A stretch of DNA of 64,000 nt from Ruminococcus bromii (lineage in GTDB: Bacteria > Bacillota > Clostridia > Oscillospirales > Acutalibacteraceae), in the NCBI RefSeq assembly GCF_002834235.1, contig NZ_NNBY01000025.1:1-64000 (forward strand), read 5' to 3'. Each line of letters opens with the position of its first letter. The stretch's first letter is position 1. The notes under the pieces are model-generated. The model made no database searches. It saw only the letters and a list, made by a program, of their open reading frames with translations, and was not told where the DNA came from. Both the position numbers and the translations under genes were made by a program. Below, in pieces: positions 1 to 64,000 of this stretch.

Positions 1-588
1 GACCTTGTATCGGTTTAAAATCTCAAGCATACATCGGAATATCTCCAATCTTGTCGCATAAGCGAGATTTAATTTAAGTTCTTATCTCATCGGAATTATC
101 TCCTGACACTTTAGTTTACCTTGAATTTTAGAAATCAGATTGAAATTTACGGTTTCACTCTGTATTATAAGTTTCCAAATTTACATTCCGTTTGAACTGC
201 TTATTAAATTCAGCCTCTTACATTCTTTAAATTCAGACTACTCTGTGTGCTGTTGTATAAGCTGCTCATCCATTGGTTTTAGTATTAATTTCCATTGGAC
301 TTTTCTCCGTTTCGGACTTATTTTGCTTAAATAACGATTAAGCTTCCATTGGACTAACCACCAATTTTTAGATTTCAATATATATTAAGTTATAATTAAA
401 ATTCCGTTCTCCCGAGTATTAAATTCGATAACCTTTAATGCTTAATTGGACGAATTTCAATCATAAGATGTAGATTGCTAAAGACGAATTCGGAATGCTC
501 TTGCGATTAAAAATTAATAAATATGTTTTTATAACATCAAAATAATCAGCTGTTCCGACAAAACAAGTAAGAATTAGAAGATCATCTC
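1..588. other. AT-rich stretch without a supported gene
   Basis: No reading frame here has both a ribosome binding site and recognisable protein content. A 12-bp direct repeat (TTCCATTGGACT) occurs at 290-301 and 344-355, with a partial third copy near 269-276. On the minus strand, a frame shifted by one from the small ORF at 589-672 stays open for about 42 codons. That would fit a decayed gene downstream of the strong minus-strand promoter at 708-736, but I recognise no family. Confidence 0.5.
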
Positions 589-672
589 TTAGAATACACG
601 GGCTGTAGAGTTAGGTGGTAAGCTCCGCATATAATCTCTGATTTGTTTGAAGTAAGGTTTTCTTGCTTTCAT
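589..672 (-). CDS. 27-codon ORF behind a consensus promoter, possibly a gene remnant
   Basis: The ORF starts at ATG 672 with a strong Shine-Dalgarno (TTAAGGAGG) at a normal distance and ends at TAA 589-591. The peptide is basic, starting MKARKPYFKQIRDYMRSL, and matches no family I recognise. It sits directly behind a perfect TTGACA-17-TATAAT promoter, so it should be well expressed if intact. It may be a genuine small protein or the 5' end of a gene whose remainder has decayed in 1-588. The second reading is supported by an open frame, shifted by one base, continuing for about 42 codons. Confidence 0.4.
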   Translation of the reverse strand: MKARKPYFKQIRDYMRSLPPNSTARVF

Positions 673-707
673 TTTTAAAACCTCCTTAAGTTCTTTTCTT
701 TGTCTAT

Positions 708-736
708 ATTATACAGTTAGTTGTCCACATTGTCAA
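708..736 (-). promoter_or_regulatory. Perfect sigma-A consensus promoter
   Basis: On the minus strand, TTGACA (731-736) and TATAAT (708-713) are separated by exactly 17 bp. It points at the 27-codon ORF at 589-672. Exact consensus at both hexamers is unusual and is not shared by the other promoters seen in this window. Confidence 0.8.
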
Positions 737-780
737 CACTTTTATTAAAAATATTTATAATTTTATTTTTAGAAAATCTA

Positions 781-809
781 TTGAAGTAAAATTTACATTG
801 TGTTATAAT
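781..809 (+). promoter_or_regulatory. Sigma-A type promoter directly before a terminator
   Basis: TTGAAG (781-786) and TATAAT (804-809) are 17 bp apart on the plus strand. Transcription would begin near 816 and run into the hairpin at 832-856, giving an RNA of about 50 nt. Confidence 0.6.
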
Positions 810-831
810 GAAAATGTTGGGGTGTTTATCA

Positions 832-869
832 GTCGGCAACTTTTTTGAGTGCCGACATTTTTCTTTTTT
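832..869 (+). terminator. Intrinsic terminator after the 781-809 promoter
   Basis: A perfect 7-bp stem GTCGGCA/TGCCGAC (832-838, 850-856) is followed by a T-rich tract. No gene lies between it and the promoter at 781-809. It may insulate the acetyltransferase pseudogene or end a very short RNA. Confidence 0.65.
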
Positions 870-893
870 ATATACTTCAAAATGCCTAAAATA

Positions 894-922
894 TTGATTA
901 TAACTAAACTTTAGTGTATTAT
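894..922 (+). promoter_or_regulatory. Probable promoter of the GNAT pseudogene
   Basis: TTGATT (894-899) and TATTAT (917-922) are spaced by 17 bp. The start codon of the acetyltransferase pseudogene is about 28 bases downstream of the expected transcription start. Confidence 0.45.
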
Positions 923-956
923 TATGATGTCATAAAGTATTAAAGAGGTCATAATT

Positions 957-1529
957 GTGAATGATAAATTGCATATCAGAACGGCACAAATAAGCGATGC
1001 CGAAGAATTGCTCGCCATATACAAACCATATATTGAAAACACGGCAATCACATTTGAATACGATGCTCCAAGCATTGAATAATTTGCAAATCGCATAAAA
1101 ACTACGCTTAAAAGGTACCCTTATATTGTAGCCGAACTCAACGGAAAAATTGTCGGCTATGCGTATGCCGGAGTTTTCAAAGGCAGAAAAGCGTATGATT
1201 GGTCAGTTGAAACAAGTATTTATATCCACCTTGATAATCACGGAAACGGAATCGGCAGAAAACTCTACGAAAAGCTCGAAGAAATTCTCACAAAGCAGGG
1301 TGTGACAAATGTAAATGCCTGTATTGCGTACACTGAACATGAGGATAAACATCTGCATAACGACAGTGTTTGCTTTCACAAAAAACTCGGTTATAAAACT
1401 GTCGGTATTTTTCATAAATGTGCCTACAAATTTGATAAGTGGTACGATATGATATGGATGGAAAAATTTATTGCCGAACACAGTGCTAATCCAAATGATA
1501 TTATCCCCTACCCTATGCTGAATTGTTAA
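957..1529 (+). pseudogene. GNAT N-acetyltransferase (phosphinothricin acetyltransferase-like), broken by a stop codon
   Basis: A frame read from GTG 957 (SD AAAGAGG) gives a 190-residue GNAT protein of the phosphinothricin/YncA-like type. It is interrupted at codon 42 by TAA (1080-1082). The acetyl-CoA loop is seen as HGNGIGRKLYEKLEE and the C-terminal half as FHKKLGYKTVGIFHKCAYKF. Before the stop the protein reads EYDAPSIE and after it FANRIKTTL. The family normally has an acidic residue here, so a GAA-to-TAA or GAG-to-TAG type change would explain it. The rest of the frame is intact, which suggests a recent lesion or a sequencing error. An internal in-frame start at 1302 would give only the last 75 residues, without the N-terminal strands. 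Confidence 0.75.
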
Positions 1530-1549
1530 CATAGCCATAAGATATAAGT

Positions 1550-1584
1550 ATCCCCGAAAAGTTCGATAAAAACTTTTCGGGGAT
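1550..1584. terminator. Strong hairpin between convergent genes
   Basis: A perfect 14-bp stem, ATCCCCGAAAAGTT paired across a 7-nt loop, lies between the GNAT pseudogene and the LicD gene. The T tract after it is weak on both strands, but its position between convergent genes fits a shared terminator. Confidence 0.6.
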
Positions 1585-1676
1585 TGAATTTGTCAATAAA
1601 AATGGGTACTGTCATAATATTGCTTACAATTACTATAAGCTGAAATTTTTAATAATATACCACTTAATAATGCAAT

Positions 1677-3566
1677 TTAGAATTTGTTTTCAAGCTTTGC
1701 AAAACTGTCTTTGCAGACATATCCTGCATATTCTCCGAGATCAATTTGCTTGATATCGTGACTTACATGTCTTTCGCTTACAGGAATCATTTCCATATAG
1801 TCCCCGTAAAGATACTTCAGGTACTTATCATATTCTTTAGGAATAGGCAGTTTTGCATTTTCAAAATCAACCCATATCGCCTCATCAAGCCATTCGGCAG
1901 GAAAAGCTCCTCTTGAAACATTTCTTCCCATACTGTCAAACAGATATTTCGGATTTTTCATATTCTTATGAAGTGAAATAAGTTTGTTTTGAACCTTTTG
2001 CAAAAATCCAAGCGGAAAAATCTTTCTCAGAATATTCGCACACAAAGAAGAAAATCTGCTGTTTGCATTCACCGAAGTGCCTCTCCACTTATCAAGCACC
2101 AGCCATCTTGAGCTTGCAGTTGCTTTCATATGAATTTTTCGTAAGAAAGCATTGTTTGAAGTATAATCCTGTGCAAGCACATCAAGAAAAATTCCGTTAT
2201 GAATATTGGGAAATCTTGATGTAAACTCAGTAGAAAGCAGAGTATCGTTTATTCGCAGTTTTGTAAAAGGAAAATGGCTGTCTTTTTCATTTTTTTGAGT
2301 CTGTGCAAAAAGATAATTCGGGAGTTCACTCGGCAATACCGAAAGAAACCTGTCGTAATCTTTTCTAAGCATCATAACATCTGCATCATCATCCCACGGA
2401 ATAAAGCCTTTATGTCTTACTGCACCCAAAAGACTTCCTCCGCCCAGGAAATACTTTATGTTATGCTTTTTGCAAATTCTGTCAACCACAAGTAAAAAGC
2501 CCAGAAGTATCTGTTGAATATCATTAAGCTTGCCGTCATATGAATCGGAAAACATAAATATACTGTCATCATCCATTACCTCGTGTCCCGAAATAAGGAG
2601 TGCGTCCTTGTAGTTGACCATCGATAACCAACCAAGCTTTTTAAGTCTTGTGCAGTCAATGGCGCAGCCGTCCGTAGAATCACCTGCAGAAGTTATGTTA
2701 ACCTCACACTCATCAAAAGCATCCGAAAGCGTAAGTGAAAATTCCGCCGAATTTACGGTTGAACTATCTGAGCAAGCGTTATACACCTGATTGTTATCCC
2801 CGTTGCAAAGAACAAACAGAACAGCAGAAATCAAGTCATTAATACTTATATAAGACACTTTGGGCGATTTGTTCTTAACATTCAAAGATTTTCCGTGAAC
2901 AGCCGATTCCAGCATATTCCTTACAAAATCGGAACTTGAATTTGCAGATATAATCTTGCCGCTTCTAACTGCTTTGATTGAAAAATCATACATATGAGAT
3001 GCAGAAAAATAAAGATTCTCAACAGACTGAATCAGCATTGCTTTTAATGAATCCGAATTAAAAGCGGAATGTGTTTTTTCTTTTTCGGAAATAACAAAAT
3101 CTTTTCCGAGTGTTCCGTAAATTGAGGCGTCTGACACAAGAACAGTTTCTTTTATCTTTAACGCATTGACAGCCGAGATAATATTATTTGCCCTGTTGAT
3201 ATGATTTTTAAATACATCAACATCTTCAACTCTATCAGAAAGCAAAAATCCCGTTTCAATAAGTATATCTCCGCATTTATTAACCGAATTAAGTGAAGAA
3301 TACTTTACGATGGAAAAATCTGATGAATCGATATAATCGAATCTCCTGTCATAGCTTTCGCTATCCTCTACAAGCAAAAATACAGCTATGCCTGCTTGTT
3401 TTTTTAAGTTAACCATGCGAAGCAATGATACAAGAGAAAAGGCGAGTTCTCCGCCTCCTGCTATAAAAACAGATTTTCCGAATAATTTACGGATGTTCAA
3501 ATTCTTATAACGCAAAGCTACAAGTGCTCTGTCCTGTTCAAATTGGTTAAGTAACAACTCAGACAT
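1677..3566 (-). CDS. LicD-family transferase fused to a degenerate SDR/epimerase domain
   Basis: 629 residues. The C-terminal half (from about 345) is a LicD domain with the signature LGGGSLLGAVRHKG at about 374-387 followed by WDDDADVM. LicD proteins transfer phosphocholine or related phospho-groups onto teichoic acid or surface glycans. The N-terminal ~325 residues resemble an extended SDR (NAD-dependent epimerase). The nucleotide loop reads GGGELA (37-42) rather than GxxGxxG. At the YxxxK site the Tyr is Ser171, with Lys175 kept. It ends in TRLKKLGWLSMVNYKDAL, closely like the end of the neighbouring epimerase (SRLCSLGWKPLVDLKEGI), so the N-terminal half is probably a decayed duplicate of that gene. 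It is the last gene of a three-gene operon. LicD assignment is solid; the acceptor is unknown. Confidence 0.8.
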   Translation of the reverse strand: MSELLLNQFEQDRALVALRYKNLNIRKLFGKSVFIAGGGELAFSLVSLLRMVNLKKQAGIAVFLLVEDSESYDRRFDYIDSSDFSIVKYSSLNSVNKCGDILIETGFLLSDRVEDVDVFKNHINRANNIISAVNALKIKETVLVSDASIYGTLGKDFVISEKEKTHSAFNSDSLKAMLIQSVENLYFSASHMYDFSIKAVRSGKIISANSSSDFVRNMLESAVHGKSLNVKNKSPKVSYISINDLISAVLFVLCNGDNNQVYNACSDSSTVNSAEFSLTLSDAFDECEVNITSAGDSTDGCAIDCTRLKKLGWLSMVNYKDALLISGHEVMDDDSIFMFSDSYDGKLNDIQQILLGFLLVVDRICKKHNIKYFLGGGSLLGAVRHKGFIPWDDDADVMMLRKDYDRFLSVLPSELPNYLFAQTQKNEKDSHFPFTKLRINDTLLSTEFTSRFPNIHNGIFLDVLAQDYTSNNAFLRKIHMKATASSRWLVLDKWRGTSVNANSRFSSLCANILRKIFPLGFLQKVQNKLISLHKNMKNPKYLFDSMGRNVSRGAFPAEWLDEAIWVDFENAKLPIPKEYDKYLKYLYGDYMEMIPVSERHVSHDIKQIDLGEYAGYVCKDSFAKLENKF

Positions 3567-3589
3567 AACTGTATTCCTAATTTCTGTTA

Positions 3590-4669
3590 TTAATTTTCTT
3601 CAAGAATTCCGACTGCTCTTCTTATTCCTTCTTTAAGGTCAACAAGAGGCTTCCATCCAAGACTGCAGAGTCTTGAACTGTCAAGAATTTCGGGGGTTTT
3701 TGCAAGAGCGGAAGTATCAACCTCAGGCTCCTTTTCATCTTCGGGATTGGCAAAAGCCAAAATCATATTTCTCTCAGGGAAAACCTCACAAGCTGTCTTT
3801 GCAAAATTTCTTATTGTTGTATCTGATTTTTCATAAGAAATGTTATACGGTGTAACATTTTCACCGTTAAGCATAATGTATATGAGAGCGGAAACCGTGT
3901 CTGTAACATAGCAGAATGAACGGTTAGCCGCACCGTTGCTTTTGAGAAGAATATTTTCGTGACGAACAACATTTGCAATAAACTGCGCCCAGACACGATC
4001 ATCCGTAAGACTGCTGGCGCCGTAAATATAGCTCGGTCTTGCAATCTTTACATTGAGTCCAAACTGTTTACAATAGCTTGCGGCAAGAGTTTCAGACGCT
4101 CTCTTTCCTACTGCATAACAATTTTTATAGGAAGTAAAATCAATATAACCGATATCATCTTCGGAAATACTGTTTTTACCATTGTGCAAAGCACCGTAAA
4201 CTTTAAGGCTTGAAACAACAAGTACAGACTCACTTTTGCTTTCAAGAGCAAAATCAAGAATGTTTGATGTACCGCTGAGATTTGCGTTAATAGTGCCTAC
4301 AGGATCGGTTTCAAATTGAATATTACTTGCCTGACTTGCGGCATGAATAATAAAATCCGCTCTCTCACATTCAATCTTATTTGTAACATCGGCAACAACA
4401 AGCTCAATGTCATCTCTTTCAAGAAGAACGCCAAACTTTTTCTCGGCTCTCTCTCTGTTTCTTACAAACGCAAGGAGCTTGATGTTATTGTTATAAAAGT
4501 CATTTCTTGCGAGAAATGTGAGAACAAGATAATAACCGATAAATCCTCCTGCACCGGTTATAAGAACGGTTTTACCGTTAAATCTGTTCCAATCAACATT
4601 TGTATTTGTAATTTCTTTAATATCGGAAAAAACCGTCTTTTTTATATTACTTTGAACATTATAATCCAT
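3590..4669 (-). CDS. NAD-dependent epimerase/dehydratase (extended SDR)
   Basis: The start is placed at ATG 4669, which overlaps the upstream cytidylyltransferase stop by 11 bp and has an AAAGGAAG Shine-Dalgarno. An ATG 39 bases further upstream would overlap by about 50 bp. The protein has 359 residues. It has an intact Rossmann motif TGAGGFIG near residue 38-45 and a catalytic Tyr-Lys pair in YAVGK (about 185-189), preceded by VVSSLKVYG. It probably makes or reduces a sugar or polyol attached to CDP. Position between a TarI/IspD-like enzyme and a LicD protein points to surface-polymer precursor synthesis; the substrate cannot be read from sequence. Confidence 0.8.
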   Translation of the reverse strand: MDYNVQSNIKKTVFSDIKEITNTNVDWNRFNGKTVLITGAGGFIGYYLVLTFLARNDFYNNNIKLLAFVRNRERAEKKFGVLLERDDIELVVADVTNKIECERADFIIHAASQASNIQFETDPVGTINANLSGTSNILDFALESKSESVLVVSSLKVYGALHNGKNSISEDDIGYIDFTSYKNCYAVGKRASETLAASYCKQFGLNVKIARPSYIYGASSLTDDRVWAQFIANVVRHENILLKSNGAANRSFCYVTDTVSALIYIMLNGENVTPYNISYEKSDTTIRNFAKTACEVFPERNMILAFANPEDEKEPEVDTSALAKTPEILDSSRLCSLGWKPLVDLKEGIRRAVGILEEN

Positions 4670-5399
4670 ATTTAAGTTCTTCCTTTGCAAACTGCTTGTA
4701 GTTTTCATAATAGAACTGTGATCGCAATGTTGTGAGATCCTCAGGTGTTGTTACCTTAATGTTGAATCTCTCGCCAAGGAAAAGATGAACCTTTTCGCCT
4801 AGCTCAATAAAAAGTTCACTTGAGGAAACAGGGTTTGTAATACCTCTCTTGTAAGCTTCTTCGTGAGCCCAAAGAATTCTTTCCATTGTATATCCCTGCG
4901 GAGCCTGTGTAATGTACATGGTACTTCTCTGGTAACTCTTGCCGCAGGTTTCTCCGTCCTCACTGTAAAGAAGTGAATCAATACTCGGAGTAACAGGAAC
5001 GGCTGTTTTGTACTTTTTTGTATCCTTAATACAGTTAGTGATGAGTTCTTCGCTGAGCATAGGACGAACACCGTCACAGATAAGGATGATATCCTCAGGA
5101 TCTTTTGAAAATTCGGCAGTAGCCATTACGCCGTTGTGAATAGAATCAAAACCGTTAGCACCGCCCGGAACAACAGCCTTTACCTTTGGAACATTGAATG
5201 CCTCAATAAGCTCATTAAGGTAGCCGATCCAGTCAGCCTTACAGGCAACAACAATCGCATCAACCTTAGGATGACGGGCAAAATGCTCCATTGTGTGAAT
5301 AATAATCGGCTTTCCGCCAACCTCAAGAAACTGTTTAGGCATATCGGAATACTTCATTCTTGCACCGATACCGCCTGCAAATAACATAGCTGTAACCAT
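4659..5399 (-). CDS. IspD/TarI-family cytidylyltransferase
   Basis: 246 residues with the family N-terminus FAGGIGARM, then MPKQFLEVGGKPIIIHT, and later CDGVRPML and FNIKVTTPEDL. These resemble TarI (ribitol-5-phosphate cytidylyltransferase) at least as much as IspD. Members make CDP-activated alcohols from CTP. The motif that usually carries an Arg (GGxxRxxS) reads GGANGFDS here, so substrate use may differ. It is the first gene of the operon that continues with an SDR enzyme and a LicD transferase, which favours a CDP-polyol for a teichoic-acid-like polymer over the isoprenoid pathway. ispE and ispH lie elsewhere in the window, away from it. Confidence 0.75.
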   Translation of the reverse strand: MVTAMLFAGGIGARMKYSDMPKQFLEVGGKPIIIHTMEHFARHPKVDAIVVACKADWIGYLNELIEAFNVPKVKAVVPGGANGFDSIHNGVMATAEFSKDPEDIILICDGVRPMLSEELITNCIKDTKKYKTAVPVTPSIDSLLYSEDGETCGKSYQRSTMYITQAPQGYTMERILWAHEEAYKRGITNPVSSSELFIELGEKVHLFLGERFNIKVTTPEDLTTLRSQFYYENYKQFAKEELKYGL

Positions 5400-5521
5400 A
5401 GTAAGACAATCCTTTCAAAACACAAATCAGACTTCACTTTACAAAATGCAGTCAAATTTATTTTTTTAACAGCAGAATTACGCAGTAAAAAACGCATCTG
5501 CACTTTGATATAACTATTAAT

Positions 5522-5551
5522 ATGATACCACATTAATGCATTTTTTGTCAA
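5522..5551 (-). promoter_or_regulatory. Promoter of the cytidylyltransferase-SDR-LicD operon
   Basis: On the minus strand, TTGACA (5546-5551) and TATCAT (5522-5527) are 18 bp apart. The expected transcript has a leader of about 115 nt before ATG 5399. Confidence 0.6.
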
Positions 5552-5705
5552 CAAAAATACTTTGTACGAATGTTTTAATCGACTTTGCCGGTTTACGGTG
5601 AATTTCTTATACCGTATTTTCAAAATGCTTTTTATTTAGGCACATCATTTTGACGCACAATTTAATATTTTTCATACCTTATTTCATACCTTATAAAATT
5701 AATGC

Positions 5706-5750
5706 GGGAATGAGTAAAATTCTTTTATTCTTTATTCCCATTTTTCTTTT
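5706..5750 (+). terminator. Hairpin plus T tract upstream of pyrB, possible attenuator
   Basis: GGGAATGAGTAAAA can pair with TTTTATTCTTTATTCCC, and the stem is followed by ATTTTTCTTTT. It lies about 65 bases before the pyrB start. pyr genes in Firmicutes are often attenuated, but no PyrR-type anti-antiterminator is recognisable, so this is only a possibility. Confidence 0.35.
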
Positions 5751-5813
5751 AAGTATATATAAATACAGAAAATTTTGATAAAATAGAAAAAATTGCAGAA
5801 AGCTGTGTTATTT

Positions 5814-6881
5814 ATGTTTGACAAAAATTTGATTGATTTATCGGTTATGTCTACCGAGCAGATTGACAAAATTATCAGAAAAGCTAAAAAGATTATGCAG
5901 AGTCCCGCCGACTATCGACACGCCTGTGACGGCAAAATTCTTGCTACATTATTTTATGAACCGAGTACAAGAACACAGATGTCATTCCAGACGGCCATGC
6001 TTAAACTCGGCGGAAGAACAATCGGTTTTGACAACCCGATGAATTCATCCGTTTCAAAGGGCGAAAGCCTCAAAGATACAATTACAATTGTCGGCGAATA
6101 TGCCGATATTATCGCAATGCGTCATCCTGTTGAGGGTACTGCCGCTGCGGCATCTCTCTATGCAGGTGTTCCCGTTATCAACTGCGGTGACGGCGGTCAC
6201 CTTCATCCAACTCAGACGCTTGCCGACATTATCACTCTCAGCTGTGAAAAAGGCAGACTTGATAACCTCAGAGTAGGTGTATGCGGTGACCTTCTCAACG
6301 GCAGAACAGTTCATTCGCTTATCAAGACACTTGCAAAATATCCGAACAACAGCTTTGTACTTATCTCAACAAAGGAACTCAGCGTTCCGCTTTATGTTAT
6401 TGACATTCTTGAAAAGAACGGTTGCAAGTATGAAATTTCTCATAGCCTTGCAGATGCAATCACAGACCTTGATGTTCTGTATATGACAAGAATTCAGCGT
6501 GAGAGATTTGCAAGCGAAGAAGATTATCAGGCACAGAAAAATGTTTTTGTTCTCGACAAAGAAAAACTTGACAAGGCAAAAGAAGATATGATAATTCTTC
6601 ACCCATTGCCGAGAGTAAACGAAATTACAGTTGATATTGATGATGACCCGAGAGCGTTGTATTTCAAACAGGCTCAGTACGGTATGTACGGCAGAATGGC
6701 ACTTATTCTTCTGCTTTTGCAGGATGATGAGTTCTTTGTTGAAAACAGACCGTTTGTTGTATCGGATCATCACTGCAACAATCCGAAATGTATCACACAG
6801 CAGGAGCCATATCTTCCGAACCTCAGCTATGAAAAGCTTGGTATGGTAATGTGCGGTTACTGCGACAAGAGAATAGACTGA
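5814..6881 (+). CDS. pyrB: Aspartate carbamoyltransferase with C-terminal PyrI-type zinc domain
   Basis: Catalyses carbamoyl phosphate plus aspartate to N-carbamoyl aspartate, the committed step of pyrimidine synthesis. The start is placed at ATG 5814 (355 residues); an in-frame TTG seven codons upstream is less likely. The carbamoyl-phosphate motif FYEPSTRTQMSF (about 47-58), the MRHPVEG segment and ILHPLPRVNEI are intact. The last ~35 residues carry CNNPKCIT...CGYCDKRI, with Cys at about 321, 326, 347 and 350. This matches the zinc-binding domain of the regulatory chain PyrI. The nucleotide-binding part of PyrI is absent and no pyrI lies next to it. The gene is followed by a DUF308 gene after 10 bases. 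Confidence 0.9.
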   Translation: MFDKNLIDLSVMSTEQIDKIIRKAKKIMQSPADYRHACDGKILATLFYEPSTRTQMSFQTAMLKLGGRTIGFDNPMNSSVSKGESLKDTITIVGEYADIIAMRHPVEGTAAAASLYAGVPVINCGDGGHLHPTQTLADIITLSCEKGRLDNLRVGVCGDLLNGRTVHSLIKTLAKYPNNSFVLISTKELSVPLYVIDILEKNGCKYEISHSLADAITDLDVLYMTRIQRERFASEEDYQAQKNVFVLDKEKLDKAKEDMIILHPLPRVNEITVDIDDDPRALYFKQAQYGMYGRMALILLLLQDDEFFVENRPFVVSDHHCNNPKCITQQEPYLPNLSYEKLGMVMCGYCDKRID

Positions 6882-6891
6882 GGTGTATTAA

Positions 6892-7482
6892 ATGAGTGAA
6901 CATAAGAAAAAGAAAAATCCGGCGGCTACTATGATGATGACCTCTCTCGCCTATATCGTACTCGGCATTGTGACGGTTGTCTTTCCGCAAAAGGTGCTTG
7001 ATGTTTTGTGCTATGCACTCGGCGGTGCAATGACTGTTTACGGACTGTTCAACATAATTTCTTTCTTTGTTGACAGAGAAGGCGGAATGTACTTTGAACT
7101 TGTAATAGGCGTTATTTCAACCGGATTCGGTATATTTGCTTTGTTTTCACCCACTTCAATTGCGGCAATAATCAATATTCCGATTGGCATTATCATTATT
7201 GTTGACAGCATTATGGATATGAAACATTCGCTCACGCTGAGATCGCTCGGTATGAGAAAATGGTGGATTCCGTTTATTATAGCAATTGTAATGATTATTT
7301 TCAGTCTTACAACAATTTTCTTTACAAACATTTTTGGTGCATTGCTTATGATTGCACTCGGAATTGCGCTTATTTATGAAGGTGTTTCGGGATTTTCACT
7401 TATTATTCTGCTCAGCCGTTATCACAAAGAATACGACCGCAATCAAAGAATGATTGATGCAGAAGCAACCGATATAAACTGA
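6892..7482 (+). CDS. DUF308 / HdeD-like membrane protein
   Basis: 196 residues, with a short Lys-rich start (MSEHKKKK) followed by about six hydrophobic segments that alternate with short loops. This is the pattern of the HdeD/DUF308 family, whose biochemical role in Firmicutes is unknown. A GAGGTG ribosome binding site precedes ATG 6892. The gene starts 10 bases after pyrB and is probably co-transcribed, though nothing suggests a metabolic link. The C-terminus is hydrophilic and presumably cytoplasmic. Confidence 0.75.
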   Translation: MSEHKKKKNPAATMMMTSLAYIVLGIVTVVFPQKVLDVLCYALGGAMTVYGLFNIISFFVDREGGMYFELVIGVISTGFGIFALFSPTSIAAIINIPIGIIIIVDSIMDMKHSLTLRSLGMRKWWIPFIIAIVMIIFSLTTIFFTNIFGALLMIALGIALIYEGVSGFSLIILLSRYHKEYDRNQRMIDAEATDIN

Positions 7483-7492
7483 ATATGATTAA

Positions 7493-7526
7493 ACCGTCCG
7501 CAGATTTTACGGACGGTTTTCTTTTT
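7493..7526 (+). terminator. Terminator after the DUF308 gene
   Basis: The stem ACCGTCCG/CGGACGGT (7493-7500, 7510-7517) is followed by TTTCTTTTT on the plus strand. It abuts the 3' end of the convergent addA gene and may act on both strands. Confidence 0.85.
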
Positions 7527-10500
7527 ATACGGTAATGTATGCGCCAAGGTGGATACTGCAAAGAATGCATTCTTTGACGGTAAGTTCTTCGGACTGCTCC
7601 ATTGCCGATTTGTACAAATCAAGTTGCTTCTTGTAAAGTCCTGCAAGTTTTGTTATATCTTTTACCCTGTCGGTTTTGTAATCGACAATAACAAGCTTTC
7701 CGTCCTCAACAAACGCAAGATCAACCGCACCCTGAATTATTACTGTTGCATCGGTTTTTACATCTTTATATTCATCGAATACTTCCGACGGTTTAAGCCT
7801 TGCGGTAAATCGTTTTTCACGCATTACAAGCTGTGATGCAATTATACGGTCAATTAGTTTGGTTGACAGAAATTCATTAAGTGTTTTTCTGTCAATCATA
7901 TCAACTTGTTCCTGTGTAAGTTTTCCGTCATTTAAAAGACGGTCAATTTCAGTATCAAGACTTGCTCTTGCCTGTTCAAAATTGCAGTATTGCAAAAACT
8001 TGTGGTGAGCAGTACCTCTTGCAACAGGAGCGGAATTTTGTTCAGCAATAAATAACGGCTTTGAAAGAATCTTTTCAAAATAATCACCGTTCTGACTGTG
8101 TGCAATATCGGACGCACTGACCTTTTGGGGGAGTGAAAGAATATCCCTGTTTCTGTATTTGAAATCAAGATTCTTTTTCAAAAGTTTTGCATAATCAAAA
8201 GTATCATCGGATACATCGGCAACCTGTAACAGATTTGTTGAAGTAATATCGTCCTCAAAGACATTATCCTTATCAATCATTTTTTCATCAACGATAATCT
8301 GCAATTTCCAATCTGATTCTCCGTTGTGCGGAATTACCTTTGAACCCGGCATAATATCGTTACGCAGATTATTGAGTGACGGGTGAACTAATGCACAAAG
8401 ACAGAGCCAGTCGCAATAGCTTTGACAGCTTGTGACAGTATAGGGTTCAATTACACTTTCGGACACAAGCTTTGAATACAGCCTTTCAAGATAATCACTG
8501 CACTTCTTTACTGCACCAACACAGATAAGCTTTTCCTTTGCTCTTGTGAGTGCAACATAAAGCACACGCATTTCCTCGGCAATAAGGTTTTCTTCAATTT
8601 TAAGCCCTGTTGCAAGGCGTGGGAATGTGTTGTAAACAACACCATTGCTCTGAGTCTTGATGCCGAGTCCTGCCTTGCTGTCGAGAAGAATATCGTTTCT
8701 AAGGTCGGTTTTATTGAATTGGTGGGTTATGTCGGCAATAAAGCAAACCGGAAATTCAAGTCCCTTTGACGCATGGATACTGAGAACTCTCACGGCATTT
8801 GCAGAGTCGCCCTCATTTTGTGATGATGCGTCAAGGTTTGTCTTATTGGCAATAAGCTTGTCGGTATATGAAATAAAATCAGAAAGCGTTTTATAGCCGT
8901 TGCTCTCAAAACTTCTTGCATATTCACGCAACAGCTCCAGGTTTTTAAGTGCCGAATCATTACCGCTGACTGCAAGCGAAATAGACATAAATCCTGTCAT
9001 TTCACACGCTTTTGAAATGAGAGCGTCAACGGAATTTGTACAGGCACAATCACGCAGAATTTTAAGTTCAAAAACAAATTTCCTTGCCTTATCGTTTGTT
9101 TTTGCATATTCACAGACAGAAGAGTAAAGCGAAGATTTTCTGCTTTCACAACGCATTTCGGCAAGCTCGTCGGGAGTGAACGCATACATAGGACTGCACA
9201 AAACCGACAAAAGCGGAATATCAATCCCCGGGTTGTCAATTACGCGCAGAAGGTTGAGCATAATTTTGATTTCAACTGCATCAAAAAAACTTGACTTATT
9301 CTCGCTGTAGGCAGGAATACCGCTGTTGTTCAGAGTGTTGACATAAGTTGCGGCCTTTCCGCTTGGACTGCGAAGAATTATTGCAAAGTCACCGTAACGG
9401 GCTTCACGCATTACATCTCCGTCCTTAACTCTAAAGCCCGAATTAATCATATCGTGAATTTTATCAGCTATGTACTTTGCCTCAATTTCTTCTTTTTCAA
9501 GGTCTGAGTTTTCGGATTCAATCAATGAAATTTCAAAATTGCAATCATCAGACTTTGGAAACTCAGCACCGTTTACCAGCCTTTCATCGGAATTATATTC
9601 CATTTTTGCGGATTCCTTGGTCATTATTCTTTCAAAAATAAAATTGACCGCATCACACACCTCAAAACGACTGCGGAAATTTCTGTCAAGAATTATAGTT
9701 GCAGGATATTCGGGATTTTCTTCATTGAATCGTTTATATTCGTTTTTGCGTTCAATAAAAATTTCGGGCTTTGCCTGACGAAATCCGTAGATACTCTGCT
9801 TTACATCGCCAACCACAAAAAGATTGCTTTCATCATTGCTTACCGACTTGAAGATAAGGTCTTGAACATCATTTACATCTTGAAATTCGTCAACCATAAC
9901 AGCATCAAATCTGTTTGAAATCTCCTGAGCCTGGACGGTTTTGGTATAGCCGTTATCATCATCGGGCTTTGCAAGAAGTTTTACAGTAAGCGATTCAATA
10001 TCGGCAAACGATAGAATATTTTTCTTCGCTTTGAGTTTGGAAAGCTTTTTGTCATATGCACGAACAAGTGTAAACAAGGTAGATATGAACCTATGAAGCT
10101 GTGACAATTCAAGCCTTGCATCTTCCTCACTCCAAAAAAACAATGATTGGAGTTTCTTCACCGTTTCTTTGACCTCATCTCTGTTGGATGAAACAGAAAT
10201 TTTAATCGGATTATCCTTGTATCCTTTCGGACTTTTCATTCTTCCTGTTTCAAAAGAAAATATTGCCTGTCTGATTTCATCCCATGATGAAGAAACAAAT
10301 TTCGATTGAACAAGGGTAAAATATGCTAAATCACCGACAAGCAGGGGTTCGACTGCATCTTGAAGTTTTTCGTCATCTTTTAATCGAAGAATAGAATTTT
10401 CAGTCAGATTGATTCCGTGAAGCACGGCACTCAGAGCATAGTCGATTATAATTTTGCCCCATACAGTTTTTTCAATATCGGTTTCAGAATAGTTTTCGAG

Positions 10501-11085
10501 CATATCATCAAGCCATTTATCGGGGAACGGCTGAGTTGTAAGAAACTCGGATATTTTAAGGACTGTTTCACGTAGTTTTTGATCGCCCTGTTTTCCTTTA
10601 AAAAGATCAAGCAAAGAATAAAAGCAGTCATCCTCACTGTCATAAAAGCTTTCAAATGTATTATCAAGTGCCTCTTGTCTGAGAATTTCAAGCTCACCCT
10701 CATCGGCAATACGAAAATCTCTTGCAACATCAAGCGTATGAAAATATTCACGGACAATATCTCCGCAAAAGCTGTCTATTGTAGAAATATTTGCACTGTA
10801 CAAAAGCTGTCGCTGTGCAAGCAAATGAGCGTTATACGGATCATCTTCAAGAAGTTTGTTGACTGCCGCCTGTATTCTTTCACGCATTTCGGCAGCCGCC
10901 GCTCTTGTGAATGTTACGATAAGAAGGCGGTCAACATCAAGGGGATTTTTCTCCCGTGTAATAAGCTTTATTACACGCTCTACAAGCACGGCAGTTTTGC
11001 CCGAACCGGCGGCAGCCGATACAAGCACAGAACCGTCTGTTGCATAGATTGCATTTTTCTGTTGCGGAGTCCAATTTCTTGACAT
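7525..11085 (-). CDS. addA: ATP-dependent helicase/nuclease subunit A
   Basis: 1186 residues, typical for AddA. It forms the AddAB helicase-nuclease that resects double-strand breaks for RecA loading, the Firmicute counterpart of RecBCD. The UvrD-type helicase shows Walker A SAAAGSGKTAVL near residues 23-34, VDEFQDVN (motif II) and later VLSIHASKGLEFP and RVLYVALTRAKEKL. The C-terminal RecB-type nuclease is marked by ARGTAHHKFLQY and by DLAFVEDGKLVIVDYKTD near the end. ATG 11085 has a strong AAAGGAGGAAG site and overlaps the addB stop by one base, so the two genes are translationally coupled. Confidence 0.96.
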   Translation of the reverse strand: MSRNWTPQQKNAIYATDGSVLVSAAAGSGKTAVLVERVIKLITREKNPLDVDRLLIVTFTRAAAAEMRERIQAAVNKLLEDDPYNAHLLAQRQLLYSANISTIDSFCGDIVREYFHTLDVARDFRIADEGELEILRQEALDNTFESFYDSEDDCFYSLLDLFKGKQGDQKLRETVLKISEFLTTQPFPDKWLDDMLENYSETDIEKTVWGKIIIDYALSAVLHGINLTENSILRLKDDEKLQDAVEPLLVGDLAYFTLVQSKFVSSSWDEIRQAIFSFETGRMKSPKGYKDNPIKISVSSNRDEVKETVKKLQSLFFWSEEDARLELSQLHRFISTLFTLVRAYDKKLSKLKAKKNILSFADIESLTVKLLAKPDDDNGYTKTVQAQEISNRFDAVMVDEFQDVNDVQDLIFKSVSNDESNLFVVGDVKQSIYGFRQAKPEIFIERKNEYKRFNEENPEYPATIILDRNFRSRFEVCDAVNFIFERIMTKESAKMEYNSDERLVNGAEFPKSDDCNFEISLIESENSDLEKEEIEAKYIADKIHDMINSGFRVKDGDVMREARYGDFAIILRSPSGKAATYVNTLNNSGIPAYSENKSSFFDAVEIKIMLNLLRVIDNPGIDIPLLSVLCSPMYAFTPDELAEMRCESRKSSLYSSVCEYAKTNDKARKFVFELKILRDCACTNSVDALISKACEMTGFMSISLAVSGNDSALKNLELLREYARSFESNGYKTLSDFISYTDKLIANKTNLDASSQNEGDSANAVRVLSIHASKGLEFPVCFIADITHQFNKTDLRNDILLDSKAGLGIKTQSNGVVYNTFPRLATGLKIEENLIAEEMRVLYVALTRAKEKLICVGAVKKCSDYLERLYSKLVSESVIEPYTVTSCQSYCDWLCLCALVHPSLNNLRNDIMPGSKVIPHNGESDWKLQIIVDEKMIDKDNVFEDDITSTNLLQVADVSDDTFDYAKLLKKNLDFKYRNRDILSLPQKVSASDIAHSQNGDYFEKILSKPLFIAEQNSAPVARGTAHHKFLQYCNFEQARASLDTEIDRLLNDGKLTQEQVDMIDRKTLNEFLSTKLIDRIIASQLVMREKRFTARLKPSEVFDEYKDVKTDATVIIQGAVDLAFVEDGKLVIVDYKTDRVKDITKLAGLYKKQLDLYKSAMEQSEELTVKECILCSIHLGAYITV

Positions 11086-14000
11086 TACTCTTCCTCCTTT
11101 CCGTTAATTTCGTTTGTAATTTCTTCGATAACGGTCTTGTTATCGACAGAAAAACAAGTTATCGGGTTACTCTGTCTGTAGGCACATACGCTGTCGTAAG
11201 GGCAGTATTCGCATGAATCGTGACCGCCTTTGAGCGGTTTCGCCTCAATGTTGCCGTTATAGATATTTTTGCCCATTTCAGCGATGAGCATATCAACCTT
11301 TTTAAAGATTTTTCCGAATTCTGCAAGTGTTGCAAGGCTTGTTGAAGAAACAGGTTCGCCCGCTTTAATTTTTACAGGAATGTATGTTGCGACGTCTGTC
11401 TTATCCATTCCGTGAATTATTTCTGTATCTTTGAGCAAAAGTCCGTTCATCTTGAGCTTTTTATTAAGTTCATCGGGCAGCTTGTCAATTGATTTCAGAC
11501 TGTCTGACGAAATATACGGAACGGTTGCAGGCATATACAAAATCCCGGCAGGTACAATTTCTCCGTATTTGTCACCGCCCGAAGCCTCGATTGAATGGAG
11601 ATACAAAAGCATCTGAAGATTGATTCCGTAGAGAATATCGGAAAGCTTAAACTGTTTTGTGCCTGTTTTATAATCAATAATACGCAAATATGTTATATCG
11701 GCTCTCTGCATAATATCTACTCTGTCAACACTTCCGCAGACTGCAATTTTGTGACCGTCGGGCAGTACGATTGTATATGACGGAATATCCTCGCCAATTT
11801 TAAGTTCACAATCGGCAACAAAAAATTCGCTCTGGGAAAGCTCCTCCATAATATGTTTCATCAGATGCATCACATTATCAAGAATTGTCTTTAGGCGGTA
11901 TGTGAATGAATTTGACTCAAGCTGTTCTTCGCCGAAATATTTAACTGCATATTCCGCAAGATATGCACAGACAATTTTTTGGAATTTATCTTCTTCAAGC
12001 GATAAATACTCTTCTTTAGTATATTCGCCGAAAAAGCGTTCAAGTATATAATGAACAATCGTTCCGTACTGCATGGAGTTGATTTCTGCTCTTTGTCTTT
12101 CCCGAACATTCAAGCCGTAATTACAAAAATAGGAAAATCTGCAGAGATTGAATTTTTCAAGCTGTGAAGCTGAAATATTGAGATTTTTACCAAAAAGCTT
12201 TTCGGCATTTTTCTTGTCAAATATCTTAAAGGGAACTTTGTCCTTTGCATTTATGAGCGAATCAAGCTTTGCAGAATATTCGGGATTTTGTGCAAAAATT
12301 TCAAGCAATGATTCGGGCACTTTTTTGCCTTTTCCGATCATATCGGCAACTGTATCAAAAGCAGGGCGGAGTGCGTACATACTTTCTTTTTTACCGTCAA
12401 AATCAAATTTGTCATATGCAATGATATTTTTAAATACCTTTTTACATTGCAGGACAATTTCGGACGGCTGATAGGTTGTTCCCGTTATATCCGATGAATA
12501 AAAAGATACGGAAAGAAACTCACTTGCAGAGGTCATACAGGAATATGCCATAAATGTTTCAAGATTATTAAGTGCTGCAAAATCATCGCCGAGTTCAATT
12601 TCGTTCATTGCAAGCATCTTTAACTCAAACGGTGAGAATATGCCTGATGTATGCGGTATTGCCGGGAAAATTCCGTCAACACAGCCAATGAGAAATGACG
12701 CTTTCTGCTTAGAAATTCGTACCCTTTGAGCGGTTGTTATCGTTACGCAATCTATTGTTCTCGGAATATCGGACAATTGCATTGCGTTAATCTGTAAGCT
12801 CAAAAGCTCGTAATAACGCTTTACAGTCATTGCTTTTGTACCGATTACAGCGGCGGTTTTGTCAAGAACAGCCATAAACATATTCCAAACTCTTATCTGC
12901 TCCGCACCCACCGATTTATCGTATGAGCGTTCAAATTCCGCATACATTCTGCGTAACGCATCGGGAACTTTAAGTTCTTCAAGAAGGGCATAGAACAGCT
13001 TTGAAATTTCAAGTCCGTTTTTATCCTTCGCATTTTCTTTGAAAAGAAGTAATGGTTCAATAACTGATTCACGCAGATTTTCAACCTTTGCAAGAACCTC
13101 TCTGTCATAATCCGAAAACCTGTCAGAATAGCCTTTTGGATTCTGAACAAATTTATTTTTAAAAGCCGAGCCTGAAACATTCCATACAAAGAGGTAGTTT
13201 TCAAAAAGGCTTATTTCTTCAACAGAAAATTCAGTTAAACCCGATTTCAAAAGTGCAAGCACATCTTCTCTGTCAAAATCGTAAATAAGGCATCTGAAAA
13301 TTGAGTTTACAAGCCTTATTACGGGTTTTACATCAATATCTGCGTGTTCATCGCTGAAATACGGAATTTCGTATTTTTCAAGAATTTCAGACAAAACACC
13401 TTTGTACGGTTCTGTATCGTGACAAATTACGGAAATGTCGGAGTAGAGATAACCTTTTTCTATAACAAGGTGCTTGATTTTACCGGCAACATATTCGCAC
13501 TCGTCATACATATCAACAGCATTGTAAACGCAGATATTTTCAGGAACAATTTCAAGAGGTTCAATGTGCGGTCTGAAAATATTCTGTTCAAGCAAAGCAA
13601 GGTTATCATTTTTAAAGCGGTGCAAATCGGTAAGCTTTATCGGAGCTTTAATATCAACTCCGTCACGCTTTGCATATTCCTTGAGAATTTTATATGTCTG
13701 TTGTGAGGTTGCAAAAACCTCCTCAGAACCGTCTGTAAGGGGATCAAGAGTAAGGGTAAAATATGTAGCGGTACAGTCACGAATAAGGTTTCGTACCACC
13801 TTGAGCTGTTGCATTGTAAAGCCTGAAAATCCGTCAAAGATTATTGTATAATCCCTGAGAACATTATTCTTTAAAAGAATATCATTAAGCCTTGTCAAAT
13901 CATCCATAGGATCAATATAGCTTTGGCTGACAAGAGCATCGAATGTATCGCTTATGAGGGCGGTTTCGTTGAGTTTTGTCTTTAAGGTTTCATCGCAAAC

Positions 14001-14423
14001 TAGCATTGATGCACTTCTGAGTTCATCGCTTGTAACCGAACTTTTCTTCAAATCGGAAACAGTCTGCAGCATAACATCAACAAGGCTTTTGTTGCCCTTT
14101 GATGAAAGCAGACGGAGTTTTTCGGTAAGTTCTTCAAGCGCAAGGCTCATTACAACGGCTCTTGTACCATCGTCAATAACATTATCGGCTGAATTTCCCG
14201 TCAACTCAAAAACATATTTGCAAAGTCTTGAAAAACCGAATACAAGAACTTTCTCGGCTTTTTTTGCGCCAAACACATCGAGCAAGGTTTTTTCACATTC
14301 AAATGTGCTCTGGTCAGGCACAATCAGCATTACGGGAAGATTGCTGTCGGCAAGTTCGCCTGCAATCTTTAAAGTCTCGGTACTTTTGCCGCTGCCGCTT
14401 TTTCCGAGAATAAATCTCAACAT
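11085..14423 (-). CDS. addB: ATP-dependent helicase/nuclease subunit B
   Basis: 1112 residues. It opens with a Walker A motif GKSGSGKST (about 7-15). AddB is the second subunit of AddAB; its helicase domain is thought to recognise Chi, and its C-terminal nuclease cuts the other strand. The nuclease motif is IIDYKTGTKQF. The iron-sulphur cysteines that staple the nuclease domain are visible as one Cys in NLCRFSYFC and a cluster in CEYCPYDSVC near the C-terminus. A plausible promoter (TTTAAA-17-TATTAT) lies in the 100 bases upstream, and the site GGAAGTGATGAA precedes the start. Confidence 0.96.
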   Translation of the reverse strand: MLRFILGKSGSGKSTETLKIAGELADSNLPVMLIVPDQSTFECEKTLLDVFGAKKAEKVLVFGFSRLCKYVFELTGNSADNVIDDGTRAVVMSLALEELTEKLRLLSSKGNKSLVDVMLQTVSDLKKSSVTSDELRSASMLVCDETLKTKLNETALISDTFDALVSQSYIDPMDDLTRLNDILLKNNVLRDYTIIFDGFSGFTMQQLKVVRNLIRDCTATYFTLTLDPLTDGSEEVFATSQQTYKILKEYAKRDGVDIKAPIKLTDLHRFKNDNLALLEQNIFRPHIEPLEIVPENICVYNAVDMYDECEYVAGKIKHLVIEKGYLYSDISVICHDTEPYKGVLSEILEKYEIPYFSDEHADIDVKPVIRLVNSIFRCLIYDFDREDVLALLKSGLTEFSVEEISLFENYLFVWNVSGSAFKNKFVQNPKGYSDRFSDYDREVLAKVENLRESVIEPLLLFKENAKDKNGLEISKLFYALLEELKVPDALRRMYAEFERSYDKSVGAEQIRVWNMFMAVLDKTAAVIGTKAMTVKRYYELLSLQINAMQLSDIPRTIDCVTITTAQRVRISKQKASFLIGCVDGIFPAIPHTSGIFSPFELKMLAMNEIELGDDFAALNNLETFMAYSCMTSASEFLSVSFYSSDITGTTYQPSEIVLQCKKVFKNIIAYDKFDFDGKKESMYALRPAFDTVADMIGKGKKVPESLLEIFAQNPEYSAKLDSLINAKDKVPFKIFDKKNAEKLFGKNLNISASQLEKFNLCRFSYFCNYGLNVRERQRAEINSMQYGTIVHYILERFFGEYTKEEYLSLEEDKFQKIVCAYLAEYAVKYFGEEQLESNSFTYRLKTILDNVMHLMKHIMEELSQSEFFVADCELKIGEDIPSYTIVLPDGHKIAVCGSVDRVDIMQRADITYLRIIDYKTGTKQFKLSDILYGINLQMLLYLHSIEASGGDKYGEIVPAGILYMPATVPYISSDSLKSIDKLPDELNKKLKMNGLLLKDTEIIHGMDKTDVATYIPVKIKAGEPVSSTSLATLAEFGKIFKKVDMLIAEMGKNIYNGNIEAKPLKGGHDSCEYCPYDSVCAYRQSNPITCFSVDNKTVIEEITNEINGKEEE

Positions 14424-14526
14424 TTCATCACTTCCATAAATTTAATTTACAACAAAGTAATTTTATTTTAAATATCTGTACAAATAATAACATATTCCGT
14501 GGGTTATTTAAAGAACTTTGCAGTTG

Positions 14527-15129
14527 TTAAACAAAAATTTTCTGAAAAAGTTCTACTATGAAAAATTTATATTCCACCTTATCATCAGTTACTAAGCTGT
14601 ATTCATCATCCGAAAGAACATCTTTTGCCCTGTCTTTTCCCTCATCTGCCGTTGAAATGCAGATTGACGGGTACATTACGCACCACCAATTATGACCTTT
14701 TGCATTGCCGATTGTTATGCGAAGTGCGTCGTACATTCCGGCAGGCAGAGTGTAGCTTTCGTAATGGCGGGTATCAAAGTGCATATTGACAATTTCAGCT
14801 TTTACAGGATAGTTATAGCCGTTTTTGTACACCTCATTTTGTGCAATTTCTTCTATAGTTTCAAGGTTTGCTTTTACAAATTCTTCGGCATCCGACTTTG
14901 AATTTGCCGTATCAAAAAGAATTTTTGTCCTTTCAAGAACCTTGTCACGCACCTTGAGTTTCAGAGTCTGATCTTCTTCCGTGTCTGAATTTGCAAGTAT
15001 GTGAAAACGAAAAACATTGTTAGGGATTTCAGCACACACCGCCTGAAACGGAATTACCGAATAGAGTGTTGTAAGTACGAATGCAATTATTGCTGATTTG
15101 ATTAAAAGTATTGATTTATTTGTTTTCAT
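14527..15129 (-). CDS. spoIIR: Stage II sporulation protein R
   Basis: 200 residues with an N-terminal hydrophobic signal or anchor (about 8-33). The family block FRFHILANSDTEEDQTLKLKVRD follows, then GHNWWCVMYPSICI. SpoIIR is made in the forespore under sigma-F and secreted into the intermembrane space, where it triggers SpoIIGA to process pro-sigma-E. Its presence argues that the organism forms spores. The start codon follows directly after a 12-bp hairpin (15133-15173) that would bury its ribosome binding site. I see no convincing sigma-F promoter in the short gap after ispE. Confidence 0.93.
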   Translation of the reverse strand: MKTNKSILLIKSAIIAFVLTTLYSVIPFQAVCAEIPNNVFRFHILANSDTEEDQTLKLKVRDKVLERTKILFDTANSKSDAEEFVKANLETIEEIAQNEVYKNGYNYPVKAEIVNMHFDTRHYESYTLPAGMYDALRITIGNAKGHNWWCVMYPSICISTADEGKDRAKDVLSDDEYSLVTDDKVEYKFFIVELFQKIFV

Positions 15130-15132
15130 AAA

Positions 15133-15173
15133 AATAACCTGTCCTCTCTTGAAATAAGTATGGACAGGTTATT
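15133..15173 (-). promoter_or_regulatory. Hairpin abutting the spoIIR start codon
   Basis: The 12-bp perfect arms AATAACCTGTCC and GGACAGGTTATT (15133-15144, 15162-15173) enclose a 17-nt loop. Read on the minus strand, the second arm is followed by TTTT and then ATG 15129. It may terminate ispE transcripts, sequester the spoIIR ribosome binding site, or both. Confidence 0.65.
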
Positions 15174-15202
15174 GTAATTTTAATCAGAATTATTAAATTT
15201 TA

Positions 15203-16072
15203 TCAAAGCACCTTACAGCCGTCTGAAACGGGCTTGCAGAGAAAAACTTCTTTGTAGCTTTCACAAAGCTTGTCATAGCACTTCTTGGCTCTGCGTGATG
15301 AAGTGAACACACCGAACACGGCTGAACCGGAACCGCTCATACCTGCTCCCCTTGCCTTTGACTTGAGCATAATACCCTTGATTTCATTAACTTCCGGAAT
15401 TTGCAGAGCAAGTTCAAAGTCATTGAAGATTGTTGTTGAAATCATAAACATATCTCTGCTGAACAGTGCCTTTACCATTTCATCGGTATAGCAGGCGTGA
15501 GGATTGAGTGCGTCAACCTTTTTGTATGCATCGGCAGTAGACACGCTGACTGTGTCGGGTTTGCAGATTACAATGCTGTCACAACGAAAAGAGGCAACTT
15601 TTTTGATTGCAGTGCCTATTCCCGTGCAAAGTTTTGTTCCGCCCTCAAGGCAGAAAGGCACATCCGCACCTACTTTTTCACCGATTTCTCTCATTTCTGC
15701 CGGCTTGAGCATTGTTCCGAACATATTGTTCAAGCCTAAAATAACAGCCGCACCGTCACTGCTTCCGCCGGCAAGACCTGCCTGTGTGGGAATTTTCTTG
15801 TCAATGTCGATATGAATGCCCTTAACATCCGTTTTGCAATAATCAAAGAACTTGTAAGCCGCCTTTGCACAAATGTTTGAATCGTCGCACGGCACGCCCT
15901 CACAGTTACATGAAATTGTCACCGTGCCGCTTTCATTGTCTGTGATTGTGATTGTATCATACAAATCAACGGCTTGCATAACAGTTGAAATATTGTGATA
16001 ACCGTCTGCTCTCTTTGAAAGAATATCGAGAGAAAGATTTATTTTTGCAGGAGCAAGAACTTTTACTTCCAT
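15203..16072 (-). CDS. ispE: 4-diphosphocytidyl-2-C-methyl-D-erythritol kinase
   Basis: 289 residues, a GHMP kinase of the MEP isoprenoid pathway. It phosphorylates CDP-methylerythritol with ATP. The N-terminal APAKINLSLDI (Lys10) and the glycine-rich ATP loop GLAGGSSDGAAV (about 99-110) are both intact. A GHMP motif 3 follows later as GAGMSGSGSAVFG. It starts 3 bases after the aminotransferase stop and so is probably the last gene of the lrp-aminotransferase-ispE operon. ispE is often near the pur or spoIIR genes in Clostridia. Confidence 0.95.
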   Translation of the reverse strand: MEVKVLAPAKINLSLDILSKRADGYHNISTVMQAVDLYDTITITDNESGTVTISCNCEGVPCDDSNICAKAAYKFFDYCKTDVKGIHIDIDKKIPTQAGLAGGSSDGAAVILGLNNMFGTMLKPAEMREIGEKVGADVPFCLEGGTKLCTGIGTAIKKVASFRCDSIVICKPDTVSVSTADAYKKVDALNPHACYTDEMVKALFSRDMFMISTTIFNDFELALQIPEVNEIKGIMLKSKARGAGMSGSGSAVFGVFTSSRRAKKCYDKLCESYKEVFLCKPVSDGCKVL

Positions 16073-16075
16073 ATT

Positions 16076-17254
16076 TTAACCCTTTTTCAGTTCATCAAGA
16101 AACTCTTTGATTCTTTCAAGCGCAATTTTAAGATGCTTGATAGAATATGAATATGACACACGGACAAAGCCTTCGCCCGATTCACCGAACGCAGTACCCG
16201 GAACAACGGCAACATGCTTGTCCATAATAAGTCTTGTACAGAATTCCTCACTTGTAAGACCTGTGATTTTGATACACGGAAACACATAGAATGCACCCAA
16301 AGGTTCAAAGCAGGTGAGTCCCATTGCGTTAAAGCTGTCCACAACAAGCCTTCTCCTCATATCATACTCGCCACGCATCATCTCTACATCCCTGTCACCG
16401 TTGCGCAGAGCCTCAATAGCGGCATACTGTGCGGTTGTAGGAGCAGACATAATTCCGTACTGGTGGAGCTTTGTCATCTGAGCAATAACAGGAACAGGAC
16501 CGAGTGCATAACCAAGCCGCCAGCCTGTCATGGCATATGATTTTGAAAAGCCGTTTACAACAATGGTGCGCTCATACATACCGTCGATTTCAGCAATTGA
16601 AACATGGTTCTTATTGCCGTATGTAAGCTCACAATAAATTTCGTCCGAAAGGATAAAAATGTTATGTTCCTTAATTACCTCTGCAATTTCTTCAAGATCT
16701 TCCCTTTCCATAATTGCACCCGTTGGGTTGTTCGGGAACGGAAGTACAAGAAGCTTTGTCTTTGGAGTAATTGCGGCACGAAGGTCCGACGCTTTAAGTC
16801 TGAAATTATCTTCGTTTTTTGTGTTGATAATAACAGGCACGCCGTCTGCCATCACCGTAAGCGGTTCGTAACAAACAAATGAAGGTTCGGGAATGATAAC
16901 CTCATCACCAGGATCAAGCAATGTCCTGAAAACAAGGTCAATTGCTTCGCTGCCGCCGACAGTAACAAGCGTCTGCTTTTTGGCATCATACTCAATACCG
17001 AATCTTCTTTTGTAGTAAGCTGCAATTTCTTCACGAAGTTCGGCAAAGCCTCTGTTCGGGGAATACCAAGTCTTACCTTTTTTCAGACTGTTAATACCTT
17101 CTTCACGGATGTGCCACGGTGTCTGGAAATCTGGTTCGCCGATACTCAGAGAAATGACATCGTCCATTTCGTTAGCTATATCAAAAAACTTACGGATACC
17201 CGAAGGTTTTACCGTTGAAATCTTTTTATTAATAAAATTATTGTAATCTATCAC
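16076..17254 (-). CDS. Class I/II pyridoxal-phosphate aminotransferase
   Basis: 392 residues, a fold-type I aminotransferase of the AspC/PatA group. The PLP lysine lies in NGFSKSYAMTGWRLGY. The substrate-carboxylate and cofactor contacts appear as FPNNPTGA and LSDEIYCEL, and the C-terminal Arg motif as EGFVRVSYSYS. The exact amino donor cannot be told from sequence; aspartate or aromatic substrates are possible. Its start overlaps the stop of the Lrp-type regulator by 4 bp (ATGA), so it is co-translated with that regulator, and its substrate or product may be the regulator's ligand. Confidence 0.9.
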   Translation of the reverse strand: MIDYNNFINKKISTVKPSGIRKFFDIANEMDDVISLSIGEPDFQTPWHIREEGINSLKKGKTWYSPNRGFAELREEIAAYYKRRFGIEYDAKKQTLVTVGGSEAIDLVFRTLLDPGDEVIIPEPSFVCYEPLTVMADGVPVIINTKNEDNFRLKASDLRAAITPKTKLLVLPFPNNPTGAIMEREDLEEIAEVIKEHNIFILSDEIYCELTYGNKNHVSIAEIDGMYERTIVVNGFSKSYAMTGWRLGYALGPVPVIAQMTKLHQYGIMSAPTTAQYAAIEALRNGDRDVEMMRGEYDMRRRLVVDSFNAMGLTCFEPLGAFYVFPCIKITGLTSEEFCTRLIMDKHVAVVPGTAFGESGEGFVRVSYSYSIKHLKIALERIKEFLDELKKG

Positions 17255-17733
17255 AGAATTAAATGCCTCCCGTCACGCTTCTCTTCATCGCTGAAGAGGC
17301 ACGCTCCTCTGTCCTTGTAGCGACGCATAATAAAGTGTGTACCCGTTGAAAGCACACCGTCAATTGTAGAAAGCTTTTTGGCAACAAACATTGCGATATC
17401 CTGCATCGACTCGCCTCGTACAATGAGAGCAAAGTCGTATGTACCTGCCATAAGATAGAGAGATTCAACCTCTTCAAAGCCCATGCAGAGTTCTGCCATT
17501 TCGTCAAAGCCTGTTTCCTTTTTGGGAGTTACCTGAAGTTCGATTAAAGCCTCAACATAGCTGTCGTCAACCATATCCCAGTTTACGACTGCCTGATAGC
17601 CCTTGATTACCCCCGAATTTTCGTATTCCTTAATCTGCGCCTTAATGTAATCCTCAGGCTCGCCGAGCATTGCCGCTATTTCCGCTGTTGTAAAACCGGA
17701 ATTTTCACTTAAAAGCTTTAATAATTTGTCCAT
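17251..17733 (-). CDS. Lrp/AsnC-family transcriptional regulator
   Basis: The start is placed at ATG 17733, preceded by GGGAGGAATAAAT, giving 160 residues. An in-frame upstream start would run into the promoter. The N-terminal part (1-60) is a winged-helix DNA-binding region (FTTAEIAAMLGEPEDYIKAQIKEYENSGVIKGY). The C-terminal half is a RAM/ActR-type ligand-binding domain, ending in HFIMRRYKDRGACLF. Such proteins sense amino acids and usually control their own gene. An 18-bp perfect palindrome sits between the -35 and -10 of its promoter. Confidence 0.88.
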   Translation of the reverse strand: MDKLLKLLSENSGFTTAEIAAMLGEPEDYIKAQIKEYENSGVIKGYQAVVNWDMVDDSYVEALIELQVTPKKETGFDEMAELCMGFEEVESLYLMAGTYDFALIVRGESMQDIAMFVAKKLSTIDGVLSTGTHFIMRRYKDRGACLFSDEEKRDGRHLIL

Positions 17734-17753
17734 ATTTATTCCTCCCTGAGAAT

Positions 17754-17781
17754 ATATTAAACGCAAAATTTTGCGTTGCAA
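17754..17781 (-). promoter_or_regulatory. Promoter with 18-bp palindromic operator for the lrp-type gene
   Basis: TTGCAA (17776-17781) and TAATAT (17754-17759) are 16 bp apart on the minus strand. The whole spacer is a perfect palindrome AACGCAAAATTTTGCGTT (17760-17777). A dimeric repressor bound here would block RNA polymerase, so autoregulation by the downstream Lrp-type protein is the natural inference. Confidence 0.65.
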
Positions 17782-17794
17782 GCTGAATTTGCAA

Positions 17795-17825
17795 AAAGCG
17801 ACATCAAAGGATGTCGCTTTGACAA
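17795..17825 (-). terminator. Terminator of the nadE/LURP-like transcript
   Basis: An 11-bp stem AAAGCGACATC/GATGTCGCTTT (17795-17805, 17810-17820) has a T tract on the minus-strand side. It lies between the LURP-one-like gene and the promoter of the lrp-type gene. Confidence 0.6.
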
Positions 17826-17923
17826 TTTCAATTTTTAATATTTATCTGCGCTGTTTGCACTGTTATTTGCTTGCTCTGTGGCAGTTCACATGGCTTTAGC
17901 GTTGGGAACTGTCTGCACATAGA

Positions 17924-18424
17924 TTATACAACCTGTACCTCTCGCTTGTCAACTGTATTTATCATATTGACGCATAAGGCGGTCATCAAACATATCAATT
18001 CGTTTTGCGCATCGGCAATTTCAAGTTCGCACCCTAAAGGGAGCTTGATGTGGTTGCATATCTGTGCGTTGTCAACATCAACAATGCTGAAATTTTTTGA
18101 AATTACATCACCGAGAATTCTCCAATTATTGCCGTAGAATCTGCATTGAACCATATTGTTGGTCATAAGCACCACGAGGGTTGCAGCTGTTTTGTCTGTT
18201 TTTAGAGTAAATGTATTTACTCCTGCAACGGGCAACTGTCGAAGTCTTGCAACAAGGTTTTTATTCTCATCAAGAATATTAAGCCTTACAATGTTGTTGA
18301 CAACACCACGCATACTTCTCTTTCTGCGTTTCATAACAGCAGTATATTTATCCCTGCCCAATTCATCACGAATCAGAAAACAAACATCGGACGGAGATAC
18401 ATCTCGTGTAATAAACAATTTCAT
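17924..18424 (-). CDS. LURP-one-like (Tubby-fold) protein, function unknown
   Basis: 166 residues, with no signal peptide and no clear membrane segment. The arrangement of short beta-rich segments (VCFLIRDELGRDKY, VRLNILDENKNLVARLRQ, CRFYGNNWRILGD, FSIVDVDNAQICN) resembles the YxjI/LURP-one family with a Tubby-like barrel. It contains a basic patch KRRKRSMRG near residue 32. No catalytic residues are recognisable. It starts 25 bases after the nadE stop behind a GGTGATTTT site and is probably in the same transcript. Family assignment is tentative. Confidence 0.5.
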   Translation of the reverse strand: MKLFITRDVSPSDVCFLIRDELGRDKYTAVMKRRKRSMRGVVNNIVRLNILDENKNLVARLRQLPVAGVNTFTLKTDKTAATLVVLMTNNMVQCRFYGNNWRILGDVISKNFSIVDVDNAQICNHIKLPLGCELEIADAQNELICLMTALCVNMINTVDKREVQVV

Positions 18425-18449
18425 AAAATCACCGTCAAAATTTTATTTC

Positions 18450-20360
18450 TTAATCTTCTTCAAGATTTTCAAGCCAAAGATTTACACACGCATCACTCGG
18501 CATTCTCCAATCTGAACGAGGCGAAAGTGTTACAGAACCAACCTTAGGTCCGTCAGGCAGACATGAACGCTTGAACTGCTGAGTAAAGAATCTTCTGACA
18601 AAGGTTGTGAGCCACTTTTTGATTGTGGCATTGTCGTATTTTCCTGCAAATGATTTCTTTGCAAGGTAGTATATTTTATTCGGCTCAAAGCCAAATCTTA
18701 CCAAATAATATAAGAAAAAGTCGTGGAGTTCATAAGGACCAACCACATCTTCGGTTTTCTGCGCAATTTCGCCGTTTTTATCGGGCGGAAGAAGCTCGGG
18801 ACTTACAGGTGTGTCGAGAACATCAAGAAGAACAGTTTTGAGAATTCCTTCGCTGTGCTGTGCCTCATAGGCAGTGAGATAGCGGACAAGGGTTTTCGGA
18901 ATTGACACATTTACGGCATACATACTCATATGGTCACCGTTGTAGGTTGCCCAACCGAGGGCAAGCTCAGAAAGGTCGCCTGTGCCGATAACAAGACCGT
19001 TATATTTGTTTGAAAGATCCATGAGAATCTGTGTTCTTTCTCTCGCCTGTGAGTTTTCGTAGGTTATATTTGTAACGCTTTCATCGTGGTTGATATCTGC
19101 AAAATGCTGACGAACAGCTTTTGTAATGTTGATATCTTCAAAAGACACTCCGTAAGCCTCAGCCAAAAGCTGTGCGTTTGATTTTGTACGCTTTGTCGTG
19201 CCGAAACACGGCATTGTTACAGTATGAATATTCTTTCTGTCAATACCGAGCATATCAAAAGCATGAACGCAGACGATGAGAGCAAGCGTACTGTCAAGAC
19301 CTCCTGAAAGTCCTAAAACCGCATTTTGAATTCCCGTGTGAGCAAGTCTTGTTGCAAGACCTGTTGCCTGCATTGTTATAATCTCCTCACAACGGGCATC
19401 AAGATCTGATTTGTTTGACGGAATGAACGGAGTCTGAGAGAACTCTCTTGTAAGTTCGGTATGTTTTAACGGCATATCAAAATATACCGAGGTAAAGTTA
19501 TTGTCATCACTTTTTGTAAAAGTATTTGTCTTTCTGCGTTCAGCCGAAAGTTTCCTAACATCAATATCGGCATAGATAATGCCTGTTGTAAAGCGCTTGC
19601 TTTCAGCAAGCAGAGATGCGTTTTCGGAGATTATGTTCTGTCCCGAAAATACCATATCCGTTGTGCTTTCGCCAAAGCCCGAATCGCTGTAAATATATGC
19701 ACAACAAAGCTTACCGCTCTGCATTTTTACAAGGTCACGGCGATACTGTGCCTTGCCTATTACATCATCCGATGTTGACGGGTTGCAGATTATAGTTGCG
19801 CCGTGTTTTGCGTGTTCAACAGACGGAGATGCGGCAACCCACAAATCCTCGCAAACTTCAACACCGAAGCTAAAATCACGCATTTTGTCACAACAGAACA
19901 CAAGATTGTCTGAAATTATGGTTTCGACACCTGCATATGAAATTTCATCATAGAGGTTCTTACCGCTTGTGTAGTGACGAACCTCGTAAAATTCGCTGTA
20001 GTTAGGGATATTGACCTTAGGTACAATGCCGAGGATATCGCCCTTATAAATTACTGCGGCACAATTATAGAGTGCCGATTCAATTGCGACGGGAACTCCT
20101 GCAATTGAGATTATGTCAAGGTCTGCTGTTTCTTTAAGAATTTTCTCAACTGATTTTTCAGCCGCATTAAGCAAAACACGCTGATAAAACAAATCGGAAC
20201 AGGTGTAGCCCGTTACGCAAAGCTCAGGAAACACAACAAGCGACGCACCGTTTTTGTGTGCCTCTTTAATCTGTTCAATAATATTTATTGTGTTGGTTTT
20301 ACAGTCTGCAACCCTGATTTTCGGTGTTGCGGATGCAACCTTGATGAAACCGTATTTCAT
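18450..20360 (-). CDS. nadE: Glutamine-dependent NAD+ synthetase
   Basis: The start is placed at ATG 20360 behind GTGAGGTATAATTTT, giving 636 residues; the earlier in-frame GTG would overlap the ribosome binding site. The N-terminal ~300 residues are a nitrilase-type glutaminase, with VVFPELCVTGYTC carrying the Glu and FGVEVCEDLW the nucleophile Cys. The C-terminal part is the ammonia-dependent NAD synthetase with the PP-loop GLSGGLDSTLAL. It converts deamido-NAD to NAD using glutamine nitrogen and ATP. Long two-domain forms of this kind are common in Clostridia. Confidence 0.95.
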   Translation of the reverse strand: MKYGFIKVASATPKIRVADCKTNTINIIEQIKEAHKNGASLVVFPELCVTGYTCSDLFYQRVLLNAAEKSVEKILKETADLDIISIAGVPVAIESALYNCAAVIYKGDILGIVPKVNIPNYSEFYEVRHYTSGKNLYDEISYAGVETIISDNLVFCCDKMRDFSFGVEVCEDLWVAASPSVEHAKHGATIICNPSTSDDVIGKAQYRRDLVKMQSGKLCCAYIYSDSGFGESTTDMVFSGQNIISENASLLAESKRFTTGIIYADIDVRKLSAERRKTNTFTKSDDNNFTSVYFDMPLKHTELTREFSQTPFIPSNKSDLDARCEEIITMQATGLATRLAHTGIQNAVLGLSGGLDSTLALIVCVHAFDMLGIDRKNIHTVTMPCFGTTKRTKSNAQLLAEAYGVSFEDINITKAVRQHFADINHDESVTNITYENSQARERTQILMDLSNKYNGLVIGTGDLSELALGWATYNGDHMSMYAVNVSIPKTLVRYLTAYEAQHSEGILKTVLLDVLDTPVSPELLPPDKNGEIAQKTEDVVGPYELHDFFLYYLVRFGFEPNKIYYLAKKSFAGKYDNATIKKWLTTFVRRFFTQQFKRSCLPDGPKVGSVTLSPRSDWRMPSDACVNLWLENLEED

Positions 20361-20380
20361 AAAATTATACCTCACAAAAT

Positions 20381-20415
20381 AATAACCGCAGAAACAAAAC
20401 GCTCCTACGGTTATT
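20381..20415 (-). terminator. Terminator between the O-antigen-ligase-like gene and nadE
   Basis: AATAACCG (20381-20388) pairs with CGGTTATT (20408-20415) across a long loop, with ATTTTG following on the minus strand. The stem is modest. Confidence 0.5.
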
Positions 20416-20444
20416 ATACATCAAATTTTCCGATTATACAAGCA

Positions 20445-21947
20445 TCAGAGCATTGTTCTTGTTACCCGTCTGAGTCTTTTCCCGTGAAAAAGATACTGAC
20501 TTTCAAGCGTCGGTTCAAACTTTGTGATGTAGCAACTCATATATCCCATAATCAGCCAGAACCACACCACCATAAACGATATGTCATAAAGCAATGCCTT
20601 TTCAAAGCAAGCAAAAATCAAATATGCGAAAAGAAAAGCAAACAGACAGGGATAAACATCGTCACGATATGTTTTTTTCTGCAAAAACAGGTGCTGTGCG
20701 GAGTGTTTTGCAAATCGAAAACCGAAAATCCCGAAAAGAACAAAACCGATTACACCCGTTGAAACAAGAATTGTAAGAAAACCGTTGTGCAAATCACTTT
20801 TGTGATACGAATATTCCAAAGCACCGTTTGAATATTCGGCACTGTAAAGAACAATATTTCCGTTGGAAATTCCGATAATCGGCGACAGTTTGAAAAGATT
20901 GATTGATTCAAGCCAAAGCTTCTTTCTTCCGCTGTCAATGTTTTTGTTTTCATGTGAAAAGGTGATTTTATCCTTTTCAAGCTGTTCTCTCTGTTCGGGA
21001 GTCAGTTCTTCCTGCACAAGCTCGCTTTCAGTTTTGCCTAAAAGCAAATCGACAACAGAGGTTGTCTTTGATACAACAACGGAAAAGCCTTCCTGACAAA
21101 TCGTTCTGAACATCAAGGCAGAGCCTGTAAGGAAAACTCCCACAAGAAACAGCGCTGTAATTTTCAAAATAATTTTTGAAGGTGAAAGTCCCGCCTTGTC
21201 GGCAAAGAACATATAAACTATATAAACAATTGCATATCCGAGAGCAAGCACAAGTGAGGCGTTTGAATCGCACAGAATGAGCGAAAACGCATTTGTGGCA
21301 AGACAGGCTACAATCCATATCTTACTGATGCCGGGTTCAGGAATTTTTTCGGCAATTCTGCGCATAAAATGCCCTTTTGAAAGTATATGGCAACAGAAAA
21401 TCGACACCACAGATATGAAGCCGAGGAGATTCGGGTTGACATAACAACCGGTGAACCTGTTTTCGTAAACGGTAAATTTAATCCAGTACCATTCAAATTT
21501 AAAGCCGAACATAAGGCAGGTTATGCCGATTATGTTCATTACCGTGGTTGCGTACATTATGAATTTTGCAATGTGATAAAGCTCTATTCTGTAATCAAAT
21601 TCAGGCTCTGTGTGCATTCCGTAAAAAAGAAAAAAACACATTACAACGTGCAGAAGCATAAGAAGGCTGTAAAGAAATGTCTGTGAAAAATTGATGAGCA
21701 TCGAAAATACCGTTACGGCAAGAAATGCTCCAATCCATATTCCGAAGCGCAGTTTAAAAAAAGTATTATTATGTCTTTGATTATATACCGAAAGGCATAC
21801 ACCCCATATAAAGAGAAAAACAAGAAGTACATACGCAGGAATTTGGAGAAACGCAATGTTTGTAAAAAACAAATCTATAATGTAGATTCTTCTAAAAAGC
21901 GATGAATCGGAAAAAAATCCTCTGAGCTTTTGTTTAAAATCGGTCAT
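20445..21947 (-). CDS. O-antigen ligase / Wzy-like polysaccharide polymerase
   Basis: 500 residues with roughly ten to twelve hydrophobic segments. A large hydrophilic loop near the middle (about 300-390) includes ELVQEELTPEQREQLEKDK and a later SDLHNGFLTILVSTG block. The latter is typical of the WaaL/Wzy family, where a His in the external loop takes part in transferring lipid-linked glycan. It follows the initiating sugar transferase by 24 bases, so the pair likely builds and polymerises or ligates a surface polysaccharide. Polymerase versus ligase cannot be decided from sequence. Confidence 0.75.
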   Translation of the reverse strand: MTDFKQKLRGFFSDSSLFRRIYIIDLFFTNIAFLQIPAYVLLVFLFIWGVCLSVYNQRHNNTFFKLRFGIWIGAFLAVTVFSMLINFSQTFLYSLLMLLHVVMCFFLFYGMHTEPEFDYRIELYHIAKFIMYATTVMNIIGITCLMFGFKFEWYWIKFTVYENRFTGCYVNPNLLGFISVVSIFCCHILSKGHFMRRIAEKIPEPGISKIWIVACLATNAFSLILCDSNASLVLALGYAIVYIVYMFFADKAGLSPSKIILKITALFLVGVFLTGSALMFRTICQEGFSVVVSKTTSVVDLLLGKTESELVQEELTPEQREQLEKDKITFSHENKNIDSGRKKLWLESINLFKLSPIIGISNGNIVLYSAEYSNGALEYSYHKSDLHNGFLTILVSTGVIGFVLFGIFGFRFAKHSAQHLFLQKKTYRDDVYPCLFAFLFAYLIFACFEKALLYDISFMVVWFWLIMGYMSCYITKFEPTLESQYLFHGKRLRRVTRTML

Positions 21948-21971
21948 CTGAATACTCCAATCAAAACGAAA

Positions 21972-22652
21972 TCAGCTGAAAACTTCTTTTACGGTTTTGA
22001 ACATCAGCTTTATATCGGAACCAAAGCTGAAATTTTTGACATATGAAAGATTGAACTTCATTTTTTCGGGAAGAATTTTTTCAACATAAACCCTGTCAAC
22101 ATCTATCTCGCCTTTCAACAGCTTTTCTTCATCCTTATACATAATTGATGCCAACGAGGTTATTCCGGCAGGCATAAGGAGTGTTGCAAGATATTCGGGT
22201 TCGTACATATCTACATAATGCTGAACCTCCGGACGGGTTCCGACTATTGACATACTGCCCGAAAGAACATTGAAAATCTGCGGCAGCTCATCAAGACGAT
22301 ATTTTCGCAAAATTCTTCCTGTTTTTGTAACTCGGGAGTCGCTGTCGGTTGTGACAAGTGTTCCGAGCCTGTCAGCTCCCGTTACCATTGTACGGAATTT
22401 AAGAATTCTGAACTTCTTTCCGTAGGTTGTAACCCTTTCCTGTCTGTAAAACACAGGACCTTTTGAGTCGGTTTTAACTAAAATCGAAATAATTGCAATC
22501 GGGATGATGAGAAACACAAGAAGGATAACAGAAGCAAAAATATCAAGAATTCGCTTTAAAACAAAACTTCCCTGTTTTTTGCAGAGAATGTCATAGTATT
22601 CTTTTACTTCGGCACACTGAAACTGCGGCGGAAGCTTTTGAAATGATTTCAT
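21972..22652 (-). CDS. Initiating sugar transferase (polyprenyl-phosphate phosphoglycosyltransferase)
   Basis: 226 residues of the monotopic phosphoglycosyltransferase family. One N-terminal hydrophobic segment (about 34-60) is followed by the cytoplasmic catalytic part: KGPVFYRQERV, FRILKFRTMV, RKYRLDELPQIFNVLSGSMSIVGTRPE. It transfers a phospho-sugar from a UDP-sugar to undecaprenyl phosphate, the first step of a capsule or exopolysaccharide repeat unit. It lacks the large multi-membrane N-terminus of WbaP-type enzymes. It is the promoter-proximal gene of the polysaccharide operon. Confidence 0.9.
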   Translation of the reverse strand: MKSFQKLPPQFQCAEVKEYYDILCKKQGSFVLKRILDIFASVILLVFLIIPIAIISILVKTDSKGPVFYRQERVTTYGKKFRILKFRTMVTGADRLGTLVTTDSDSRVTKTGRILRKYRLDELPQIFNVLSGSMSIVGTRPEVQHYVDMYEPEYLATLLMPAGITSLASIMYKDEEKLLKGEIDVDRVYVEKILPEKMKFNLSYVKNFSFGSDIKLMFKTVKEVFS

Positions 22653-22760
22653 TAAATAAAAAACTCCATTCTGTGTGTATATTGAACATACGGCGGAACG
22701 GATTTATGCGATAAAAGTTGATTTTTCCTTATTTTCCCACACTAATCCATTATCAAAAGC

Positions 22761-22789
22761 ATTATATATCTTTTAAAATCATTTTTCAA
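22761..22789 (-). promoter_or_regulatory. Promoter of the sugar transferase operon
   Basis: TTGAAA (22784-22789) and TATAAT (22761-22766) are 17 bp apart on the minus strand. It leaves a leader of about 100 nt before ATG 22652. Confidence 0.7.
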
Positions 22790-22835
22790 GGCTATTTGTC
22801 TTACAAAAAGTTTACAATAAAAAAATTTAACACAA

Positions 22836-22945
22836 CGTAAAAACCGACGGTATGCAGCCGTCGGTTTTTAGGTAATTTTATGGAGTAATCAAGCACATAG
22901 AAAGGAAGTTGTTAGTTAATTAATATTGATATATGATTTATCGTG
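22836..22945 (-). ncRNA. Candidate small RNA, about 105 nt
   Basis: A self-contained unit: promoter at 22951-22979, about 75 nt of AT-rich unstructured sequence, then a perfect 12-bp terminator stem (22839-22850, 22858-22869) with a T tract. No ORF longer than six codons lies inside. The single-stranded part has a pyrimidine run CUUCCUUUCU that could pair with purine-rich ribosome binding sites. The next gene downstream, the sugar transferase, has its own promoter after the terminator. The alternative is an attenuated leader of that operon. It matches no RNA family I recognise. Confidence 0.5.
22839..22869. terminator. Strong terminator ending the candidate small RNA
   Basis: AAAAACCGACGG and CCGTCGGTTTTT form a perfect 12-bp stem with a 7-nt loop and A/T tracts on both sides. 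It can therefore terminate transcription in either direction. Confidence 0.85.
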
Positions 22946-22950
22946 TTTAT

Positions 22951-22979
22951 ACTATACCATACCTTTTAGTCATTGTCAA
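22951..22979 (-). promoter_or_regulatory. Promoter of the candidate small RNA
   Basis: TTGACA (22974-22979) and TATAGT (22951-22956) are 17 bp apart on the minus strand. The transcription start is expected near 22944. Confidence 0.7.
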
Positions 22980-23047
22980 CACTTTTTTATCACTTTTTCA
23001 AATTTTTTAATACTTTTTAATTATTTCAACCAAAAGTGTTAAACATC

Positions 23048-23076
23048 TTGACTAAACGCTCAAAAAATTGTAAAAT
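23048..23076 (+). promoter_or_regulatory. Promoter of the DUF1292 gene
   Basis: TTGACT (23048-23053) and TAAAAT (23071-23076) are 17 bp apart on the plus strand, about 53 bases before the start codon. Confidence 0.65.
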
Positions 23077-23128
23077 AATTACGGTGAAAAAAGCAAACCC
23101 AAATTTCTTAAAAACCGGAGGTTCTGGA

Positions 23129-23425
23129 ATGGCTAACGAATATACACCCGACCTCATTACCCTTATCGGTGATGACGGTAAAGAAATAGAATTTGAAATT
23201 CTTGATATCATTGAAAACGATGAGGGTAAGTTTTATGTACTCTACCCGTTCTTTGAAAATCCCGAGGATGCTGTAAATGATTCGGGAGAATATTATATTT
23301 TTGAAGTTACCGAAATTGACGGCGAAGAAGAGCTTGCCGAAATTGAGGATGATGACAAGCTCGACAGAATTGCCGCTGTTTTTGAAGAGCGTTACAATGA
23401 AGAATTTTATGATGAAGATGACTAA
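23129..23425 (+). CDS. DUF1292 family protein
   Basis: 98 residues, very acidic. The start is ATG 23129 with CGGAGG eight bases upstream. The sequence follows the DUF1292 (YrzB-like) pattern of LITLIGDDGKEIEFEILDIIENDEGKFYVLY at about 9-39 and a DDKLDRIAAVFEERYNE tail. Family members are small, widespread in Firmicutes and uncharacterised; in many genomes one is found next to the Holliday-junction resolvase gene, but that gene is not here. It has its own promoter and is followed by the 6S RNA gene. Confidence 0.85.
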   Translation: MANEYTPDLITLIGDDGKEIEFEILDIIENDEGKFYVLYPFFENPEDAVNDSGEYYIFEVTEIDGEEELAEIEDDDKLDRIAAVFEERYNEEFYDEDD

Positions 23426-23482
23426 CAGTTCATTTTTCTGCATATAAATAGTATTGCAGGACTAAAGATTAATAAGTTTAAA

Positions 23483-23672
23483 TTCCTGCCCGATACGCGA
23501 ATGATTTTAAAATAACCCTACAACATTTAAATCGGGAGCTTAGCTCCATTGAACGGTGTGCAGACCTCCCGTTTTCTCGGAAGAAGGGAGCCTGAAGTTC
23601 AAGGGCGGGCACCCACCTGTCACTCAAGTAGGCAGGTTATTGCAAAAATCATACGGTCGGGCGGGTTTTTTA
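23483..23672 (+). ncRNA. ssrS: 6S RNA
   Basis: The ends form a long interrupted closing stem. CCTGCCCGA (23485-23493) faces TCGGGCGGG (23657-23665), ATGATTTT (23501-23508) pairs with AAAATCAT, and AATAACC (23511-23517) pairs with GGTTATT (23635-23641). The middle holds the large-bubble segments CCCGTTTTCTCGGAAGAAGGGAGCC and TTCAAGGGCGGGCACCC, which resemble the conserved parts of Firmicute 6S RNA. The closing stem ends in a T tract, so it doubles as the terminator. Length is about 185 nt, as usual. 6S RNA mimics an open promoter and sequesters sigma-70-type RNA polymerase in stationary phase. A weak promoter (TTGCAG-17-TTTAAA) lies at 23454-23482. Confidence 0.8.
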
Positions 23673-23727
23673 TTGTTATTAAAGCTATAAAAAATATAAA
23701 TAATATATAAACAGGAGTAGTAATAAT

Positions 23728-24690
23728 ATGAATATTTCCGTTTTAGGTTGCGGACGCTGGGGCAGCTGCATTGCCTGGTATCTCGACAAAATCGGTCAAA
23801 ATGTTTTAAGCTGCGGACTTGCCGACGCCCCCGAATTTATACAGCTTAAAGAAACACACAAAAACGACTATCTCACCTTTCCAAAGTCAATTGAGGTTTC
23901 TTCGAACCTTGAATATGCGATTGAAAGAGCCGAGGTTATTATAATTTCGATTTCATCGCAGTATCTGCGTTCGTATTTTGCGGATATTTCAAAGTACAAT
24001 CTTGACGGCAAGACAATTGTCCTCTGCATGAAGGGTGTTGAGGCAACTACAGGCAAAAGGCTCAGTGAGGTCGTCGGTGAATTTGTTGACGAAAGCAAGA
24101 CACCCATTGCAGTTTGGGTAGGTCCGGGACATCCCCAGGATTATGTAAGAGGAATTCCGAACTGTATGGTTATTGACAGCAATAATCACGATATTAAAGA
24201 AAAGCTTGTAAATGAATTCACAAGCGACCTTATCAGATTTTACCTTGGAACGGATCTTATCGGCAGTGAAATCGGTGCTGCCGCAAAGAATGTTATCGGC
24301 ATCGCCGCAGGTATGCTTGACGGACTTAACTACACTTCACTTAAAGGTGCGTTAATGGCAAGAGGCACACGAGAGATTGCAAGACTCATTAAGGCACTCG
24401 GAGGCAATGAGATGAGCGCTTACGGTCTTTGTCATCTCGGCGACTATGAGGCTACCTTATTTTCAAAATGGAGTCACAACAGAATGTACGGTGAACGCTT
24501 TGCAAAAGGAGACAGATTTACAAAGCTTGCCGAGGGTGTTATGACATCAAAAGCGTTATACAAGCTCGGTCAGGAATATGGTGTTGACCTTCCGATTGTT
24601 GAGTCTGTATACAAGGTTTTATTCGACGGAACAGATATCAAAGAGGCACTCGGAACTCTGTTTATGCGTTCTGTCAAGAAAGAATTTTAA
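23728..24690 (+). CDS. gpsA: Glycerol-3-phosphate dehydrogenase [NAD(P)+]
   Basis: 320 residues. The N-terminal nucleotide loop is GCGRWG (about 7-12), and the catalytic Lys lies in EIGAAAKNVIGIAAG, followed by a GLCHLGDYEATLFS segment. It reduces dihydroxyacetone phosphate to sn-glycerol-3-phosphate for phospholipid and teichoic-acid synthesis. The site CAGGAGTAG precedes ATG 23728. It is followed after about 20 bases by a GT-C glycosyltransferase. Confidence 0.92.
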   Translation: MNISVLGCGRWGSCIAWYLDKIGQNVLSCGLADAPEFIQLKETHKNDYLTFPKSIEVSSNLEYAIERAEVIIISISSQYLRSYFADISKYNLDGKTIVLCMKGVEATTGKRLSEVVGEFVDESKTPIAVWVGPGHPQDYVRGIPNCMVIDSNNHDIKEKLVNEFTSDLIRFYLGTDLIGSEIGAAAKNVIGIAAGMLDGLNYTSLKGALMARGTREIARLIKALGGNEMSAYGLCHLGDYEATLFSKWSHNRMYGERFAKGDRFTKLAEGVMTSKALYKLGQEYGVDLPIVESVYKVLFDGTDIKEALGTLFMRSVKKEF

Positions 24691-24709
24691 TCGGGCAGGT
24701 ACATATAAT

Positions 24710-26392
24710 ATGGGTAATACTAAAACTAAGAACAATTCAAATAAACCTAAACAGACTGGAAAAACGGTTACTTCAGTTAAAAAGCAGAATACAGTCGAGT
24801 ATGTTATTGTAAACATTCTTTGTCTGTTCGTATTCATAGCATTTGCATACATAGCAATTATGAGCTTTGTGCAGACAAGCGTGTTTGATTCGGCAAATTA
24901 CGGCAGTGAAATAATTTTGTATCAGACGGATAACATTGCGCTGAACATCCTGTTCACTTCCCTGTTTACCGTTTTTATATTCAAAATGAAAAAGCATTGT
25001 GACTTTTTTGCAAAGGTCAATTTGAAATATATGCATATAGGTCTTGCGGCATTCGTTATGATTGTGGGACTTGTCTGGATATTCTCGGTAACCTCTGTTC
25101 CCGCGGCTGACAGCTACAACATCTATGAAACAGCGTCACAGGCGGCTAAGGGCAACTATTCGTCATTCAACAATAACAGCGGTTTTTACAACAGCGATTT
25201 TTACAGCGGATATTCTTACTACAACTTCTATCCGTTCCAGCTTGGCTTTGTTTTCATCAGCGAAATTTTTTACAGAATTTTCGGTACGGACAGTACAATG
25301 CCGATTCAGGTATTCAATGTAATGTGTACAGCTGCCGCTTATATAGGTATTGTAAACATCACAAGACTTCTTTTCAAAAAGCGTTCGGTTGAATTTATTA
25401 CAATTCTACTGCTTGCCGGCTGTTTTCAGCCCGTACTTTTCTGCACATTCGTTTACGGCAACATCATCGGAATGTGCTTTGCAATCTGGGCATCATACTT
25501 CCTCATCAAGTATTTTCAGACAAACAAGTACCTGCTCCTCATTCCGTGTGCCGTACTTCTCGTTATTTCAACACTTGCAAAATACAACAACCTGATTTAT
25601 CTTGTTGCGTTTGTTGTTATGCTGGTTATTCACACAATTAAGGCTAAGAAGTGGCAGAGCATTGCGTTTGCACTTGCAATTTGCATTGCTGTTGTCGGAA
25701 CAAGCAACCTTGTTATCATGAGTTATGAAAACCGTTCGGGAGTAAAGCTTTCAAGCGGTGTTTCACAGGCTATGTACCTTGATATGGGCATTAACGATTC
25801 ATATATGGCTCCCGGTTGGTACAACGGAATTGCCCTCAACGATTATAAAAACGCAGGTCTTGACGCAAAAGCCGCAAATGCACAGGCTTGGACCAATATA
25901 AAATCAAGAATGAATTACTTCGGTAAAAACACAAACTATATGATTGACTTCTTCTCGAAGAAAATTATCAGCCAATGGAATGAGCCGACATACGAAAGCA
26001 TATGGGTTAGCAAGGTCAAGTCTCATACAAACGAGCTTAATTGGATCGGCAACGGAATGTATGACGGCAGTATCGGACAGTTCTTTGAACTGTACTTCAA
26101 CTTCTATATGCAGATTCTTTTCATTGCGTTTGCGGCAGGAATTTACTTCTTGTTCATTAACAGAAAGACAAATATTGAAACCGTACTTCTCCCTCTTGTT
26201 ATTCTGGGAGCGTTCGGATATCACCTCTTATTTGAAGGCAAGTCGCAGTATGTGCTGACTTACATAATTCTTATGATTCCTACTGCGTCTTTTGCATTTG
26301 AGTGTATTCTTAACGGCAAATATACAAAAATCAAAGAATTTGTCGGAAAACTGAAAGAAATTCCCGACAGTAAAGAAAGCGAAAAAGCCTGA
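24710..26392 (+). CDS. Multi-membrane GT-C (GT39/PMT-like) glycosyltransferase
   Basis: The start is set at ATG 24710, giving 560 residues; an upstream in-frame start would lie deep inside gpsA. A short Lys/Asn-rich cytoplasmic start is followed by about eleven or twelve membrane segments. The first external loop carries PAADSYNIYETA, the Asp-containing position expected in GT-C transferases that use polyprenyl-phosphate sugars. This loop is unusually rich in Tyr, Asn and Ser (about 138-170). The acceptor could be a wall polymer, a protein or a lipid. Co-transcription with gpsA suggests, but does not prove, a teichoic-acid role. Confidence 0.7.
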   Translation: MGNTKTKNNSNKPKQTGKTVTSVKKQNTVEYVIVNILCLFVFIAFAYIAIMSFVQTSVFDSANYGSEIILYQTDNIALNILFTSLFTVFIFKMKKHCDFFAKVNLKYMHIGLAAFVMIVGLVWIFSVTSVPAADSYNIYETASQAAKGNYSSFNNNSGFYNSDFYSGYSYYNFYPFQLGFVFISEIFYRIFGTDSTMPIQVFNVMCTAAAYIGIVNITRLLFKKRSVEFITILLLAGCFQPVLFCTFVYGNIIGMCFAIWASYFLIKYFQTNKYLLLIPCAVLLVISTLAKYNNLIYLVAFVVMLVIHTIKAKKWQSIAFALAICIAVVGTSNLVIMSYENRSGVKLSSGVSQAMYLDMGINDSYMAPGWYNGIALNDYKNAGLDAKAANAQAWTNIKSRMNYFGKNTNYMIDFFSKKIISQWNEPTYESIWVSKVKSHTNELNWIGNGMYDGSIGQFFELYFNFYMQILFIAFAAGIYFLFINRKTNIETVLLPLVILGAFGYHLLFEGKSQYVLTYIILMIPTASFAFECILNGKYTKIKEFVGKLKEIPDSKESEKA

Positions 26393-26403
26393 TAAAATGA
26401 TTG

Positions 26404-26436
26404 AAGCGGACAGTTAATCATGTCCGCTTTTTCTTT
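26404..26436 (+). terminator. Terminator after the GT-C gene
   Basis: AAGCGGACA (26404-26412) pairs with TGTCCGCTT (26421-26429), followed by TTTTTCTTT. It overlaps the last codons of the convergent degV gene. Confidence 0.85.
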
Positions 26437-27280
26437 GCTCTTTTTTGACAAACGCAATACCCGTACTGCCCTCTCCTATATGACTGCCAACAACAGAACC
26501 CACGCTGACAATACTGCCCTCAACAAAAGGAATTCCTTTTGATATTATGAGCTTTGATAAATACAATGCCTGATTTTTTGCGTTTGTGTGCATTATATAC
26601 AGCGGATAATTTTGGTCTATGCCAAGCTTTTTCAGCGACATCAGCATATGATTCATACCGTGGCGCATTCCGATTGTTTTCGCCTCAAAGGCTACACTGC
26701 CCGAACCCGTAATGCTGATTACGGGTTTTATTCTTCCTGTTGAGCCGAGTAATGCGGCGGCATTTGTATGTCTGCCACCCCCATAGAGGTACTTCATATC
26801 GTCAATACAGGCATATACCATAATTTTACTTCTGAACCTCAGAAGATGTTCAGCAATTTCTTTTGCTGTAAACCCGTTGTCACGCAGGCGAAGTGCCTCG
26901 TTTACAAGAAGCTTCTGACCTGCCGAAGCAGATTTGCTGTCTATCACATAACACCCCTCATATCCGAGCAAATCTCTTGCAAGAACTGCACTCTGATATG
27001 AACCGCTCAATGCCGAAGAAACAGTTATCACCACAACCGATTCGCCGTTATCTCTCGCCTTTTTCAAATAACATTCGTAGACATACGGCGAGGGTTGAGA
27101 GGTTTTCGGCAAAGTTTTCGACAGCTTTGCAAGCCTGTAAAAGCGTTCCTTTGAATGTAAAAAATCATCCTTATATTCTTTTCCGTCAATATATACAGCT
27201 AAGGGAATTGTAGAAATTCCGAATTTTTCACTTTCTGAATGTTCAAAATCGGCAGCTGAATCGGTAATAATTCTGACCAT
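26414..27280 (-). CDS. DegV family fatty-acid-binding protein
   Basis: 288 residues with the DegV start MVRIITDSAADF, then IPLAVYIDGKEYKDDF, SALSGSYQSAVLARD and, near the C-terminus, SHIGEGSTGIAF. DegV proteins bind a single fatty acid between two domains and in some Firmicutes (FakB) present it to the kinase FakA for entry into phospholipid synthesis. No fakA is adjacent. A GAGGTGATACCTAA site precedes the start, and just upstream is an AT-only inverted repeat (27296-27321). Confidence 0.88.
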   Translation of the reverse strand: MVRIITDSAADFEHSESEKFGISTIPLAVYIDGKEYKDDFLHSKERFYRLAKLSKTLPKTSQPSPYVYECYLKKARDNGESVVVITVSSALSGSYQSAVLARDLLGYEGCYVIDSKSASAGQKLLVNEALRLRDNGFTAKEIAEHLLRFRSKIMVYACIDDMKYLYGGGRHTNAAALLGSTGRIKPVISITGSGSVAFEAKTIGMRHGMNHMLMSLKKLGIDQNYPLYIMHTNAKNQALYLSKLIISKGIPFVEGSIVSVGSVVGSHIGEGSTGIAFVKKEQRKSGHD

Positions 27281-27295
27281 TTAGGTATCACCTCA

Positions 27296-27321
27296 AAAAT
27301 AATATCTTGAAATATTATTTT
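27296..27321. promoter_or_regulatory. AT-only inverted repeat before degV
   Basis: AAAATAATAT (27296-27305) and ATATTATTTT (27312-27321) are perfect 10-bp arms with a 6-nt spacer. The repeat ends next to the degV ribosome binding site. It could be an operator or a weak RNA hairpin. Confidence 0.35.
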
Positions 27322-27346
27322 CAAATTTGCCTTTATTATGCAAAAA

Positions 27347-27370
27347 TCCCGACAGCAAAAACTGTCGGGA
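27347..27370 (-). terminator. Terminator of the PqqD/S26/nucleotidyltransferase operon
   Basis: CCCGACAG (27348-27355) pairs with CTGTCGGG (27362-27369), and ATTTTTG follows on the minus strand, 20 bases after the nucleotidyltransferase stop. Confidence 0.85.
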
Positions 27371-27385
27371 GGTTGATTTACGTAT

Positions 27386-28606
27386 TCAATTTCCAAAATT
27401 ATTAATTCCGATACCGTCAAAACCCATTTCATCCAAAAGGGACTTGTACAAATTTACATCTTCATCCGTGTATAACATACGGTTTTTGATGCCCGATTTA
27501 AAATTGATATTTCTGTCTACAAAAAGCCTTTTTCCCCACATATGACACCATGAAATCGGTAAAAGGAACGGTGTTTTTTTTACATATGGATACTTATACT
27601 GCATTTCGGATTTTGGCGGAAATATTGAGGACACAAGATATGAGAATTTTGATTTGTTATTCTCGGTAATTGTCTTGTGAGAATTTATCATCGTGCCGAC
27701 ATCTACCCTGCCGAGTGTACCGCTGAGCAGAATATATTCTTCGATATCATCAAATTTAAGTTCAGCCTGTGGCTTTGCAAACCAGTTGAACGCAATCTCA
27801 CGAACACGCTTTTCATACTTTGCAATACCGATTTTTTCAAGCATCACATTAAGATAGTCATAATCAAGCTCAGATTGATGATTTTTCAAGAAAACATAGC
27901 TGTCAAGCACCATTCTTGCTCCCATTCCGCCGATTCTGAAATGATTCGAGTTATGAACAAGCATATAGATATAAAAGTCCTCATGGCTCATTTCATATGA
28001 ATAGCTGTAGCCGTCACGCTTTGTTGAACGGTCAAGCTGATTAACAAGCAACGGATAAGATTCCTCGTTTTCATGGACAAGAGTTGCATGCATTTCAATG
28101 TTCATCATCGGCTTTTTTTCAAAATGATACTGGTTGTCATCTTCATTCAGAAAAGTGTATCCGAGTTCGGAAAATACTTTTTTGACCGAATCAGCCTGTT
28201 TTCTATCAAAAAGGATATCTACATCGGACACGGAACGAAAGTCGGAGCGAGGATATTCCTTTTTCATAAAATAGCCCTTTAAGGGAATATTCTTGATTTT
28301 GTTTTCATCAAAAGCCTTGAGAATTTTCTCGGTTTCATATGAGAGATTCCCGTCAATCAGCATTTCAACCGACAAATTCTGCTTAAATTTTTCATATACC
28401 TCGGGCGAAACATACTTTTTGTCAAGCGACAAAACCGCATTGGCAACAAGCGATTCAACACTGCAATAGTTTGCAAGCATTTTTATCGACTGCCATTTTA
28501 TCCCCTCATAAGGAATCGGAGGTGCTGTTCCGTTTACAGACGATGAAACAAGCTCAAGCAGATACTTAAATTCAATTTTTTCGTTATCATTAAGATGTTT
28601 CCTCAT
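27386..28606 (-). CDS. Uncharacterised nucleotidyltransferase-fold protein (PF14907-like)
   Basis: The start is placed at ATG 28606, overlapping the upstream peptidase-like gene by 17 bp and giving 406 residues. An earlier ATG would increase the overlap to about 80 bp. The motif PLKGYFMKKEYPRSDFRSVSDVD (about 108-130) is that of the NTP_transf_5 family, with the acidic pair Asp128 and Asp130 expected to bind metal. A His-rich segment LVHNSNHFRIGGMGARMVLD lies further on. Relatives occur in RiPP clusters, including lasso-peptide clusters, and in polysaccharide clusters; the reaction is unknown. It is the last gene of a cassette with a PqqD-like protein and an S26-like peptidase. Confidence 0.75.
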   Translation of the reverse strand: MRKHLNDNEKIEFKYLLELVSSSVNGTAPPIPYEGIKWQSIKMLANYCSVESLVANAVLSLDKKYVSPEVYEKFKQNLSVEMLIDGNLSYETEKILKAFDENKIKNIPLKGYFMKKEYPRSDFRSVSDVDILFDRKQADSVKKVFSELGYTFLNEDDNQYHFEKKPMMNIEMHATLVHENEESYPLLVNQLDRSTKRDGYSYSYEMSHEDFYIYMLVHNSNHFRIGGMGARMVLDSYVFLKNHQSELDYDYLNVMLEKIGIAKYEKRVREIAFNWFAKPQAELKFDDIEEYILLSGTLGRVDVGTMINSHKTITENNKSKFSYLVSSIFPPKSEMQYKYPYVKKTPFLLPISWCHMWGKRLFVDRNINFKSGIKNRMLYTDEDVNLYKSLLDEMGFDGIGINNFGN

Positions 28607-29090
28607 TTTTCCCTTTTTTCGTTTTAAGCTTTGAAAATGCATTTTTACTTCTTGACACAGTTGATGCAATAACCTTTCTTAGCGGTTTTGAATAGAACAT
28701 AAATTCAAGGTATGCTCTGTACTTCATTGAGTCAACCGTGTAGGGCTTGCCCTTTCTGTAAAATGCTGTTACCACTCCGATTACATCATCATCGGTAATA
28801 CCTTTTTCAACGGCAAACTGATTGTCACCGCACATAGTATAACTGCCGTCACTTCCGAAATTGACGACACGGTGCAATACATACGAGCCGTCTTTTCGTC
28901 TGTATAAAGGCAAGTCAAAAAGATGAAGTCTGCCCTTCGGTTTTGATAAAACAACCGTATCGTCACCGTCTCGTAGCATTGGGAGCATACTTGTTCCCTT
29001 CGGATTGAAAGTAACCGATCCTCCGGCCTCAAGCTTTTCGGCTATAATCTGCATTACATCATCAAGACCTACTTCTTTATTCAAGAACAT
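28590..29090 (-). CDS. S24/S26-like (signal peptidase-fold) protein without membrane anchor
   Basis: 166 residues. GTSMLPMLRDGD (about 32-43) carries the candidate nucleophile Ser34. YVLHRVV (about 70-76) has His73 in the place used by the Ser-His type of signal peptidase, and MCGDNQ follows near 86-91. Unlike true signal peptidases it has no N-terminal membrane segment, so it should be cytoplasmic or only peripherally bound. The C-terminus is strongly basic. It overlaps both neighbours (PqqD-like upstream, nucleotidyltransferase downstream), implying one functional unit. A processing role on a modified peptide is inference. Confidence 0.72.
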   Translation of the reverse strand: MFLNKEVGLDDVMQIIAEKLEAGGSVTFNPKGTSMLPMLRDGDDTVVLSKPKGRLHLFDLPLYRRKDGSYVLHRVVNFGSDGSYTMCGDNQFAVEKGITDDDVIGVVTAFYRKGKPYTVDSMKYRAYLEFMFYSKPLRKVIASTVSRSKNAFSKLKTKKGKNEETS

Positions 29091-29340
29091 CAGCCTCTCT
29101 TAGCTTTTGAATAAATGTATCAATATCGGCACTCGCCTTTTCTTCGCTCACTTCATACTCATCAAGCATTGCTTTGAGCAAATCAGCCTTTTCGCAATCG
29201 TTTTGGAGCTTTTCAAAAAGGAATGCACCCGTTTCATTGAGGTTGATAATTCCGTTAAAATCAAGCGTCAGCTTATTTACGGGAACTACAACATATGAAT
29301 CTGCAACCTTTCGCAGAACAAAATCTTCTTTTATCTTCAT
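29077..29340 (-). CDS. PqqD-like protein (RiPP recognition element fold)
   Basis: 87 residues of the PqqD type: KIKEDFVLRKVADSYVVVPV, then INLNETGAFLFEKLQND, and a helical C-terminus ending KLREADVLE. PqqD and related RRE domains bind leader peptides and hand them to modifying enzymes. No radical SAM enzyme, cyclase, transporter or precursor peptide is seen nearby, so its partner is unclear. It is the first gene of the cassette, starting behind AGGTGATTTT, and its start codon overlaps the stop of a 13-codon ORF. Confidence 0.8.
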   Translation of the reverse strand: MKIKEDFVLRKVADSYVVVPVNKLTLDFNGIINLNETGAFLFEKLQNDCEKADLLKAMLDEYEVSEEKASADIDTFIQKLREADVLE

Positions 29341-29378
29341 AAAATCACCTGTTTTCCGTGTGAACTTTTTTCGTTCAT
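29337..29378 (-). CDS. 13-codon upstream ORF overlapping the PqqD-like start
   Basis: Encodes MNEKSSHGKQVIL and ends in TGA overlapping the ATG of the PqqD-like gene (ATGA). Its own ATG falls almost exactly at the expected transcription start of the promoter at 29384-29412, so translation would be leaderless. It may be a coupling leader, a chance frame or, least likely, a minimal peptide substrate. Confidence 0.25.
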   Translation of the reverse strand: MNEKSSHGKQVIL

Positions 29379-29383
29379 ATTAA

Positions 29384-29412
29384 ATTATAATATACCTTTC
29401 GACAAAAAGCAA
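29384..29412 (-). promoter_or_regulatory. Promoter of the PqqD/S26/nucleotidyltransferase operon
   Basis: TTGCTT (29407-29412) and TATAAT (29384-29389) are 17 bp apart on the minus strand. It is separated from groEL by the terminator at 29439-29465, so the cassette is transcribed independently. Confidence 0.65.
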
Positions 29413-29438
29413 GAAAAAGGATTTGAACATAAAATTAC

Positions 29439-29465
29439 CGCAGACCTTTTGAGTCTGCGGTAAAA
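29439..29465. terminator. Terminator after groEL
   Basis: TACCGCAGAC pairs with GTCTGCGGTA around a short loop, with AT-rich flanks on both sides. It closes the groESL transcript. Confidence 0.85.
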
Positions 29466-29494
29466 TTTATCTATAATATTATAAGCTTACGGGA

Positions 29495-31129
<1,635 letters not shown>

Positions 31130-31151
31130 TTACCTCCGTATATTTAGTTAA

Positions 31152-31436
31152 TTATTCAAGAGTTGCGAGTATATCCGACTGGTTTACGATTGTGTATTCT
31201 TCGCCGTCAATCTTTACCTGTGTGCCTGCATATTTACTTGCGATAACCTTATCGCCTACGCTGACATACATCTTTACTTCCTTGCCGTCAACAACACCGC
31301 CGGGGCCAACAGCAACAACTGATGCGAACTGTGGCTTTTCCTGAGCAGCAGATGAAAGAATGATACCGCTCTTTGTTTTCTCTTCAGCCTCTTCAACTTT
31401 TAAAACGACTCTGTCGAGTAATGGTTTGATTGTCAT
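31152..31436 (-). CDS. groES: Co-chaperonin GroES (Hsp10)
   Basis: 94 residues. It has KPLLDRVVLKVEEAEEKTKSG at the N-terminus, including the mobile loop region that contacts GroEL (SGIILSSAAQEKPQ), and the roof segment VVAVGPGG. It caps the GroEL cavity. It is the first gene of the operon, with ATG 31436 behind CAGGAGGCTG, and is preceded by a perfect CIRCE. Confidence 0.98.
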   Translation of the reverse strand: MTIKPLLDRVVLKVEEAEEKTKSGIILSSAAQEKPQFASVVAVGPGGVVDGKEVKMYVSVGDKVIASKYAGTQVKIDGEEYTIVNQSDILATLE

Positions 31437-31478
31437 AAATACAGCCTCCTGTAAAAATTTTAAATTGCTTTTAATTAA

Positions 31479-31505
31479 TTAGCACTCTTGTTCCCTGAGT
31501 GCTAA
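31479..31505. promoter_or_regulatory. CIRCE element (HrcA operator)
   Basis: TTAGCACTC, nine bases, GAGTGCTAA: an exact match to the CIRCE consensus, 43 bases upstream of groES. HrcA binds it to repress groESL until heat or folding stress. No hrcA lies in the window. Confidence 0.97.
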
Positions 31506-31537
31506 TTATATTTTATACCATTTTCAAGAAAAGTCAA
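31505..31537 (-). promoter_or_regulatory. Promoter region of groESL
   Basis: On the minus strand, TTGACT (31532-31537) is followed by an AT-rich stretch with two candidate -10 hexamers, TATAAA (31512-31517) and TATAAT (31505-31510). Neither has ideal spacing. The second adjoins the CIRCE, as expected for HrcA control. Confidence 0.5.
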
Positions 31538-31656
31538 GAGAAATTTGACTATTTTTGACCTTTATTTTGTGACAGTTTTCTGAAATTTTTTCCAATCTCA
31601 ATTTTATCGAGTATTTTAAGATAATCAGTAACTATAACTGTTTTATATCAATAAAA

Positions 31657-31682
31657 AAGACGGACTGCAAAAAGTCCGTCTT
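31657..31682 (-). terminator. Terminator of the pseudokinase gene
   Basis: AAGACGGACT and AGTCCGTCTT form a 10-bp stem with a 6-nt loop. A TTTTTTATT tract follows on the minus strand. Confidence 0.85.
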
Positions 31683-31699
31683 AAACATTGTTATTAATT

Positions 31700-33337
31700 T
31701 TATCTGTTTGATGATTGAGAACTTGTCTGTTTCTTGCCCTTGCTGACAACAAGAACTACCGTTGAACCGTATTCGAGAGTATCCCCCTCAACATGTTCTT
31801 TGTAGCGGATTACCCTTCCCTCAGCAACCTTGTCACTGTACTCATATTCTGCTGTTGCAAGAAGTCCCTGAGCGGCAATGTCGGATGCAACGGTATCAAG
31901 TTTTTCACCCTCAACCTTTGGCAGAGTCCTCATCTGTGATCCCTTGCTTACGCAAACACTCACTACTACAGAATCTTCCTGAGTAATTTTTGAACCTGCG
32001 GCAGGAGTCTGTGACATAATCTTACCTTCTGCATAATCATCACTGTACTCATCGTTAAAGGTTCTGTAGATTGTGATACTGCTGTTGCTGTCAACACTCT
32101 TAACAGCCTCTTCATATGTCATTCCGACATAGTTAGGAACAGTAGCACCTGTCCACTCTGTGCTTTGAGTTGAGCTTACACTCGCATCAGTATTATTCGA
32201 AAACATTCCGGCAAGCGGATTCTGCATAAGCCAGAACACACCGGCAATACCGAGAACAAGAACCGTGATAGCAGCCGCAATAATAATAATTGAAGCGTGT
32301 GACATACCATTTGAAGTCTTGCGTGTACGCTCTGACTTTGTAAGGTTCATGCTTGCTGTTCTTGAAATTTCGTCCTGAATTGCCTTTGCTGTATGAGCAA
32401 CTGAAAGCTGTGAACGAAGCTCGTCAAAATCTGTAATACGGTTTTCACGCTCAACCTGCAAACCGTTAGCAAGAGCCGAAACAACATGCGGAGGAAGTCT
32501 CTTTACGGTTGTTGTACTCATAAGAAGTCGGCTGTCCTTACGGCGTTCTACCGCACTCTTTGGCATATGACCTGTGAGGGCATAGAAAAGGGTTGCACAG
32601 AATCCGTAGATATCCGTAATATCGTCAAGAGGAAAATTATCGTCATACTGTTCGGGAGCCGCAGCGCCTGAAAAAAGCTGAGATTTGAGAGGCGTGCCTC
32701 TTTTACGCTCATTTTCCGACGCAAAGCCTGAAATCTTAATTTTACCCGATGCTGTGATATACATATTCTTAGGTGCGATAGCATAGTGACCGACACCTCT
32801 CTTGTGAAGAGCCTCAAGCGCAGAAATTACAGGCATAAAAAGCGGACGGGCAATATCCCATTCAAGATGACCGTTACTGCGTTCAACATACTCCTCAAAA
32901 GGAATAAGATCCTCGTTTTCCTCAACAACATAAACTGTGTTATTTTCTTCAAAAATGTTGTGAACATTCATAAGAGCGGAAAGCTCACGGAGTTCTGAAA
33001 GAATCCTGTAATAGTTAAGAAAATCGTCCTTGAGTTTATTATATACAAGGCGGTTTTCATAATTTATTCTGACCTCGGCAGTTCCTTCTTCACGAGAAAA
33101 AAGTCCGATAGGAAGAAATTCGCAGATGATTACAATGTCACCTGTCTGCTTGTCGTGGCTTATATAGCGTGTGCTTTCGCCGTTGGTATCAATTCCCGCA
33201 CCTACGATATAGCGGTTCTGAAGAATTGTTCCGTACGGTAAAAAAGGAGCTTGCTGTTTTTCAGTTGTATCAAATCCGCAGGACGGACAAATCTTGTTGT
33301 CACCTATTTCCTGCATGCATCCCATACACAATGACAT
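31700..33337 (-). CDS. PASTA-domain pseudokinase with N-terminal zinc ribbon
   Basis: The start is placed at ATG 33337 (545 residues), because the sequence MSLCMGC opens a zinc ribbon (Cys4, 7, 17, 20). Next comes a Hanks-type kinase fold (about 35-315) in which all the catalytic motifs are lost. The VAIK lysine is Cys72 (IICEFLP), HRDIKPxN reads HYAIAPKN (184-191) and DFG reads GFA (204-206). APEQYDD and the lobe after it are kept. One membrane segment lies at about 348-371, followed by two extracellular PASTA repeats (about 398-535). PASTA repeats bind peptidoglycan fragments, so it may be a non-catalytic receptor or a partner of the complete PrkC encoded 2 kb away. It has its own promoter. 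Confidence 0.82.
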   Translation of the reverse strand: MSLCMGCMQEIGDNKICPSCGFDTTEKQQAPFLPYGTILQNRYIVGAGIDTNGESTRYISHDKQTGDIVIICEFLPIGLFSREEGTAEVRINYENRLVYNKLKDDFLNYYRILSELRELSALMNVHNIFEENNTVYVVEENEDLIPFEEYVERSNGHLEWDIARPLFMPVISALEALHKRGVGHYAIAPKNMYITASGKIKISGFASENERKRGTPLKSQLFSGAAAPEQYDDNFPLDDITDIYGFCATLFYALTGHMPKSAVERRKDSRLLMSTTTVKRLPPHVVSALANGLQVERENRITDFDELRSQLSVAHTAKAIQDEISRTASMNLTKSERTRKTSNGMSHASIIIIAAAITVLVLGIAGVFWLMQNPLAGMFSNNTDASVSSTQSTEWTGATVPNYVGMTYEEAVKSVDSNSSITIYRTFNDEYSDDYAEGKIMSQTPAAGSKITQEDSVVVSVCVSKGSQMRTLPKVEGEKLDTVASDIAAQGLLATAEYEYSDKVAEGRVIRYKEHVEGDTLEYGSTVVLVVSKGKKQTSSQSSNR

Positions 33338-33388
33338 ATTATTACTCAACTCCAAATAAGTATCAATTTCAAATTTTGTCTGAAAAGA

Positions 33389-33418
33389 ATTATACCATAA
33401 AAACATATTTCTTTTCAA
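33389..33418 (-). promoter_or_regulatory. Promoter of the pseudokinase gene
   Basis: TTGAAA (33413-33418) and TATAAT (33389-33394) are 18 bp apart on the minus strand, just after the tRNA-Ala gene. Confidence 0.65.
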
Positions 33419-33505
33419 GACTTAAAGGTGTTAATATAGTTACAATTTTGTTATTGCAAAGCCTTACAAAGCAAATTCTTTGCAAATATTGTTGTATAAA
33501 AAATG

Positions 33506-33581
33506 TGGTGGAGATAACGGGGCTCGAACCCGTGACCTTCTGACTGCCAGTCAGACACTCTCCCAGCTGAGCTATACCCCC
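33506..33581 (-). tRNA. tRNA-Ala(GGC)
   Basis: 76 nt including an encoded CCA. The minus strand reads GGGGGTATAGCTCAGC at the 5' end. The anticodon loop is CTGGCAG within the stem TCTGA/TCAGA, giving anticodon GGC. The T arm contains GGTTCGAGCC. The acceptor stem has the G3-U70 pair that identifies alanine tRNAs, and the discriminator base is A. Confidence 0.97.
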
Positions 33582-33608
33582 ATATAATGTTGACACTGCT
33601 TTTGACAT

Positions 33609-33637
33609 ATACAAGATACATTTGCAAACAATGTCAA
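33609..33637 (-). promoter_or_regulatory. Probable promoter of tRNA-Ala
   Basis: TTGACA (33632-33637) and TTGTAT (33609-33614) are 17 bp apart on the minus strand, about 27 bases before the mature tRNA. The -35 starts just after the thiN stop codon. Confidence 0.5.
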
Positions 33638-33646
33638 GCTGTAATT

Positions 33647-34276
33647 TTAACAGTCTATCAAATTAATTATAAGTATTGCATTTCCGTCATATATGTCAAT
33701 TGTTGTCATATCGGAAGTGAATACATTTGAAACACCCAGAGTAACGCTGCTCGAAACATAGTATTTTTCAAGAGGATACTTTGTTCCCGAATAGCTTACG
33801 CAGACACTCGGACATCCGAAAGGAAAAAGCGAAAATGTTTTGCCTTTAAAGTTTTTATATTCATAATGACCTACGGGAAGAAATTCTATTTTCTCTTTTT
33901 CAGAAAGAAGAACGCCCTTACTTCCGTGTTCGTGAATATAAGAGAGAACTGCCACATTTGCAAAGCTATGGTCAAAGCGACCGCCCAATGCACCGAGAAT
34001 TGCTATTTCGTCAAACCTTTTTTCAAGTGCAAGATCAACAGAGTGCATTGTGTCGGTATCATCCTTTTCGGGAATAAGGCGGACCGTTTCGCAGTTTGGA
34101 AACAGTACATCAGGCTCGGAATCAAAATCTCCTACAACAAGGTTCGGAGTAATGCCTGCCTGTTTTGCAAAATTGCAGCCTCTGTCGGCACATATCACAT
34201 AGTCATCAGGTTTTATAACCTCGGACAAAAAATCCGAATTTGTGTCAGGCGAGCCTGCAATAATCACACAACGCAT
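33647..34276 (-). CDS. thiN: Thiamine pyrophosphokinase
   Basis: The start is at ATG 34276 with AAAGGAGTAATT ahead, giving 209 residues; an upstream ATG would overlap rsgA. It transfers pyrophosphate from ATP to thiamine, making TPP. Motifs include CADRGCNFAKQAGITPNLVVGDFDS, EKDDTDTMHSVDLAL and GALGGRFDHSFAN, all typical of the family. It ends the long housekeeping operon. The rpe gene that usually sits between rsgA and thiN in Firmicutes is missing. No TPP riboswitch is seen. Confidence 0.93.
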   Translation of the reverse strand: MRCVIIAGSPDTNSDFLSEVIKPDDYVICADRGCNFAKQAGITPNLVVGDFDSEPDVLFPNCETVRLIPEKDDTDTMHSVDLALEKRFDEIAILGALGGRFDHSFANVAVLSYIHEHGSKGVLLSEKEKIEFLPVGHYEYKNFKGKTFSLFPFGCPSVCVSYSGTKYPLEKYYVSSSVTLGVSNVFTSDMTTIDIYDGNAILIINLIDC

Positions 34277-34278
34277 AA

Positions 34279-35166
34279 TTACTCCTTTATCTGCCATGAT
34301 TTAATGTCCTTGACCTCGTTATACATCTGAACATAACTGCGGTGACGGGTTTCTTCAATTTCACCGTCAGAGAGCGCCTCAAGAATCCTGCAGCCTTTTT
34401 CACAGGTATGCGAACATGAAGTAAACATACAGTCCCCTAAAAATTTTTCAAATTCAGGAAAGCAATATTGCAGCCGGCTTTTGTCAATCATTTCGTAACG
34501 CTGAAGATCAACGGTTGAAAATCCTGGTGTGTCTGCCACAAAACAACCGTCAAGTTCAAACAGTTCAACAACTCTTGTGGTATGTCTTCCTCTGCCGAGT
34601 TTTTTACTTGTCTGCCCTGTTTCAAGAGAAAGCGATGGAAAAAGCTTATTGAGCAATGTGGACTTGCCGACACCGCTGTTACCGATAAAGGCTGAAACCT
34701 TGCCGGACAGATAGCTTTTGAGTTCTTCGGTTTGTGAAGAATCATCTTCCGAACAGAGAAAAACCTCAAAACCTGCGTGTCTGTAGATATCGGCAATCTT
34801 ATCTCCGTTTTCCAGATCATTTTTTGTAACGACAATTACGGGTTCCATATTATTGTTTACCGCCGCCGCAGTCATTTTGTCAATTATCGTAAAATTCGGC
34901 AACGGTTCAACAGTTGAACACACGAGAAGAAGAATATCAAGATTTGCAAGAGCAGGTCTGCGGAGCTTGTTTTTGCGTGGAAGAATTTCTTCTATCGCAC
35001 AAAAGCCGTCATTCGGAACAGATATATTTACCCTGTCCCCCGCTACGGGAGAGTTTCCGCTTTTGCGAAAGCTCCCCCTTGCCTTACATTCGTAATTCTC
35101 GCCATCGGCACGGACATAGTAAAATCCGCCGATTGATTTCATTAAAATTCCGCTTTTAGTATCCAT
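34279..35166 (-). CDS. rsgA: Ribosome small-subunit maturation GTPase RsgA
   Basis: 295 residues: an N-terminal OB fold, then a circularly permuted GTPase domain with VTKND (G4) before GNSGVGKSTLLNKL (G1) and DTPGFST (G3). The C-terminal zinc knuckle is CMFTSCSHTCEKGC. It checks late 30S assembly. In Firmicutes rsgA commonly follows prkC, as here, and RsgA is a known PrkC substrate. Confidence 0.96.
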   Translation of the reverse strand: MDTKSGILMKSIGGFYYVRADGENYECKARGSFRKSGNSPVAGDRVNISVPNDGFCAIEEILPRKNKLRRPALANLDILLLVCSTVEPLPNFTIIDKMTAAAVNNNMEPVIVVTKNDLENGDKIADIYRHAGFEVFLCSEDDSSQTEELKSYLSGKVSAFIGNSGVGKSTLLNKLFPSLSLETGQTSKKLGRGRHTTRVVELFELDGCFVADTPGFSTVDLQRYEMIDKSRLQYCFPEFEKFLGDCMFTSCSHTCEKGCRILEALSDGEIEETRHRSYVQMYNEVKDIKSWQIKE

Positions 35167-35176
35167 ACTTCACCGA

Positions 35177-37291
35177 TTAAAGTTCAGGATCATCCGTAAC
35201 CGGCTGAACGGTCGTGTCAGGCGCTACATACGGATCTGTGTAATACTGTGTCGACGGTTCGGTTTCGGGAGGAGCGGTTGTCGCACGGACATAATCATGT
35301 GACGCCGTAGTGGTTACCGCTGCCGATGCAAAGTCAACCGAATACTCTCTGTAAGCCTGACCGTCAAGCTGAATTACTACAGTTGAAGTGCCTGAGCCCT
35401 TGAGTTCAAGAGTATAGGTCTTGTTATATTTCGGAACAAGTGTCTTTGAATTACGGGAATCAACCGCACCGTCAACAATTACAGTCATATCGACTGAATC
35501 TTCAACATCCGACGGAAGGTCAACGAAGATATTAACCGTGTTTTCGTCACCGAGTCCCGAGCTTACAGTCAGGGTTACAACAGAGCCTGCATCAACCTTG
35601 CCGTACTGGAGAGGCGACATACCGAGGACTGTATCCTTTGGTTCTTTGCTTTCATCATCCTGTACTGTTTCAACGGTAAGTCCGAGATCAACAAGAGTCT
35701 GCTTTGCTTCGGAAAGCATAAGTCCGTCAACCGACGGGAGTGTAACCTGTTTGGTTCTCTCACCGCTTGCAATATATACATATACCGTTGAACCGATTGT
35801 AGTTTTTACACCTGCTTTCGGGAAGCACTCAATTGTGTAGCCCTTTGGTGTTTTAGTGTTTTCTACATAGACAATTTCAGGAATAAGATTCTTTTCCTTG
35901 AGAGCCTGAGAAGCCTCTTTTTCGCTGTAATTGGTTACATAAGGAACAGAAACCTCTGTGTCCGTTCCGTTTACGGTTACCGTGATTGTTGAGCCTGACT
36001 TAACCTTCATTGAACCGCCCTTAGGCTCTTGATCAAGAATTACGCCCATTTCCTTTGACTCATCATATTCACTCTTAACCTCAAACTTAAAATCATTCGG
36101 GTTATTTTCTTTTATTGAAACAAAGGATTTGCCGACATAATCGGGAACTTCAACATCCTTAGCCTGTGAGGTTGAGCAGCCTCTGAACATTGCAAGTGCA
36201 AAGAAAATTGCACACACTGCAACAGCCGCAATTACAATACCCTTGACTGCATAGTAGGACGGCTTATGTTCCTTTACAAAATCCTCATCGGCAAACTGTT
36301 CTTCTTTAACAACAACATCGTCCTGCGGCATATCAACTACTTTGGTTGCCTCGTTGTCAATTTTATTTCTTACCCTGCTGTCACGCAGAGAGTGAACAAA
36401 CTTTGTGGGCTGATCATCAACAAAAGACTTGTTGCCGTAATCAAAAACGATTGACGGATTAAGTCTGAATCTTTCGATATCAGAAAGCATTTCTGCGGCA
36501 GAAGTGTATCTGTCGGACGGAAGCTTTTCCATTGCCTTCATAGTAATCTGCTCAAGACCTATCGGGATTCCCGGATTGATTTCACGAGGATGCTTCGGTG
36601 TTGACTGCAACTGCATAAGCGCAATTGTAACGGCACTGTCACCGTCAAACGGAAGCTTTCCCGTAAGCATTTCATAGAGCATTACACCGACAGAATAAAT
36701 GTCCGTTTTTCCGTCAGTTGCGTCACCTCTTGCCTGTTCAGGGGCAATGTAGTGGACAGAGCCGATCGCCTGTTCCGTCATTGTGCGTGTTGATTTATCG
36801 GAAAATCTTGCAATACCGAAATCGGTAACTTTGATTGTACCGTCCTGCAACAGCATAATATTTTGCGGCTTTATATCACGGTGTACAATTCCGCACTCGT
36901 GAGCGTGCTGTAAAGCCTTTAGAATCTGTGCAGTCAGGTGGATTGCGTCTTTCCACTCAATAATGCCTTGCTGATCAATATATTCTTTGAGGGTAATGCC
37001 GTCAATATATTCCATTACGATATACTGAATCATATCGCCAAAACTTACATCATACACCTTTACAATATTCGGATGTGAAAGCATTGCGATGGCTTTTGAT
37101 TCATTTTTGAAACGGCGGATAAACTCCTCATTGTTGAGATACTCGTCTTTAAGAATTTTTACGGCAACTTCACGGTCATCGACTGTATCGGTACAACGGT
37201 AAACATTTGCCATACCGCCGACACCGATAAGCTCGTGGATTTCATATCTTCCGTCAAGTCTTTTGCCCAAATATTTATCCAAAACGGTCAA
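35177..37291 (-). CDS. prkC: Ser/Thr protein kinase with PASTA repeats (PrkC)
   Basis: 704 residues. The cytoplasmic kinase domain is complete: VGGMANVY glycine loop, Lys45 in VAVKIL, HRDIKPQN (Asp138) and TDFGIAR (Asp156). One membrane segment lies at about 349-368, after which come three PASTA repeats (about 378-580). A further beta-rich region and a Thr/Pro-rich tail with TTAPPETEPSTQ lie outside the cell. It senses cell-wall fragments and phosphorylates targets in cell-wall growth, translation and germination. It follows its phosphatase prpC by 9 bases and precedes rsgA. The long C-terminal extension after the PASTA units is not found in all homologues. Confidence 0.96.
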   Translation of the reverse strand: MTVLDKYLGKRLDGRYEIHELIGVGGMANVYRCTDTVDDREVAVKILKDEYLNNEEFIRRFKNESKAIAMLSHPNIVKVYDVSFGDMIQYIVMEYIDGITLKEYIDQQGIIEWKDAIHLTAQILKALQHAHECGIVHRDIKPQNIMLLQDGTIKVTDFGIARFSDKSTRTMTEQAIGSVHYIAPEQARGDATDGKTDIYSVGVMLYEMLTGKLPFDGDSAVTIALMQLQSTPKHPREINPGIPIGLEQITMKAMEKLPSDRYTSAAEMLSDIERFRLNPSIVFDYGNKSFVDDQPTKFVHSLRDSRVRNKIDNEATKVVDMPQDDVVVKEEQFADEDFVKEHKPSYYAVKGIVIAAVAVCAIFFALAMFRGCSTSQAKDVEVPDYVGKSFVSIKENNPNDFKFEVKSEYDESKEMGVILDQEPKGGSMKVKSGSTITVTVNGTDTEVSVPYVTNYSEKEASQALKEKNLIPEIVYVENTKTPKGYTIECFPKAGVKTTIGSTVYVYIASGERTKQVTLPSVDGLMLSEAKQTLVDLGLTVETVQDDESKEPKDTVLGMSPLQYGKVDAGSVVTLTVSSGLGDENTVNIFVDLPSDVEDSVDMTVIVDGAVDSRNSKTLVPKYNKTYTLELKGSGTSTVVIQLDGQAYREYSVDFASAAVTTTASHDYVRATTAPPETEPSTQYYTDPYVAPDTTVQPVTDDPEL

Positions 37292-37300
37292 CTCCTATCC

Positions 37301-38026
37301 TTAGTAAATTACGGTAGCTGTGATATTATCAGAACCTCCGCCGTCTTTCGCCTTGTCAACAAGCTTTGTGATAAGACCTTCGCCACGGTTTTCATGGCAG
37401 ATTTTGACCATATCTCCTGTTGTGACACAATTTGAAAGTCCGTCGGTACAGATGAGAAGAACATCACCGTAAATAAAGTTGGCTTCAATATAGTCAAGGC
37501 GAACGGACGGTTTTATGCCGAGCGCCCTTGTTATAAAGTTCTTGTTCGGATGATTTTGCGCCTGCTCATATGTAAGCTCGCCTCTTCGAACCATTTCCTG
37601 AACAACGGAATGATCCTCTGTAAGCTGCTTGATTTTACCGCCTCTGATAGCGTATGTGCGACTGTCACCGACATGAACAACATGAACGGTTGTATCTTTT
37701 ACAAAGACAAATTCACATGTAGTTCCCATACCCGTGAGCTCGGGATCTTTCATGGACATTTCAAAGACTTTCATATTGGCATTGACAACAATTTCTGCCA
37801 TAAGCTCGCCAATCTGCTCCTTGGTCATATCATCTTTGTACAAATCGGTAATTTTGGTGCTGATATAATCAACTGCCGTTGCGCTGGCAATATTACCGCC
37901 GTTTGCACCGCCCATTCCGTCACACACAACTGCCCAGACACAGCTGGGAGAAATAACTCCGAAGCGACAGTCATCCTGATTCTGATTACGAACAAGTCCG
38001 ATATCACTTTTGCTGAATACTTCCAA
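37301..38026 (-). CDS. prpC: PP2C-type protein phosphatase (PrpC/Stp)
   Basis: The start is TTG 38026, directly after the rlmN stop and eight bases after AAGGAGG, giving 241 residues. An upstream in-frame TTG would include the ribosome binding site itself. The family signatures are SDIGLVRNQNQDD, VVCDGMGGANGG, HVGDSRTY and LICTDGLSNCV, which carry the metal-binding Asp residues. It reverses PrkC phosphorylation. The last codons of rlmN carry the ribosome binding site, so the two are closely coupled. Confidence 0.95.
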   Translation of the reverse strand: MEVFSKSDIGLVRNQNQDDCRFGVISPSCVWAVVCDGMGGANGGNIASATAVDYISTKITDLYKDDMTKEQIGELMAEIVVNANMKVFEMSMKDPELTGMGTTCEFVFVKDTTVHVVHVGDSRTYAIRGGKIKQLTEDHSVVQEMVRRGELTYEQAQNHPNKNFITRALGIKPSVRLDYIEANFIYGDVLLICTDGLSNCVTTGDMVKICHENRGEGLITKLVDKAKDGGGSDNITATVIY

Positions 38027-38027
38027 G

Positions 38028-39071
38028 TTATTTACCTCCTTCTTCAATATGCTTTCTTTTGAGCTGACCGCACGATGCGTTTATGTCACTTCCGAGTGTT
38101 CTGCGCACGGTTGCTCCGATATTTTTAGCAGCAAGAATGTTTATGAATGCCTGCTGTCTTTTAATATTGCTTTTTAAGTAGCCTGTTCCCTCAACAGTAT
38201 TGACGGGGATCAGATTAACATGGCTCTGTGTACCCTCAAGTCGTTTTGCAAGCTCTCTTGCGTTTTCATCGCTGTCATTAACTCCGCTTATCATAGAGTA
38301 TTCAAATGTAACTCTGCGACCTGTTGCTTTGAAATAATCTGAGCAAGCCTTTAATAATTCTTCAATAGAATATTTTCTTGCAATGGGCATTGTTCGCTGT
38401 CTTATCTCATCGTTCGGCGCGTGTAATGAAACGGAAAGCGTTATTCCGAGATGAAGTTTTGCAAGTTCATAAATTTTCGGAACTATACCGCAGGTTGAGA
38501 GCGTAATATGTCGCATTCCAATGTTAAGACCGTTGTCGGACGAAACAAGTCGGAGAAATTTTACAACATTATCAAAATTATCAAGCGGTTCACCCATTCC
38601 CATAAGAACAATGTTAGAAATTCTTATGTTAAGGTCACGCTGTGCGGCCTCAATCTGTCCGAGCATTTCCGACGGTGCAAGACTCCGTGAAAAACCGCTT
38701 TTGCCTGTTGCACAAAATGTACAACCCATTTTACAGCCAACCTGTGTTGAGATACAGATTGAATATCCGTGCTTGTAACTCATTACAACAGACTCTACAC
38801 ATTCGCCGTCATTAAACGAAAAAAGGTACTTGACTGTTTTATCATACCTTGAAACAAGTTTTTTTTCAATATTTGCAACAGAAATGTAACTACTTGATTT
38901 CAAAAAAGCCTTTAAATCGGCAGGAATGTTACGCATATTGTCAAAATCGGTCACATTTTTGTACAACCAATCATAAATCTGCTTTGCTCTGAACTTTGGA
39001 AAACCGTTTTCTGTGACAAACTCAGTCAGCTCATCAAGCGTCATTGACTTGATATCCGTTAAATTATTCAA
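38028..39071 (-). CDS. rlmN: Dual-specificity rRNA/tRNA adenine C2-methyltransferase RlmN
   Basis: 347 residues, a radical SAM enzyme. The cluster-binding motif is GCKMGCTFCATGKSG, with further family blocks NIVLMGMGEPLDN and GCxxNxIP-like VNLIPVNTVEG. It methylates A2503 of 23S rRNA and A37 of some tRNAs. The conserved Cys near the C-terminus (RRTLGSDINASCGQL) is present. Its ATG overlaps the rsmB stop by 4 bp. Confidence 0.96.
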   Translation of the reverse strand: MNNLTDIKSMTLDELTEFVTENGFPKFRAKQIYDWLYKNVTDFDNMRNIPADLKAFLKSSSYISVANIEKKLVSRYDKTVKYLFSFNDGECVESVVMSYKHGYSICISTQVGCKMGCTFCATGKSGFSRSLAPSEMLGQIEAAQRDLNIRISNIVLMGMGEPLDNFDNVVKFLRLVSSDNGLNIGMRHITLSTCGIVPKIYELAKLHLGITLSVSLHAPNDEIRQRTMPIARKYSIEELLKACSDYFKATGRRVTFEYSMISGVNDSDENARELAKRLEGTQSHVNLIPVNTVEGTGYLKSNIKRQQAFINILAAKNIGATVRRTLGSDINASCGQLKRKHIEEGGK

Positions 39072-40408
39072 TTTGACGCCTTCTTTCCGAATAAGCTGAT
39101 GTAAAATCCGTCAGTTCCGCAGGTGTGCGGCATAAGTGTTATTTCGTATGGTTCTTCATCAAATGCACGGGTAATTCCGTTTGGAAGTTTTAACGGTATT
39201 CCGTAAAAATCGGGATGTTCCTTAAGAAAACGCTTTGTGTTTTTATTGTTTTCATCAGGATTCAATGTACAGGTAGAATAGACAAGCTTACCGCCTACTG
39301 CCAGATTATCCGCACTTGCGCAGAGAATCCTGTACTGCAAATCCGGCAAATCGTTGGAAATAAGGTCGTCCTTGTATCTGATTTCGGGCTTTCTTGACAT
39401 GATTCCAAGACCGCTGCACGGAACATCGCAGAGGATTCTGTCCGCCACAGGAAGTGCCGTGTCATTGGTTGACGCATCACGCAGAAGCGTTGAAATACAA
39501 GTTATGCCAAGCCTTTTAGCACCTGCCGAAATCAGTTTCAGCTTATGGTCGAACATATCGCAGGAAAAAATTCTGCCACGGTTGTTCATATACTGAGCCG
39601 CTGAAAATGACTTTCCGCCCGGTGCGGAACATACATCAAGCATAATATTGCGAGGCTTTGCGTCAAGAAAATTCACACAAAGCTGGCTTGACGCATCCTG
39701 AATATGAAAAAGTCCGGACTTGTACGCTCTGAGTCTTTCAACCGAGCCTGTATTTTCAAGATAGAGTGCGTCGTTGATAAACGGGATTTTTTCCGCAACA
39801 ACGCCCTCATCGGATAATTTCTTAATTAATGTGTCTGCATCTGTTCTGAGGGTATTAACACGACAACAGATTTTGGCTCTGCCGTTAAGAGATGCCAAAA
39901 TCTGTTCGGCATTATTTTCTCCGTAAGAATTAACCCACAATTTCACAATATTTTCGGGAACAGAATATTTTACCGAAAGATATCGAGCCCTGTCCTTTTC
40001 ATCGGGTAATGTATATTTAACCTCTGCCCTTGTGATATTACGAAGAATTCCGTTTATGAAACCCGATGATTTCTGAAGTTTGTGCTTTTTGGCAAGATTA
40101 ACGCTTTCGTTGACTGCCGCACTGTCGGGAACTTTGTCCATAAACAAAAGCTGGAGTATTCCAAGGCGCAGAATATTTTTCGTTTTTGTTTCAATTTTCC
40201 TTAACGGAATTTTAGAATAAGACCTGATAATATAATCAAGCGTGATTCTTCTTTCCAGAACGCCGTAAACGAGTGCTGACACAAAAGAGCTGTCAACACC
40301 CGAAAGACGGTTTTCCTTTATGGCATTATTCAAAGCAATATTTGAATATGCTCCCTCATTTTCAATTTTAAGCAGCACATTCAGTGCAATATTGCGTGTG
40401 TTTGCCAT
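39068..40408 (-). CDS. rsmB: 16S rRNA (cytosine-967 C5)-methyltransferase RsmB
   Basis: The start is ATG 40408, behind TTGGAGATTAAA, giving 446 residues. The N-terminal NusB-like domain (1-140) is followed by the SAM-binding part: DVCSAPGGKSF (motif I), CDVPCSGLG (with a catalytic Cys) and VYSTCTLNPDEN (with the second Cys). It modifies C967 in the 30S decoding region. It sits in the usual place between the zinc peptidase or fmt and rlmN. Confidence 0.95.
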   Translation of the reverse strand: MANTRNIALNVLLKIENEGAYSNIALNNAIKENRLSGVDSSFVSALVYGVLERRITLDYIIRSYSKIPLRKIETKTKNILRLGILQLLFMDKVPDSAAVNESVNLAKKHKLQKSSGFINGILRNITRAEVKYTLPDEKDRARYLSVKYSVPENIVKLWVNSYGENNAEQILASLNGRAKICCRVNTLRTDADTLIKKLSDEGVVAEKIPFINDALYLENTGSVERLRAYKSGLFHIQDASSQLCVNFLDAKPRNIMLDVCSAPGGKSFSAAQYMNNRGRIFSCDMFDHKLKLISAGAKRLGITCISTLLRDASTNDTALPVADRILCDVPCSGLGIMSRKPEIRYKDDLISNDLPDLQYRILCASADNLAVGGKLVYSTCTLNPDENNKNTKRFLKEHPDFYGIPLKLPNGITRAFDEEPYEITLMPHTCGTDGFYISLFGKKASN

Positions 40409-40426
40409 TTTAATCTCCAAAATGAA

Positions 40427-41131
40427 TTATCTTCTGCGATTGTTCGCAATTATAATTAATCTTAAAAGCTGCATAATTGCAGTAAGAGCCGCTGCAACAT
40501 ATGTCATTGCGGCTGCCTGAAGCACTCTCTTTGCTCCTGTGTATTCTTCACCGTAAAGAAGATCGCCGTTTCTGATTGTTTCAAGCGCTCTTTTTGATGC
40601 ATTAAACTCTACGGGAAGTGTTGCGATTGTAAAGAGTACGGAAAGCGCAAACAGGATTATACCTATATAAAGAAATACAAAACCTACTCTCTGTGTAAAG
40701 CAAAAACCGACTATAATAAAAATCCAACTGAGGCTTGAACCGAGTCTTGCAACAGGAAGAATAAACGAACGGATTCTGTTAGGCAGATAATTTTCTGCGT
40801 GCTGAACTGCATGACCTGCCTCATGACAGGCAACGCCTACAGCCGCAACGGAAGTGCTGTTAAAAACCGTGTCGGAAAGTCTGATTACATTTGTTCTCGG
40901 GTCAAAATGGTCTGTCATACTGCCTGCAACATGTTCAATTCTGACGCCTGTTACACCGTGCTGACGAAGAACATATTCAGCCGCCTGAGCGCCTGTCATA
41001 TTTCTTGAATTTCTTATCTGTGAATATTTTGAAAAAGTTGTTTTAACTTTGACCTGACAAATCAATGTTATTATGATACAAGGAACAATAAACACAAGAT
41101 AGGTCATATCAAATCCGTAAAAGAAGCCCAT
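40427..41131 (-). CDS. Zinc metallopeptidase (YugP family)
   Basis: 234 residues with one N-terminal and two or three central membrane segments. The metal motif HEAGHAVQHAE lies near residue 95, after DPRTNVIRLSDTVFNSTSV. Family members are membrane zinc peptidases conserved between fmt and rsmB in many Firmicutes; their substrates are unknown. The start lies 42 bases after the fmt stop. Confidence 0.88.
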   Translation of the reverse strand: MGFFYGFDMTYLVFIVPCIIITLICQVKVKTTFSKYSQIRNSRNMTGAQAAEYVLRQHGVTGVRIEHVAGSMTDHFDPRTNVIRLSDTVFNSTSVAAVGVACHEAGHAVQHAENYLPNRIRSFILPVARLGSSLSWIFIIVGFCFTQRVGFVFLYIGIILFALSVLFTIATLPVEFNASKRALETIRNGDLLYGEEYTGAKRVLQAAAMTYVAAALTAIMQLLRLIIIANNRRR

Positions 41132-41173
41132 AAATCAAACACCTTTCTGTCTGCATATTGCAGACGGGAATTT

Positions 41174-42091
41174 TTAACCGATTACATCGCCGACAGAAAG
41201 CCTGTGGCCGGCAAGGAATGCCTCGGCGGTCATTTTCTTTTTGCCCTCAGGCTGAATTTCACAAAGCTCAACCGACTTTTCACCGCAGGCAACAATCAGC
41301 GGCTTTGTGCTGATTACAGTTCCCGCTTTTCCGCTCTTTTCACAGAGCAAAGAAGAATGAACCTTTATCTTTTTACCGTTAATTTCGGTTGTGGCAATCG
41401 GCCACGGATTAAGTCCTCTGATTTTATTATGCACCTCAAAGGCCGGTTTTGTAAAATCAATCGGACAAAGTGATTTGTCAATTTTTGAAGTGTGAGTTGC
41501 AAGGCTTTCGTCCTGCTTAATCGGAGTGATTTCGCCTTTTTCAAGAGCAGAAAGTGTGTCAAGAATAAGCTCTCCGCCCATAAGAGAAAGACGGTCAAAA
41601 AGCTCTCCCGAGGTTTCGTTCACACCGATTTCCGTTTTGACAACTTTCAGAATGTCACCTGTGTCAAGTCCGACATCCATTTGCATAGCCGTTACACCGG
41701 TTTCCCTGTCACCGTTTAATACGCTCTGCTGAATAGGAGATGCGCCTCTGTATTTAGGCAAAAGCGAGCCGTGAAGATTGATGCAGCCGTACTTTGCAGA
41801 GTCAAGAACCGACTTGGGAAGAATTTTTCCGTAAGCCGCAACAACAATGACATCGGGATTATATTTATTGATAATTTCAAGAGGTTTGCCGTCCTTAAAG
41901 GTTTCGGGCTGATACACGGGAATGTTCAGCTTTTCTGCGCACACCTTGACATCGGGAGGAGTCATTATCATCTTTCTTCCCCTCGGCTTGTCGGGTTGTG
42001 TAAAAACGGCACAAACCTCATGTTCCGAATTTGCAAGAGCCTTGAGTGCAGGTACGGCAAAATCCGGAGTACCCATATAAATTATTTTCAT
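41174..42091 (-). CDS. fmt: Methionyl-tRNA formyltransferase
   Basis: 305 residues. It formylates Met on the initiator tRNA using 10-formyl-THF. The N-terminal catalytic domain has MGTPDFAVPAL and NLHGSLLPKYRGASPIQ, which contains the Asn-His pair. A C-terminal OB-like domain (about 205-305) binds tRNA. It follows def by 15 bases; the two enzymes add and remove the same formyl group. Confidence 0.97.
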   Translation of the reverse strand: MKIIYMGTPDFAVPALKALANSEHEVCAVFTQPDKPRGRKMIMTPPDVKVCAEKLNIPVYQPETFKDGKPLEIINKYNPDVIVVAAYGKILPKSVLDSAKYGCINLHGSLLPKYRGASPIQQSVLNGDRETGVTAMQMDVGLDTGDILKVVKTEIGVNETSGELFDRLSLMGGELILDTLSALEKGEITPIKQDESLATHTSKIDKSLCPIDFTKPAFEVHNKIRGLNPWPIATTEINGKKIKVHSSLLCEKSGKAGTVISTKPLIVACGEKSVELCEIQPEGKKKMTAEAFLAGHRLSVGDVIG

Positions 42092-42106
42092 ATCTTCACC
42101 TGTTTA

Positions 42107-42583
42107 TCAGCTATTCATTTCTTCAATTTCTGCAGGAGTCAACATTCTTGTTGCAACCTGAGTAAAGAGAATTCCCTCAAGATGGTCGAGTTCGTGACAA
42201 AAAGCCTTTGCAAGCAAATCCTTGCCGTCAATAACAAATTCGTCACCGTGTCTGTCCTGAGCCTTAACCTTTACATAATCAGGTCTTACTGTGTAACCCC
42301 ACTTGCCGGGAATTGAAAGACAACCCTCAAGAGTTTCCTGCTTGCCGCTGTAAGCGATGATTTTCGGGTTTACAAGCTCAATCGGACCTTCGCCGACATC
42401 AATAACCACAACTCTTCTTAAAATTCCGACCTGAGGAGCGGCAAGTCCCACTCCCTCAGCCTTGTGCAAAGTTTCAATCATATCGTCAATAAGATCTGCA
42501 AGGCGGTCATCAAACTTTACGACAGGTCTGCATTTTTTTGTGAGAACGCTGTCGCCCTCTTTTACAATTTGTCTTAAAGCCAT
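42107..42583 (-). CDS. def: Peptide deformylase
   Basis: 158 residues with all three metal motifs: GVGLAAPQVG (about 45-54), EGCLSIPG (with the metal Cys), and the HELDHLEG motif that supplies two His ligands and the catalytic Glu. It removes formyl groups from nascent proteins. The ribosome binding site is GAAAGGATAT, 16 bases after the priA stop. Confidence 0.97.
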   Translation of the reverse strand: MALRQIVKEGDSVLTKKCRPVVKFDDRLADLIDDMIETLHKAEGVGLAAPQVGILRRVVVIDVGEGPIELVNPKIIAYSGKQETLEGCLSIPGKWGYTVRPDYVKVKAQDRHGDEFVIDGKDLLAKAFCHELDHLEGILFTQVATRMLTPAEIEEMNS

Positions 42584-42599
42584 AAATTATATCCTTTCG

Positions 42600-45047
42600 C
42601 TAACAGGTCAGAGCGTTCATATCCGCATATGTACTGACCTTTCCAAATTCCTTATTCTTTCCGAATTCTATCATAACCGCTGAGAGCAGTCCTCTGAAAT
42701 CACGGTTATTTTTACATTTTATTATAAGTTTATATCTAAATTTGTTGCTCACTTTCACAACATTTGCCGGTGACGGACCGAGTATTCTCAAAGGCATGGC
42801 AGGGTATTCGCTTCTTGCGTGACTGACAAAGCACTGCAAAAAGCTGTTAGCCGCTTTCATTGTAAGCTGCTGTTTTTCACCCGAAAAGCCGATAAGACAG
42901 ATATCCGCAAAAGGCGGATAAAGCATTGCTTTTCTGACCTGAATTTCGGTGCTGTAAAAGGCAAGATAATCCTGTCTTGCCGCCATAGAGATTATGAGGT
43001 TGTCGGGAGTGTAGGACTGAATAACAGCCATACCCTTTGACGCACCTCTGCCGCTTCTGCCGACTACCTGAGTTAAAAGAGAAAATGTTCTTTCGTAGCT
43101 TCTGTAATCATCGGCATACAGCATATAGTCAGTGTTGAGAACTCCCACAAGCGTCACATTGGGAAAATTGAGCCCCTTTGCAACCATTTGTGTTCCCACA
43201 AGAATATCGTACTTACCGTCTGCAAATGCCGTTATCATCTTTTCATAGGATGATTTTGAAGATGTTGCGTCGGTATCCATACGCAATATTCTTGCATCGG
43301 GAAAAAGCTCTGAAATTTCACTTTCAGCCTTTTGAGTGCCTGTTCCGCCAAATCTTAAAGATTTGCTGTGGCAGGACGGGCATTCTTCCGTATAAGGTAC
43401 GGAATATCCGCAGTAGTGACACATCATTCTGCGGTTGGCGCTGTGATATGTGAGCGATATTGAACAGTTGGGACACACAACAGGTTCACCGCACATTCGG
43501 CAGGTTACAAAGGTGTTGTATCCCCGTCTGTTTAAAAGCAGAATTGACTGCTTGTTATTTTCAAGATTATAGCGCAGATTTTCAAGCAAGGTTTCGGAAA
43601 ATCCCGTTACATTGCCGTTTTGCTGTTCAATATTCATGTCTGCGACAACAACCTTCGGCAAAACCGCATCGCCGTACCTCTCGGCGAGCGTGTTAAGCGA
43701 ATATCTTCCGTTTTTTGCGTAATAGTATGATTCAACCGACGGAGTTGCCGAGCTTAAAACAAGCAGGGCATTATCGTAGCTGCATCTGAATTTTGCGATT
43801 TCTCTTGCATGATATCTGGGGGAGCTTTCAGACTTATAGCTGTACTCCTGTTCCTCGTCCATTATGATAAGACCGACTTTTTCAAACGGAGCAAACACGG
43901 CACTTCGTGTTCCTATAACGATTTTTGCAAGACCTTTTTTTACACGCTTGTATTCATCAAGCCTTTCACCGAGTGAAAGTGCGCTGTGAAATACGGCAAT
44001 CTGCTCGCCGAAACGCTTTGAAAAGGTTGAAACAAACTGCGGTGTAAGCGAAATTTCAGGCACCATAACGATGATTCCCTTGTTATCGTTTATTACACGC
44101 TCAATCAGTTTCATAAAAACGCTTGTTTTTCCCGAACCTGTAACACCGAACAAAAGGCTTGTATGCGGTTTTGAATCGGCATATTCGGCATATAGGTTAT
44201 CGCAGGCTGTCTGCTGTTGTTCTGACAATGCAACAGGGGCAAGACTTTCGTCCTTCGTCCTGTCCTCAATACGGAATACTTCTTCGTCATAGTAGTAGAT
44301 AAGACCTTTTTTATAAAGTGCGTCCGTAACGCCTGTTGTGACACCCGTGAAGTAACAAACCTCTTTAACGGAAGTTCCGCCTGTCATTTTGATAAGGTCG
44401 AGAACGGCTTTCTGCTTTTCGGTAAGCTTGATATTGTCGCTGTCGGCAAGTTCGGTCGGAGCAGCCATTTTCATAACCGCATCCGAAACCTTTCTGAAAG
44501 CCTCATCTGATTTGTAAAGATATCCCGACTTTACCATATCTTCAAGAATAACCGTGTTATCTAATCCGAAATCGTCAAGAATTTTATCGGACTTTACGGC
44601 TTTTCTTTTTGAATGAAGGTAAGCAAAAATTCTTTGCTGCTCCTCGGAAAGCTCTTCTTCATCTACACCCTCACGAACACCGTAAAGCGTTGTGATTTTG
44701 TAATTTATACCCGCAGGGAGCATTGTTTTTACCGCATCATAATAGGTGCAGAAATAATGCTCTTTCATAAACTCGGCAAGCTTCAGAAGTTCTTTTGACA
44801 GTACAGGTTCGTCATCAAGAACGGAACAAATGCTTTTGAGCTTTTCAACCGGAATATCATCACTCACGGGAGAAAGCTCAAAAATTATTCCCTGCTTCTT
44901 TTTGTTGCCTCTGCCGAACGGAATGAGAACCCTTTTGCCGACCTGAACCGAATCGGTAAAGGCAGACGGTACAAGGTAGTCAAATAATTTGTCGAAAACA
45001 TATGTTGTGTTTTCAACGGCAACTTTGACTGTTAAATCAGAGTTCAT
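42600..45047 (-). CDS. priA: Primosomal protein N' (replication restart helicase PriA)
   Basis: The start is ATG 45047, overlapping the rpoZ stop by 11 bp, giving 815 residues. The N-terminal 3'-DNA-binding domain is followed by the helicase core: FGVTGSGKTSVF (Walker A), IIMDEEQEYSY (DEEQ, where DEEH is usual) and the zinc region CRMCGEPVVCPNCSISL...MCHYCG...CPSCHSKSL with eight Cys. It reloads the replisome at stalled forks. The Gln in the Walker B motif is a departure from the common DEEH. Confidence 0.95.
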   Translation of the reverse strand: MNSDLTVKVAVENTTYVFDKLFDYLVPSAFTDSVQVGKRVLIPFGRGNKKKQGIIFELSPVSDDIPVEKLKSICSVLDDEPVLSKELLKLAEFMKEHYFCTYYDAVKTMLPAGINYKITTLYGVREGVDEEELSEEQQRIFAYLHSKRKAVKSDKILDDFGLDNTVILEDMVKSGYLYKSDEAFRKVSDAVMKMAAPTELADSDNIKLTEKQKAVLDLIKMTGGTSVKEVCYFTGVTTGVTDALYKKGLIYYYDEEVFRIEDRTKDESLAPVALSEQQQTACDNLYAEYADSKPHTSLLFGVTGSGKTSVFMKLIERVINDNKGIIVMVPEISLTPQFVSTFSKRFGEQIAVFHSALSLGERLDEYKRVKKGLAKIVIGTRSAVFAPFEKVGLIIMDEEQEYSYKSESSPRYHAREIAKFRCSYDNALLVLSSATPSVESYYYAKNGRYSLNTLAERYGDAVLPKVVVADMNIEQQNGNVTGFSETLLENLRYNLENNKQSILLLNRRGYNTFVTCRMCGEPVVCPNCSISLTYHSANRRMMCHYCGYSVPYTEECPSCHSKSLRFGGTGTQKAESEISELFPDARILRMDTDATSSKSSYEKMITAFADGKYDILVGTQMVAKGLNFPNVTLVGVLNTDYMLYADDYRSYERTFSLLTQVVGRSGRGASKGMAVIQSYTPDNLIISMAARQDYLAFYSTEIQVRKAMLYPPFADICLIGFSGEKQQLTMKAANSFLQCFVSHARSEYPAMPLRILGPSPANVVKVSNKFRYKLIIKCKNNRDFRGLLSAVMIEFGKNKEFGKVSTYADMNALTC

Positions 45048-45243
45048 CTTCGTCAGGCTCAAGAATGTTGATTTCATGACCTTCAATTTCCTTGATTGCG
45101 ATAAGAACAGGCTTATCCTCTGTTACAATCTGTTCCTCTTCAAAAGTCTGAGTAATTTCTCTTGCTCTTTTTGCAACGCCTACAACAAGTGCGTACTTAC
45201 TCTGCTTACCCTGTAATAATGAATCCACATCAACTTTATGCAT
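45037..45243 (-). CDS. rpoZ: RNA polymerase omega subunit
   Basis: 68 residues with KQSKYALVVGVAKRAREIT, the helix-rich core that clamps the beta-prime C-terminus. It is followed by an acidic tail EPDEDEL. It has a ribosome binding site AAGAGGAGAATT before ATG 45243. It lies in the usual gmk-rpoZ-priA order. Confidence 0.92.
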   Translation of the reverse strand: MHKVDVDSLLQGKQSKYALVVGVAKRAREITQTFEEEQIVTEDKPVLIAIKEIEGHEINILEPDEDEL

Positions 45244-45288
45244 AATAATTCTCCTCTTAAAATATTTTATGTTAATTTTCTTTGTATA

Positions 45289-45870
45289 TTATTTAATGAG
45301 GTTTTCATCCTCTTTATGAAGAATATTGAGAACCTCATTTATTGCTGTTTCAAGGTCGCCGTTTACCACATTGTACTTATATCTGTCCTTGTAACTGATT
45401 TCCTCGGCAGCCTGTGCAAGCCTTTTCCGAATGGTTTCTTCATCCTCTGTACCTCTTCTGCGAAGCCGTCTTTCAAGCGACTCCATTGAAGGCGGAAGAA
45501 TGAAGATACTGAGAATGTCGGGATATTTATCAAGAATCTGAAGTCCGCCCTTGACCTCAATCTCAAGCAGAACATCATAACCCTGATTGAGCATATCTTC
45601 AACTTGCTTTTTAGGAGTGCCGTAGAGATTACCGCAAAACTCTGCGTGTTCAAGATAGCCGTCTTTTTTCAGAACATCGTTGAACTGTTCTCTTGTCAAA
45701 AAGTTATAATGAACTCCGTCAATCTCTCCCTCTCTCGGTTCTCTTGTTGTGTTTGAAACCGAAAGACGGATATTTTTGTCACGGTCAAGAAGTTCCTTGA
45801 TTATTGTACCCTTGCCTACACCCGATGAACCGGTAAACAAAATAAGATTTCCTTTTCTGTTAATGCTCAT
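45289..45870 (-). CDS. gmk: Guanylate kinase
   Basis: The start is ATG 45870 (SD AAGG), overlapping the remA stop by 11 bp, giving 193 residues. An in-frame start 87 bases earlier would extend through remA. It converts GMP to GDP. The P-loop is FTGSSGVGKGTI (about 12-23); the GMP-binding SNTTREPREGEIDGVHYNF and the RLRRRGTEDEETIRKRL lid are intact. Confidence 0.96.
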   Translation of the reverse strand: MSINRKGNLILFTGSSGVGKGTIIKELLDRDKNIRLSVSNTTREPREGEIDGVHYNFLTREQFNDVLKKDGYLEHAEFCGNLYGTPKKQVEDMLNQGYDVLLEIEVKGGLQILDKYPDILSIFILPPSMESLERRLRRRGTEDEETIRKRLAQAAEEISYKDRYKYNVVNGDLETAINEVLNILHKEDENLIK

Positions 45871-46117
45871 CCTTGTTTTCCTCACTTTCGTCCGTTCTGT
45901 TCTGAATTGCCTCACATGAAATTGCCGAGAGAATAACATGATTATTCTCGGCAACAATCACAGATTTGCATTTTCGTCCGCAGGTTGCGTCAATAAGCAA
46001 ATTGTTCTGTTTTGCATCCTGAACAATTCGCTTTACGGGAGCAGAGTCCGGAGCAACTACTGCAACAATCTTGTCGGAACTGACAAGATTACCAAAACCG
46101 ATATTAATAAGCTTCAT
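45860..46117 (-). CDS. remA: RemA/DUF370 family regulator
   Basis: 85 residues starting MKLINIGFGNLVSSDKIVAVV, with APDSAPVKRIVQDAK and an IDATCGRKCKSVI block, which match RemA. In Bacillus, RemA forms ring-shaped DNA-binding assemblies that activate biofilm matrix and osmoprotection operons. In Clostridia the target genes are not known. It lies between yicC and gmk, its usual place. The C-terminus is acidic (DESEENKDEH). Confidence 0.9.
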   Translation of the reverse strand: MKLINIGFGNLVSSDKIVAVVAPDSAPVKRIVQDAKQNNLLIDATCGRKCKSVIVAENNHVILSAISCEAIQNRTDESEENKDEH

Positions 46118-46126
46118 CTGTTCACC

Positions 46127-47011
46127 TTATTCGATATTCTGAACCTGTTCACGGATTTTTTCAATCTCACTCTTGATGTCAACAACCTTATGTGCAAGAA
46201 TTGCATCCTGAACCTTTGAACCGATTGTATTTGACTCACGGTTCATTTCCTGAATGATAAAGTCAATTTTTCTGCCGACAGGCTCGTCATATTCAAGGAA
46301 CTTTGAGAGCTGGTCAAAGTGGCTGCGAAGTCTTACGGTTTCCTCCGCAACGGCTACCTTATCCGCAAACACGGCAACCTCTGTGAGAACCCTCTGCTCG
46401 TCAACCTTGACATCATTTTCAGCAAGCGTCTGCTTGATGCGTTCCATAAGTCTTTGTTCATACTCGGCAACAGTCTGCGGAGAACGCTCCTCGATTTCAC
46501 CTACAACAGAAAGAATTGTGTTGGCTCTTGAAAGAATGTCCTCTTTCATCTTCTCGCCCTCAGTTTCACGCATTGCAACAAAAGCATCAACTGCAATCTT
46601 TGCGGCTGAAAGAACATCGGCAGTAATTTGATCCTCGTCCTCAGGCGCTTTGTGAACCGTGAAAACATCGGGAAAGCGTGAAAGTGAAACTGTTGAAACA
46701 TCATTCGGGATATCGTACTTTTCGCTGATTTCCTTAAAAGCGTTGATATATCCCGAAACGAGCTGATGATTAACAGTTACATCACAGGGTTCTTCATCGG
46801 ACGCACCGATTGAGACAAACATATCAATCTTGCCTCGTGAAACCCTTGAATTTACATAGTTTTTAAGTTTGTCATCGAGAAATCCGTAACTCCTTGGGGT
46901 TCTGCAGGAAAATTCAAAATAGCGGTGATTCACACTTTTGATTTCAACGGTAATCTCTCGACCGTTGATAACGGTTTCACATCTTCCGAAACCCGTCATA
47001 GATCTGATCAT
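46127..47011 (-). CDS. yicC: YicC family endoribonuclease
   Basis: 294 residues starting MIRSMTGFGRCETVINGREITVEIKSVNHRYFE, the invariant YicC start, and ending in a DUF1732 region with GRKIDFIIQEMNRESNTIGSK. YicC proteins have been shown to be hexameric endoribonucleases in some bacteria. It is the first gene of the yicC-remA-gmk-rpoZ-priA operon and is preceded by a good promoter (47108-47136). Confidence 0.93.
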   Translation of the reverse strand: MIRSMTGFGRCETVINGREITVEIKSVNHRYFEFSCRTPRSYGFLDDKLKNYVNSRVSRGKIDMFVSIGASDEEPCDVTVNHQLVSGYINAFKEISEKYDIPNDVSTVSLSRFPDVFTVHKAPEDEDQITADVLSAAKIAVDAFVAMRETEGEKMKEDILSRANTILSVVGEIEERSPQTVAEYEQRLMERIKQTLAENDVKVDEQRVLTEVAVFADKVAVAEETVRLRSHFDQLSKFLEYDEPVGRKIDFIIQEMNRESNTIGSKVQDAILAHKVVDIKSEIEKIREQVQNIE

Positions 47012-47107
47012 TTCAAAAACTCCCTTCGTAAAATTATATTTTCGGCATTTAAGCTTTATTTTTTATATTTACATCAAATTTATCGACATTTATTTTCTAC
47101 AACATAG

Positions 47108-47136
47108 ATTATAGCACCACAGGCGATATTTGACAA
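47108..47136 (-). promoter_or_regulatory. Promoter of the yicC operon
   Basis: TTGTCA (47131-47136) and TATAAT (47108-47113) are 17 bp apart on the minus strand, about 97 bases before the yicC start. It may drive the long housekeeping operon. Confidence 0.75.
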
Positions 47137-47140
47137 TGGA

Positions 47141-47169
47141 GTTATTACAAAACTGTAATAACTTTTTTT
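47141..47169. promoter_or_regulatory. Inverted repeat between the divergent yicC and yebC promoters
   Basis: GTTATTACA and TGTAATAAC are perfect 9-bp arms (47141-47149, 47154-47162) with a 4-nt spacer, followed on the plus strand by seven Ts. It can be read as an intrinsic terminator or as an operator lying between the two -35 boxes. No transcript from upstream would need terminating on the plus strand. Confidence 0.5.
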
Positions 47170-47170
47170 A

Positions 47171-47200
47171 TTTACATCACAAAGGTGTGTGTGATATACT
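47171..47200 (+). promoter_or_regulatory. Promoter of yebC
   Basis: TTTACA (47171-47176) and TATACT (47195-47200) are 18 bp apart on the plus strand, about 41 bases before the start. Confidence 0.6.
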
Positions 47201-47241
47201 TAATAAGATAATTATACTTTATTGACAAAGGAATGATATTA

Positions 47242-47976
47242 ATGTCAGGACATAACAAATGGAGTACAATCAAGCAGAAAAAAGGTAAGAACGATGCCGC
47301 AAGAGCTAAAGTATTTACAAAAATCGGCAGAGAACTTATTGTTGCAATCAAGGATGGCGGAAGTGCCGATCCTTCCGTTAACTCAAAACTCAAGGATTGT
47401 ATTGCAAAAGCAAAGGCTGCAAATGTACCTAACGACAACATTGAAAGAATCATCAAGAAAGCGTCAAGCGATGCAGATTCAACAAACTACGAGGCTGTTA
47501 CATATGAGGGCTACGGTCCAAACGGCGTTGCCGTAATTGTTGAGGCACTTACAGACAACAGAAACAGAACAGCAGGCGAAGTAAGACATTACTTTGATAA
47601 ATTCGGCGGCAATATGGGTACACAGGGCTGTGTAAGCTTTATGTTCTCAAAGAAGGGCGTTCTCGTTATTGAGCGTGAGGATCTTGAAAAGGATGAGGAT
47701 ACCGTAATGAGCGATGCTCTTGAGTGCGGTGCATCAGACTTTGAGGCTGACGATGATGTATTTACAATTTACACAGAAACAGATGATTTCGGCGCTGTAA
47801 GAGATGAGCTTGAAAAGCTCGGCTACACATTCGTTTCTGCTGAAATTGAAATGGTTCCAAGCACATATACAAAGCTTGAGGACGAAGAAACTGCAACTAA
47901 GATGCAGAAGATGCTTGATATGTTCGAGGATAATGATGATATCCAGAATGTATGGCACAACTGGGAAATGGACTGA
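47242..47976 (+). CDS. yebC: YebC/PmpR family protein
   Basis: The start is ATG 47242, with the protein starting [18 protein letters not shown] as in the whole family; 244 residues. Blocks [27 protein letters not shown] and [20 protein letters not shown] are all present. Members were annotated as transcription regulators; recent work links several to relieving ribosome stalling at proline stretches. It is monocistronic, with a strong terminator right after. Confidence 0.95.
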
Positions 47977-48003
47977 TAAAGTTTATTTCTGACAAAATAA
48001 ATT

Positions 48004-48035
48004 AAACCGCTCCGATTGGGGCGGTTTTTGTTTTG
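48004..48035 (+). terminator. Terminator of yebC
   Basis: AAACCGCTCC (48004-48013) pairs with GGGGCGGTTT (48018-48027), followed by TTG and TTTTG on the plus strand. It sits at the 3' end of the convergent dockerin gene. Confidence 0.85.
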
Positions 48036-49364
48036 TCAATTTTTTTGTCTTGAAATTAAGACAAGGTCACGATTATCTGCTTCGCCGTCAAGGTTAAAAT
48101 CGGCGGCTTTGAGATATGCACCGTCTAATTCTGCATTATCACAGAGGTATTTTTGCAAAAGCGTGACATCCTTTGAATTTACATTGCCCTCGCCCGTCAC
48201 ATCTCCGCAAACTGCAATAACATAAGTTTTTGAATCTATAACGGCAGTAAAGCCTGTTTTTAGCTTTCCGCTCTTTGCAATCGTACCGTCCGCCTTATAT
48301 ACATTTTCGGCAGAAGTTTTGTTTTTAAAATCGGCAACGGTTTCTCCGCTGTAAATCCCGTAAACTATCCCGTCAGAAAACAGGTATTCGGAATTATTCG
48401 GTTGAATATCTGATTTAGAAGAATTGTGATCGTCATTACTGCCGTCATTGCCATTTGTTTTCTTTTCTTCAAAATCACCCGAGCCAAATACCTGAACCGT
48501 TCCGTTATCAAGCAAAACAGCACATTGATTTTTGTAAGATACAACAGCAGTTGCTCTGTCGGGAATTGACACGCTTTTTGTTTTTTCGGATGTTTTCAGA
48601 TTAAGTCGATAATTCACGGCAGAATGTATTTTTCCGTCAGATACCGAAACATTTTCGGCTGTGGCATTTGAAACATAATTCCTTGAATTATCTGACAGCG
48701 AAACAATAAAACCGTCTTCATTTATAACTCTGTTTATTCCTGCGTTATAAATATTTTTAAGTTCACCTGTATCGGCAACATAGGTTGATGACGATTGCGA
48801 GAGCTTGCAAATTGAACCGTCACAAAGTCTTGCGTATGACTTTCCGTTATTATTAAAAACCTCGTTTACATTGTCTGAAAAAGTTATTTTCGACTTTTTA
48901 TCAGATGAAAAATCCCTGCACGCAACATAAGATTTCAGGCTGTCGGTCTTAATATAGTAAATGCGATTATCGGTTACCGAAAAGGAATTGGTCATAAAAT
49001 TTTCGTCAACAAAAGTGTTCTGTGAAACATTTCCGTTATCAAGATTAAGAGAATACACTGAATATTTGTTAGTGAAAGCATCGTCAAAAACAAGTGCATA
49101 AGTGTAGTTTCCGCTCTGTGACACACTCCTTATCCGACCGCCGACAGAAAAACTGTATGCAGAAAAATCGGGCACAAGCCTTGCTGAAAACACTGTATTT
49201 CCCGAAAATGCGCACACAAATCCGCCCTTACCGTTGCTGTCACTTTTTACAGACGAACAAGCGGCAAGGTCAGTCAGATTGTATTCATCATACGCACGGC
49301 TTCTGCACACACCGATAAGTGTGATAAGCATAACAGCCACAGCAAGGGAAATCAGTCGTTTCAT
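48036..49364 (-). CDS. Secreted protein with C-terminal dockerin type I domain
   Basis: 442 residues. The signal peptide covers about 1-24 (KRLISLAVAVMLITLIGV). The bulk consists of repeated short beta segments with many Ser, Asn and Tyr residues, including AVLLDNGTVQVFG and GKSYARLCDGSICKL. It suggests a beta-propeller, though no family is certain. The C-terminus is a dockerin: GDVTGEGNVNSKDVTLLQKYL and ADFNLDGEADNRDLVLISRQ, two calcium loops of the Asp/Asn type. The first is less canonical (Thr and Glu at two ligand positions). Dockerins bind cohesins on scaffoldins, so the protein should join a cell-surface complex. No catalytic site is seen. Confidence 0.8.
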   Translation of the reverse strand: MKRLISLAVAVMLITLIGVCRSRAYDEYNLTDLAACSSVKSDSNGKGGFVCAFSGNTVFSARLVPDFSAYSFSVGGRIRSVSQSGNYTYALVFDDAFTNKYSVYSLNLDNGNVSQNTFVDENFMTNSFSVTDNRIYYIKTDSLKSYVACRDFSSDKKSKITFSDNVNEVFNNNGKSYARLCDGSICKLSQSSSTYVADTGELKNIYNAGINRVINEDGFIVSLSDNSRNYVSNATAENVSVSDGKIHSAVNYRLNLKTSEKTKSVSIPDRATAVVSYKNQCAVLLDNGTVQVFGSGDFEEKKTNGNDGSNDDHNSSKSDIQPNNSEYLFSDGIVYGIYSGETVADFKNKTSAENVYKADGTIAKSGKLKTGFTAVIDSKTYVIAVCGDVTGEGNVNSKDVTLLQKYLCDNAELDGAYLKAADFNLDGEADNRDLVLISRQKN

Positions 49365-49398
49365 AGCCTGTACCCGATTAAATTAATTTAAAACAAAA

Positions 49399-49427
49399 GG
49401 GCATCCTTTCGGATGCCCACAAAAGTT
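49399..49427 (-). terminator. Terminator after ispH-S1
   Basis: GGGCATCC and GGATGCCC (49399-49406, 49411-49418) form a stem with a 4-nt loop; a TTTTGTTTT tract follows on the minus strand. Confidence 0.85.
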
Positions 49428-49431
49428 CTGA

Positions 49432-51402
49432 TTATTCAGCAGCTTCTTCAGACTTAGCAGGTGCCTGCTCGTCTTCAGGAAGAAGTGCACGCATTGAAAG
49501 GCTTACACGCTTCTTGTCGAAGTCGATTGCAGTAATCTTAGCTTCAACAACATCGCCAACCTTGAGTACATCAGCGGGCTTTTCAATTCTCTTGTTTGCA
49601 ATCTGAGAAATGTGGATAAGACCGTCAATGCCGGGGATGATGTTTGCAAATGCACCGAATGTTGTAAGACCAACGATTGTAGCCTTAACAACTGTTCCCT
49701 CGGGATAGTTGTTCTTGAGGATTTCCCACGGATTGTCTTCAGCATTCTTGAAGCCGAGAGAAATCTTCTTTGTTTCCTCATTGATATCCTTTATGTAAAC
49801 ATCAACTGTATCGCCTACATTAACAACCTCGCTCGGATGCTTAATGTGTGTCCATGAAAGCTCTGAAATGTGAATCATGCCGAACACGCCGCCGAGGTCA
49901 ACAAATGCGCCGTAGCTTGTAAGTGACTTAACAACGCCCTTGTAACGCTTGCCAACTTCGCAGGTTTTCCAGAATTCTTCACGCTGAGCAGCTCTCTGCT
50001 CCTTGAGTACGCTGCGGATTGAACCGATAGCTCTTCTGCGTCTGCCGTTCTGTGAAACTTCGATAAGTCTGAAATCAACATCCTGACCTACGAGGTCTTC
50101 AAGACTCTCTTCACGAGTTGCTGTTGCCTGTGATGCAGGGATAAAGATTCTTGAGCCGTTGTAAAGAACGATTACGCCGCCCTTAACTGCCTCAGTAACC
50201 TTGCCGGAGAGAACCTCCTGTGACTCTGCCTTTTCTTTGAGCTCTTCCCAACCCTTCTGTGCATCTACTCTGCGCTTTGAAAGCATAATAGTGCCTTCCT
50301 GATCATTGGTCTTCATAATAAGAAGCTCAATAACATCGCCTACTTTAACTACATCTTCGGGTCTTGCGTTAGGATCGTTTGAAAGCTCTGAAGCAGGAAT
50401 AAAGCCTGTCTGCTTTCTGCCGACATCTACCTGAACTTCGTTGGGAGCTATGCTCAGAACTGTGCCCATTACCCTCTCGTTTGTATTAAAGTTTTTGAGG
50501 GACTCCTCAAGCATCTCCTCAAAAGATGGTTCAAAATTTGTTTCACCGGATTTTACTTCACTCATTGTATCCAGTACCTCCTTTATTATCCTTGCAGGCG
50601 TTGAAGCACCCGCAGTTACGCCGATTGATTCGGCAACCGAAACCTTGTTTAAATCAAGCTCGGCAGCGGTTTCAATGAGAACCGTGTTCTCACACTGTCT
50701 TTTGCATATATCAAAAAGCTTTCCCGTATTGGAGCTGTGCCTGTCGCCGATTACAACCATAAAGTCGGATTCGGCGGCAATCTGAGAAGCTTCGGTTTGC
50801 CTAACTTGCGTAGCATTACATATTGTATCAAATATTTTTGCATTTGTACATAGCTTTTTTATCTTTTTTACACATTTTTTCCATTCTTGTGTGTCAAATG
50901 TTGTCTGTGCGACAATTTGCACCTGTTTATTATTCTCTTTTAGAATATTTGGCAATAAATCATCAAGCTCTGCCTCGTTATTAAATGTGTAACAATCACT
51001 TGCACAATGACCTATTATACCGCAAACCTCGGGATGATTTTTATTTCCTGCAATCAAAACAACATCATTTTCAGGGTTTGTGTTTGATACAATCTTGTGA
51101 ATTTTTTTAACAAAAGGACACGTTGCGTCCTCAAAGTTAATTCCTCTTTTTACAAGAGAATCAATAACGCTTTTTTCAACTCCGTGTGAACGGATTACAA
51201 GCGTTGTATCGTCAGTAAGCTCGTCAACTGCTTTAACGGGAGTGCATCCTCTTTCTTCAAGCTCGTGAACCATTTCCATATTGTGGATAATAGGTCCGAG
51301 GGTTGCAACCTTTATTCCTTTTTCAAGCAGTTCATTTACGATATTGATTGCACGGTTGACGCCAAAGCAGAATCCTGCAGAATCAGCCTTTTTTATACTC
51401 AA
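49432..51402 (-). CDS. ispH: IspH (HMBPP reductase) fused to S1 RNA-binding domains
   Basis: 656 residues. The start is a TTG at 51402, within the plsC 3' end, with AGGA nine bases ahead; the protein then begins IKKADSAGFCFGVNRA as in IspH. The N-terminal ~285 residues reduce HMBPP to IPP/DMAPP, with cluster Cys in GFCFGV, ATCPFV and TICNATQ. The C-terminal ~350 residues carry four S1 motifs at about 300, 390, 470 and 560 (GTVLSIAPNEVQVDVG, GKVTEAVKGGVIV, GVVKSLTSYGAFVDLG, ATIVGLTTFGAFANI). This IspH-RpsA fusion is known in Clostridia and presumably supplies a ribosomal S1-like function. Confidence 0.95.
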   Translation of the reverse strand: MSIKKADSAGFCFGVNRAINIVNELLEKGIKVATLGPIIHNMEMVHELEERGCTPVKAVDELTDDTTLVIRSHGVEKSVIDSLVKRGINFEDATCPFVKKIHKIVSNTNPENDVVLIAGNKNHPEVCGIIGHCASDCYTFNNEAELDDLLPNILKENNKQVQIVAQTTFDTQEWKKCVKKIKKLCTNAKIFDTICNATQVRQTEASQIAAESDFMVVIGDRHSSNTGKLFDICKRQCENTVLIETAAELDLNKVSVAESIGVTAGASTPARIIKEVLDTMSEVKSGETNFEPSFEEMLEESLKNFNTNERVMGTVLSIAPNEVQVDVGRKQTGFIPASELSNDPNARPEDVVKVGDVIELLIMKTNDQEGTIMLSKRRVDAQKGWEELKEKAESQEVLSGKVTEAVKGGVIVLYNGSRIFIPASQATATREESLEDLVGQDVDFRLIEVSQNGRRRRAIGSIRSVLKEQRAAQREEFWKTCEVGKRYKGVVKSLTSYGAFVDLGGVFGMIHISELSWTHIKHPSEVVNVGDTVDVYIKDINEETKKISLGFKNAEDNPWEILKNNYPEGTVVKATIVGLTTFGAFANIIPGIDGLIHISQIANKRIEKPADVLKVGDVVEAKITAIDFDKKRVSLSMRALLPEDEQAPAKSEEAAE

Positions 51403-52018
51403 TTAAATCCTGCTCCCTCATTCTTTTGATTTCGTCCATGATCATGGTTGTTGCACCTTTAAGCTCCCGTCTTCCGCTGTCCGGAGTAAGTCCGAGCTTT
51501 TCGGGTGTGAGAGGTTTGCCGAAGTGGATAACTCTCTTTGCAAATGTATGCTTTTTGTTGCCTACAATTGTGATACAGGCAGGCACAACAGGCACCTGCA
51601 TCTGCTGTGCAACAAGAGCGCATCCGCTGCGGGGACGCATAAGTTCGCCTGTTTTGGAACGACCGCCCTCAATAAAGATTGTCATAATCTCGCCGTCACG
51701 GATAAGGTCTTCGCCTGTCTTGATAGCCTTGCCGTCACCTGCACCCCTTTCAACGGGGAATGCACCGAGCGCACGGATTAACGCACCGAAGAATTTATTT
51801 TTAAAAAGTTCAATTTTTGCCATAAAGAACAGTCTGCGCTTTTTCTGCGACAAACCGAGAAGAACCGGATCTGAATTTGATATATGGTTACTTGCAATAA
51901 TCATGCCTCCAACAAGCGGAAGCGGCTCTTCAATTATAGTTTTATATCTGTACAAAAGTTTGAAAACAGGCTTGCAGACAGCTTTGCCGACTGCATAAAG
52001 TACCTTTGACTGACCCAT
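51383..52018 (-). CDS. plsC: 1-acyl-sn-glycerol-3-phosphate acyltransferase
   Basis: 211 residues. The acyltransferase motif HX4D appears as SNHISNSDPVLL (about 45-56) and the phosphate-binding motif as FIEGGRSKTGEL. It adds the second acyl chain to make phosphatidic acid at the membrane. It lies between cmk and the IspH fusion, overlapping both (one base with cmk, 20 with ispH), a gene order common in Clostridia. Confidence 0.92.
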   Translation of the reverse strand: MGQSKVLYAVGKAVCKPVFKLLYRYKTIIEEPLPLVGGMIIASNHISNSDPVLLGLSQKKRRLFFMAKIELFKNKFFGALIRALGAFPVERGAGDGKAIKTGEDLIRDGEIMTIFIEGGRSKTGELMRPRSGCALVAQQMQVPVVPACITIVGNKKHTFAKRVIHFGKPLTPEKLGLTPDSGRRELKGATTMIMDEIKRMREQDLIEYKKG

Positions 52019-52686
52019 CAGATATTCTCCTTTATAACGGAAATTATTTTTTCAACCGACTGCTCAAAATCAAGCTCTGTTGTGTCAACGGTAACGCAAC
52101 CCTCGGCAGGCTTGAGCGGAGCTGTTTTGCGGTGAGTATCGTTGTAGTCACGGGTTATTACATCGTTTAAAATGTCGTCGTATTTTACATCCATACCCTT
52201 TTCAACAAGCTCCTTATATCTTCTTTCGGCTCTTGCCTCGGGGGACGCTGTAAGAAAAATTTTAACCTGTGCATCAGGCAACACAACCGTGCCGATATCT
52301 CTGCCGTCCATAATTACATCATGCGTCTTTGCCATATTTCTCTGCAAATCAAGAAGATATGCTCTTACAATCGGTACGGCAGAAATTTTTGACGCCATCA
52401 TTGATGCCTCCGGAGTTCTGATGAGTCCGGACACATCTTCGTTGTCAAGCAGAACAATCTGCTCGCCCTTTTCATTGAATGTTAGGTCAACTGTGATTTT
52501 TGAAAGCAAATTCTTTACCGCATTTTCATCTTCGGGAGCTACGGAGTTTCTTGTTGCCGACAGACCGATTGTGCGATAAAGCGCTCCTGTATCAACATAA
52601 ATACAGTCAAGTGCCTTTGCAACTCTTTTTGCAATTGAGGATTTACCTGCTCCTGCAGGACCGTCCAAAGCGATTGCTATTGACAT
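52018..52686 (-). CDS. cmk: Cytidylate kinase
   Basis: 222 residues. It phosphorylates CMP and dCMP. The P-loop is LDGPAGAGKSSIAK (about 7-20), followed by VDTGALYRTIGL and the later MDGRDIGTVV and DYNDTHRKTAPL blocks. It is the first gene of the cmk-plsC-ispH group, 42 bases after the flavoprotein. Confidence 0.95.
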   Translation of the reverse strand: MSIAIALDGPAGAGKSSIAKRVAKALDCIYVDTGALYRTIGLSATRNSVAPEDENAVKNLLSKITVDLTFNEKGEQIVLLDNEDVSGLIRTPEASMMASKISAVPIVRAYLLDLQRNMAKTHDVIMDGRDIGTVVLPDAQVKIFLTASPEARAERRYKELVEKGMDVKYDDILNDVITRDYNDTHRKTAPLKPAEGCVTVDTTELDFEQSVEKIISVIKENI

Positions 52687-52727
52687 AAATTACATCCTTT
52701 CAATCAAATATATTATGTATAATCAAA

Positions 52728-53969
52728 TCAGATATATGCACTGTTTTCTCCGGCAAGCCGTCCTGTACTCCATGCAATCTGGAGATTAAAGCCGCCTGTG
52801 TAGGCGTCGCAGTCGATTACTTCGCCTGCGAAATACAGTCCGCTTACAAGCTTGCTTTCCATGGTTTTCGGGTTGATTTCGGAAGTTTTTACACCGCCTG
52901 AGGTTATGATTGCCTCCTCAATCGGTCTGAAACCGCTGATTTCAACCGTAAAGCATTTGAGAATTTCACAAAGAGCGTGTCGCTCCTCTTTAGTAATTGA
53001 ATTACACTTTTTGTCAAAGGGAACTCCCCAGCGTTTGAGAACTGGTACTATGATTTTTCTCGGCAAAAGCTTTGAAAATGCGTTTGAAACATCACGGTTT
53101 GAATTCTCTTTGAAATCGTTCTGAATACGCCTGTCGAGGTGTTCAAAATCAAGTGCCGGCTTGAGGTCAATTTCCGCAATATAACGGTCGGGCTGAATAT
53201 CACGGATGTGAGAGCTTGCCGATAAAATCATCGGGCCGCTCATTCCGAAATGTGTAAAAAGCATTTCGCCGAAGTCGCTGTAAACAGTCTTTTTACTGTT
53301 CTTATCAACTATTCTGAGCGCAACATTTTTGAGGGCAAGTCCCTGCATATCCTTGCATTGTTTATCACCGGAGGTAAACGGCACGAGCGACGGCTTGAGC
53401 GGAACGATTGTGTGTCCTGCCTGTTTTGCAAGTGTATAGCCGTCACCTGTTGAGCCCGTAAGCGGATAGCTTTTACCGCCGCAACAGATAATTACGCTGT
53501 CGGCATAGTAGGTGTTTTCTTCACACTTAACACCTATAACGGCACCGTCCTCAAGAATAAGAGCATTTGCCGTATCACACACGATTTTACAACCCGATTC
53601 AACGGCACAATCATGCATTGTATCAACAACATCAACCGATTTGTCGGATGCGGGGAACACACGATTTCCCCTTTCGGTCTTTGTTTTAAGTCCTTTGGAT
53701 TCAAAAAATTCGATTGTATCCTCGGGAGTAAATGCATTGATTGCAGAATAGAGAAATCTTCCGTTCACGGGAACATTATTGATAAAAGTCTGCACATCGC
53801 AGTTATTGGCAAGGTTACACCTTCCTTTGCCCGTTATCATAATTTTCCTGCCGACACGCTTGTTCTTTTCGATTATCGTAACTGATGCACCATAGAGCGC
53901 CGCAGTTGCACCCGCCATAAGACCTGCCGCACCTGCTCCGATTACCACAACTTTTTTACTTATCATCAT
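52728..53969 (-). CDS. HI0933/BaiN-like flavoprotein (NAD(P)/FAD oxidoreductase)
   Basis: 413 residues. The N-terminal FAD motif is VIGAGAAGLMAG (about 8-19), with the typical KNKRVGRKIMITGKGRCNLAN and, near the C-terminus, GGVKTSEINPKTMESK and AGEVIDCDAYTGGFNLQIAWSTG. These are the HI0933 family marks. One member (BaiN) works in bile-acid dehydroxylation, but most are unassigned, so no substrate is proposed. Its start overlaps the RpiR regulator by about 14 bp. Confidence 0.88.
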   Translation of the reverse strand: MMISKKVVVIGAGAAGLMAGATAALYGASVTIIEKNKRVGRKIMITGKGRCNLANNCDVQTFINNVPVNGRFLYSAINAFTPEDTIEFFESKGLKTKTERGNRVFPASDKSVDVVDTMHDCAVESGCKIVCDTANALILEDGAVIGVKCEENTYYADSVIICCGGKSYPLTGSTGDGYTLAKQAGHTIVPLKPSLVPFTSGDKQCKDMQGLALKNVALRIVDKNSKKTVYSDFGEMLFTHFGMSGPMILSASSHIRDIQPDRYIAEIDLKPALDFEHLDRRIQNDFKENSNRDVSNAFSKLLPRKIIVPVLKRWGVPFDKKCNSITKEERHALCEILKCFTVEISGFRPIEEAIITSGGVKTSEINPKTMESKLVSGLYFAGEVIDCDAYTGGFNLQIAWSTGRLAGENSAYI

Positions 53970-54852
53970 CTTCTATATTACCCATTATTTCTCTGTCACG
54001 GTTGGTGTAAACTCCGTCACGGTTCCACACAAGTTCAAGTCTGCGGAATGTGTCGGAAACCTCATCCTTCTTTTTAAGCACGGTTGCAACAATAAGAGCA
54101 TTGATAAGACTTAACGGTGCAACAAGTGAGTCTACAATTGACGCCATATCGCTTCTTGCAATAAGCACGGAATCGGCACTCTGAACAAGAGGAGAAACCA
54201 TACTGTCCGTGATTGCAATTGCGTGAGCGCCTCTTGAACGGGCAAAGTCCATTGCCTCAACCGACATTGAACTGTAACGGGGAAATGAAATACCGATCAT
54301 AACATCTTTGTCGGTGATTCTGAAAATCTGTTCAAAGGTTTCGGTTTGACTGCCGCTTGTGATAACACGCACATTGTCAAAAATCATTTCAAAATAGTAT
54401 GCAAGGAAATTTGCGATTGCGGCTGTTGAACGCACACCGAATATGTAAATACGCTCTGCCTTGCAAATTTCATCAACTGCACGGGCAAAATCCTCATGAG
54501 ATGTTTCTTCAATTGTTCTGCGGATTTTATCGATATCCTGATTAAGAACGCTGTCAAGCACATTGTCATTGCCGATACGGTTGGAGGTAACTTCAATTCG
54601 CTGAACAGATGTGAGCTTGTTGCGAATCATCTCCTGCATTGCTTTTTGAAGCTTAGGGTAGCCGTCATAGCCGAGCTCGGTTGCAAAACGAACAACCGTA
54701 CTCTCGCTGACTCCGACAGTTTCACCAAGCTTTGATGCGGTCATAAATGCCGCCTTATCGTAATGCTCTTCAATAAAAAGAGCAATCCTTTTTTGTCCCT
54801 TTGAGAGGGAATTCATCATTAAATCTATTCTTGTGAGCAAATGAGTAATCAT
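53956..54852 (-). CDS. MurR/RpiR family transcriptional regulator
   Basis: The start is ATG 54852 behind GGGAGATATT, giving 298 residues. The N-terminal HTH_6 (about 10-80) has MTASKLGETVGVSESTVVRFATELGYDGYPKLQ. A SIS sugar-phosphate domain follows (about 115-250, IYIFGVRSTAAIANFLAY and VMIGISFPRYSSMSVE). RpiR proteins sense phosphosugars. The nearest candidate target is itself and the divergent hisHF genes: an exact inverted repeat (54931-54965) covers its -35 box. Confidence 0.9.
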   Translation of the reverse strand: MITHLLTRIDLMMNSLSKGQKRIALFIEEHYDKAAFMTASKLGETVGVSESTVVRFATELGYDGYPKLQKAMQEMIRNKLTSVQRIEVTSNRIGNDNVLDSVLNQDIDKIRRTIEETSHEDFARAVDEICKAERIYIFGVRSTAAIANFLAYYFEMIFDNVRVITSGSQTETFEQIFRITDKDVMIGISFPRYSSMSVEAMDFARSRGAHAIAITDSMVSPLVQSADSVLIARSDMASIVDSLVAPLSLINALIVATVLKKKDEVSDTFRRLELVWNRDGVYTNRDREIMGNIEDDDK

Positions 54853-54909
54853 TTTTTTAATATCTCCCGTTATAAATAGTAAAAACAGACACACTGTCTT
54901 AACCAATTC

Positions 54910-54938
54910 ATTTTAACACAAGAACTTGCAATTTACAA
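54910..54938 (-). promoter_or_regulatory. Promoter of the rpiR-type gene
   Basis: TTGTAA (54933-54938) and TAAAAT (54910-54915) are 17 bp apart on the minus strand. The -35 lies in one arm of the 54931-54965 inverted repeat. Confidence 0.6.
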
Positions 54939-54965
54939 TAAGATATAAATTAAATTATTGTAAAT
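54931..54965. promoter_or_regulatory. Inverted repeat, candidate RpiR-type operator
   Basis: ATTTACAATAA (54931-54941) and TTATTGTAAAT (54955-54965) are exact 11-bp arms with 13 bp between them. It lies between the divergent promoters of the rpiR-type gene and hisH. Confidence 0.5.
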
Positions 54966-54998
54966 TTTACGAAATTATGAAATATGCGTCGGTTTATG

Positions 54999-55027
54999 TT
55001 GCAATAATAAATGTTGTATGGTAAAAT
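54999..55027 (+). promoter_or_regulatory. Promoter of hisHF
   Basis: TTGCAA (54999-55004) and TAAAAT (55022-55027) are 17 bp apart on the plus strand, about 36 bases before the hisH start. Confidence 0.6.
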
Positions 55028-55062
55028 TGTTTAACAGAAAGCAAATGACGGAGTTGATAAAA

Positions 55063-55686
55063 ATGATAGCAGTTATTGATTACGGCGCAGGCAATATCCG
55101 CAGTGTTTACAAAGCGTTAAAGCATATCGGCTGTGAATGTGTGATTACAAGAGATAAAGACGAAATTATGAATGCAGACGGTGCTGTTTTGCCGGGTGTC
55201 GGTTCGTTTGGCGATACAATGGACACAATGAATTCATACGGCATTAAAGACACGGTTATTGAGTACATAAACAGTGAAAAACCGTTTTTAGGCATTTGTC
55301 TTGGACTTCAGCTCCTCTTTCCCGAAAGTGAAGAAAGTCCGAATGTAAAAGGTCTTTCGGTTTTTGACGGTACAATCACAAAGATTCCGTCAGGCGAAGG
55401 CTTAAAGATTCCGCACATCGGTTGGAACAGCCTTAAAATCAATGAAAAGAGCAGACTTTTCAAAGGCATCGAACAGAATGCATACGTTTATTTTGTTCAC
55501 TCATATTTTTTGAACGCAAGCGACAGGAGCATTGTTTCGGCTCAGACGGAATACGGTGTTACGATTGACGCCGCTGTTGAAAAAGGCAATGTTTTTGCAA
55601 CTCAGTTTCACCCCGAAAAAAGCGGCAAAACGGGACTTAAAATTCTCAGAAATTTTGCTGACATTGTAAAAGGCAGGGAGGAATAA
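55063..55686 (+). CDS. hisH: Imidazole glycerol phosphate synthase glutaminase subunit
   Basis: The start is ATG 55063 behind ACGGAGTTGAT, giving 207 residues with the class I glutaminase start [19 protein letters not shown]. The nucleophile Cys lies in [12 protein letters not shown] and the His-Glu pair in [10 protein letters not shown]. It supplies ammonia to HisF for histidine and AICAR synthesis. No other his gene is in the window. Confidence 0.95.
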
Positions 55687-55688
55687 AT

Positions 55689-56444
55689 ATGTACGCAAAA
55701 AGAATAATTCCATGTCTTGATGTAAAAAACGGCAGAGTTGTAAAAGGTATGAGTTTTGTAAATCTTGTTGACGCAGGCGATCCCGTTGAATCTGCAATGC
55801 AGTATGACAAACAGGGTGCTGACGAGCTTGTATTTCTCGACATTACCGCATCAAGCGATTCAAGAAACATCACCATTGACATGGTTGAAAAGGTTGCAAA
55901 TTCAATTTTCATTCCGTTCACGGTCGGCGGCGGTATCAGAAGCGTTGAAGATTTCAATGTTCTGCTCAGAGCCGGCGCAGACAAGGTGTCCGTAAATTCA
56001 GCCGCTGTTCATCGTCCCGAACTCATCAGCGAGGCGGCATATAAATTCGGCAGTCAGTGCGTTGTCGCCGCTATAGATGCCAAAAGAAACGGTGACAGCT
56101 GGGAAGTTTATGTGAACGGCGGAAGAACTCCTGTCGGTATGGATGCAATTGAATGGGCTGTAAAATGCGAAAAACTCGGTGCGGGAGAAATTCTCCTTAC
56201 AAGCATGGACGAGGACGGTCAGAAAAAAGGCTATGACATTGCACTTACAAGGGCAGTTTCCGAAAAGGTGAACATTCCCGTAATTGCAAGCGGCGGTGCG
56301 GGCGCACTTGAGCATTTTTATGATGCTTTTACAGAAGGCAAGGCTGACGCAGTTCTTGCGGCATCACTTTTTCACTTTGGTGAAATTCCGATTCCCGAAC
56401 TTAAAAAATATCTCAACGAAAAAGGAATTCCCGTAAGGCTTTAA
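55689..56444 (+). CDS. hisF: Imidazole glycerol phosphate synthase cyclase subunit
   Basis: 251 residues, a TIM barrel with [12 protein letters not shown] (catalytic Asp11), [16 protein letters not shown] (catalytic Asp near 130) and [10 protein letters not shown]. Both catalytic Asp residues are intact, so this is an ordinary IGP synthase rather than a surface-sugar variant. It starts two bases after hisH and forms a two-gene operon. Confidence 0.95.
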
Positions 56445-56466
56445 TTTACATACAAGGTTTATACAA

Positions 56467-56510
56467 AAGGCGGTTATGCAGAATATGCACAACCGCCTTA
56501 AAAGTTTTTA
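56467..56510. terminator. Bidirectional terminator between hisF and the CBM26 dockerin gene
   Basis: AAGGCGGTT (56467-56475) pairs with AACCGCCTT (56491-56499). An inner ATGCA repeat extends the pairing, and T tracts follow on both strands (AGTTTTTA; TTTTG). Confidence 0.75.
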
Positions 56511-56527
56511 AGATTAAATTTTATCGT

Positions 56528-58732
56528 TTAAGCAAGATTAACTATGATTTTCTGAATCAATGTTGCATCTGTAACCTCAATAATGCCGTTACCGTTTACA
56601 TCGGCAATCTTCATTGTTTCTGCGTCAAAATCTTCAAGCTTTACGATGTATTTCTGAACAAGTGTTGCATCAGCAACAGTTACACTGCCGTCACGGTTAA
56701 CATCGCCCTTGAGAGTTTCATCCGATGAAGAAGAACCTACAACGAATGTCTTTGTTGACTCTGCCTTGTTGCCGTTTGCATCAACTGCAACCACACCGAT
56801 TGAATATGTGCCGTCAGCCGACGGAGTCCATACACATGAATCAGTGTTTGAGTTCTGAACTGTTTCACCGTTAACTGTGAATGAATAAGTTACATCACCT
56901 GTAGCGTGATAGCTTTCTGCCAAAAGTGTGACAGGTGTGCCTGCACTCTGTCCCGAATTGAGGTTTGCACCGAAGTTAACTTCAAACGGAGCTTCGTTTA
57001 CTTCTGTGTCGGGAAGAAGCGCACCGATTCTTGCAAGCGGAACTGTGATATTGTCAATATCTTCTTTCTCGTGTGAGGTTGAAGGATCGTAGCTGTACTC
57101 AAGATTTGCCTGATCAAGCATTGAGGGATCATGCGGAAGTGTATCCATACCCGATGTGCCGTATGTGAGAATCTGCATTGCACCGATACCCTGTGTTTCA
57201 ATGTAGTTGCGGTCAATACCTAAAGTATTGAGCGGAACTGCAATTTCGTAAACATAGCCGTATGAGTTCTTGTAACCTTCATCGAAGAAGTCAACCCAGT
57301 TTGAGTTCATATCGAGGTTATCTCCTGATACTCTTGAACCCTTTGGAGCGTTGATACCGAAGATTGATGTACTCTTTGTTCCGTTAGCGTATTTGATTTT
57401 AAATCCGTTTTTATTGTCCTGAGCCTGAAAGCTTGTTACACCGATTGGAATTCTTGTGTCATAGTTGAACATATATGTTCCGTCTGTGTCCTGAGTATCT
57501 GCCTTAAAGATTGAAGCGCCGCCGTTTGAGTTGTTGGAGTCAAATGCAACAAGTGTGTCTATATGAGTTGTAAAGCCTGTGCCTCCGTCTTTTGCAGTGC
57601 CGTTTGTGCAACCCCATACGAACGGATTGGTATACACAGAACCGTCCTTGTTTGTACCTACTGCCTTGCCTGTTGCCTGCTTTGCAGGGTCAATTGACAG
57701 AGCAAGATACATAGGAATACTGTTTCTCCACGGGCGAGCCTCATTTGATGCGGCAAAGTTGTCCTCGGGAGAAGTTATGTATGTTGTGTTAGCCAGTTCA
57801 AGCAGGAAATAAAGATTATCGTCATCCCATGCACTGTAGAGAGCATAAGCATCCCACGGCTGTTCATGCATTGAAGAAGGCATATAAACTCGGGGATCAT
57901 CGTTTGCAACACCCTGAGCAATAATCATTGAGCTGTCCCAGTCGCTTAAATCACCGTCAACAGAGATTGTCTTATGCTTGCCGAGCTGCATTTCAGGGTT
58001 TGTGCCGTAATAGCCGCCCTCAGGCTCTGTTGTGTGGCCATCTGATTTAGCGGAGAAAGTTGTCTTTGACGCTGTAAAAGTCTTTTTGAAGGTATATGTC
58101 TGCTCCGTTTCAACCCCGTCTGCACCTGTTGCATAAAGTGTAAGCGTAACTTTTGAATTGCCGATTTTGCCCTCACCGACTTTTACCGAATCACCGTTTG
58201 CAAACTCTTTCTTAGCTGAACCGTCAACTGAGTAATAGCCCTTGTCGGCATTCTTTAACGCAAGCTTTACATCGAGTGATTCTGTTGAAAAAGCCGTATT
58301 GTTTGCTGTAAGTGTGTAACCGTAAGCGTGATCATCAGGCTTGCCGTAATCAATCCACTGCTTTTCGGCTGTGAGCATTTTACATTCGCCGGCTTTAAGT
58401 GAAAGACCTGCTGCCTCAGGATACTGCTCCTTGCCATTGCCTTTTTCAAGACCGTTGTTGAAGATGATTTTTTCCGATTTAAAAGAAGACGCAAAGCTTG
58501 CCTTATAAAGACCGCTGTCCTCTTTTGTCATAAGCTCTCCCGGCCATTCGGCATTTTCCTTTGTGCCGTATGCGTAAACATAAACATCCTTCCATCCGTA
58601 CTTTGAGTTGTCAAAGTACACTTCTGAACCTGACGATGTTGCTGCCGAAACACCACCTGCCGACACGACAAGTGCTGAAAGCACCATGAGTGCGGCAAGA
58701 ATAATGCTCGTGATTTTTCTTGTTCTTTTCAT
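56528..58732 (-). CDS. Secreted starch-binding dockerin protein (CBM26-like, CBM9-like, dockerin type I)
   Basis: 734 residues. The signal peptide covers about 1-30. A CBM26-like starch-binding module (about 36-128) follows: VYFDNSKYGWKDVYVYAYG, EWPGELM and IIFNNG. An Ig-like segment (about 138-218) resembles the tail of the alpha-amylase at 60004-61710. Next comes a CBM9-like/DOMON region (about 250-570) with ISVDGDLSDWD, DAYALYSAWDDDNLYFLLE and PVNTLG-like strands, then an Ig/PKD-like domain (about 590-665). A dockerin type I ends the protein, with two well-formed calcium loops: GDVNRDGSVTVADATLVQKYI and ADVNGNGIIEVTDATLIQKII. No catalytic domain is seen, so it probably docks to a scaffold and holds starch, as amylosome adhesion proteins do. 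SD is GGAGGAATC. Confidence 0.88.
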   Translation of the reverse strand: MKRTRKITSIILAALMVLSALVVSAGGVSAATSSGSEVYFDNSKYGWKDVYVYAYGTKENAEWPGELMTKEDSGLYKASFASSFKSEKIIFNNGLEKGNGKEQYPEAAGLSLKAGECKMLTAEKQWIDYGKPDDHAYGYTLTANNTAFSTESLDVKLALKNADKGYYSVDGSAKKEFANGDSVKVGEGKIGNSKVTLTLYATGADGVETEQTYTFKKTFTASKTTFSAKSDGHTTEPEGGYYGTNPEMQLGKHKTISVDGDLSDWDSSMIIAQGVANDDPRVYMPSSMHEQPWDAYALYSAWDDDNLYFLLELANTTYITSPEDNFAASNEARPWRNSIPMYLALSIDPAKQATGKAVGTNKDGSVYTNPFVWGCTNGTAKDGGTGFTTHIDTLVAFDSNNSNGGASIFKADTQDTDGTYMFNYDTRIPIGVTSFQAQDNKNGFKIKYANGTKSTSIFGINAPKGSRVSGDNLDMNSNWVDFFDEGYKNSYGYVYEIAVPLNTLGIDRNYIETQGIGAMQILTYGTSGMDTLPHDPSMLDQANLEYSYDPSTSHEKEDIDNITVPLARIGALLPDTEVNEAPFEVNFGANLNSGQSAGTPVTLLAESYHATGDVTYSFTVNGETVQNSNTDSCVWTPSADGTYSIGVVAVDANGNKAESTKTFVVGSSSSDETLKGDVNRDGSVTVADATLVQKYIVKLEDFDAETMKIADVNGNGIIEVTDATLIQKIIVNLA

Positions 58733-58776
58733 TTTGATTCCTCCATTTCATAATTGTGGGCAATGTGATTGCTTTT

Positions 58777-58805
58777 ATTATAGCATTTTGCACTTGTTTT
58801 TTCAA
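58777..58805 (-). promoter_or_regulatory. Promoter of the CBM26 dockerin gene
   Basis: TTGAAA (58800-58805) and TATAAT (58777-58782) are 17 bp apart on the minus strand, about 40 bases before the start codon. Confidence 0.75.
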
Positions 58806-58904
58806 TTCATTATCACATTTTTGTTTCTTTGTACAAGTTATTGTGCAGAGTTTTGTAGACTTAATTAAATAAAGCTTATTTTTGACTATGTCGCAACATA
58901 TTTT

Positions 58905-58944
58905 AACCATAAAAAATCCGCTGACATAAACTGTCAGCGGATTT
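58905..58944 (-). terminator. Terminator after sseB
   Basis: AAATCCGCTGACA and TGTCAGCGGATTT are perfect 13-bp arms (58914-58926, 58932-58944), with six Ts following on the minus strand. It isolates the dockerin gene from the amylase operon. Confidence 0.88.
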
Positions 58945-58973
58945 AATGTTTTGCAAAAACAATATTTAAATAA

Positions 58974-59792
58974 TCAGTTTTCTTTTCTGTAGAAAGGTTC
59001 AACACCCTTTACTGCATTTTTTGCAAAATCCATTGAATATGGCATCATTGAAAGCTGGATTTCATCGTCAAGGAACGGATTTGCAACCTTGCTGATTGCA
59101 TCGAATGTGCTTTCCATATCACCGAAGAAATCAACCACGATGAAGTAGCTCTTTTGACCGTTCTGCTCAATCAAGCGAAGATATGCGGCATTTACTGTCG
59201 GCTCTGTGCTGAAATGATTAATAAGAGCAGCCATAAGATCAATCGGATATTCTTTAGGCTCACCGAGACTGATTGGTGAACCCGGTTCGATTGTCTGATT
59301 TTTGAGTTTCATATAGTCCTTCTGCTGTTTGAAAGAATGAACCATCTGTTTCGGGAATGTTACGCTCTTTCCGAAAGGATTGATTACAAAGCCCTTTACA
59401 TCAGCCTGGGGATCCATTACCATCTGGGCAATACTGTCAAAATCTGTAACAACCTTCTGTGCGTTTTGAGTGTCTTTCCACTTGAAAAGTTCGTCTGTGT
59501 CCGTAAATACACCGAAAAACTTTTCTTTGTTGCCATTTTCAAGAAGTCTGAACTGAACCTGAGTTGACTGCTGCATAACAGTCTGACCGTTGGTTGTCTT
59601 AGCCTCTGTCTTTGGTGTTACCTTTGCAGGGAGAATGAATTTCGCCTTCATAACCTCATCAATCATCTTGTTGATGTTTTCGGTTGTGTTGTCATCCTGC
59701 ATCTTTTCAATAGCGGCTACGAGGTCTGGATTCTTGATTTCCTCTGCCGGCACTTTGCTTCCTTCCATTTTTGCGCCTTTAAGTTCGCTCAT
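58974..59792 (-). CDS. SseB-like protein
   Basis: 272 residues with an SseB N-terminal domain (about 15-150). The marks are AIEKMQDDNTTENINKMIDEV, FILPAKVTP, FFGVFTDTDELFKW and FVINPFGKSVTFPKQMV. The C-terminal half resembles the SseB C-terminal domain (PIDLMAALINHFSTEPTVNAAYLRL, SYFIVVDFFGD). SseB was named for enhanced serine sensitivity in E. coli; its molecular job is unknown. Its ATG overlaps the upstream small ORF by 4 bp (ATGA), and the ribosome binding site GGAGGTAAAAAAG lies inside that ORF. Confidence 0.82.
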   Translation of the reverse strand: MSELKGAKMEGSKVPAEEIKNPDLVAAIEKMQDDNTTENINKMIDEVMKAKFILPAKVTPKTEAKTTNGQTVMQQSTQVQFRLLENGNKEKFFGVFTDTDELFKWKDTQNAQKVVTDFDSIAQMVMDPQADVKGFVINPFGKSVTFPKQMVHSFKQQKDYMKLKNQTIEPGSPISLGEPKEYPIDLMAALINHFSTEPTVNAAYLRLIEQNGQKSYFIVVDFFGDMESTFDAISKVANPFLDDEIQLSMMPYSMDFAKNAVKGVEPFYRKEN

Positions 59793-59986
59793 GCTTTTTT
59801 ACCTCCGTTATTCTGCTGTATGATTTTTGTCGGGAAATACTGCAAATCGTCGGATACTTCACCGTCAAAGAAAATAATATTCGGTGAATTTAAATCTCTT
59901 TTGATTATGCAGTCGTAAGTTCCGTCTTCTTCTTTTTGTTTCTGCACCGATGTGTGGTTTTGCATTACAGACATCGGTGCAAGCAT
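59789..59986 (-). CDS. Small protein of unknown function, coupled to sseB
   Basis: 65 residues read from ATG 59986, which lies 18 bases after the amylase stop; internal ATG codons at 59974 and 59965 are alternatives. The sequence is polar, with HTSVQKQKEEDGTYDCIIKR and NIIFFDGEVSDDLQYFPTKI. There is no signal or membrane segment. The upstream frame stays open before the first ATG, and no strong ribosome binding site is seen. The 4-bp overlap with sseB argues that it is translated. No family is recognised. Confidence 0.55.
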   Translation of the reverse strand: MLAPMSVMQNHTSVQKQKEEDGTYDCIIKRDLNSPNIIFFDGEVSDDLQYFPTKIIQQNNGGKKA

Positions 59987-60003
59987 AGCATAAAATTCAT
60001 CTT

Positions 60004-61710
60004 TTACATATAAGTGAATTCAAGTCTTTCGTAAGTTTTGACGCCTTCGGCATTTTCCGCACGAAGCTCAAGCTTTGAAACATCGCTGTCACCGTGCTTG
60101 ATTGTTACTTTGTCACCGTCTTTGTACGAAACAGCCTTTCCGCCGTCAAGGGAATATGTGGCATTATCTGTGTTTGAACAGGAGAGAGTTACCTCGTATG
60201 TATCATCGCTGTATGTAAACTCTGTTTTTGAGTCAACACCCACGCTTGCAGGTCTTGCATATTCAGTGTATCCCTCATTATAAAGAACTACAACTGAATT
60301 TTCAGGGATATCCGTATCACAGATAATCTTACCGTTTTTAACAGTATATTCGGTTTTGCGGTCAACACGGTCAACATATGTTCCGTCAGCAAGATTTGTT
60401 TCAAAATCAACCTTGAGAGCATCATTTGTATTGACAATTACAGCTCCCTTTGTACCTCTTTCAATCATAAGAGCAGTTGAGTCAAGATTAGGATTAACGA
60501 GATTTTCGTCTTCACCTTTCATTGCTGTTCTGAAGAAATTCACTGCGGAAACACGGTTATCCTTGTACATATCGTCACCCTGTGTGCCGATTCGGTTCAT
60601 TCCCCATGAATTGTCGATTGAACTGTTATACGGACGGTCAAAGAAGAGCGGTGTTCCGTCTTTTCTTGCCGTGATTATTGCCCAGCCGAGGACAACCTGT
60701 TCGCTGTCGATATTGTTGTATGTGCAGTCATTGATGTAGTTATCGTGGGATTCAACCCATGTTACGATATTCGGGTCTGCATTGCCAATCCAATAATCAG
60801 ACACAACTGCCGTATCGATATTGCCGCTTGCAACTCCCGAACGAATTTTACTGCCGTAGGTGCTTGATGTGGTTCTGCCGATTTCCTTTATATAGTCGGC
60901 AAGCCTGTCATTGTCGCCCTGAAGCACTTCGCCGTAGATAAAAAGATTTTCTGCGTTATCAACTTCTTTTGTTGCTTTTTCCCAGAAGTTATTTTTAAAG
61001 CCGTCATCTTCTTTTGGATCATCGGAAAGTCCGATATGCTTTGCCGTGTCATATCTGAAACCGTCGGCACCGCAGGCAATACAATCGTTAATGTAATTAA
61101 AGAAATACTTTTGAAACGAAGGTCTTTCCGTGTTGATGTCGGGAAGTCCTCCCATCTCATACGTGGTGCAGGCAAGTCTGTCGCCGAAATCATTAAGGGG
61201 CGTTCTGCCCTCCTTGTGATAAAGGGTTTCAAGACTTCCGCCACCGGCCTCAATAAGATCTTCGCTTACCTCATCGGTTGCGGGAGTAGTGTGGTTTGCA
61301 ATTACATCGACAATAACCTTTATACCATACTTATGAGCCTCATCACACATTGCCTTAAATTCATCACGAGTACCGAGCTGATAATTACCGATTTTGAAAT
61401 CAGTCGGCTGATAGTGATAGTACCACTTTCCGTTGCCGTAAAGATCCATACCGCCGTCTTCGCCCTCAAGACACTCGTTAATCGGAGATGTCTGCACAGC
61501 CGAAAAACCTGCTGCGGCAATATCCCCCATTGACTCCTTTATTGTGTTGAAATTCCAACAAAATGCTTGAAGAATCGCACCGTCAGCCACCTTGTCGGCT
61601 GTTTTGTAGTCAATTGACGCCGGCTGAGTTTGTGAGCAGCCCGTACCCGATACTGCAACAGCAGTAATCATAAGAGCCGAAAGAATTCCTGCTGATATTT
61701 TTTTAAACAT
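60004..61710 (-). CDS. GH13 alpha-amylase, lipoprotein
   Basis: 568 residues. It has a lipoprotein-type signal, with Cys25 in SGTGCSQ the likely anchor. The GH13 barrel has VIVDVIANHTTP (region I), nucleophile Asp221 in DGFRYDTAKH (region II), acid/base Glu261 in IYGEVL (region III) and Asp323 in VESHDNY (region IV). A C-terminal all-beta domain and a final Ig-like segment (about 500-568, TYSLDGGKAVSYKDGD) follow; that segment resembles one in the dockerin protein at 56528-58732. There is no dockerin, so it is held by its lipid anchor. It would cut alpha-1,4 bonds of starch at the cell surface. Confidence 0.93.
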   Translation of the reverse strand: MFKKISAGILSALMITAVAVSGTGCSQTQPASIDYKTADKVADGAILQAFCWNFNTIKESMGDIAAAGFSAVQTSPINECLEGEDGGMDLYGNGKWYYHYQPTDFKIGNYQLGTRDEFKAMCDEAHKYGIKVIVDVIANHTTPATDEVSEDLIEAGGGSLETLYHKEGRTPLNDFGDRLACTTYEMGGLPDINTERPSFQKYFFNYINDCIACGADGFRYDTAKHIGLSDDPKEDDGFKNNFWEKATKEVDNAENLFIYGEVLQGDNDRLADYIKEIGRTTSSTYGSKIRSGVASGNIDTAVVSDYWIGNADPNIVTWVESHDNYINDCTYNNIDSEQVVLGWAIITARKDGTPLFFDRPYNSSIDNSWGMNRIGTQGDDMYKDNRVSAVNFFRTAMKGEDENLVNPNLDSTALMIERGTKGAVIVNTNDALKVDFETNLADGTYVDRVDRKTEYTVKNGKIICDTDIPENSVVVLYNEGYTEYARPASVGVDSKTEFTYSDDTYEVTLSCSNTDNATYSLDGGKAVSYKDGDKVTIKHGDSDVSKLELRAENAEGVKTYERLEFTYM

Positions 61711-61747
61711 AATTCACCGTCTTTCTGTTTTAACTTACTTGAGATAC

Positions 61748-61776
61748 AGTATAACATAAATGATATGATTTTTAAA
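61748..61776 (-). promoter_or_regulatory. Promoter of the amylase gene
   Basis: TTTAAA (61771-61776) and TATACT (61748-61753) are 17 bp apart on the minus strand. The -35 is weak, which fits a gene needing an activator. A 5-bp inverted repeat TGGCA/TGCCA (61784-61797) lies just upstream. Confidence 0.5.
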
Positions 61777-61886
61777 TAGTTTTTGGCATTTTTGCCATAT
61801 TTTTTTATTAAAACGCCAATAATGACACAAACTTTGTTTTTGAGCAAAAAATCGTTACAATGTTTACAATAGAAAAAAATTGAATA

Positions 61887-61915
61887 TTGTCACAAAAGAA
61901 AAATTGTTGTATACT
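61887..61915 (+). promoter_or_regulatory. Promoter of the GT2-GtrA gene
   Basis: TTGTCA (61887-61892) and TATACT (61910-61915) are 17 bp apart on the plus strand, about 30 bases before the start codon. Confidence 0.65.
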
Positions 61916-61944
61916 AAAAATATAAAAATGAAAGGAACAGCTGC

Positions 61945-63009
61945 ATGAGTCACGCGATAATTATTCCTATTTATTGTGAAAACAGAAATACAATCAACCT
62001 CTGCAATGAATTACAGAATTTTGGAGCTGAGCATATTGTTGTTGTCAATGACGGTCTTAATCCCAAATCGGAATATTTTAACGAATTGACAAGTATTGGC
62101 TGTCATCTTGTTCACCTGAAAAATAACAACGGCAAAGGTGCAAGCCTTAAAGCAGGCATCAAATACGCTCACGATAACCTTTATAATATCACGGGCTACA
62201 TTACCTGTGACGCTGACGGACAACATACTGCAAATGATGTTATGAAAATCAGCCGTATGCTTGACCTTAGAAACGGCAGTCTGATTCTTGGCAAAAGAGA
62301 TTACAAAAAATCTAAAATGCCGATTAATATACGAATCGGAAACAGACTGTCCTCGGCATATTTCAAGGTTATTACGGGCAAAAGCTGCAAGGACACTCAA
62401 ACAGGACTGCGAGGTATTCCTGCATTTCTGTATGACACGGTGATGAAAACAAAGGGCAGTCGTTTTGATTTTGAAATGAATTTTCTCACAAAATGTGCCG
62501 ACATGAGAGTCCCGTTTTACTTTGTGAACATTATAGCTGATTGCTCAAACTGCAGCAGCAATTTTCGGCTTATTAAGGACACCTACCTTATCTACAGAAC
62601 TCCGTTGAGATTTGCGACGGCATCAATCGGATGTACGATAATCGACCTTGTTTTATTCACGATTTTTGCGTATATTCTGCCGTCACATATGTTCTTTAAC
62701 ATTATGCTGGCAACGCTTATGGCACGAGTTGTTTCGGGCGGAATTAATTTTCTCATCAACAGAAAAGTCATCTTCGGCAATACGGATAACGGAGCAAAAC
62801 AGGCACTCAGATTTTTCATTCTGTTTTTCTGCATAATGTGTGCAAGCTCACTTATTGTATCGGCACTTTGGTTCCTTCCGATTCCCGTTACACTCACAAA
62901 GGCGATTGTCGATCTTTTGTTGTGGACGGTCAATTACAAAATGCAGAGAATATGGGTTTTCAAGGACAGCAACAGACTTAAAAGAACTCCCAAAAGCAAA
63001 AGAAAATAA
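61945..63009 (+). CDS. GT2 glycosyltransferase fused to a GtrA-like membrane domain
   Basis: 354 residues. The N-terminal ~215 residues are a GT2 family enzyme of the DPM1/polyprenyl-phosphate type: AIIIPIYCENRNT, the VVNDG nucleotide site, NNNGKGASLKAGI, CDADGQHT (metal-binding DxD) and the DTQTGLRGI block. The C-terminal ~135 residues have four hydrophobic segments with VSGGINFLINRKVIFG and KAIVDLLLWTVNYKMQRIWVF, typical of GtrA flippase-like proteins. The fused protein would make a lipid-linked sugar and move it across the membrane, possibly for the GT-C enzyme at 24710. SD is AAAGGAAC. Confidence 0.88.
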   Translation: MSHAIIIPIYCENRNTINLCNELQNFGAEHIVVVNDGLNPKSEYFNELTSIGCHLVHLKNNNGKGASLKAGIKYAHDNLYNITGYITCDADGQHTANDVMKISRMLDLRNGSLILGKRDYKKSKMPINIRIGNRLSSAYFKVITGKSCKDTQTGLRGIPAFLYDTVMKTKGSRFDFEMNFLTKCADMRVPFYFVNIIADCSNCSSNFRLIKDTYLIYRTPLRFATASIGCTIIDLVLFTIFAYILPSHMFFNIMLATLMARVVSGGINFLINRKVIFGNTDNGAKQALRFFILFFCIMCASSLIVSALWFLPIPVTLTKAIVDLLLWTVNYKMQRIWVFKDSNRLKRTPKSKRK

Positions 63010-63017
63010 AACAAACG

Positions 63018-63055
63018 AAAACGGTGACACGAAAATGCCACCGTTATTTTTGTAT
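63018..63055. terminator. Terminator between convergent GT2-GtrA and YitT genes
   Basis: AACGGTG (63020-63026) pairs with CACCGTT (63039-63045), with ATTTTTG on the plus strand and AAAA/TTTT flanks on the minus side. Confidence 0.75.
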
Positions 63056-63060
63056 AATTT

Positions 63061-63954
63061 TCAGTTGCTGTCAATATTTACAAAACCTCTGCCCTTTATT
63101 GCGCCTGCAGTCGTTACGATAATAAAGGCATTGGGATCAACATTTTTGATTCCCGATGTGATTTTGTAAACCTCTTGAGGACGGACTGCGCACATAATAA
63201 CTTTCTTATCATTACCGCTGTATGCACCCTCGCCGTTGAGGTATGTTACACCTCTCTTTAGGTTTTTCATAATATTGGCACTTACTTCTTCATAATTGTC
63301 CGAAATTACAAACATAAGCTTGCCGTTACCTCTTGAAGTACCGTAGCTTACAGCATCAATTACCTTTATGCTGATAAAAATTACAAGCAAAGCATAGAGT
63401 ACATTTTCAATGCTGTGATAAACAAAGAATACCATTAAAAGCACAAGAATATCGGACACAAGGATTATCGTACCCGTTGAAATGAACGGAAAATGCTTGT
63501 GAAGATTCAGTGCGATGATGTCTGTACCGCCTGTTGAACCGCCTCGGTAAAAGATAAGACCGAGTCCGAGACCGTTAAGCACTCCGCCGAATCCTGCGGC
63601 AAGAATTGTATCGCCCGTATATGCAGGCAAAATCGGTGTAAGAACATCAATCATAACCGAAACAAGTGCCGTTGCAACAAGGGTTCTTGTAAGAAAGCCC
63701 TTTCCGTTCTCGATAAATCCCCAGATGAAAAGCGGAATGTTCATCACAAAAATCATAATACCTATCGGCAACGAGAACATATAGTTGAGCATTGTGGCAA
63801 CACCCGTAAGTCCGCCCGGGGCAACATTGTTAGGTGATGTAAACATTGCTACCGATATGCCGTAAAGAACTGCTCCGGCGAAAATTACAAGATAATCAAA
63901 AAATAGTGTTCCTGCCTTTGCAAGACGGGAATTCGGTTTTAAATTCGTTTGCAT
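63061..63954 (-). CDS. YitT family membrane protein
   Basis: 297 residues with five or six membrane segments in the first ~190 residues. The family marks are TSPNNVAPGGLTGVATMLNY, GVLNGLGLGLIFYRGGSTGGTD and, after the membrane part, a cytoplasmic DUF2179 domain (about 205-290) with KRGVTYLNGEGAYSGNDKKVIMC and NVDPNAFIIVT. Its transport or signalling role is unknown. Five segments plus a DUF2179 tail is the usual layout, so the gene looks complete. Confidence 0.9.
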   Translation of the reverse strand: MQTNLKPNSRLAKAGTLFFDYLVIFAGAVLYGISVAMFTSPNNVAPGGLTGVATMLNYMFSLPIGIMIFVMNIPLFIWGFIENGKGFLTRTLVATALVSVMIDVLTPILPAYTGDTILAAGFGGVLNGLGLGLIFYRGGSTGGTDIIALNLHKHFPFISTGTIILVSDILVLLMVFFVYHSIENVLYALLVIFISIKVIDAVSYGTSRGNGKLMFVISDNYEEVSANIMKNLKRGVTYLNGEGAYSGNDKKVIMCAVRPQEVYKITSGIKNVDPNAFIIVTTAGAIKGRGFVNIDSN

Positions 63955-64000
63955 AAAATCACTCCCCGAAACGAGTATGTATAATTATTTCAAAAAGCTG

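Follow-up and report, generated by a model that had tools for sequence, protein, structure and literature searches.

The window, by which we mean the whole stretch of 64,000 nucleotides that was analysed, belongs to the genome of a Ruminococcus near R. bromii and carries a trio of minus-strand genes between groEL and degV, arranged in the order PqqD-like, S26-like and nucleotidyltransferase (NTase). Inspection of the open reading frames (ORFs) of the window confirmed the place and the overlapping arrangement described in an earlier sequence-only reading, with 14 bp shared by the PqqD-like and S26-like genes and 17 bp by the S26-like and NTase genes. Named after the counterparts discussed below, the products are an LppB-like discrete RiPP recognition element (RRE) of 87 aa (positions 29077..29340, minus strand), a 166-aa LppS-like soluble archaeal-type signal-peptidase-like leader peptidase (28590..29090, minus strand) and a 406-aa LppN-like nucleotidyltransferase of the NTP_transf_5 type (27386..28606, minus strand). 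The latter is 96% identical to its counterpart in R. bromii ATCC 27255 over the best tblastn segment, and a search for close relatives of the locus around the trio found only five loci.

The three genes are probably co-transcribed. A terminator-like hairpin follows the NTase gene on the minus strand (27370-27347), in agreement with the terminator that had been assigned to the trio, and another one upstream closes groEL (29435..29463, minus strand). The proposal that the trio has its own promoter held only in part. A possible promoter, TTGCTT-17-TATAAT, can be read by eye on the minus strand (29384..29412), and its putative -10 is a perfect TATAAT (29389-29384), but the putative -35, TTGCTT, agrees with the consensus at three of six positions, the site is absent from the list produced by the promoter scan, and promoter-like sites in the region stand at chance level (10 found, 10.0 expected).

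The 87-aa protein matches the PqqD family of Pfam (PF05402, 6.9e-16), which bears out its description as a PqqD-like leader binder, and it is the only PqqD-family match in the genome. Its AlphaFold2 model (pLDDT 84) exhibits the fold order b-b-b-a-a-a and, among the best Foldseek matches, comes closest to the RREs of lasso peptide pathways, namely TbiB1 with bound leader (5v1u/5v1v, TM 0.77) and TfuB1 (6jx3, TM 0.70). An identity as the PqqD of PQQ biosynthesis was ruled out, since the protein scores 17.4 bits against the equivalog TIGR03859, far under the cut-off of 46.

The S26-like protein has no Pfam match above cut-off and shows weak similarity to the archaeal-type signal peptidase I family TIGR02228 of NCBIfam (9.3e-5; 22.3 bits against a cut-off of 51.85). 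When its profile was compared with the PDB, signal peptidase I (4nv4) was recovered at an E value of 0.0018 and SEC11 weakly, at 0.16-0.21; the predicted structure is poor (pLDDT 38.6), and the fold is suggested by weak profile similarity only. Residues G32, S34, M35, P37, H73, R74, G88 and D89 are invariant in 11 homologues, so that the Ser34/His73 pair of the sequence-only reading stands, and D89 lies within a GD89N motif. An N-terminal membrane helix is not visible by eye, in accordance with the predicted lack of a membrane anchor. This gene is likewise the only match of its kind (hereafter S) in the genome. The third protein is a clear NTase (PF14907, 3.9e-40); the Asp128/Asp130 pair recognized previously is invariant in 11 NTases, together with E171.

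These genes had been put forward as the best candidate for an undescribed system. Instead, they match the Linear Polyphosphorylated Peptide (LPP) family of RiPPs (PMC13381572, Nat Commun, 20 May 2026), the only account that combines the term polyphosphorylated peptide with RiPP in the open-licence PMC literature. The alternative of a PqqD-guided system outside the RiPPs is not supported either. The conserved LPP set, according to PMC13381572, consists of a SpI, an RRE, an HprK-like kinase, an NTP transferase and an MsbA-like transporter. LppA is the precursor; LppK is the HprK-like kinase, which adds several phosphates to Ser3 of the core; LppB is a discrete RRE; LppS is a SpI-like peptidase that cuts in vitro only in the presence of LppB; LppD is the exporter; and LppN is the NTP transferase, whose deletion caused no detectable change of product. 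The biological role of LPPs is stated there to be unknown.

The trio provides a discrete RRE with the PF05402 match and a lasso-RRE fold, a soluble SpI-like peptidase with conserved Ser, His and Asp residues, and an NTP transferase. Residues N35, D72 and F76 of the RRE correspond at a constant offset of +2 to N33, D70 and F74 of LppB, whose roles are described in PMC13381572, a correspondence of residue numbers and not of an alignment; the LppB entry named in that paper is absent from the sequence matches of the RRE and from its listed fold matches. The 39 residues between Ser34 and His73 equal the spacing of S29 and H68 in published LppS, and D89 is a candidate counterpart of LppS D93.

The window does not contain a precursor, a kinase or an exporter for the trio. 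To cover the rest of the genome, two profiles were used, one (A1) built from 17 kinases and the other (A2) from 10 small precursor-like ORFs. A1 detected two kinase homologues, on contigs C31 and C34, whereas the trio lies on C25. A2 detected a single precursor-like ORF, which lies at C31:88695 and precedes the C31 kinase by one kb; its E value is 2.7e-6 with A2, of which it is not a member, and 3.0e-12 with profile A4, of which it is. In the fetched locus (L142), a gene for a giant protein of 1938 aa with a signal-peptide-like start, an InlB B-repeat and an Ig-like match below its cut-off (814-6630) is followed by the candidate precursor, a 46-aa peptide with a YxxP leader (6696-6836; MKKEYFSPEFELVKFQFEDVILVGSLTDVPEVGDSNGDKVDGFEEE) preceded by the ribosome-binding site aaggag. 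A secreted LRR and dockerin protein (6802-7701) comes next, and the HprK-like kinase (7756-8469), two genes after the peptide, is followed by a terminator-like hairpin (8470-8497). The peptide, the dockerin protein and the kinase occur in the same order at four loci of related species (L144, L146, L147 and L148). Since the PqqD-family gene and the S gene of the window are the only ones in the genome, nothing else of these kinds was found that could serve the C31 precursor.

The kinase has no match in Pfam and none among PDB profiles; its family name derives from the weak NCBIfam matches of a homologue to ScmC and to HprK-related kinases, and from a P-loop readable in the A1 alignment. The SynChlorMet/HprK_rel_A cassettes (TIGR04248/04249/04352) have a PqqD-like protein and an HprK-like kinase in common with the present system, but the scores fell far under the cut-offs. 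No LppD-like or MsbA-like exporter was matched on the contig of the window. On C31, a stand-alone ATPase encoded immediately before the giant gene comes nearest, with 28% identity over the ATPase part only; genome-wide, the top match shows 29% identity to an ABC exporter found beside other family members. A YjeF_N protein was considered as a partner of LppN, as its gene adjoins that of the second kinase in the source genome and six related loci have one near S; because it is the sole YjeF_N match in the genome, a housekeeping neighbour is the simpler reading.

Precursor-like ORFs were then compared across genomes. We collected 44 distinct sequences (48 before identical ones were collapsed), a non-random sample in that the loci were picked around S homologues or around precursor or kinase matches. 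Their leader has the consensus M-K-x-x-Y-x-x-P-E-x-E-I-x-x-x-x-x-x-D-V-x-x-x-S (38 rows), and a serine is situated at Tyr+18 to Tyr+20 in 38 of the 44, compared with 8, 3, 11 and 5 of 44 for neighbouring three-residue windows; among the six exceptions, that at L072 reflects a wrongly called start. The C31 peptide has its serine at +20, with a glycine at +19, and the tyrosine-serine distance in LppA is 18 (PMC13381572). A fresh set was formed from 20 of the 22 best class-wide matches outside genomes G000 (the source genome) and G053, the other two being dropped because under 1 kb separates them from a contig start. It spans nine genomes absent from A4, with 7 of the 20 from a single genome (G072), and the serine lies at +19 in 19 of the 20 as scored, and in the remaining one (L205) too when the tyrosine rather than a phenylalanine serves as the anchor. 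The exact leader motif of the published family, YxxPxVLxHQxIxFETxxS, is not reproduced: YxxP and the serine are kept, whereas VLxHQxIxFET is replaced, giving ExExxxFxxxDVIxTS in place of VLxHQxIxFETxxS.

The same components bear on whether the trio instead tailors a lasso peptide, as a PqqD-like B1 protein with an accessory NTase whose cyclase and B2 partner are encoded elsewhere. The RRE most resembles lasso B1 proteins, and HPr kinases, PqqD proteins and NTases adjoin the lasso clusters of rumen bacteria (PMC7533575); with paeninodin-like lasso pathways in particular, the system shares a B1-type RRE, an HprK kinase and an NTP transferase. Those pathways, however, involve a cyclase along with a B2 cysteine peptidase, and no Transglut_core3 (B2) match was obtained at E<=0.001 in the whole source genome. 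The counterpart of the signal-peptidase-like protein is the leader peptidase of LPPs rather than B2. Moreover, their leaders carry WxxP instead of YxxP (PMC13381572), and the candidate precursor has no evident lasso core by eye. With B2 as the lasso enzyme searched for, we regard a lasso pathway as very improbable, and take the trio as most likely belonging to the LPP type.

The association of these genes in other genomes supports an LPP-type assignment. Among 59 genomes (the source and 58 relatives), 44 have an S match, at 67 places in total. Sixty of the 66 places outside the window were examined for neighbours up to 8 kb away, or to the end of the fetched stretch where this was shorter, with crude gene calls (longest ORFs) that can miss small neighbours. 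A PqqD-like gene was present in 53 of these 60 loci, an HprK-like kinase in 27, an NTase in 25, a YxxP precursor-like ORF in 19 and an MsbA-like ABC exporter in 17. The first of these counts indicates that the grouping goes beyond chance. Complete clusters exist in related genomes (for example, at L057 and L081), although in the source genome the parts are spread over contigs C25 and C31 (and C34).

A class-wide comparison covered 147 Clostridia genomes that are at least 90% complete. S was detected in 50 of them at E<=0.001 (39 of these at E<=1e-20), the kinase in 49 at E<=0.001 (24 of these being of the short type, at E<=1e-60) and the precursor in 27 at E<=0.1 (20 of these at E<=0.01). With the stricter cut-offs, which were set after the tables had been viewed, 19 of the 20 precursor genomes fall within the 39 with a strong S match (Fisher 3e-12), and all 20 fall within the 24 with a short kinase (Fisher 5e-21), both values ignoring shared ancestry. 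Leaving out the training genomes G000, G048 and G053 gave 17 of 18 with S and 18 of 18 with the short kinase. The exception, G061, has a precursor and a kinase but a weak S match (6.6e-6). Four of the 24 short-kinase genomes have no clear precursor, and no precursor reaches E<=0.01 in the 19 genomes whose kinase is of the longer type only; one of the latter, G048, contains a cysteine-type ORF that is a member of A2 and not of A4.

Ten of the loci adjoin groEL as in the window. All contain the RRE and S genes, and the NTase gene, which is evidently optional, is present in five; neither kinase nor precursor was found in the fetched stretches, of which three are short (L040, L045 and L047; 4.6-8.0 kb). 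In all ten genomes a kinase is encoded elsewhere, and nine have a precursor match at E<=1, the exception being G030, which is 84% complete. A second S locus occurs in five of the ten (G006, G013, G021, G024 and G034), with a kinase and an RRE adjacent in four of those five (L064, L066, L074 and L094). In those genomes, consequently, the precursors can be accounted for without the groEL-linked set, which weakens the case for a shared split without affecting the reading of the source genome. The five genomes with a single S (G002, G027, G029, G030 and G032) all have a kinase elsewhere, and four of them have a precursor match at E<=1.

Such observations could also indicate that the trio of the source species is a remnant, or is aimed at an unrelated target, with the C31 peptide being served in some other way. 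The second S loci, the absence of the NTase from half of the groEL-linked loci, the missing exporter and the lack of physical linkage between trio and peptide point in that direction. The catalytic residues have nevertheless been kept, the PqqD-family and S genes of the window have no other match in the genome, and five related genomes share the same layout with a single S; we thus consider a remnant or an unrelated target very unlikely. Under the LPP-type reading, the proposal of one machine with a PqqD-guided peptidase acting on a peptide encoded elsewhere gains a candidate peptide, a kinase and putative partner proteins on another contig.

The precursors are frequently paired with large proteins. 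For 29 of the 44, the end of an ORF of 240 aa or more falls between -10 and 70 bp upstream (the gaps range from -4 to 65), so that about a third of the collected precursors show no such pairing. An upstream ORF of at least 500 aa precedes 25 of the 44 precursors, whereas among ordinary genes of 100 aa or more at the same loci this holds for 23 of 371 (Fisher 1.6e-15). By eye, 18 of the 29 upstream proteins have a signal-peptide-like start, 10 start beyond the fetched stretch and one (L081) has none at its called start. Pairing was seen for 9 of 14 precursors at L152-L160, loci fetched for their precursors, and for 18 of 20 in the fresh set (13 of 20 with at least 500 aa), where 15 of the 18 upstream proteins have a signal-peptide-like start by eye. 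The domains of the upstream proteins vary, including InlB B-repeats, beta-helix, BspA-type LRR, pectinesterase and a lectin-like domain below cut-off, and 6 of 10 fresh upstream proteins that were scanned show no known domain. Fusion of the giant protein to the peptide by stop-codon read-through was rejected: the gaps occur in all frames (e.g., 12, 13, 14, 15 and 17 nt) and usually contain a ribosome-binding site by eye, which argues that the peptide is a separate gene and not a read-through tail. Because a secreted protein so often accompanies the precursor, the mature peptide may act together with it outside the cell.

Proximity to secreted proteins admits the converse reading, in which the substrates are not the YxxP peptides but secreted dockerin proteins or short secreted proteins near related loci, some of which carry conserved C-terminal tails (ELPFIPN, GYYxxIVKP). 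Secreted dockerin proteins are among the listed neighbours of 17 of the 44 precursors by pattern search, and several of the short secreted proteins have such tails. Yet these proteins have no YxxP leader by eye, dockerins are common in the source genome (27 places), and proteins with signal-peptide-like starts would presumably exit via Sec and not meet a cytosolic RRE. Secreted proteins therefore appear unlikely substrates, and the YxxP peptides are retained as such.

Taken together, these findings lead us to propose, with a probability of roughly 0.8, that the trio supplies the trans-acting components (LppB-LppS-LppN) of an LPP-type RiPP system that is split, its peptide and kinase being encoded elsewhere. 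The gene content, the conserved residues and motifs, the co-occurrence across genomes and the gene order are observed here; leader binding by the RRE, cleavage by LppS that depends on LppB, and polyphosphorylation of the serine by LppK are carried over from the published system. By analogy, the LppB-like RRE of the window would bind the YxxP leader of the 46-aa C31 peptide, the C31 HprK-like kinase would phosphorylate (in LPPs, polyphosphorylate) the conserved serine just past the leader, and the LppS-like peptidase would remove the leader while LppB presents the peptide. LppN may add a nucleotide or a sugar phosphate to the phosphoserine. That the trio acts on the C31 peptide specifically is what this analogy would predict. 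Given that the peptide gene lies in line with the genes for the giant secreted protein and the LRR/dockerin surface protein, the mature peptide most likely works with these, the giant protein having a presumed role in this scheme.

The system is thus of a known type, which would work like an LPP pathway yet misses three of its defining features: the exporter, the exact leader motif and the single cluster. With the lpp cluster of Paenibacillus alginolyticus (PMC13381572) it has in common the discrete RRE, the soluble SpI-like Ser-His leader peptidase, the HprK-like kinase, the NTP_transf-type protein and a YxxP leader with a serine about 18-20 residues past the tyrosine. It differs in that the genes for the RRE, peptidase and NTase are apart from the precursor and kinase, with no close exporter found, and in that the precursors stand behind large, mostly secreted proteins. 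Precursors are also far more numerous, with up to 18 matches (G015, E<=1) or 19 matches (G123, E<=0.1) per genome on many contigs, versus one to three S matches per genome here and one to three precursors per published LPP cluster. What the present analysis adds is a split arrangement, precursors that are numerous and scattered, and their association with secreted proteins. The words Ruminococcus and Clostridia, and with them a Clostridial branch with a different leader motif, are absent from the main text of PMC13381572, and open-licence PMC papers that combine PqqD or RiPPs with dockerin, HPr kinase (HprK) or Ruminococcus (R. bromii) include no evident account of such a system.

As a tentative generalization, to which we give slightly less than even odds, LPP-type peptides in Clostridia may each be dedicated to one secreted protein: every exported protein of the giant or repeat-rich sort would have its own peptide gene directly behind it, and a single central set of kinase, RRE and peptidase (with or without the NTase), wherever it lies in the genome, would mature all of the peptides, each of which would be a separately encoded tag, tether or partner of its protein. 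Searches that demand a precursor beside the enzymes may miss split systems of this kind. A split machine with dispersed precursors behind secreted proteins would provide a testable idea of LPP function, that of partners of giant surface or secreted proteins, in gut and rumen bacteria that include relatives of the starch degrader Ruminococcus bromii.

In the source genome, PqqD-family proteins were represented by a single match, located inside the window; a second NTP_transf_5 protein is encoded on contig C47, near a gene named by eye as thymidylate-kinase-like (region L034:1195-5454). A second HprK-like kinase gene, on contig C34, directly precedes the only YjeF_N match of this genome (region L143:7772-9381), and YjeF_N was also found close to the LppS-like peptidase gene in six other loci. 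Dockerin proteins occur at 27 places across the genome, and two of them are encoded within the window (48036-49364 and 56528-58732). Near groES/groEL, a minus-strand gene (window 31700-33418) encodes a zinc ribbon, a kinase-like domain and PASTA-like repeats, all named by eye. Because its kinase-like domain carries HYA in place of HRD and SGF in place of DFG, the product looks, from its sequence, like a pseudokinase.

At the C31 locus of the same genome, the gene for the giant secreted protein is separated from the precursor gene by a strong hairpin (L142:6633-6690, about -26 kcal/mol). The corresponding gap in the related-species locus L144 also contains a hairpin, whose shape, but not its sequence, is common to both species. 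Locus L156 harbors three identical precursor ORFs of 48 aa each (6284-12505). Every one follows a gene for a secreted protein, and these three proteins, of 895, 842 and 1131 aa, resemble one another.

Kinases of a longer type, roughly 290-330 aa in length, co-occur with the LppS-like peptidase in class genomes G073, G080, G082, G110, G155, G196 and others. The YxxP precursor type was not found in the 19 class genomes that have this type as their sole kinase, and these genomes probably carry another precursor family. Two further sets, comprising a kinase, an RRE and a cysteine-containing precursor-like ORF, adjoin a radical SAM gene (L095:4225-6477 and L096:12440-14689; Radical_SAM domain confirmed for L096 only) and may represent a radical-SAM form of the system. 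Short secreted or lipoprotein-like proteins near loci L067, L085, L089, L097 and L098 end in ELPF(I/V)P, and short dockerin-like proteins in L073, L077, L092 and L094 end in GYYxx(I/V)(V/I)(K/R)P; proteins with either tail may form a second class of substrates or tags.
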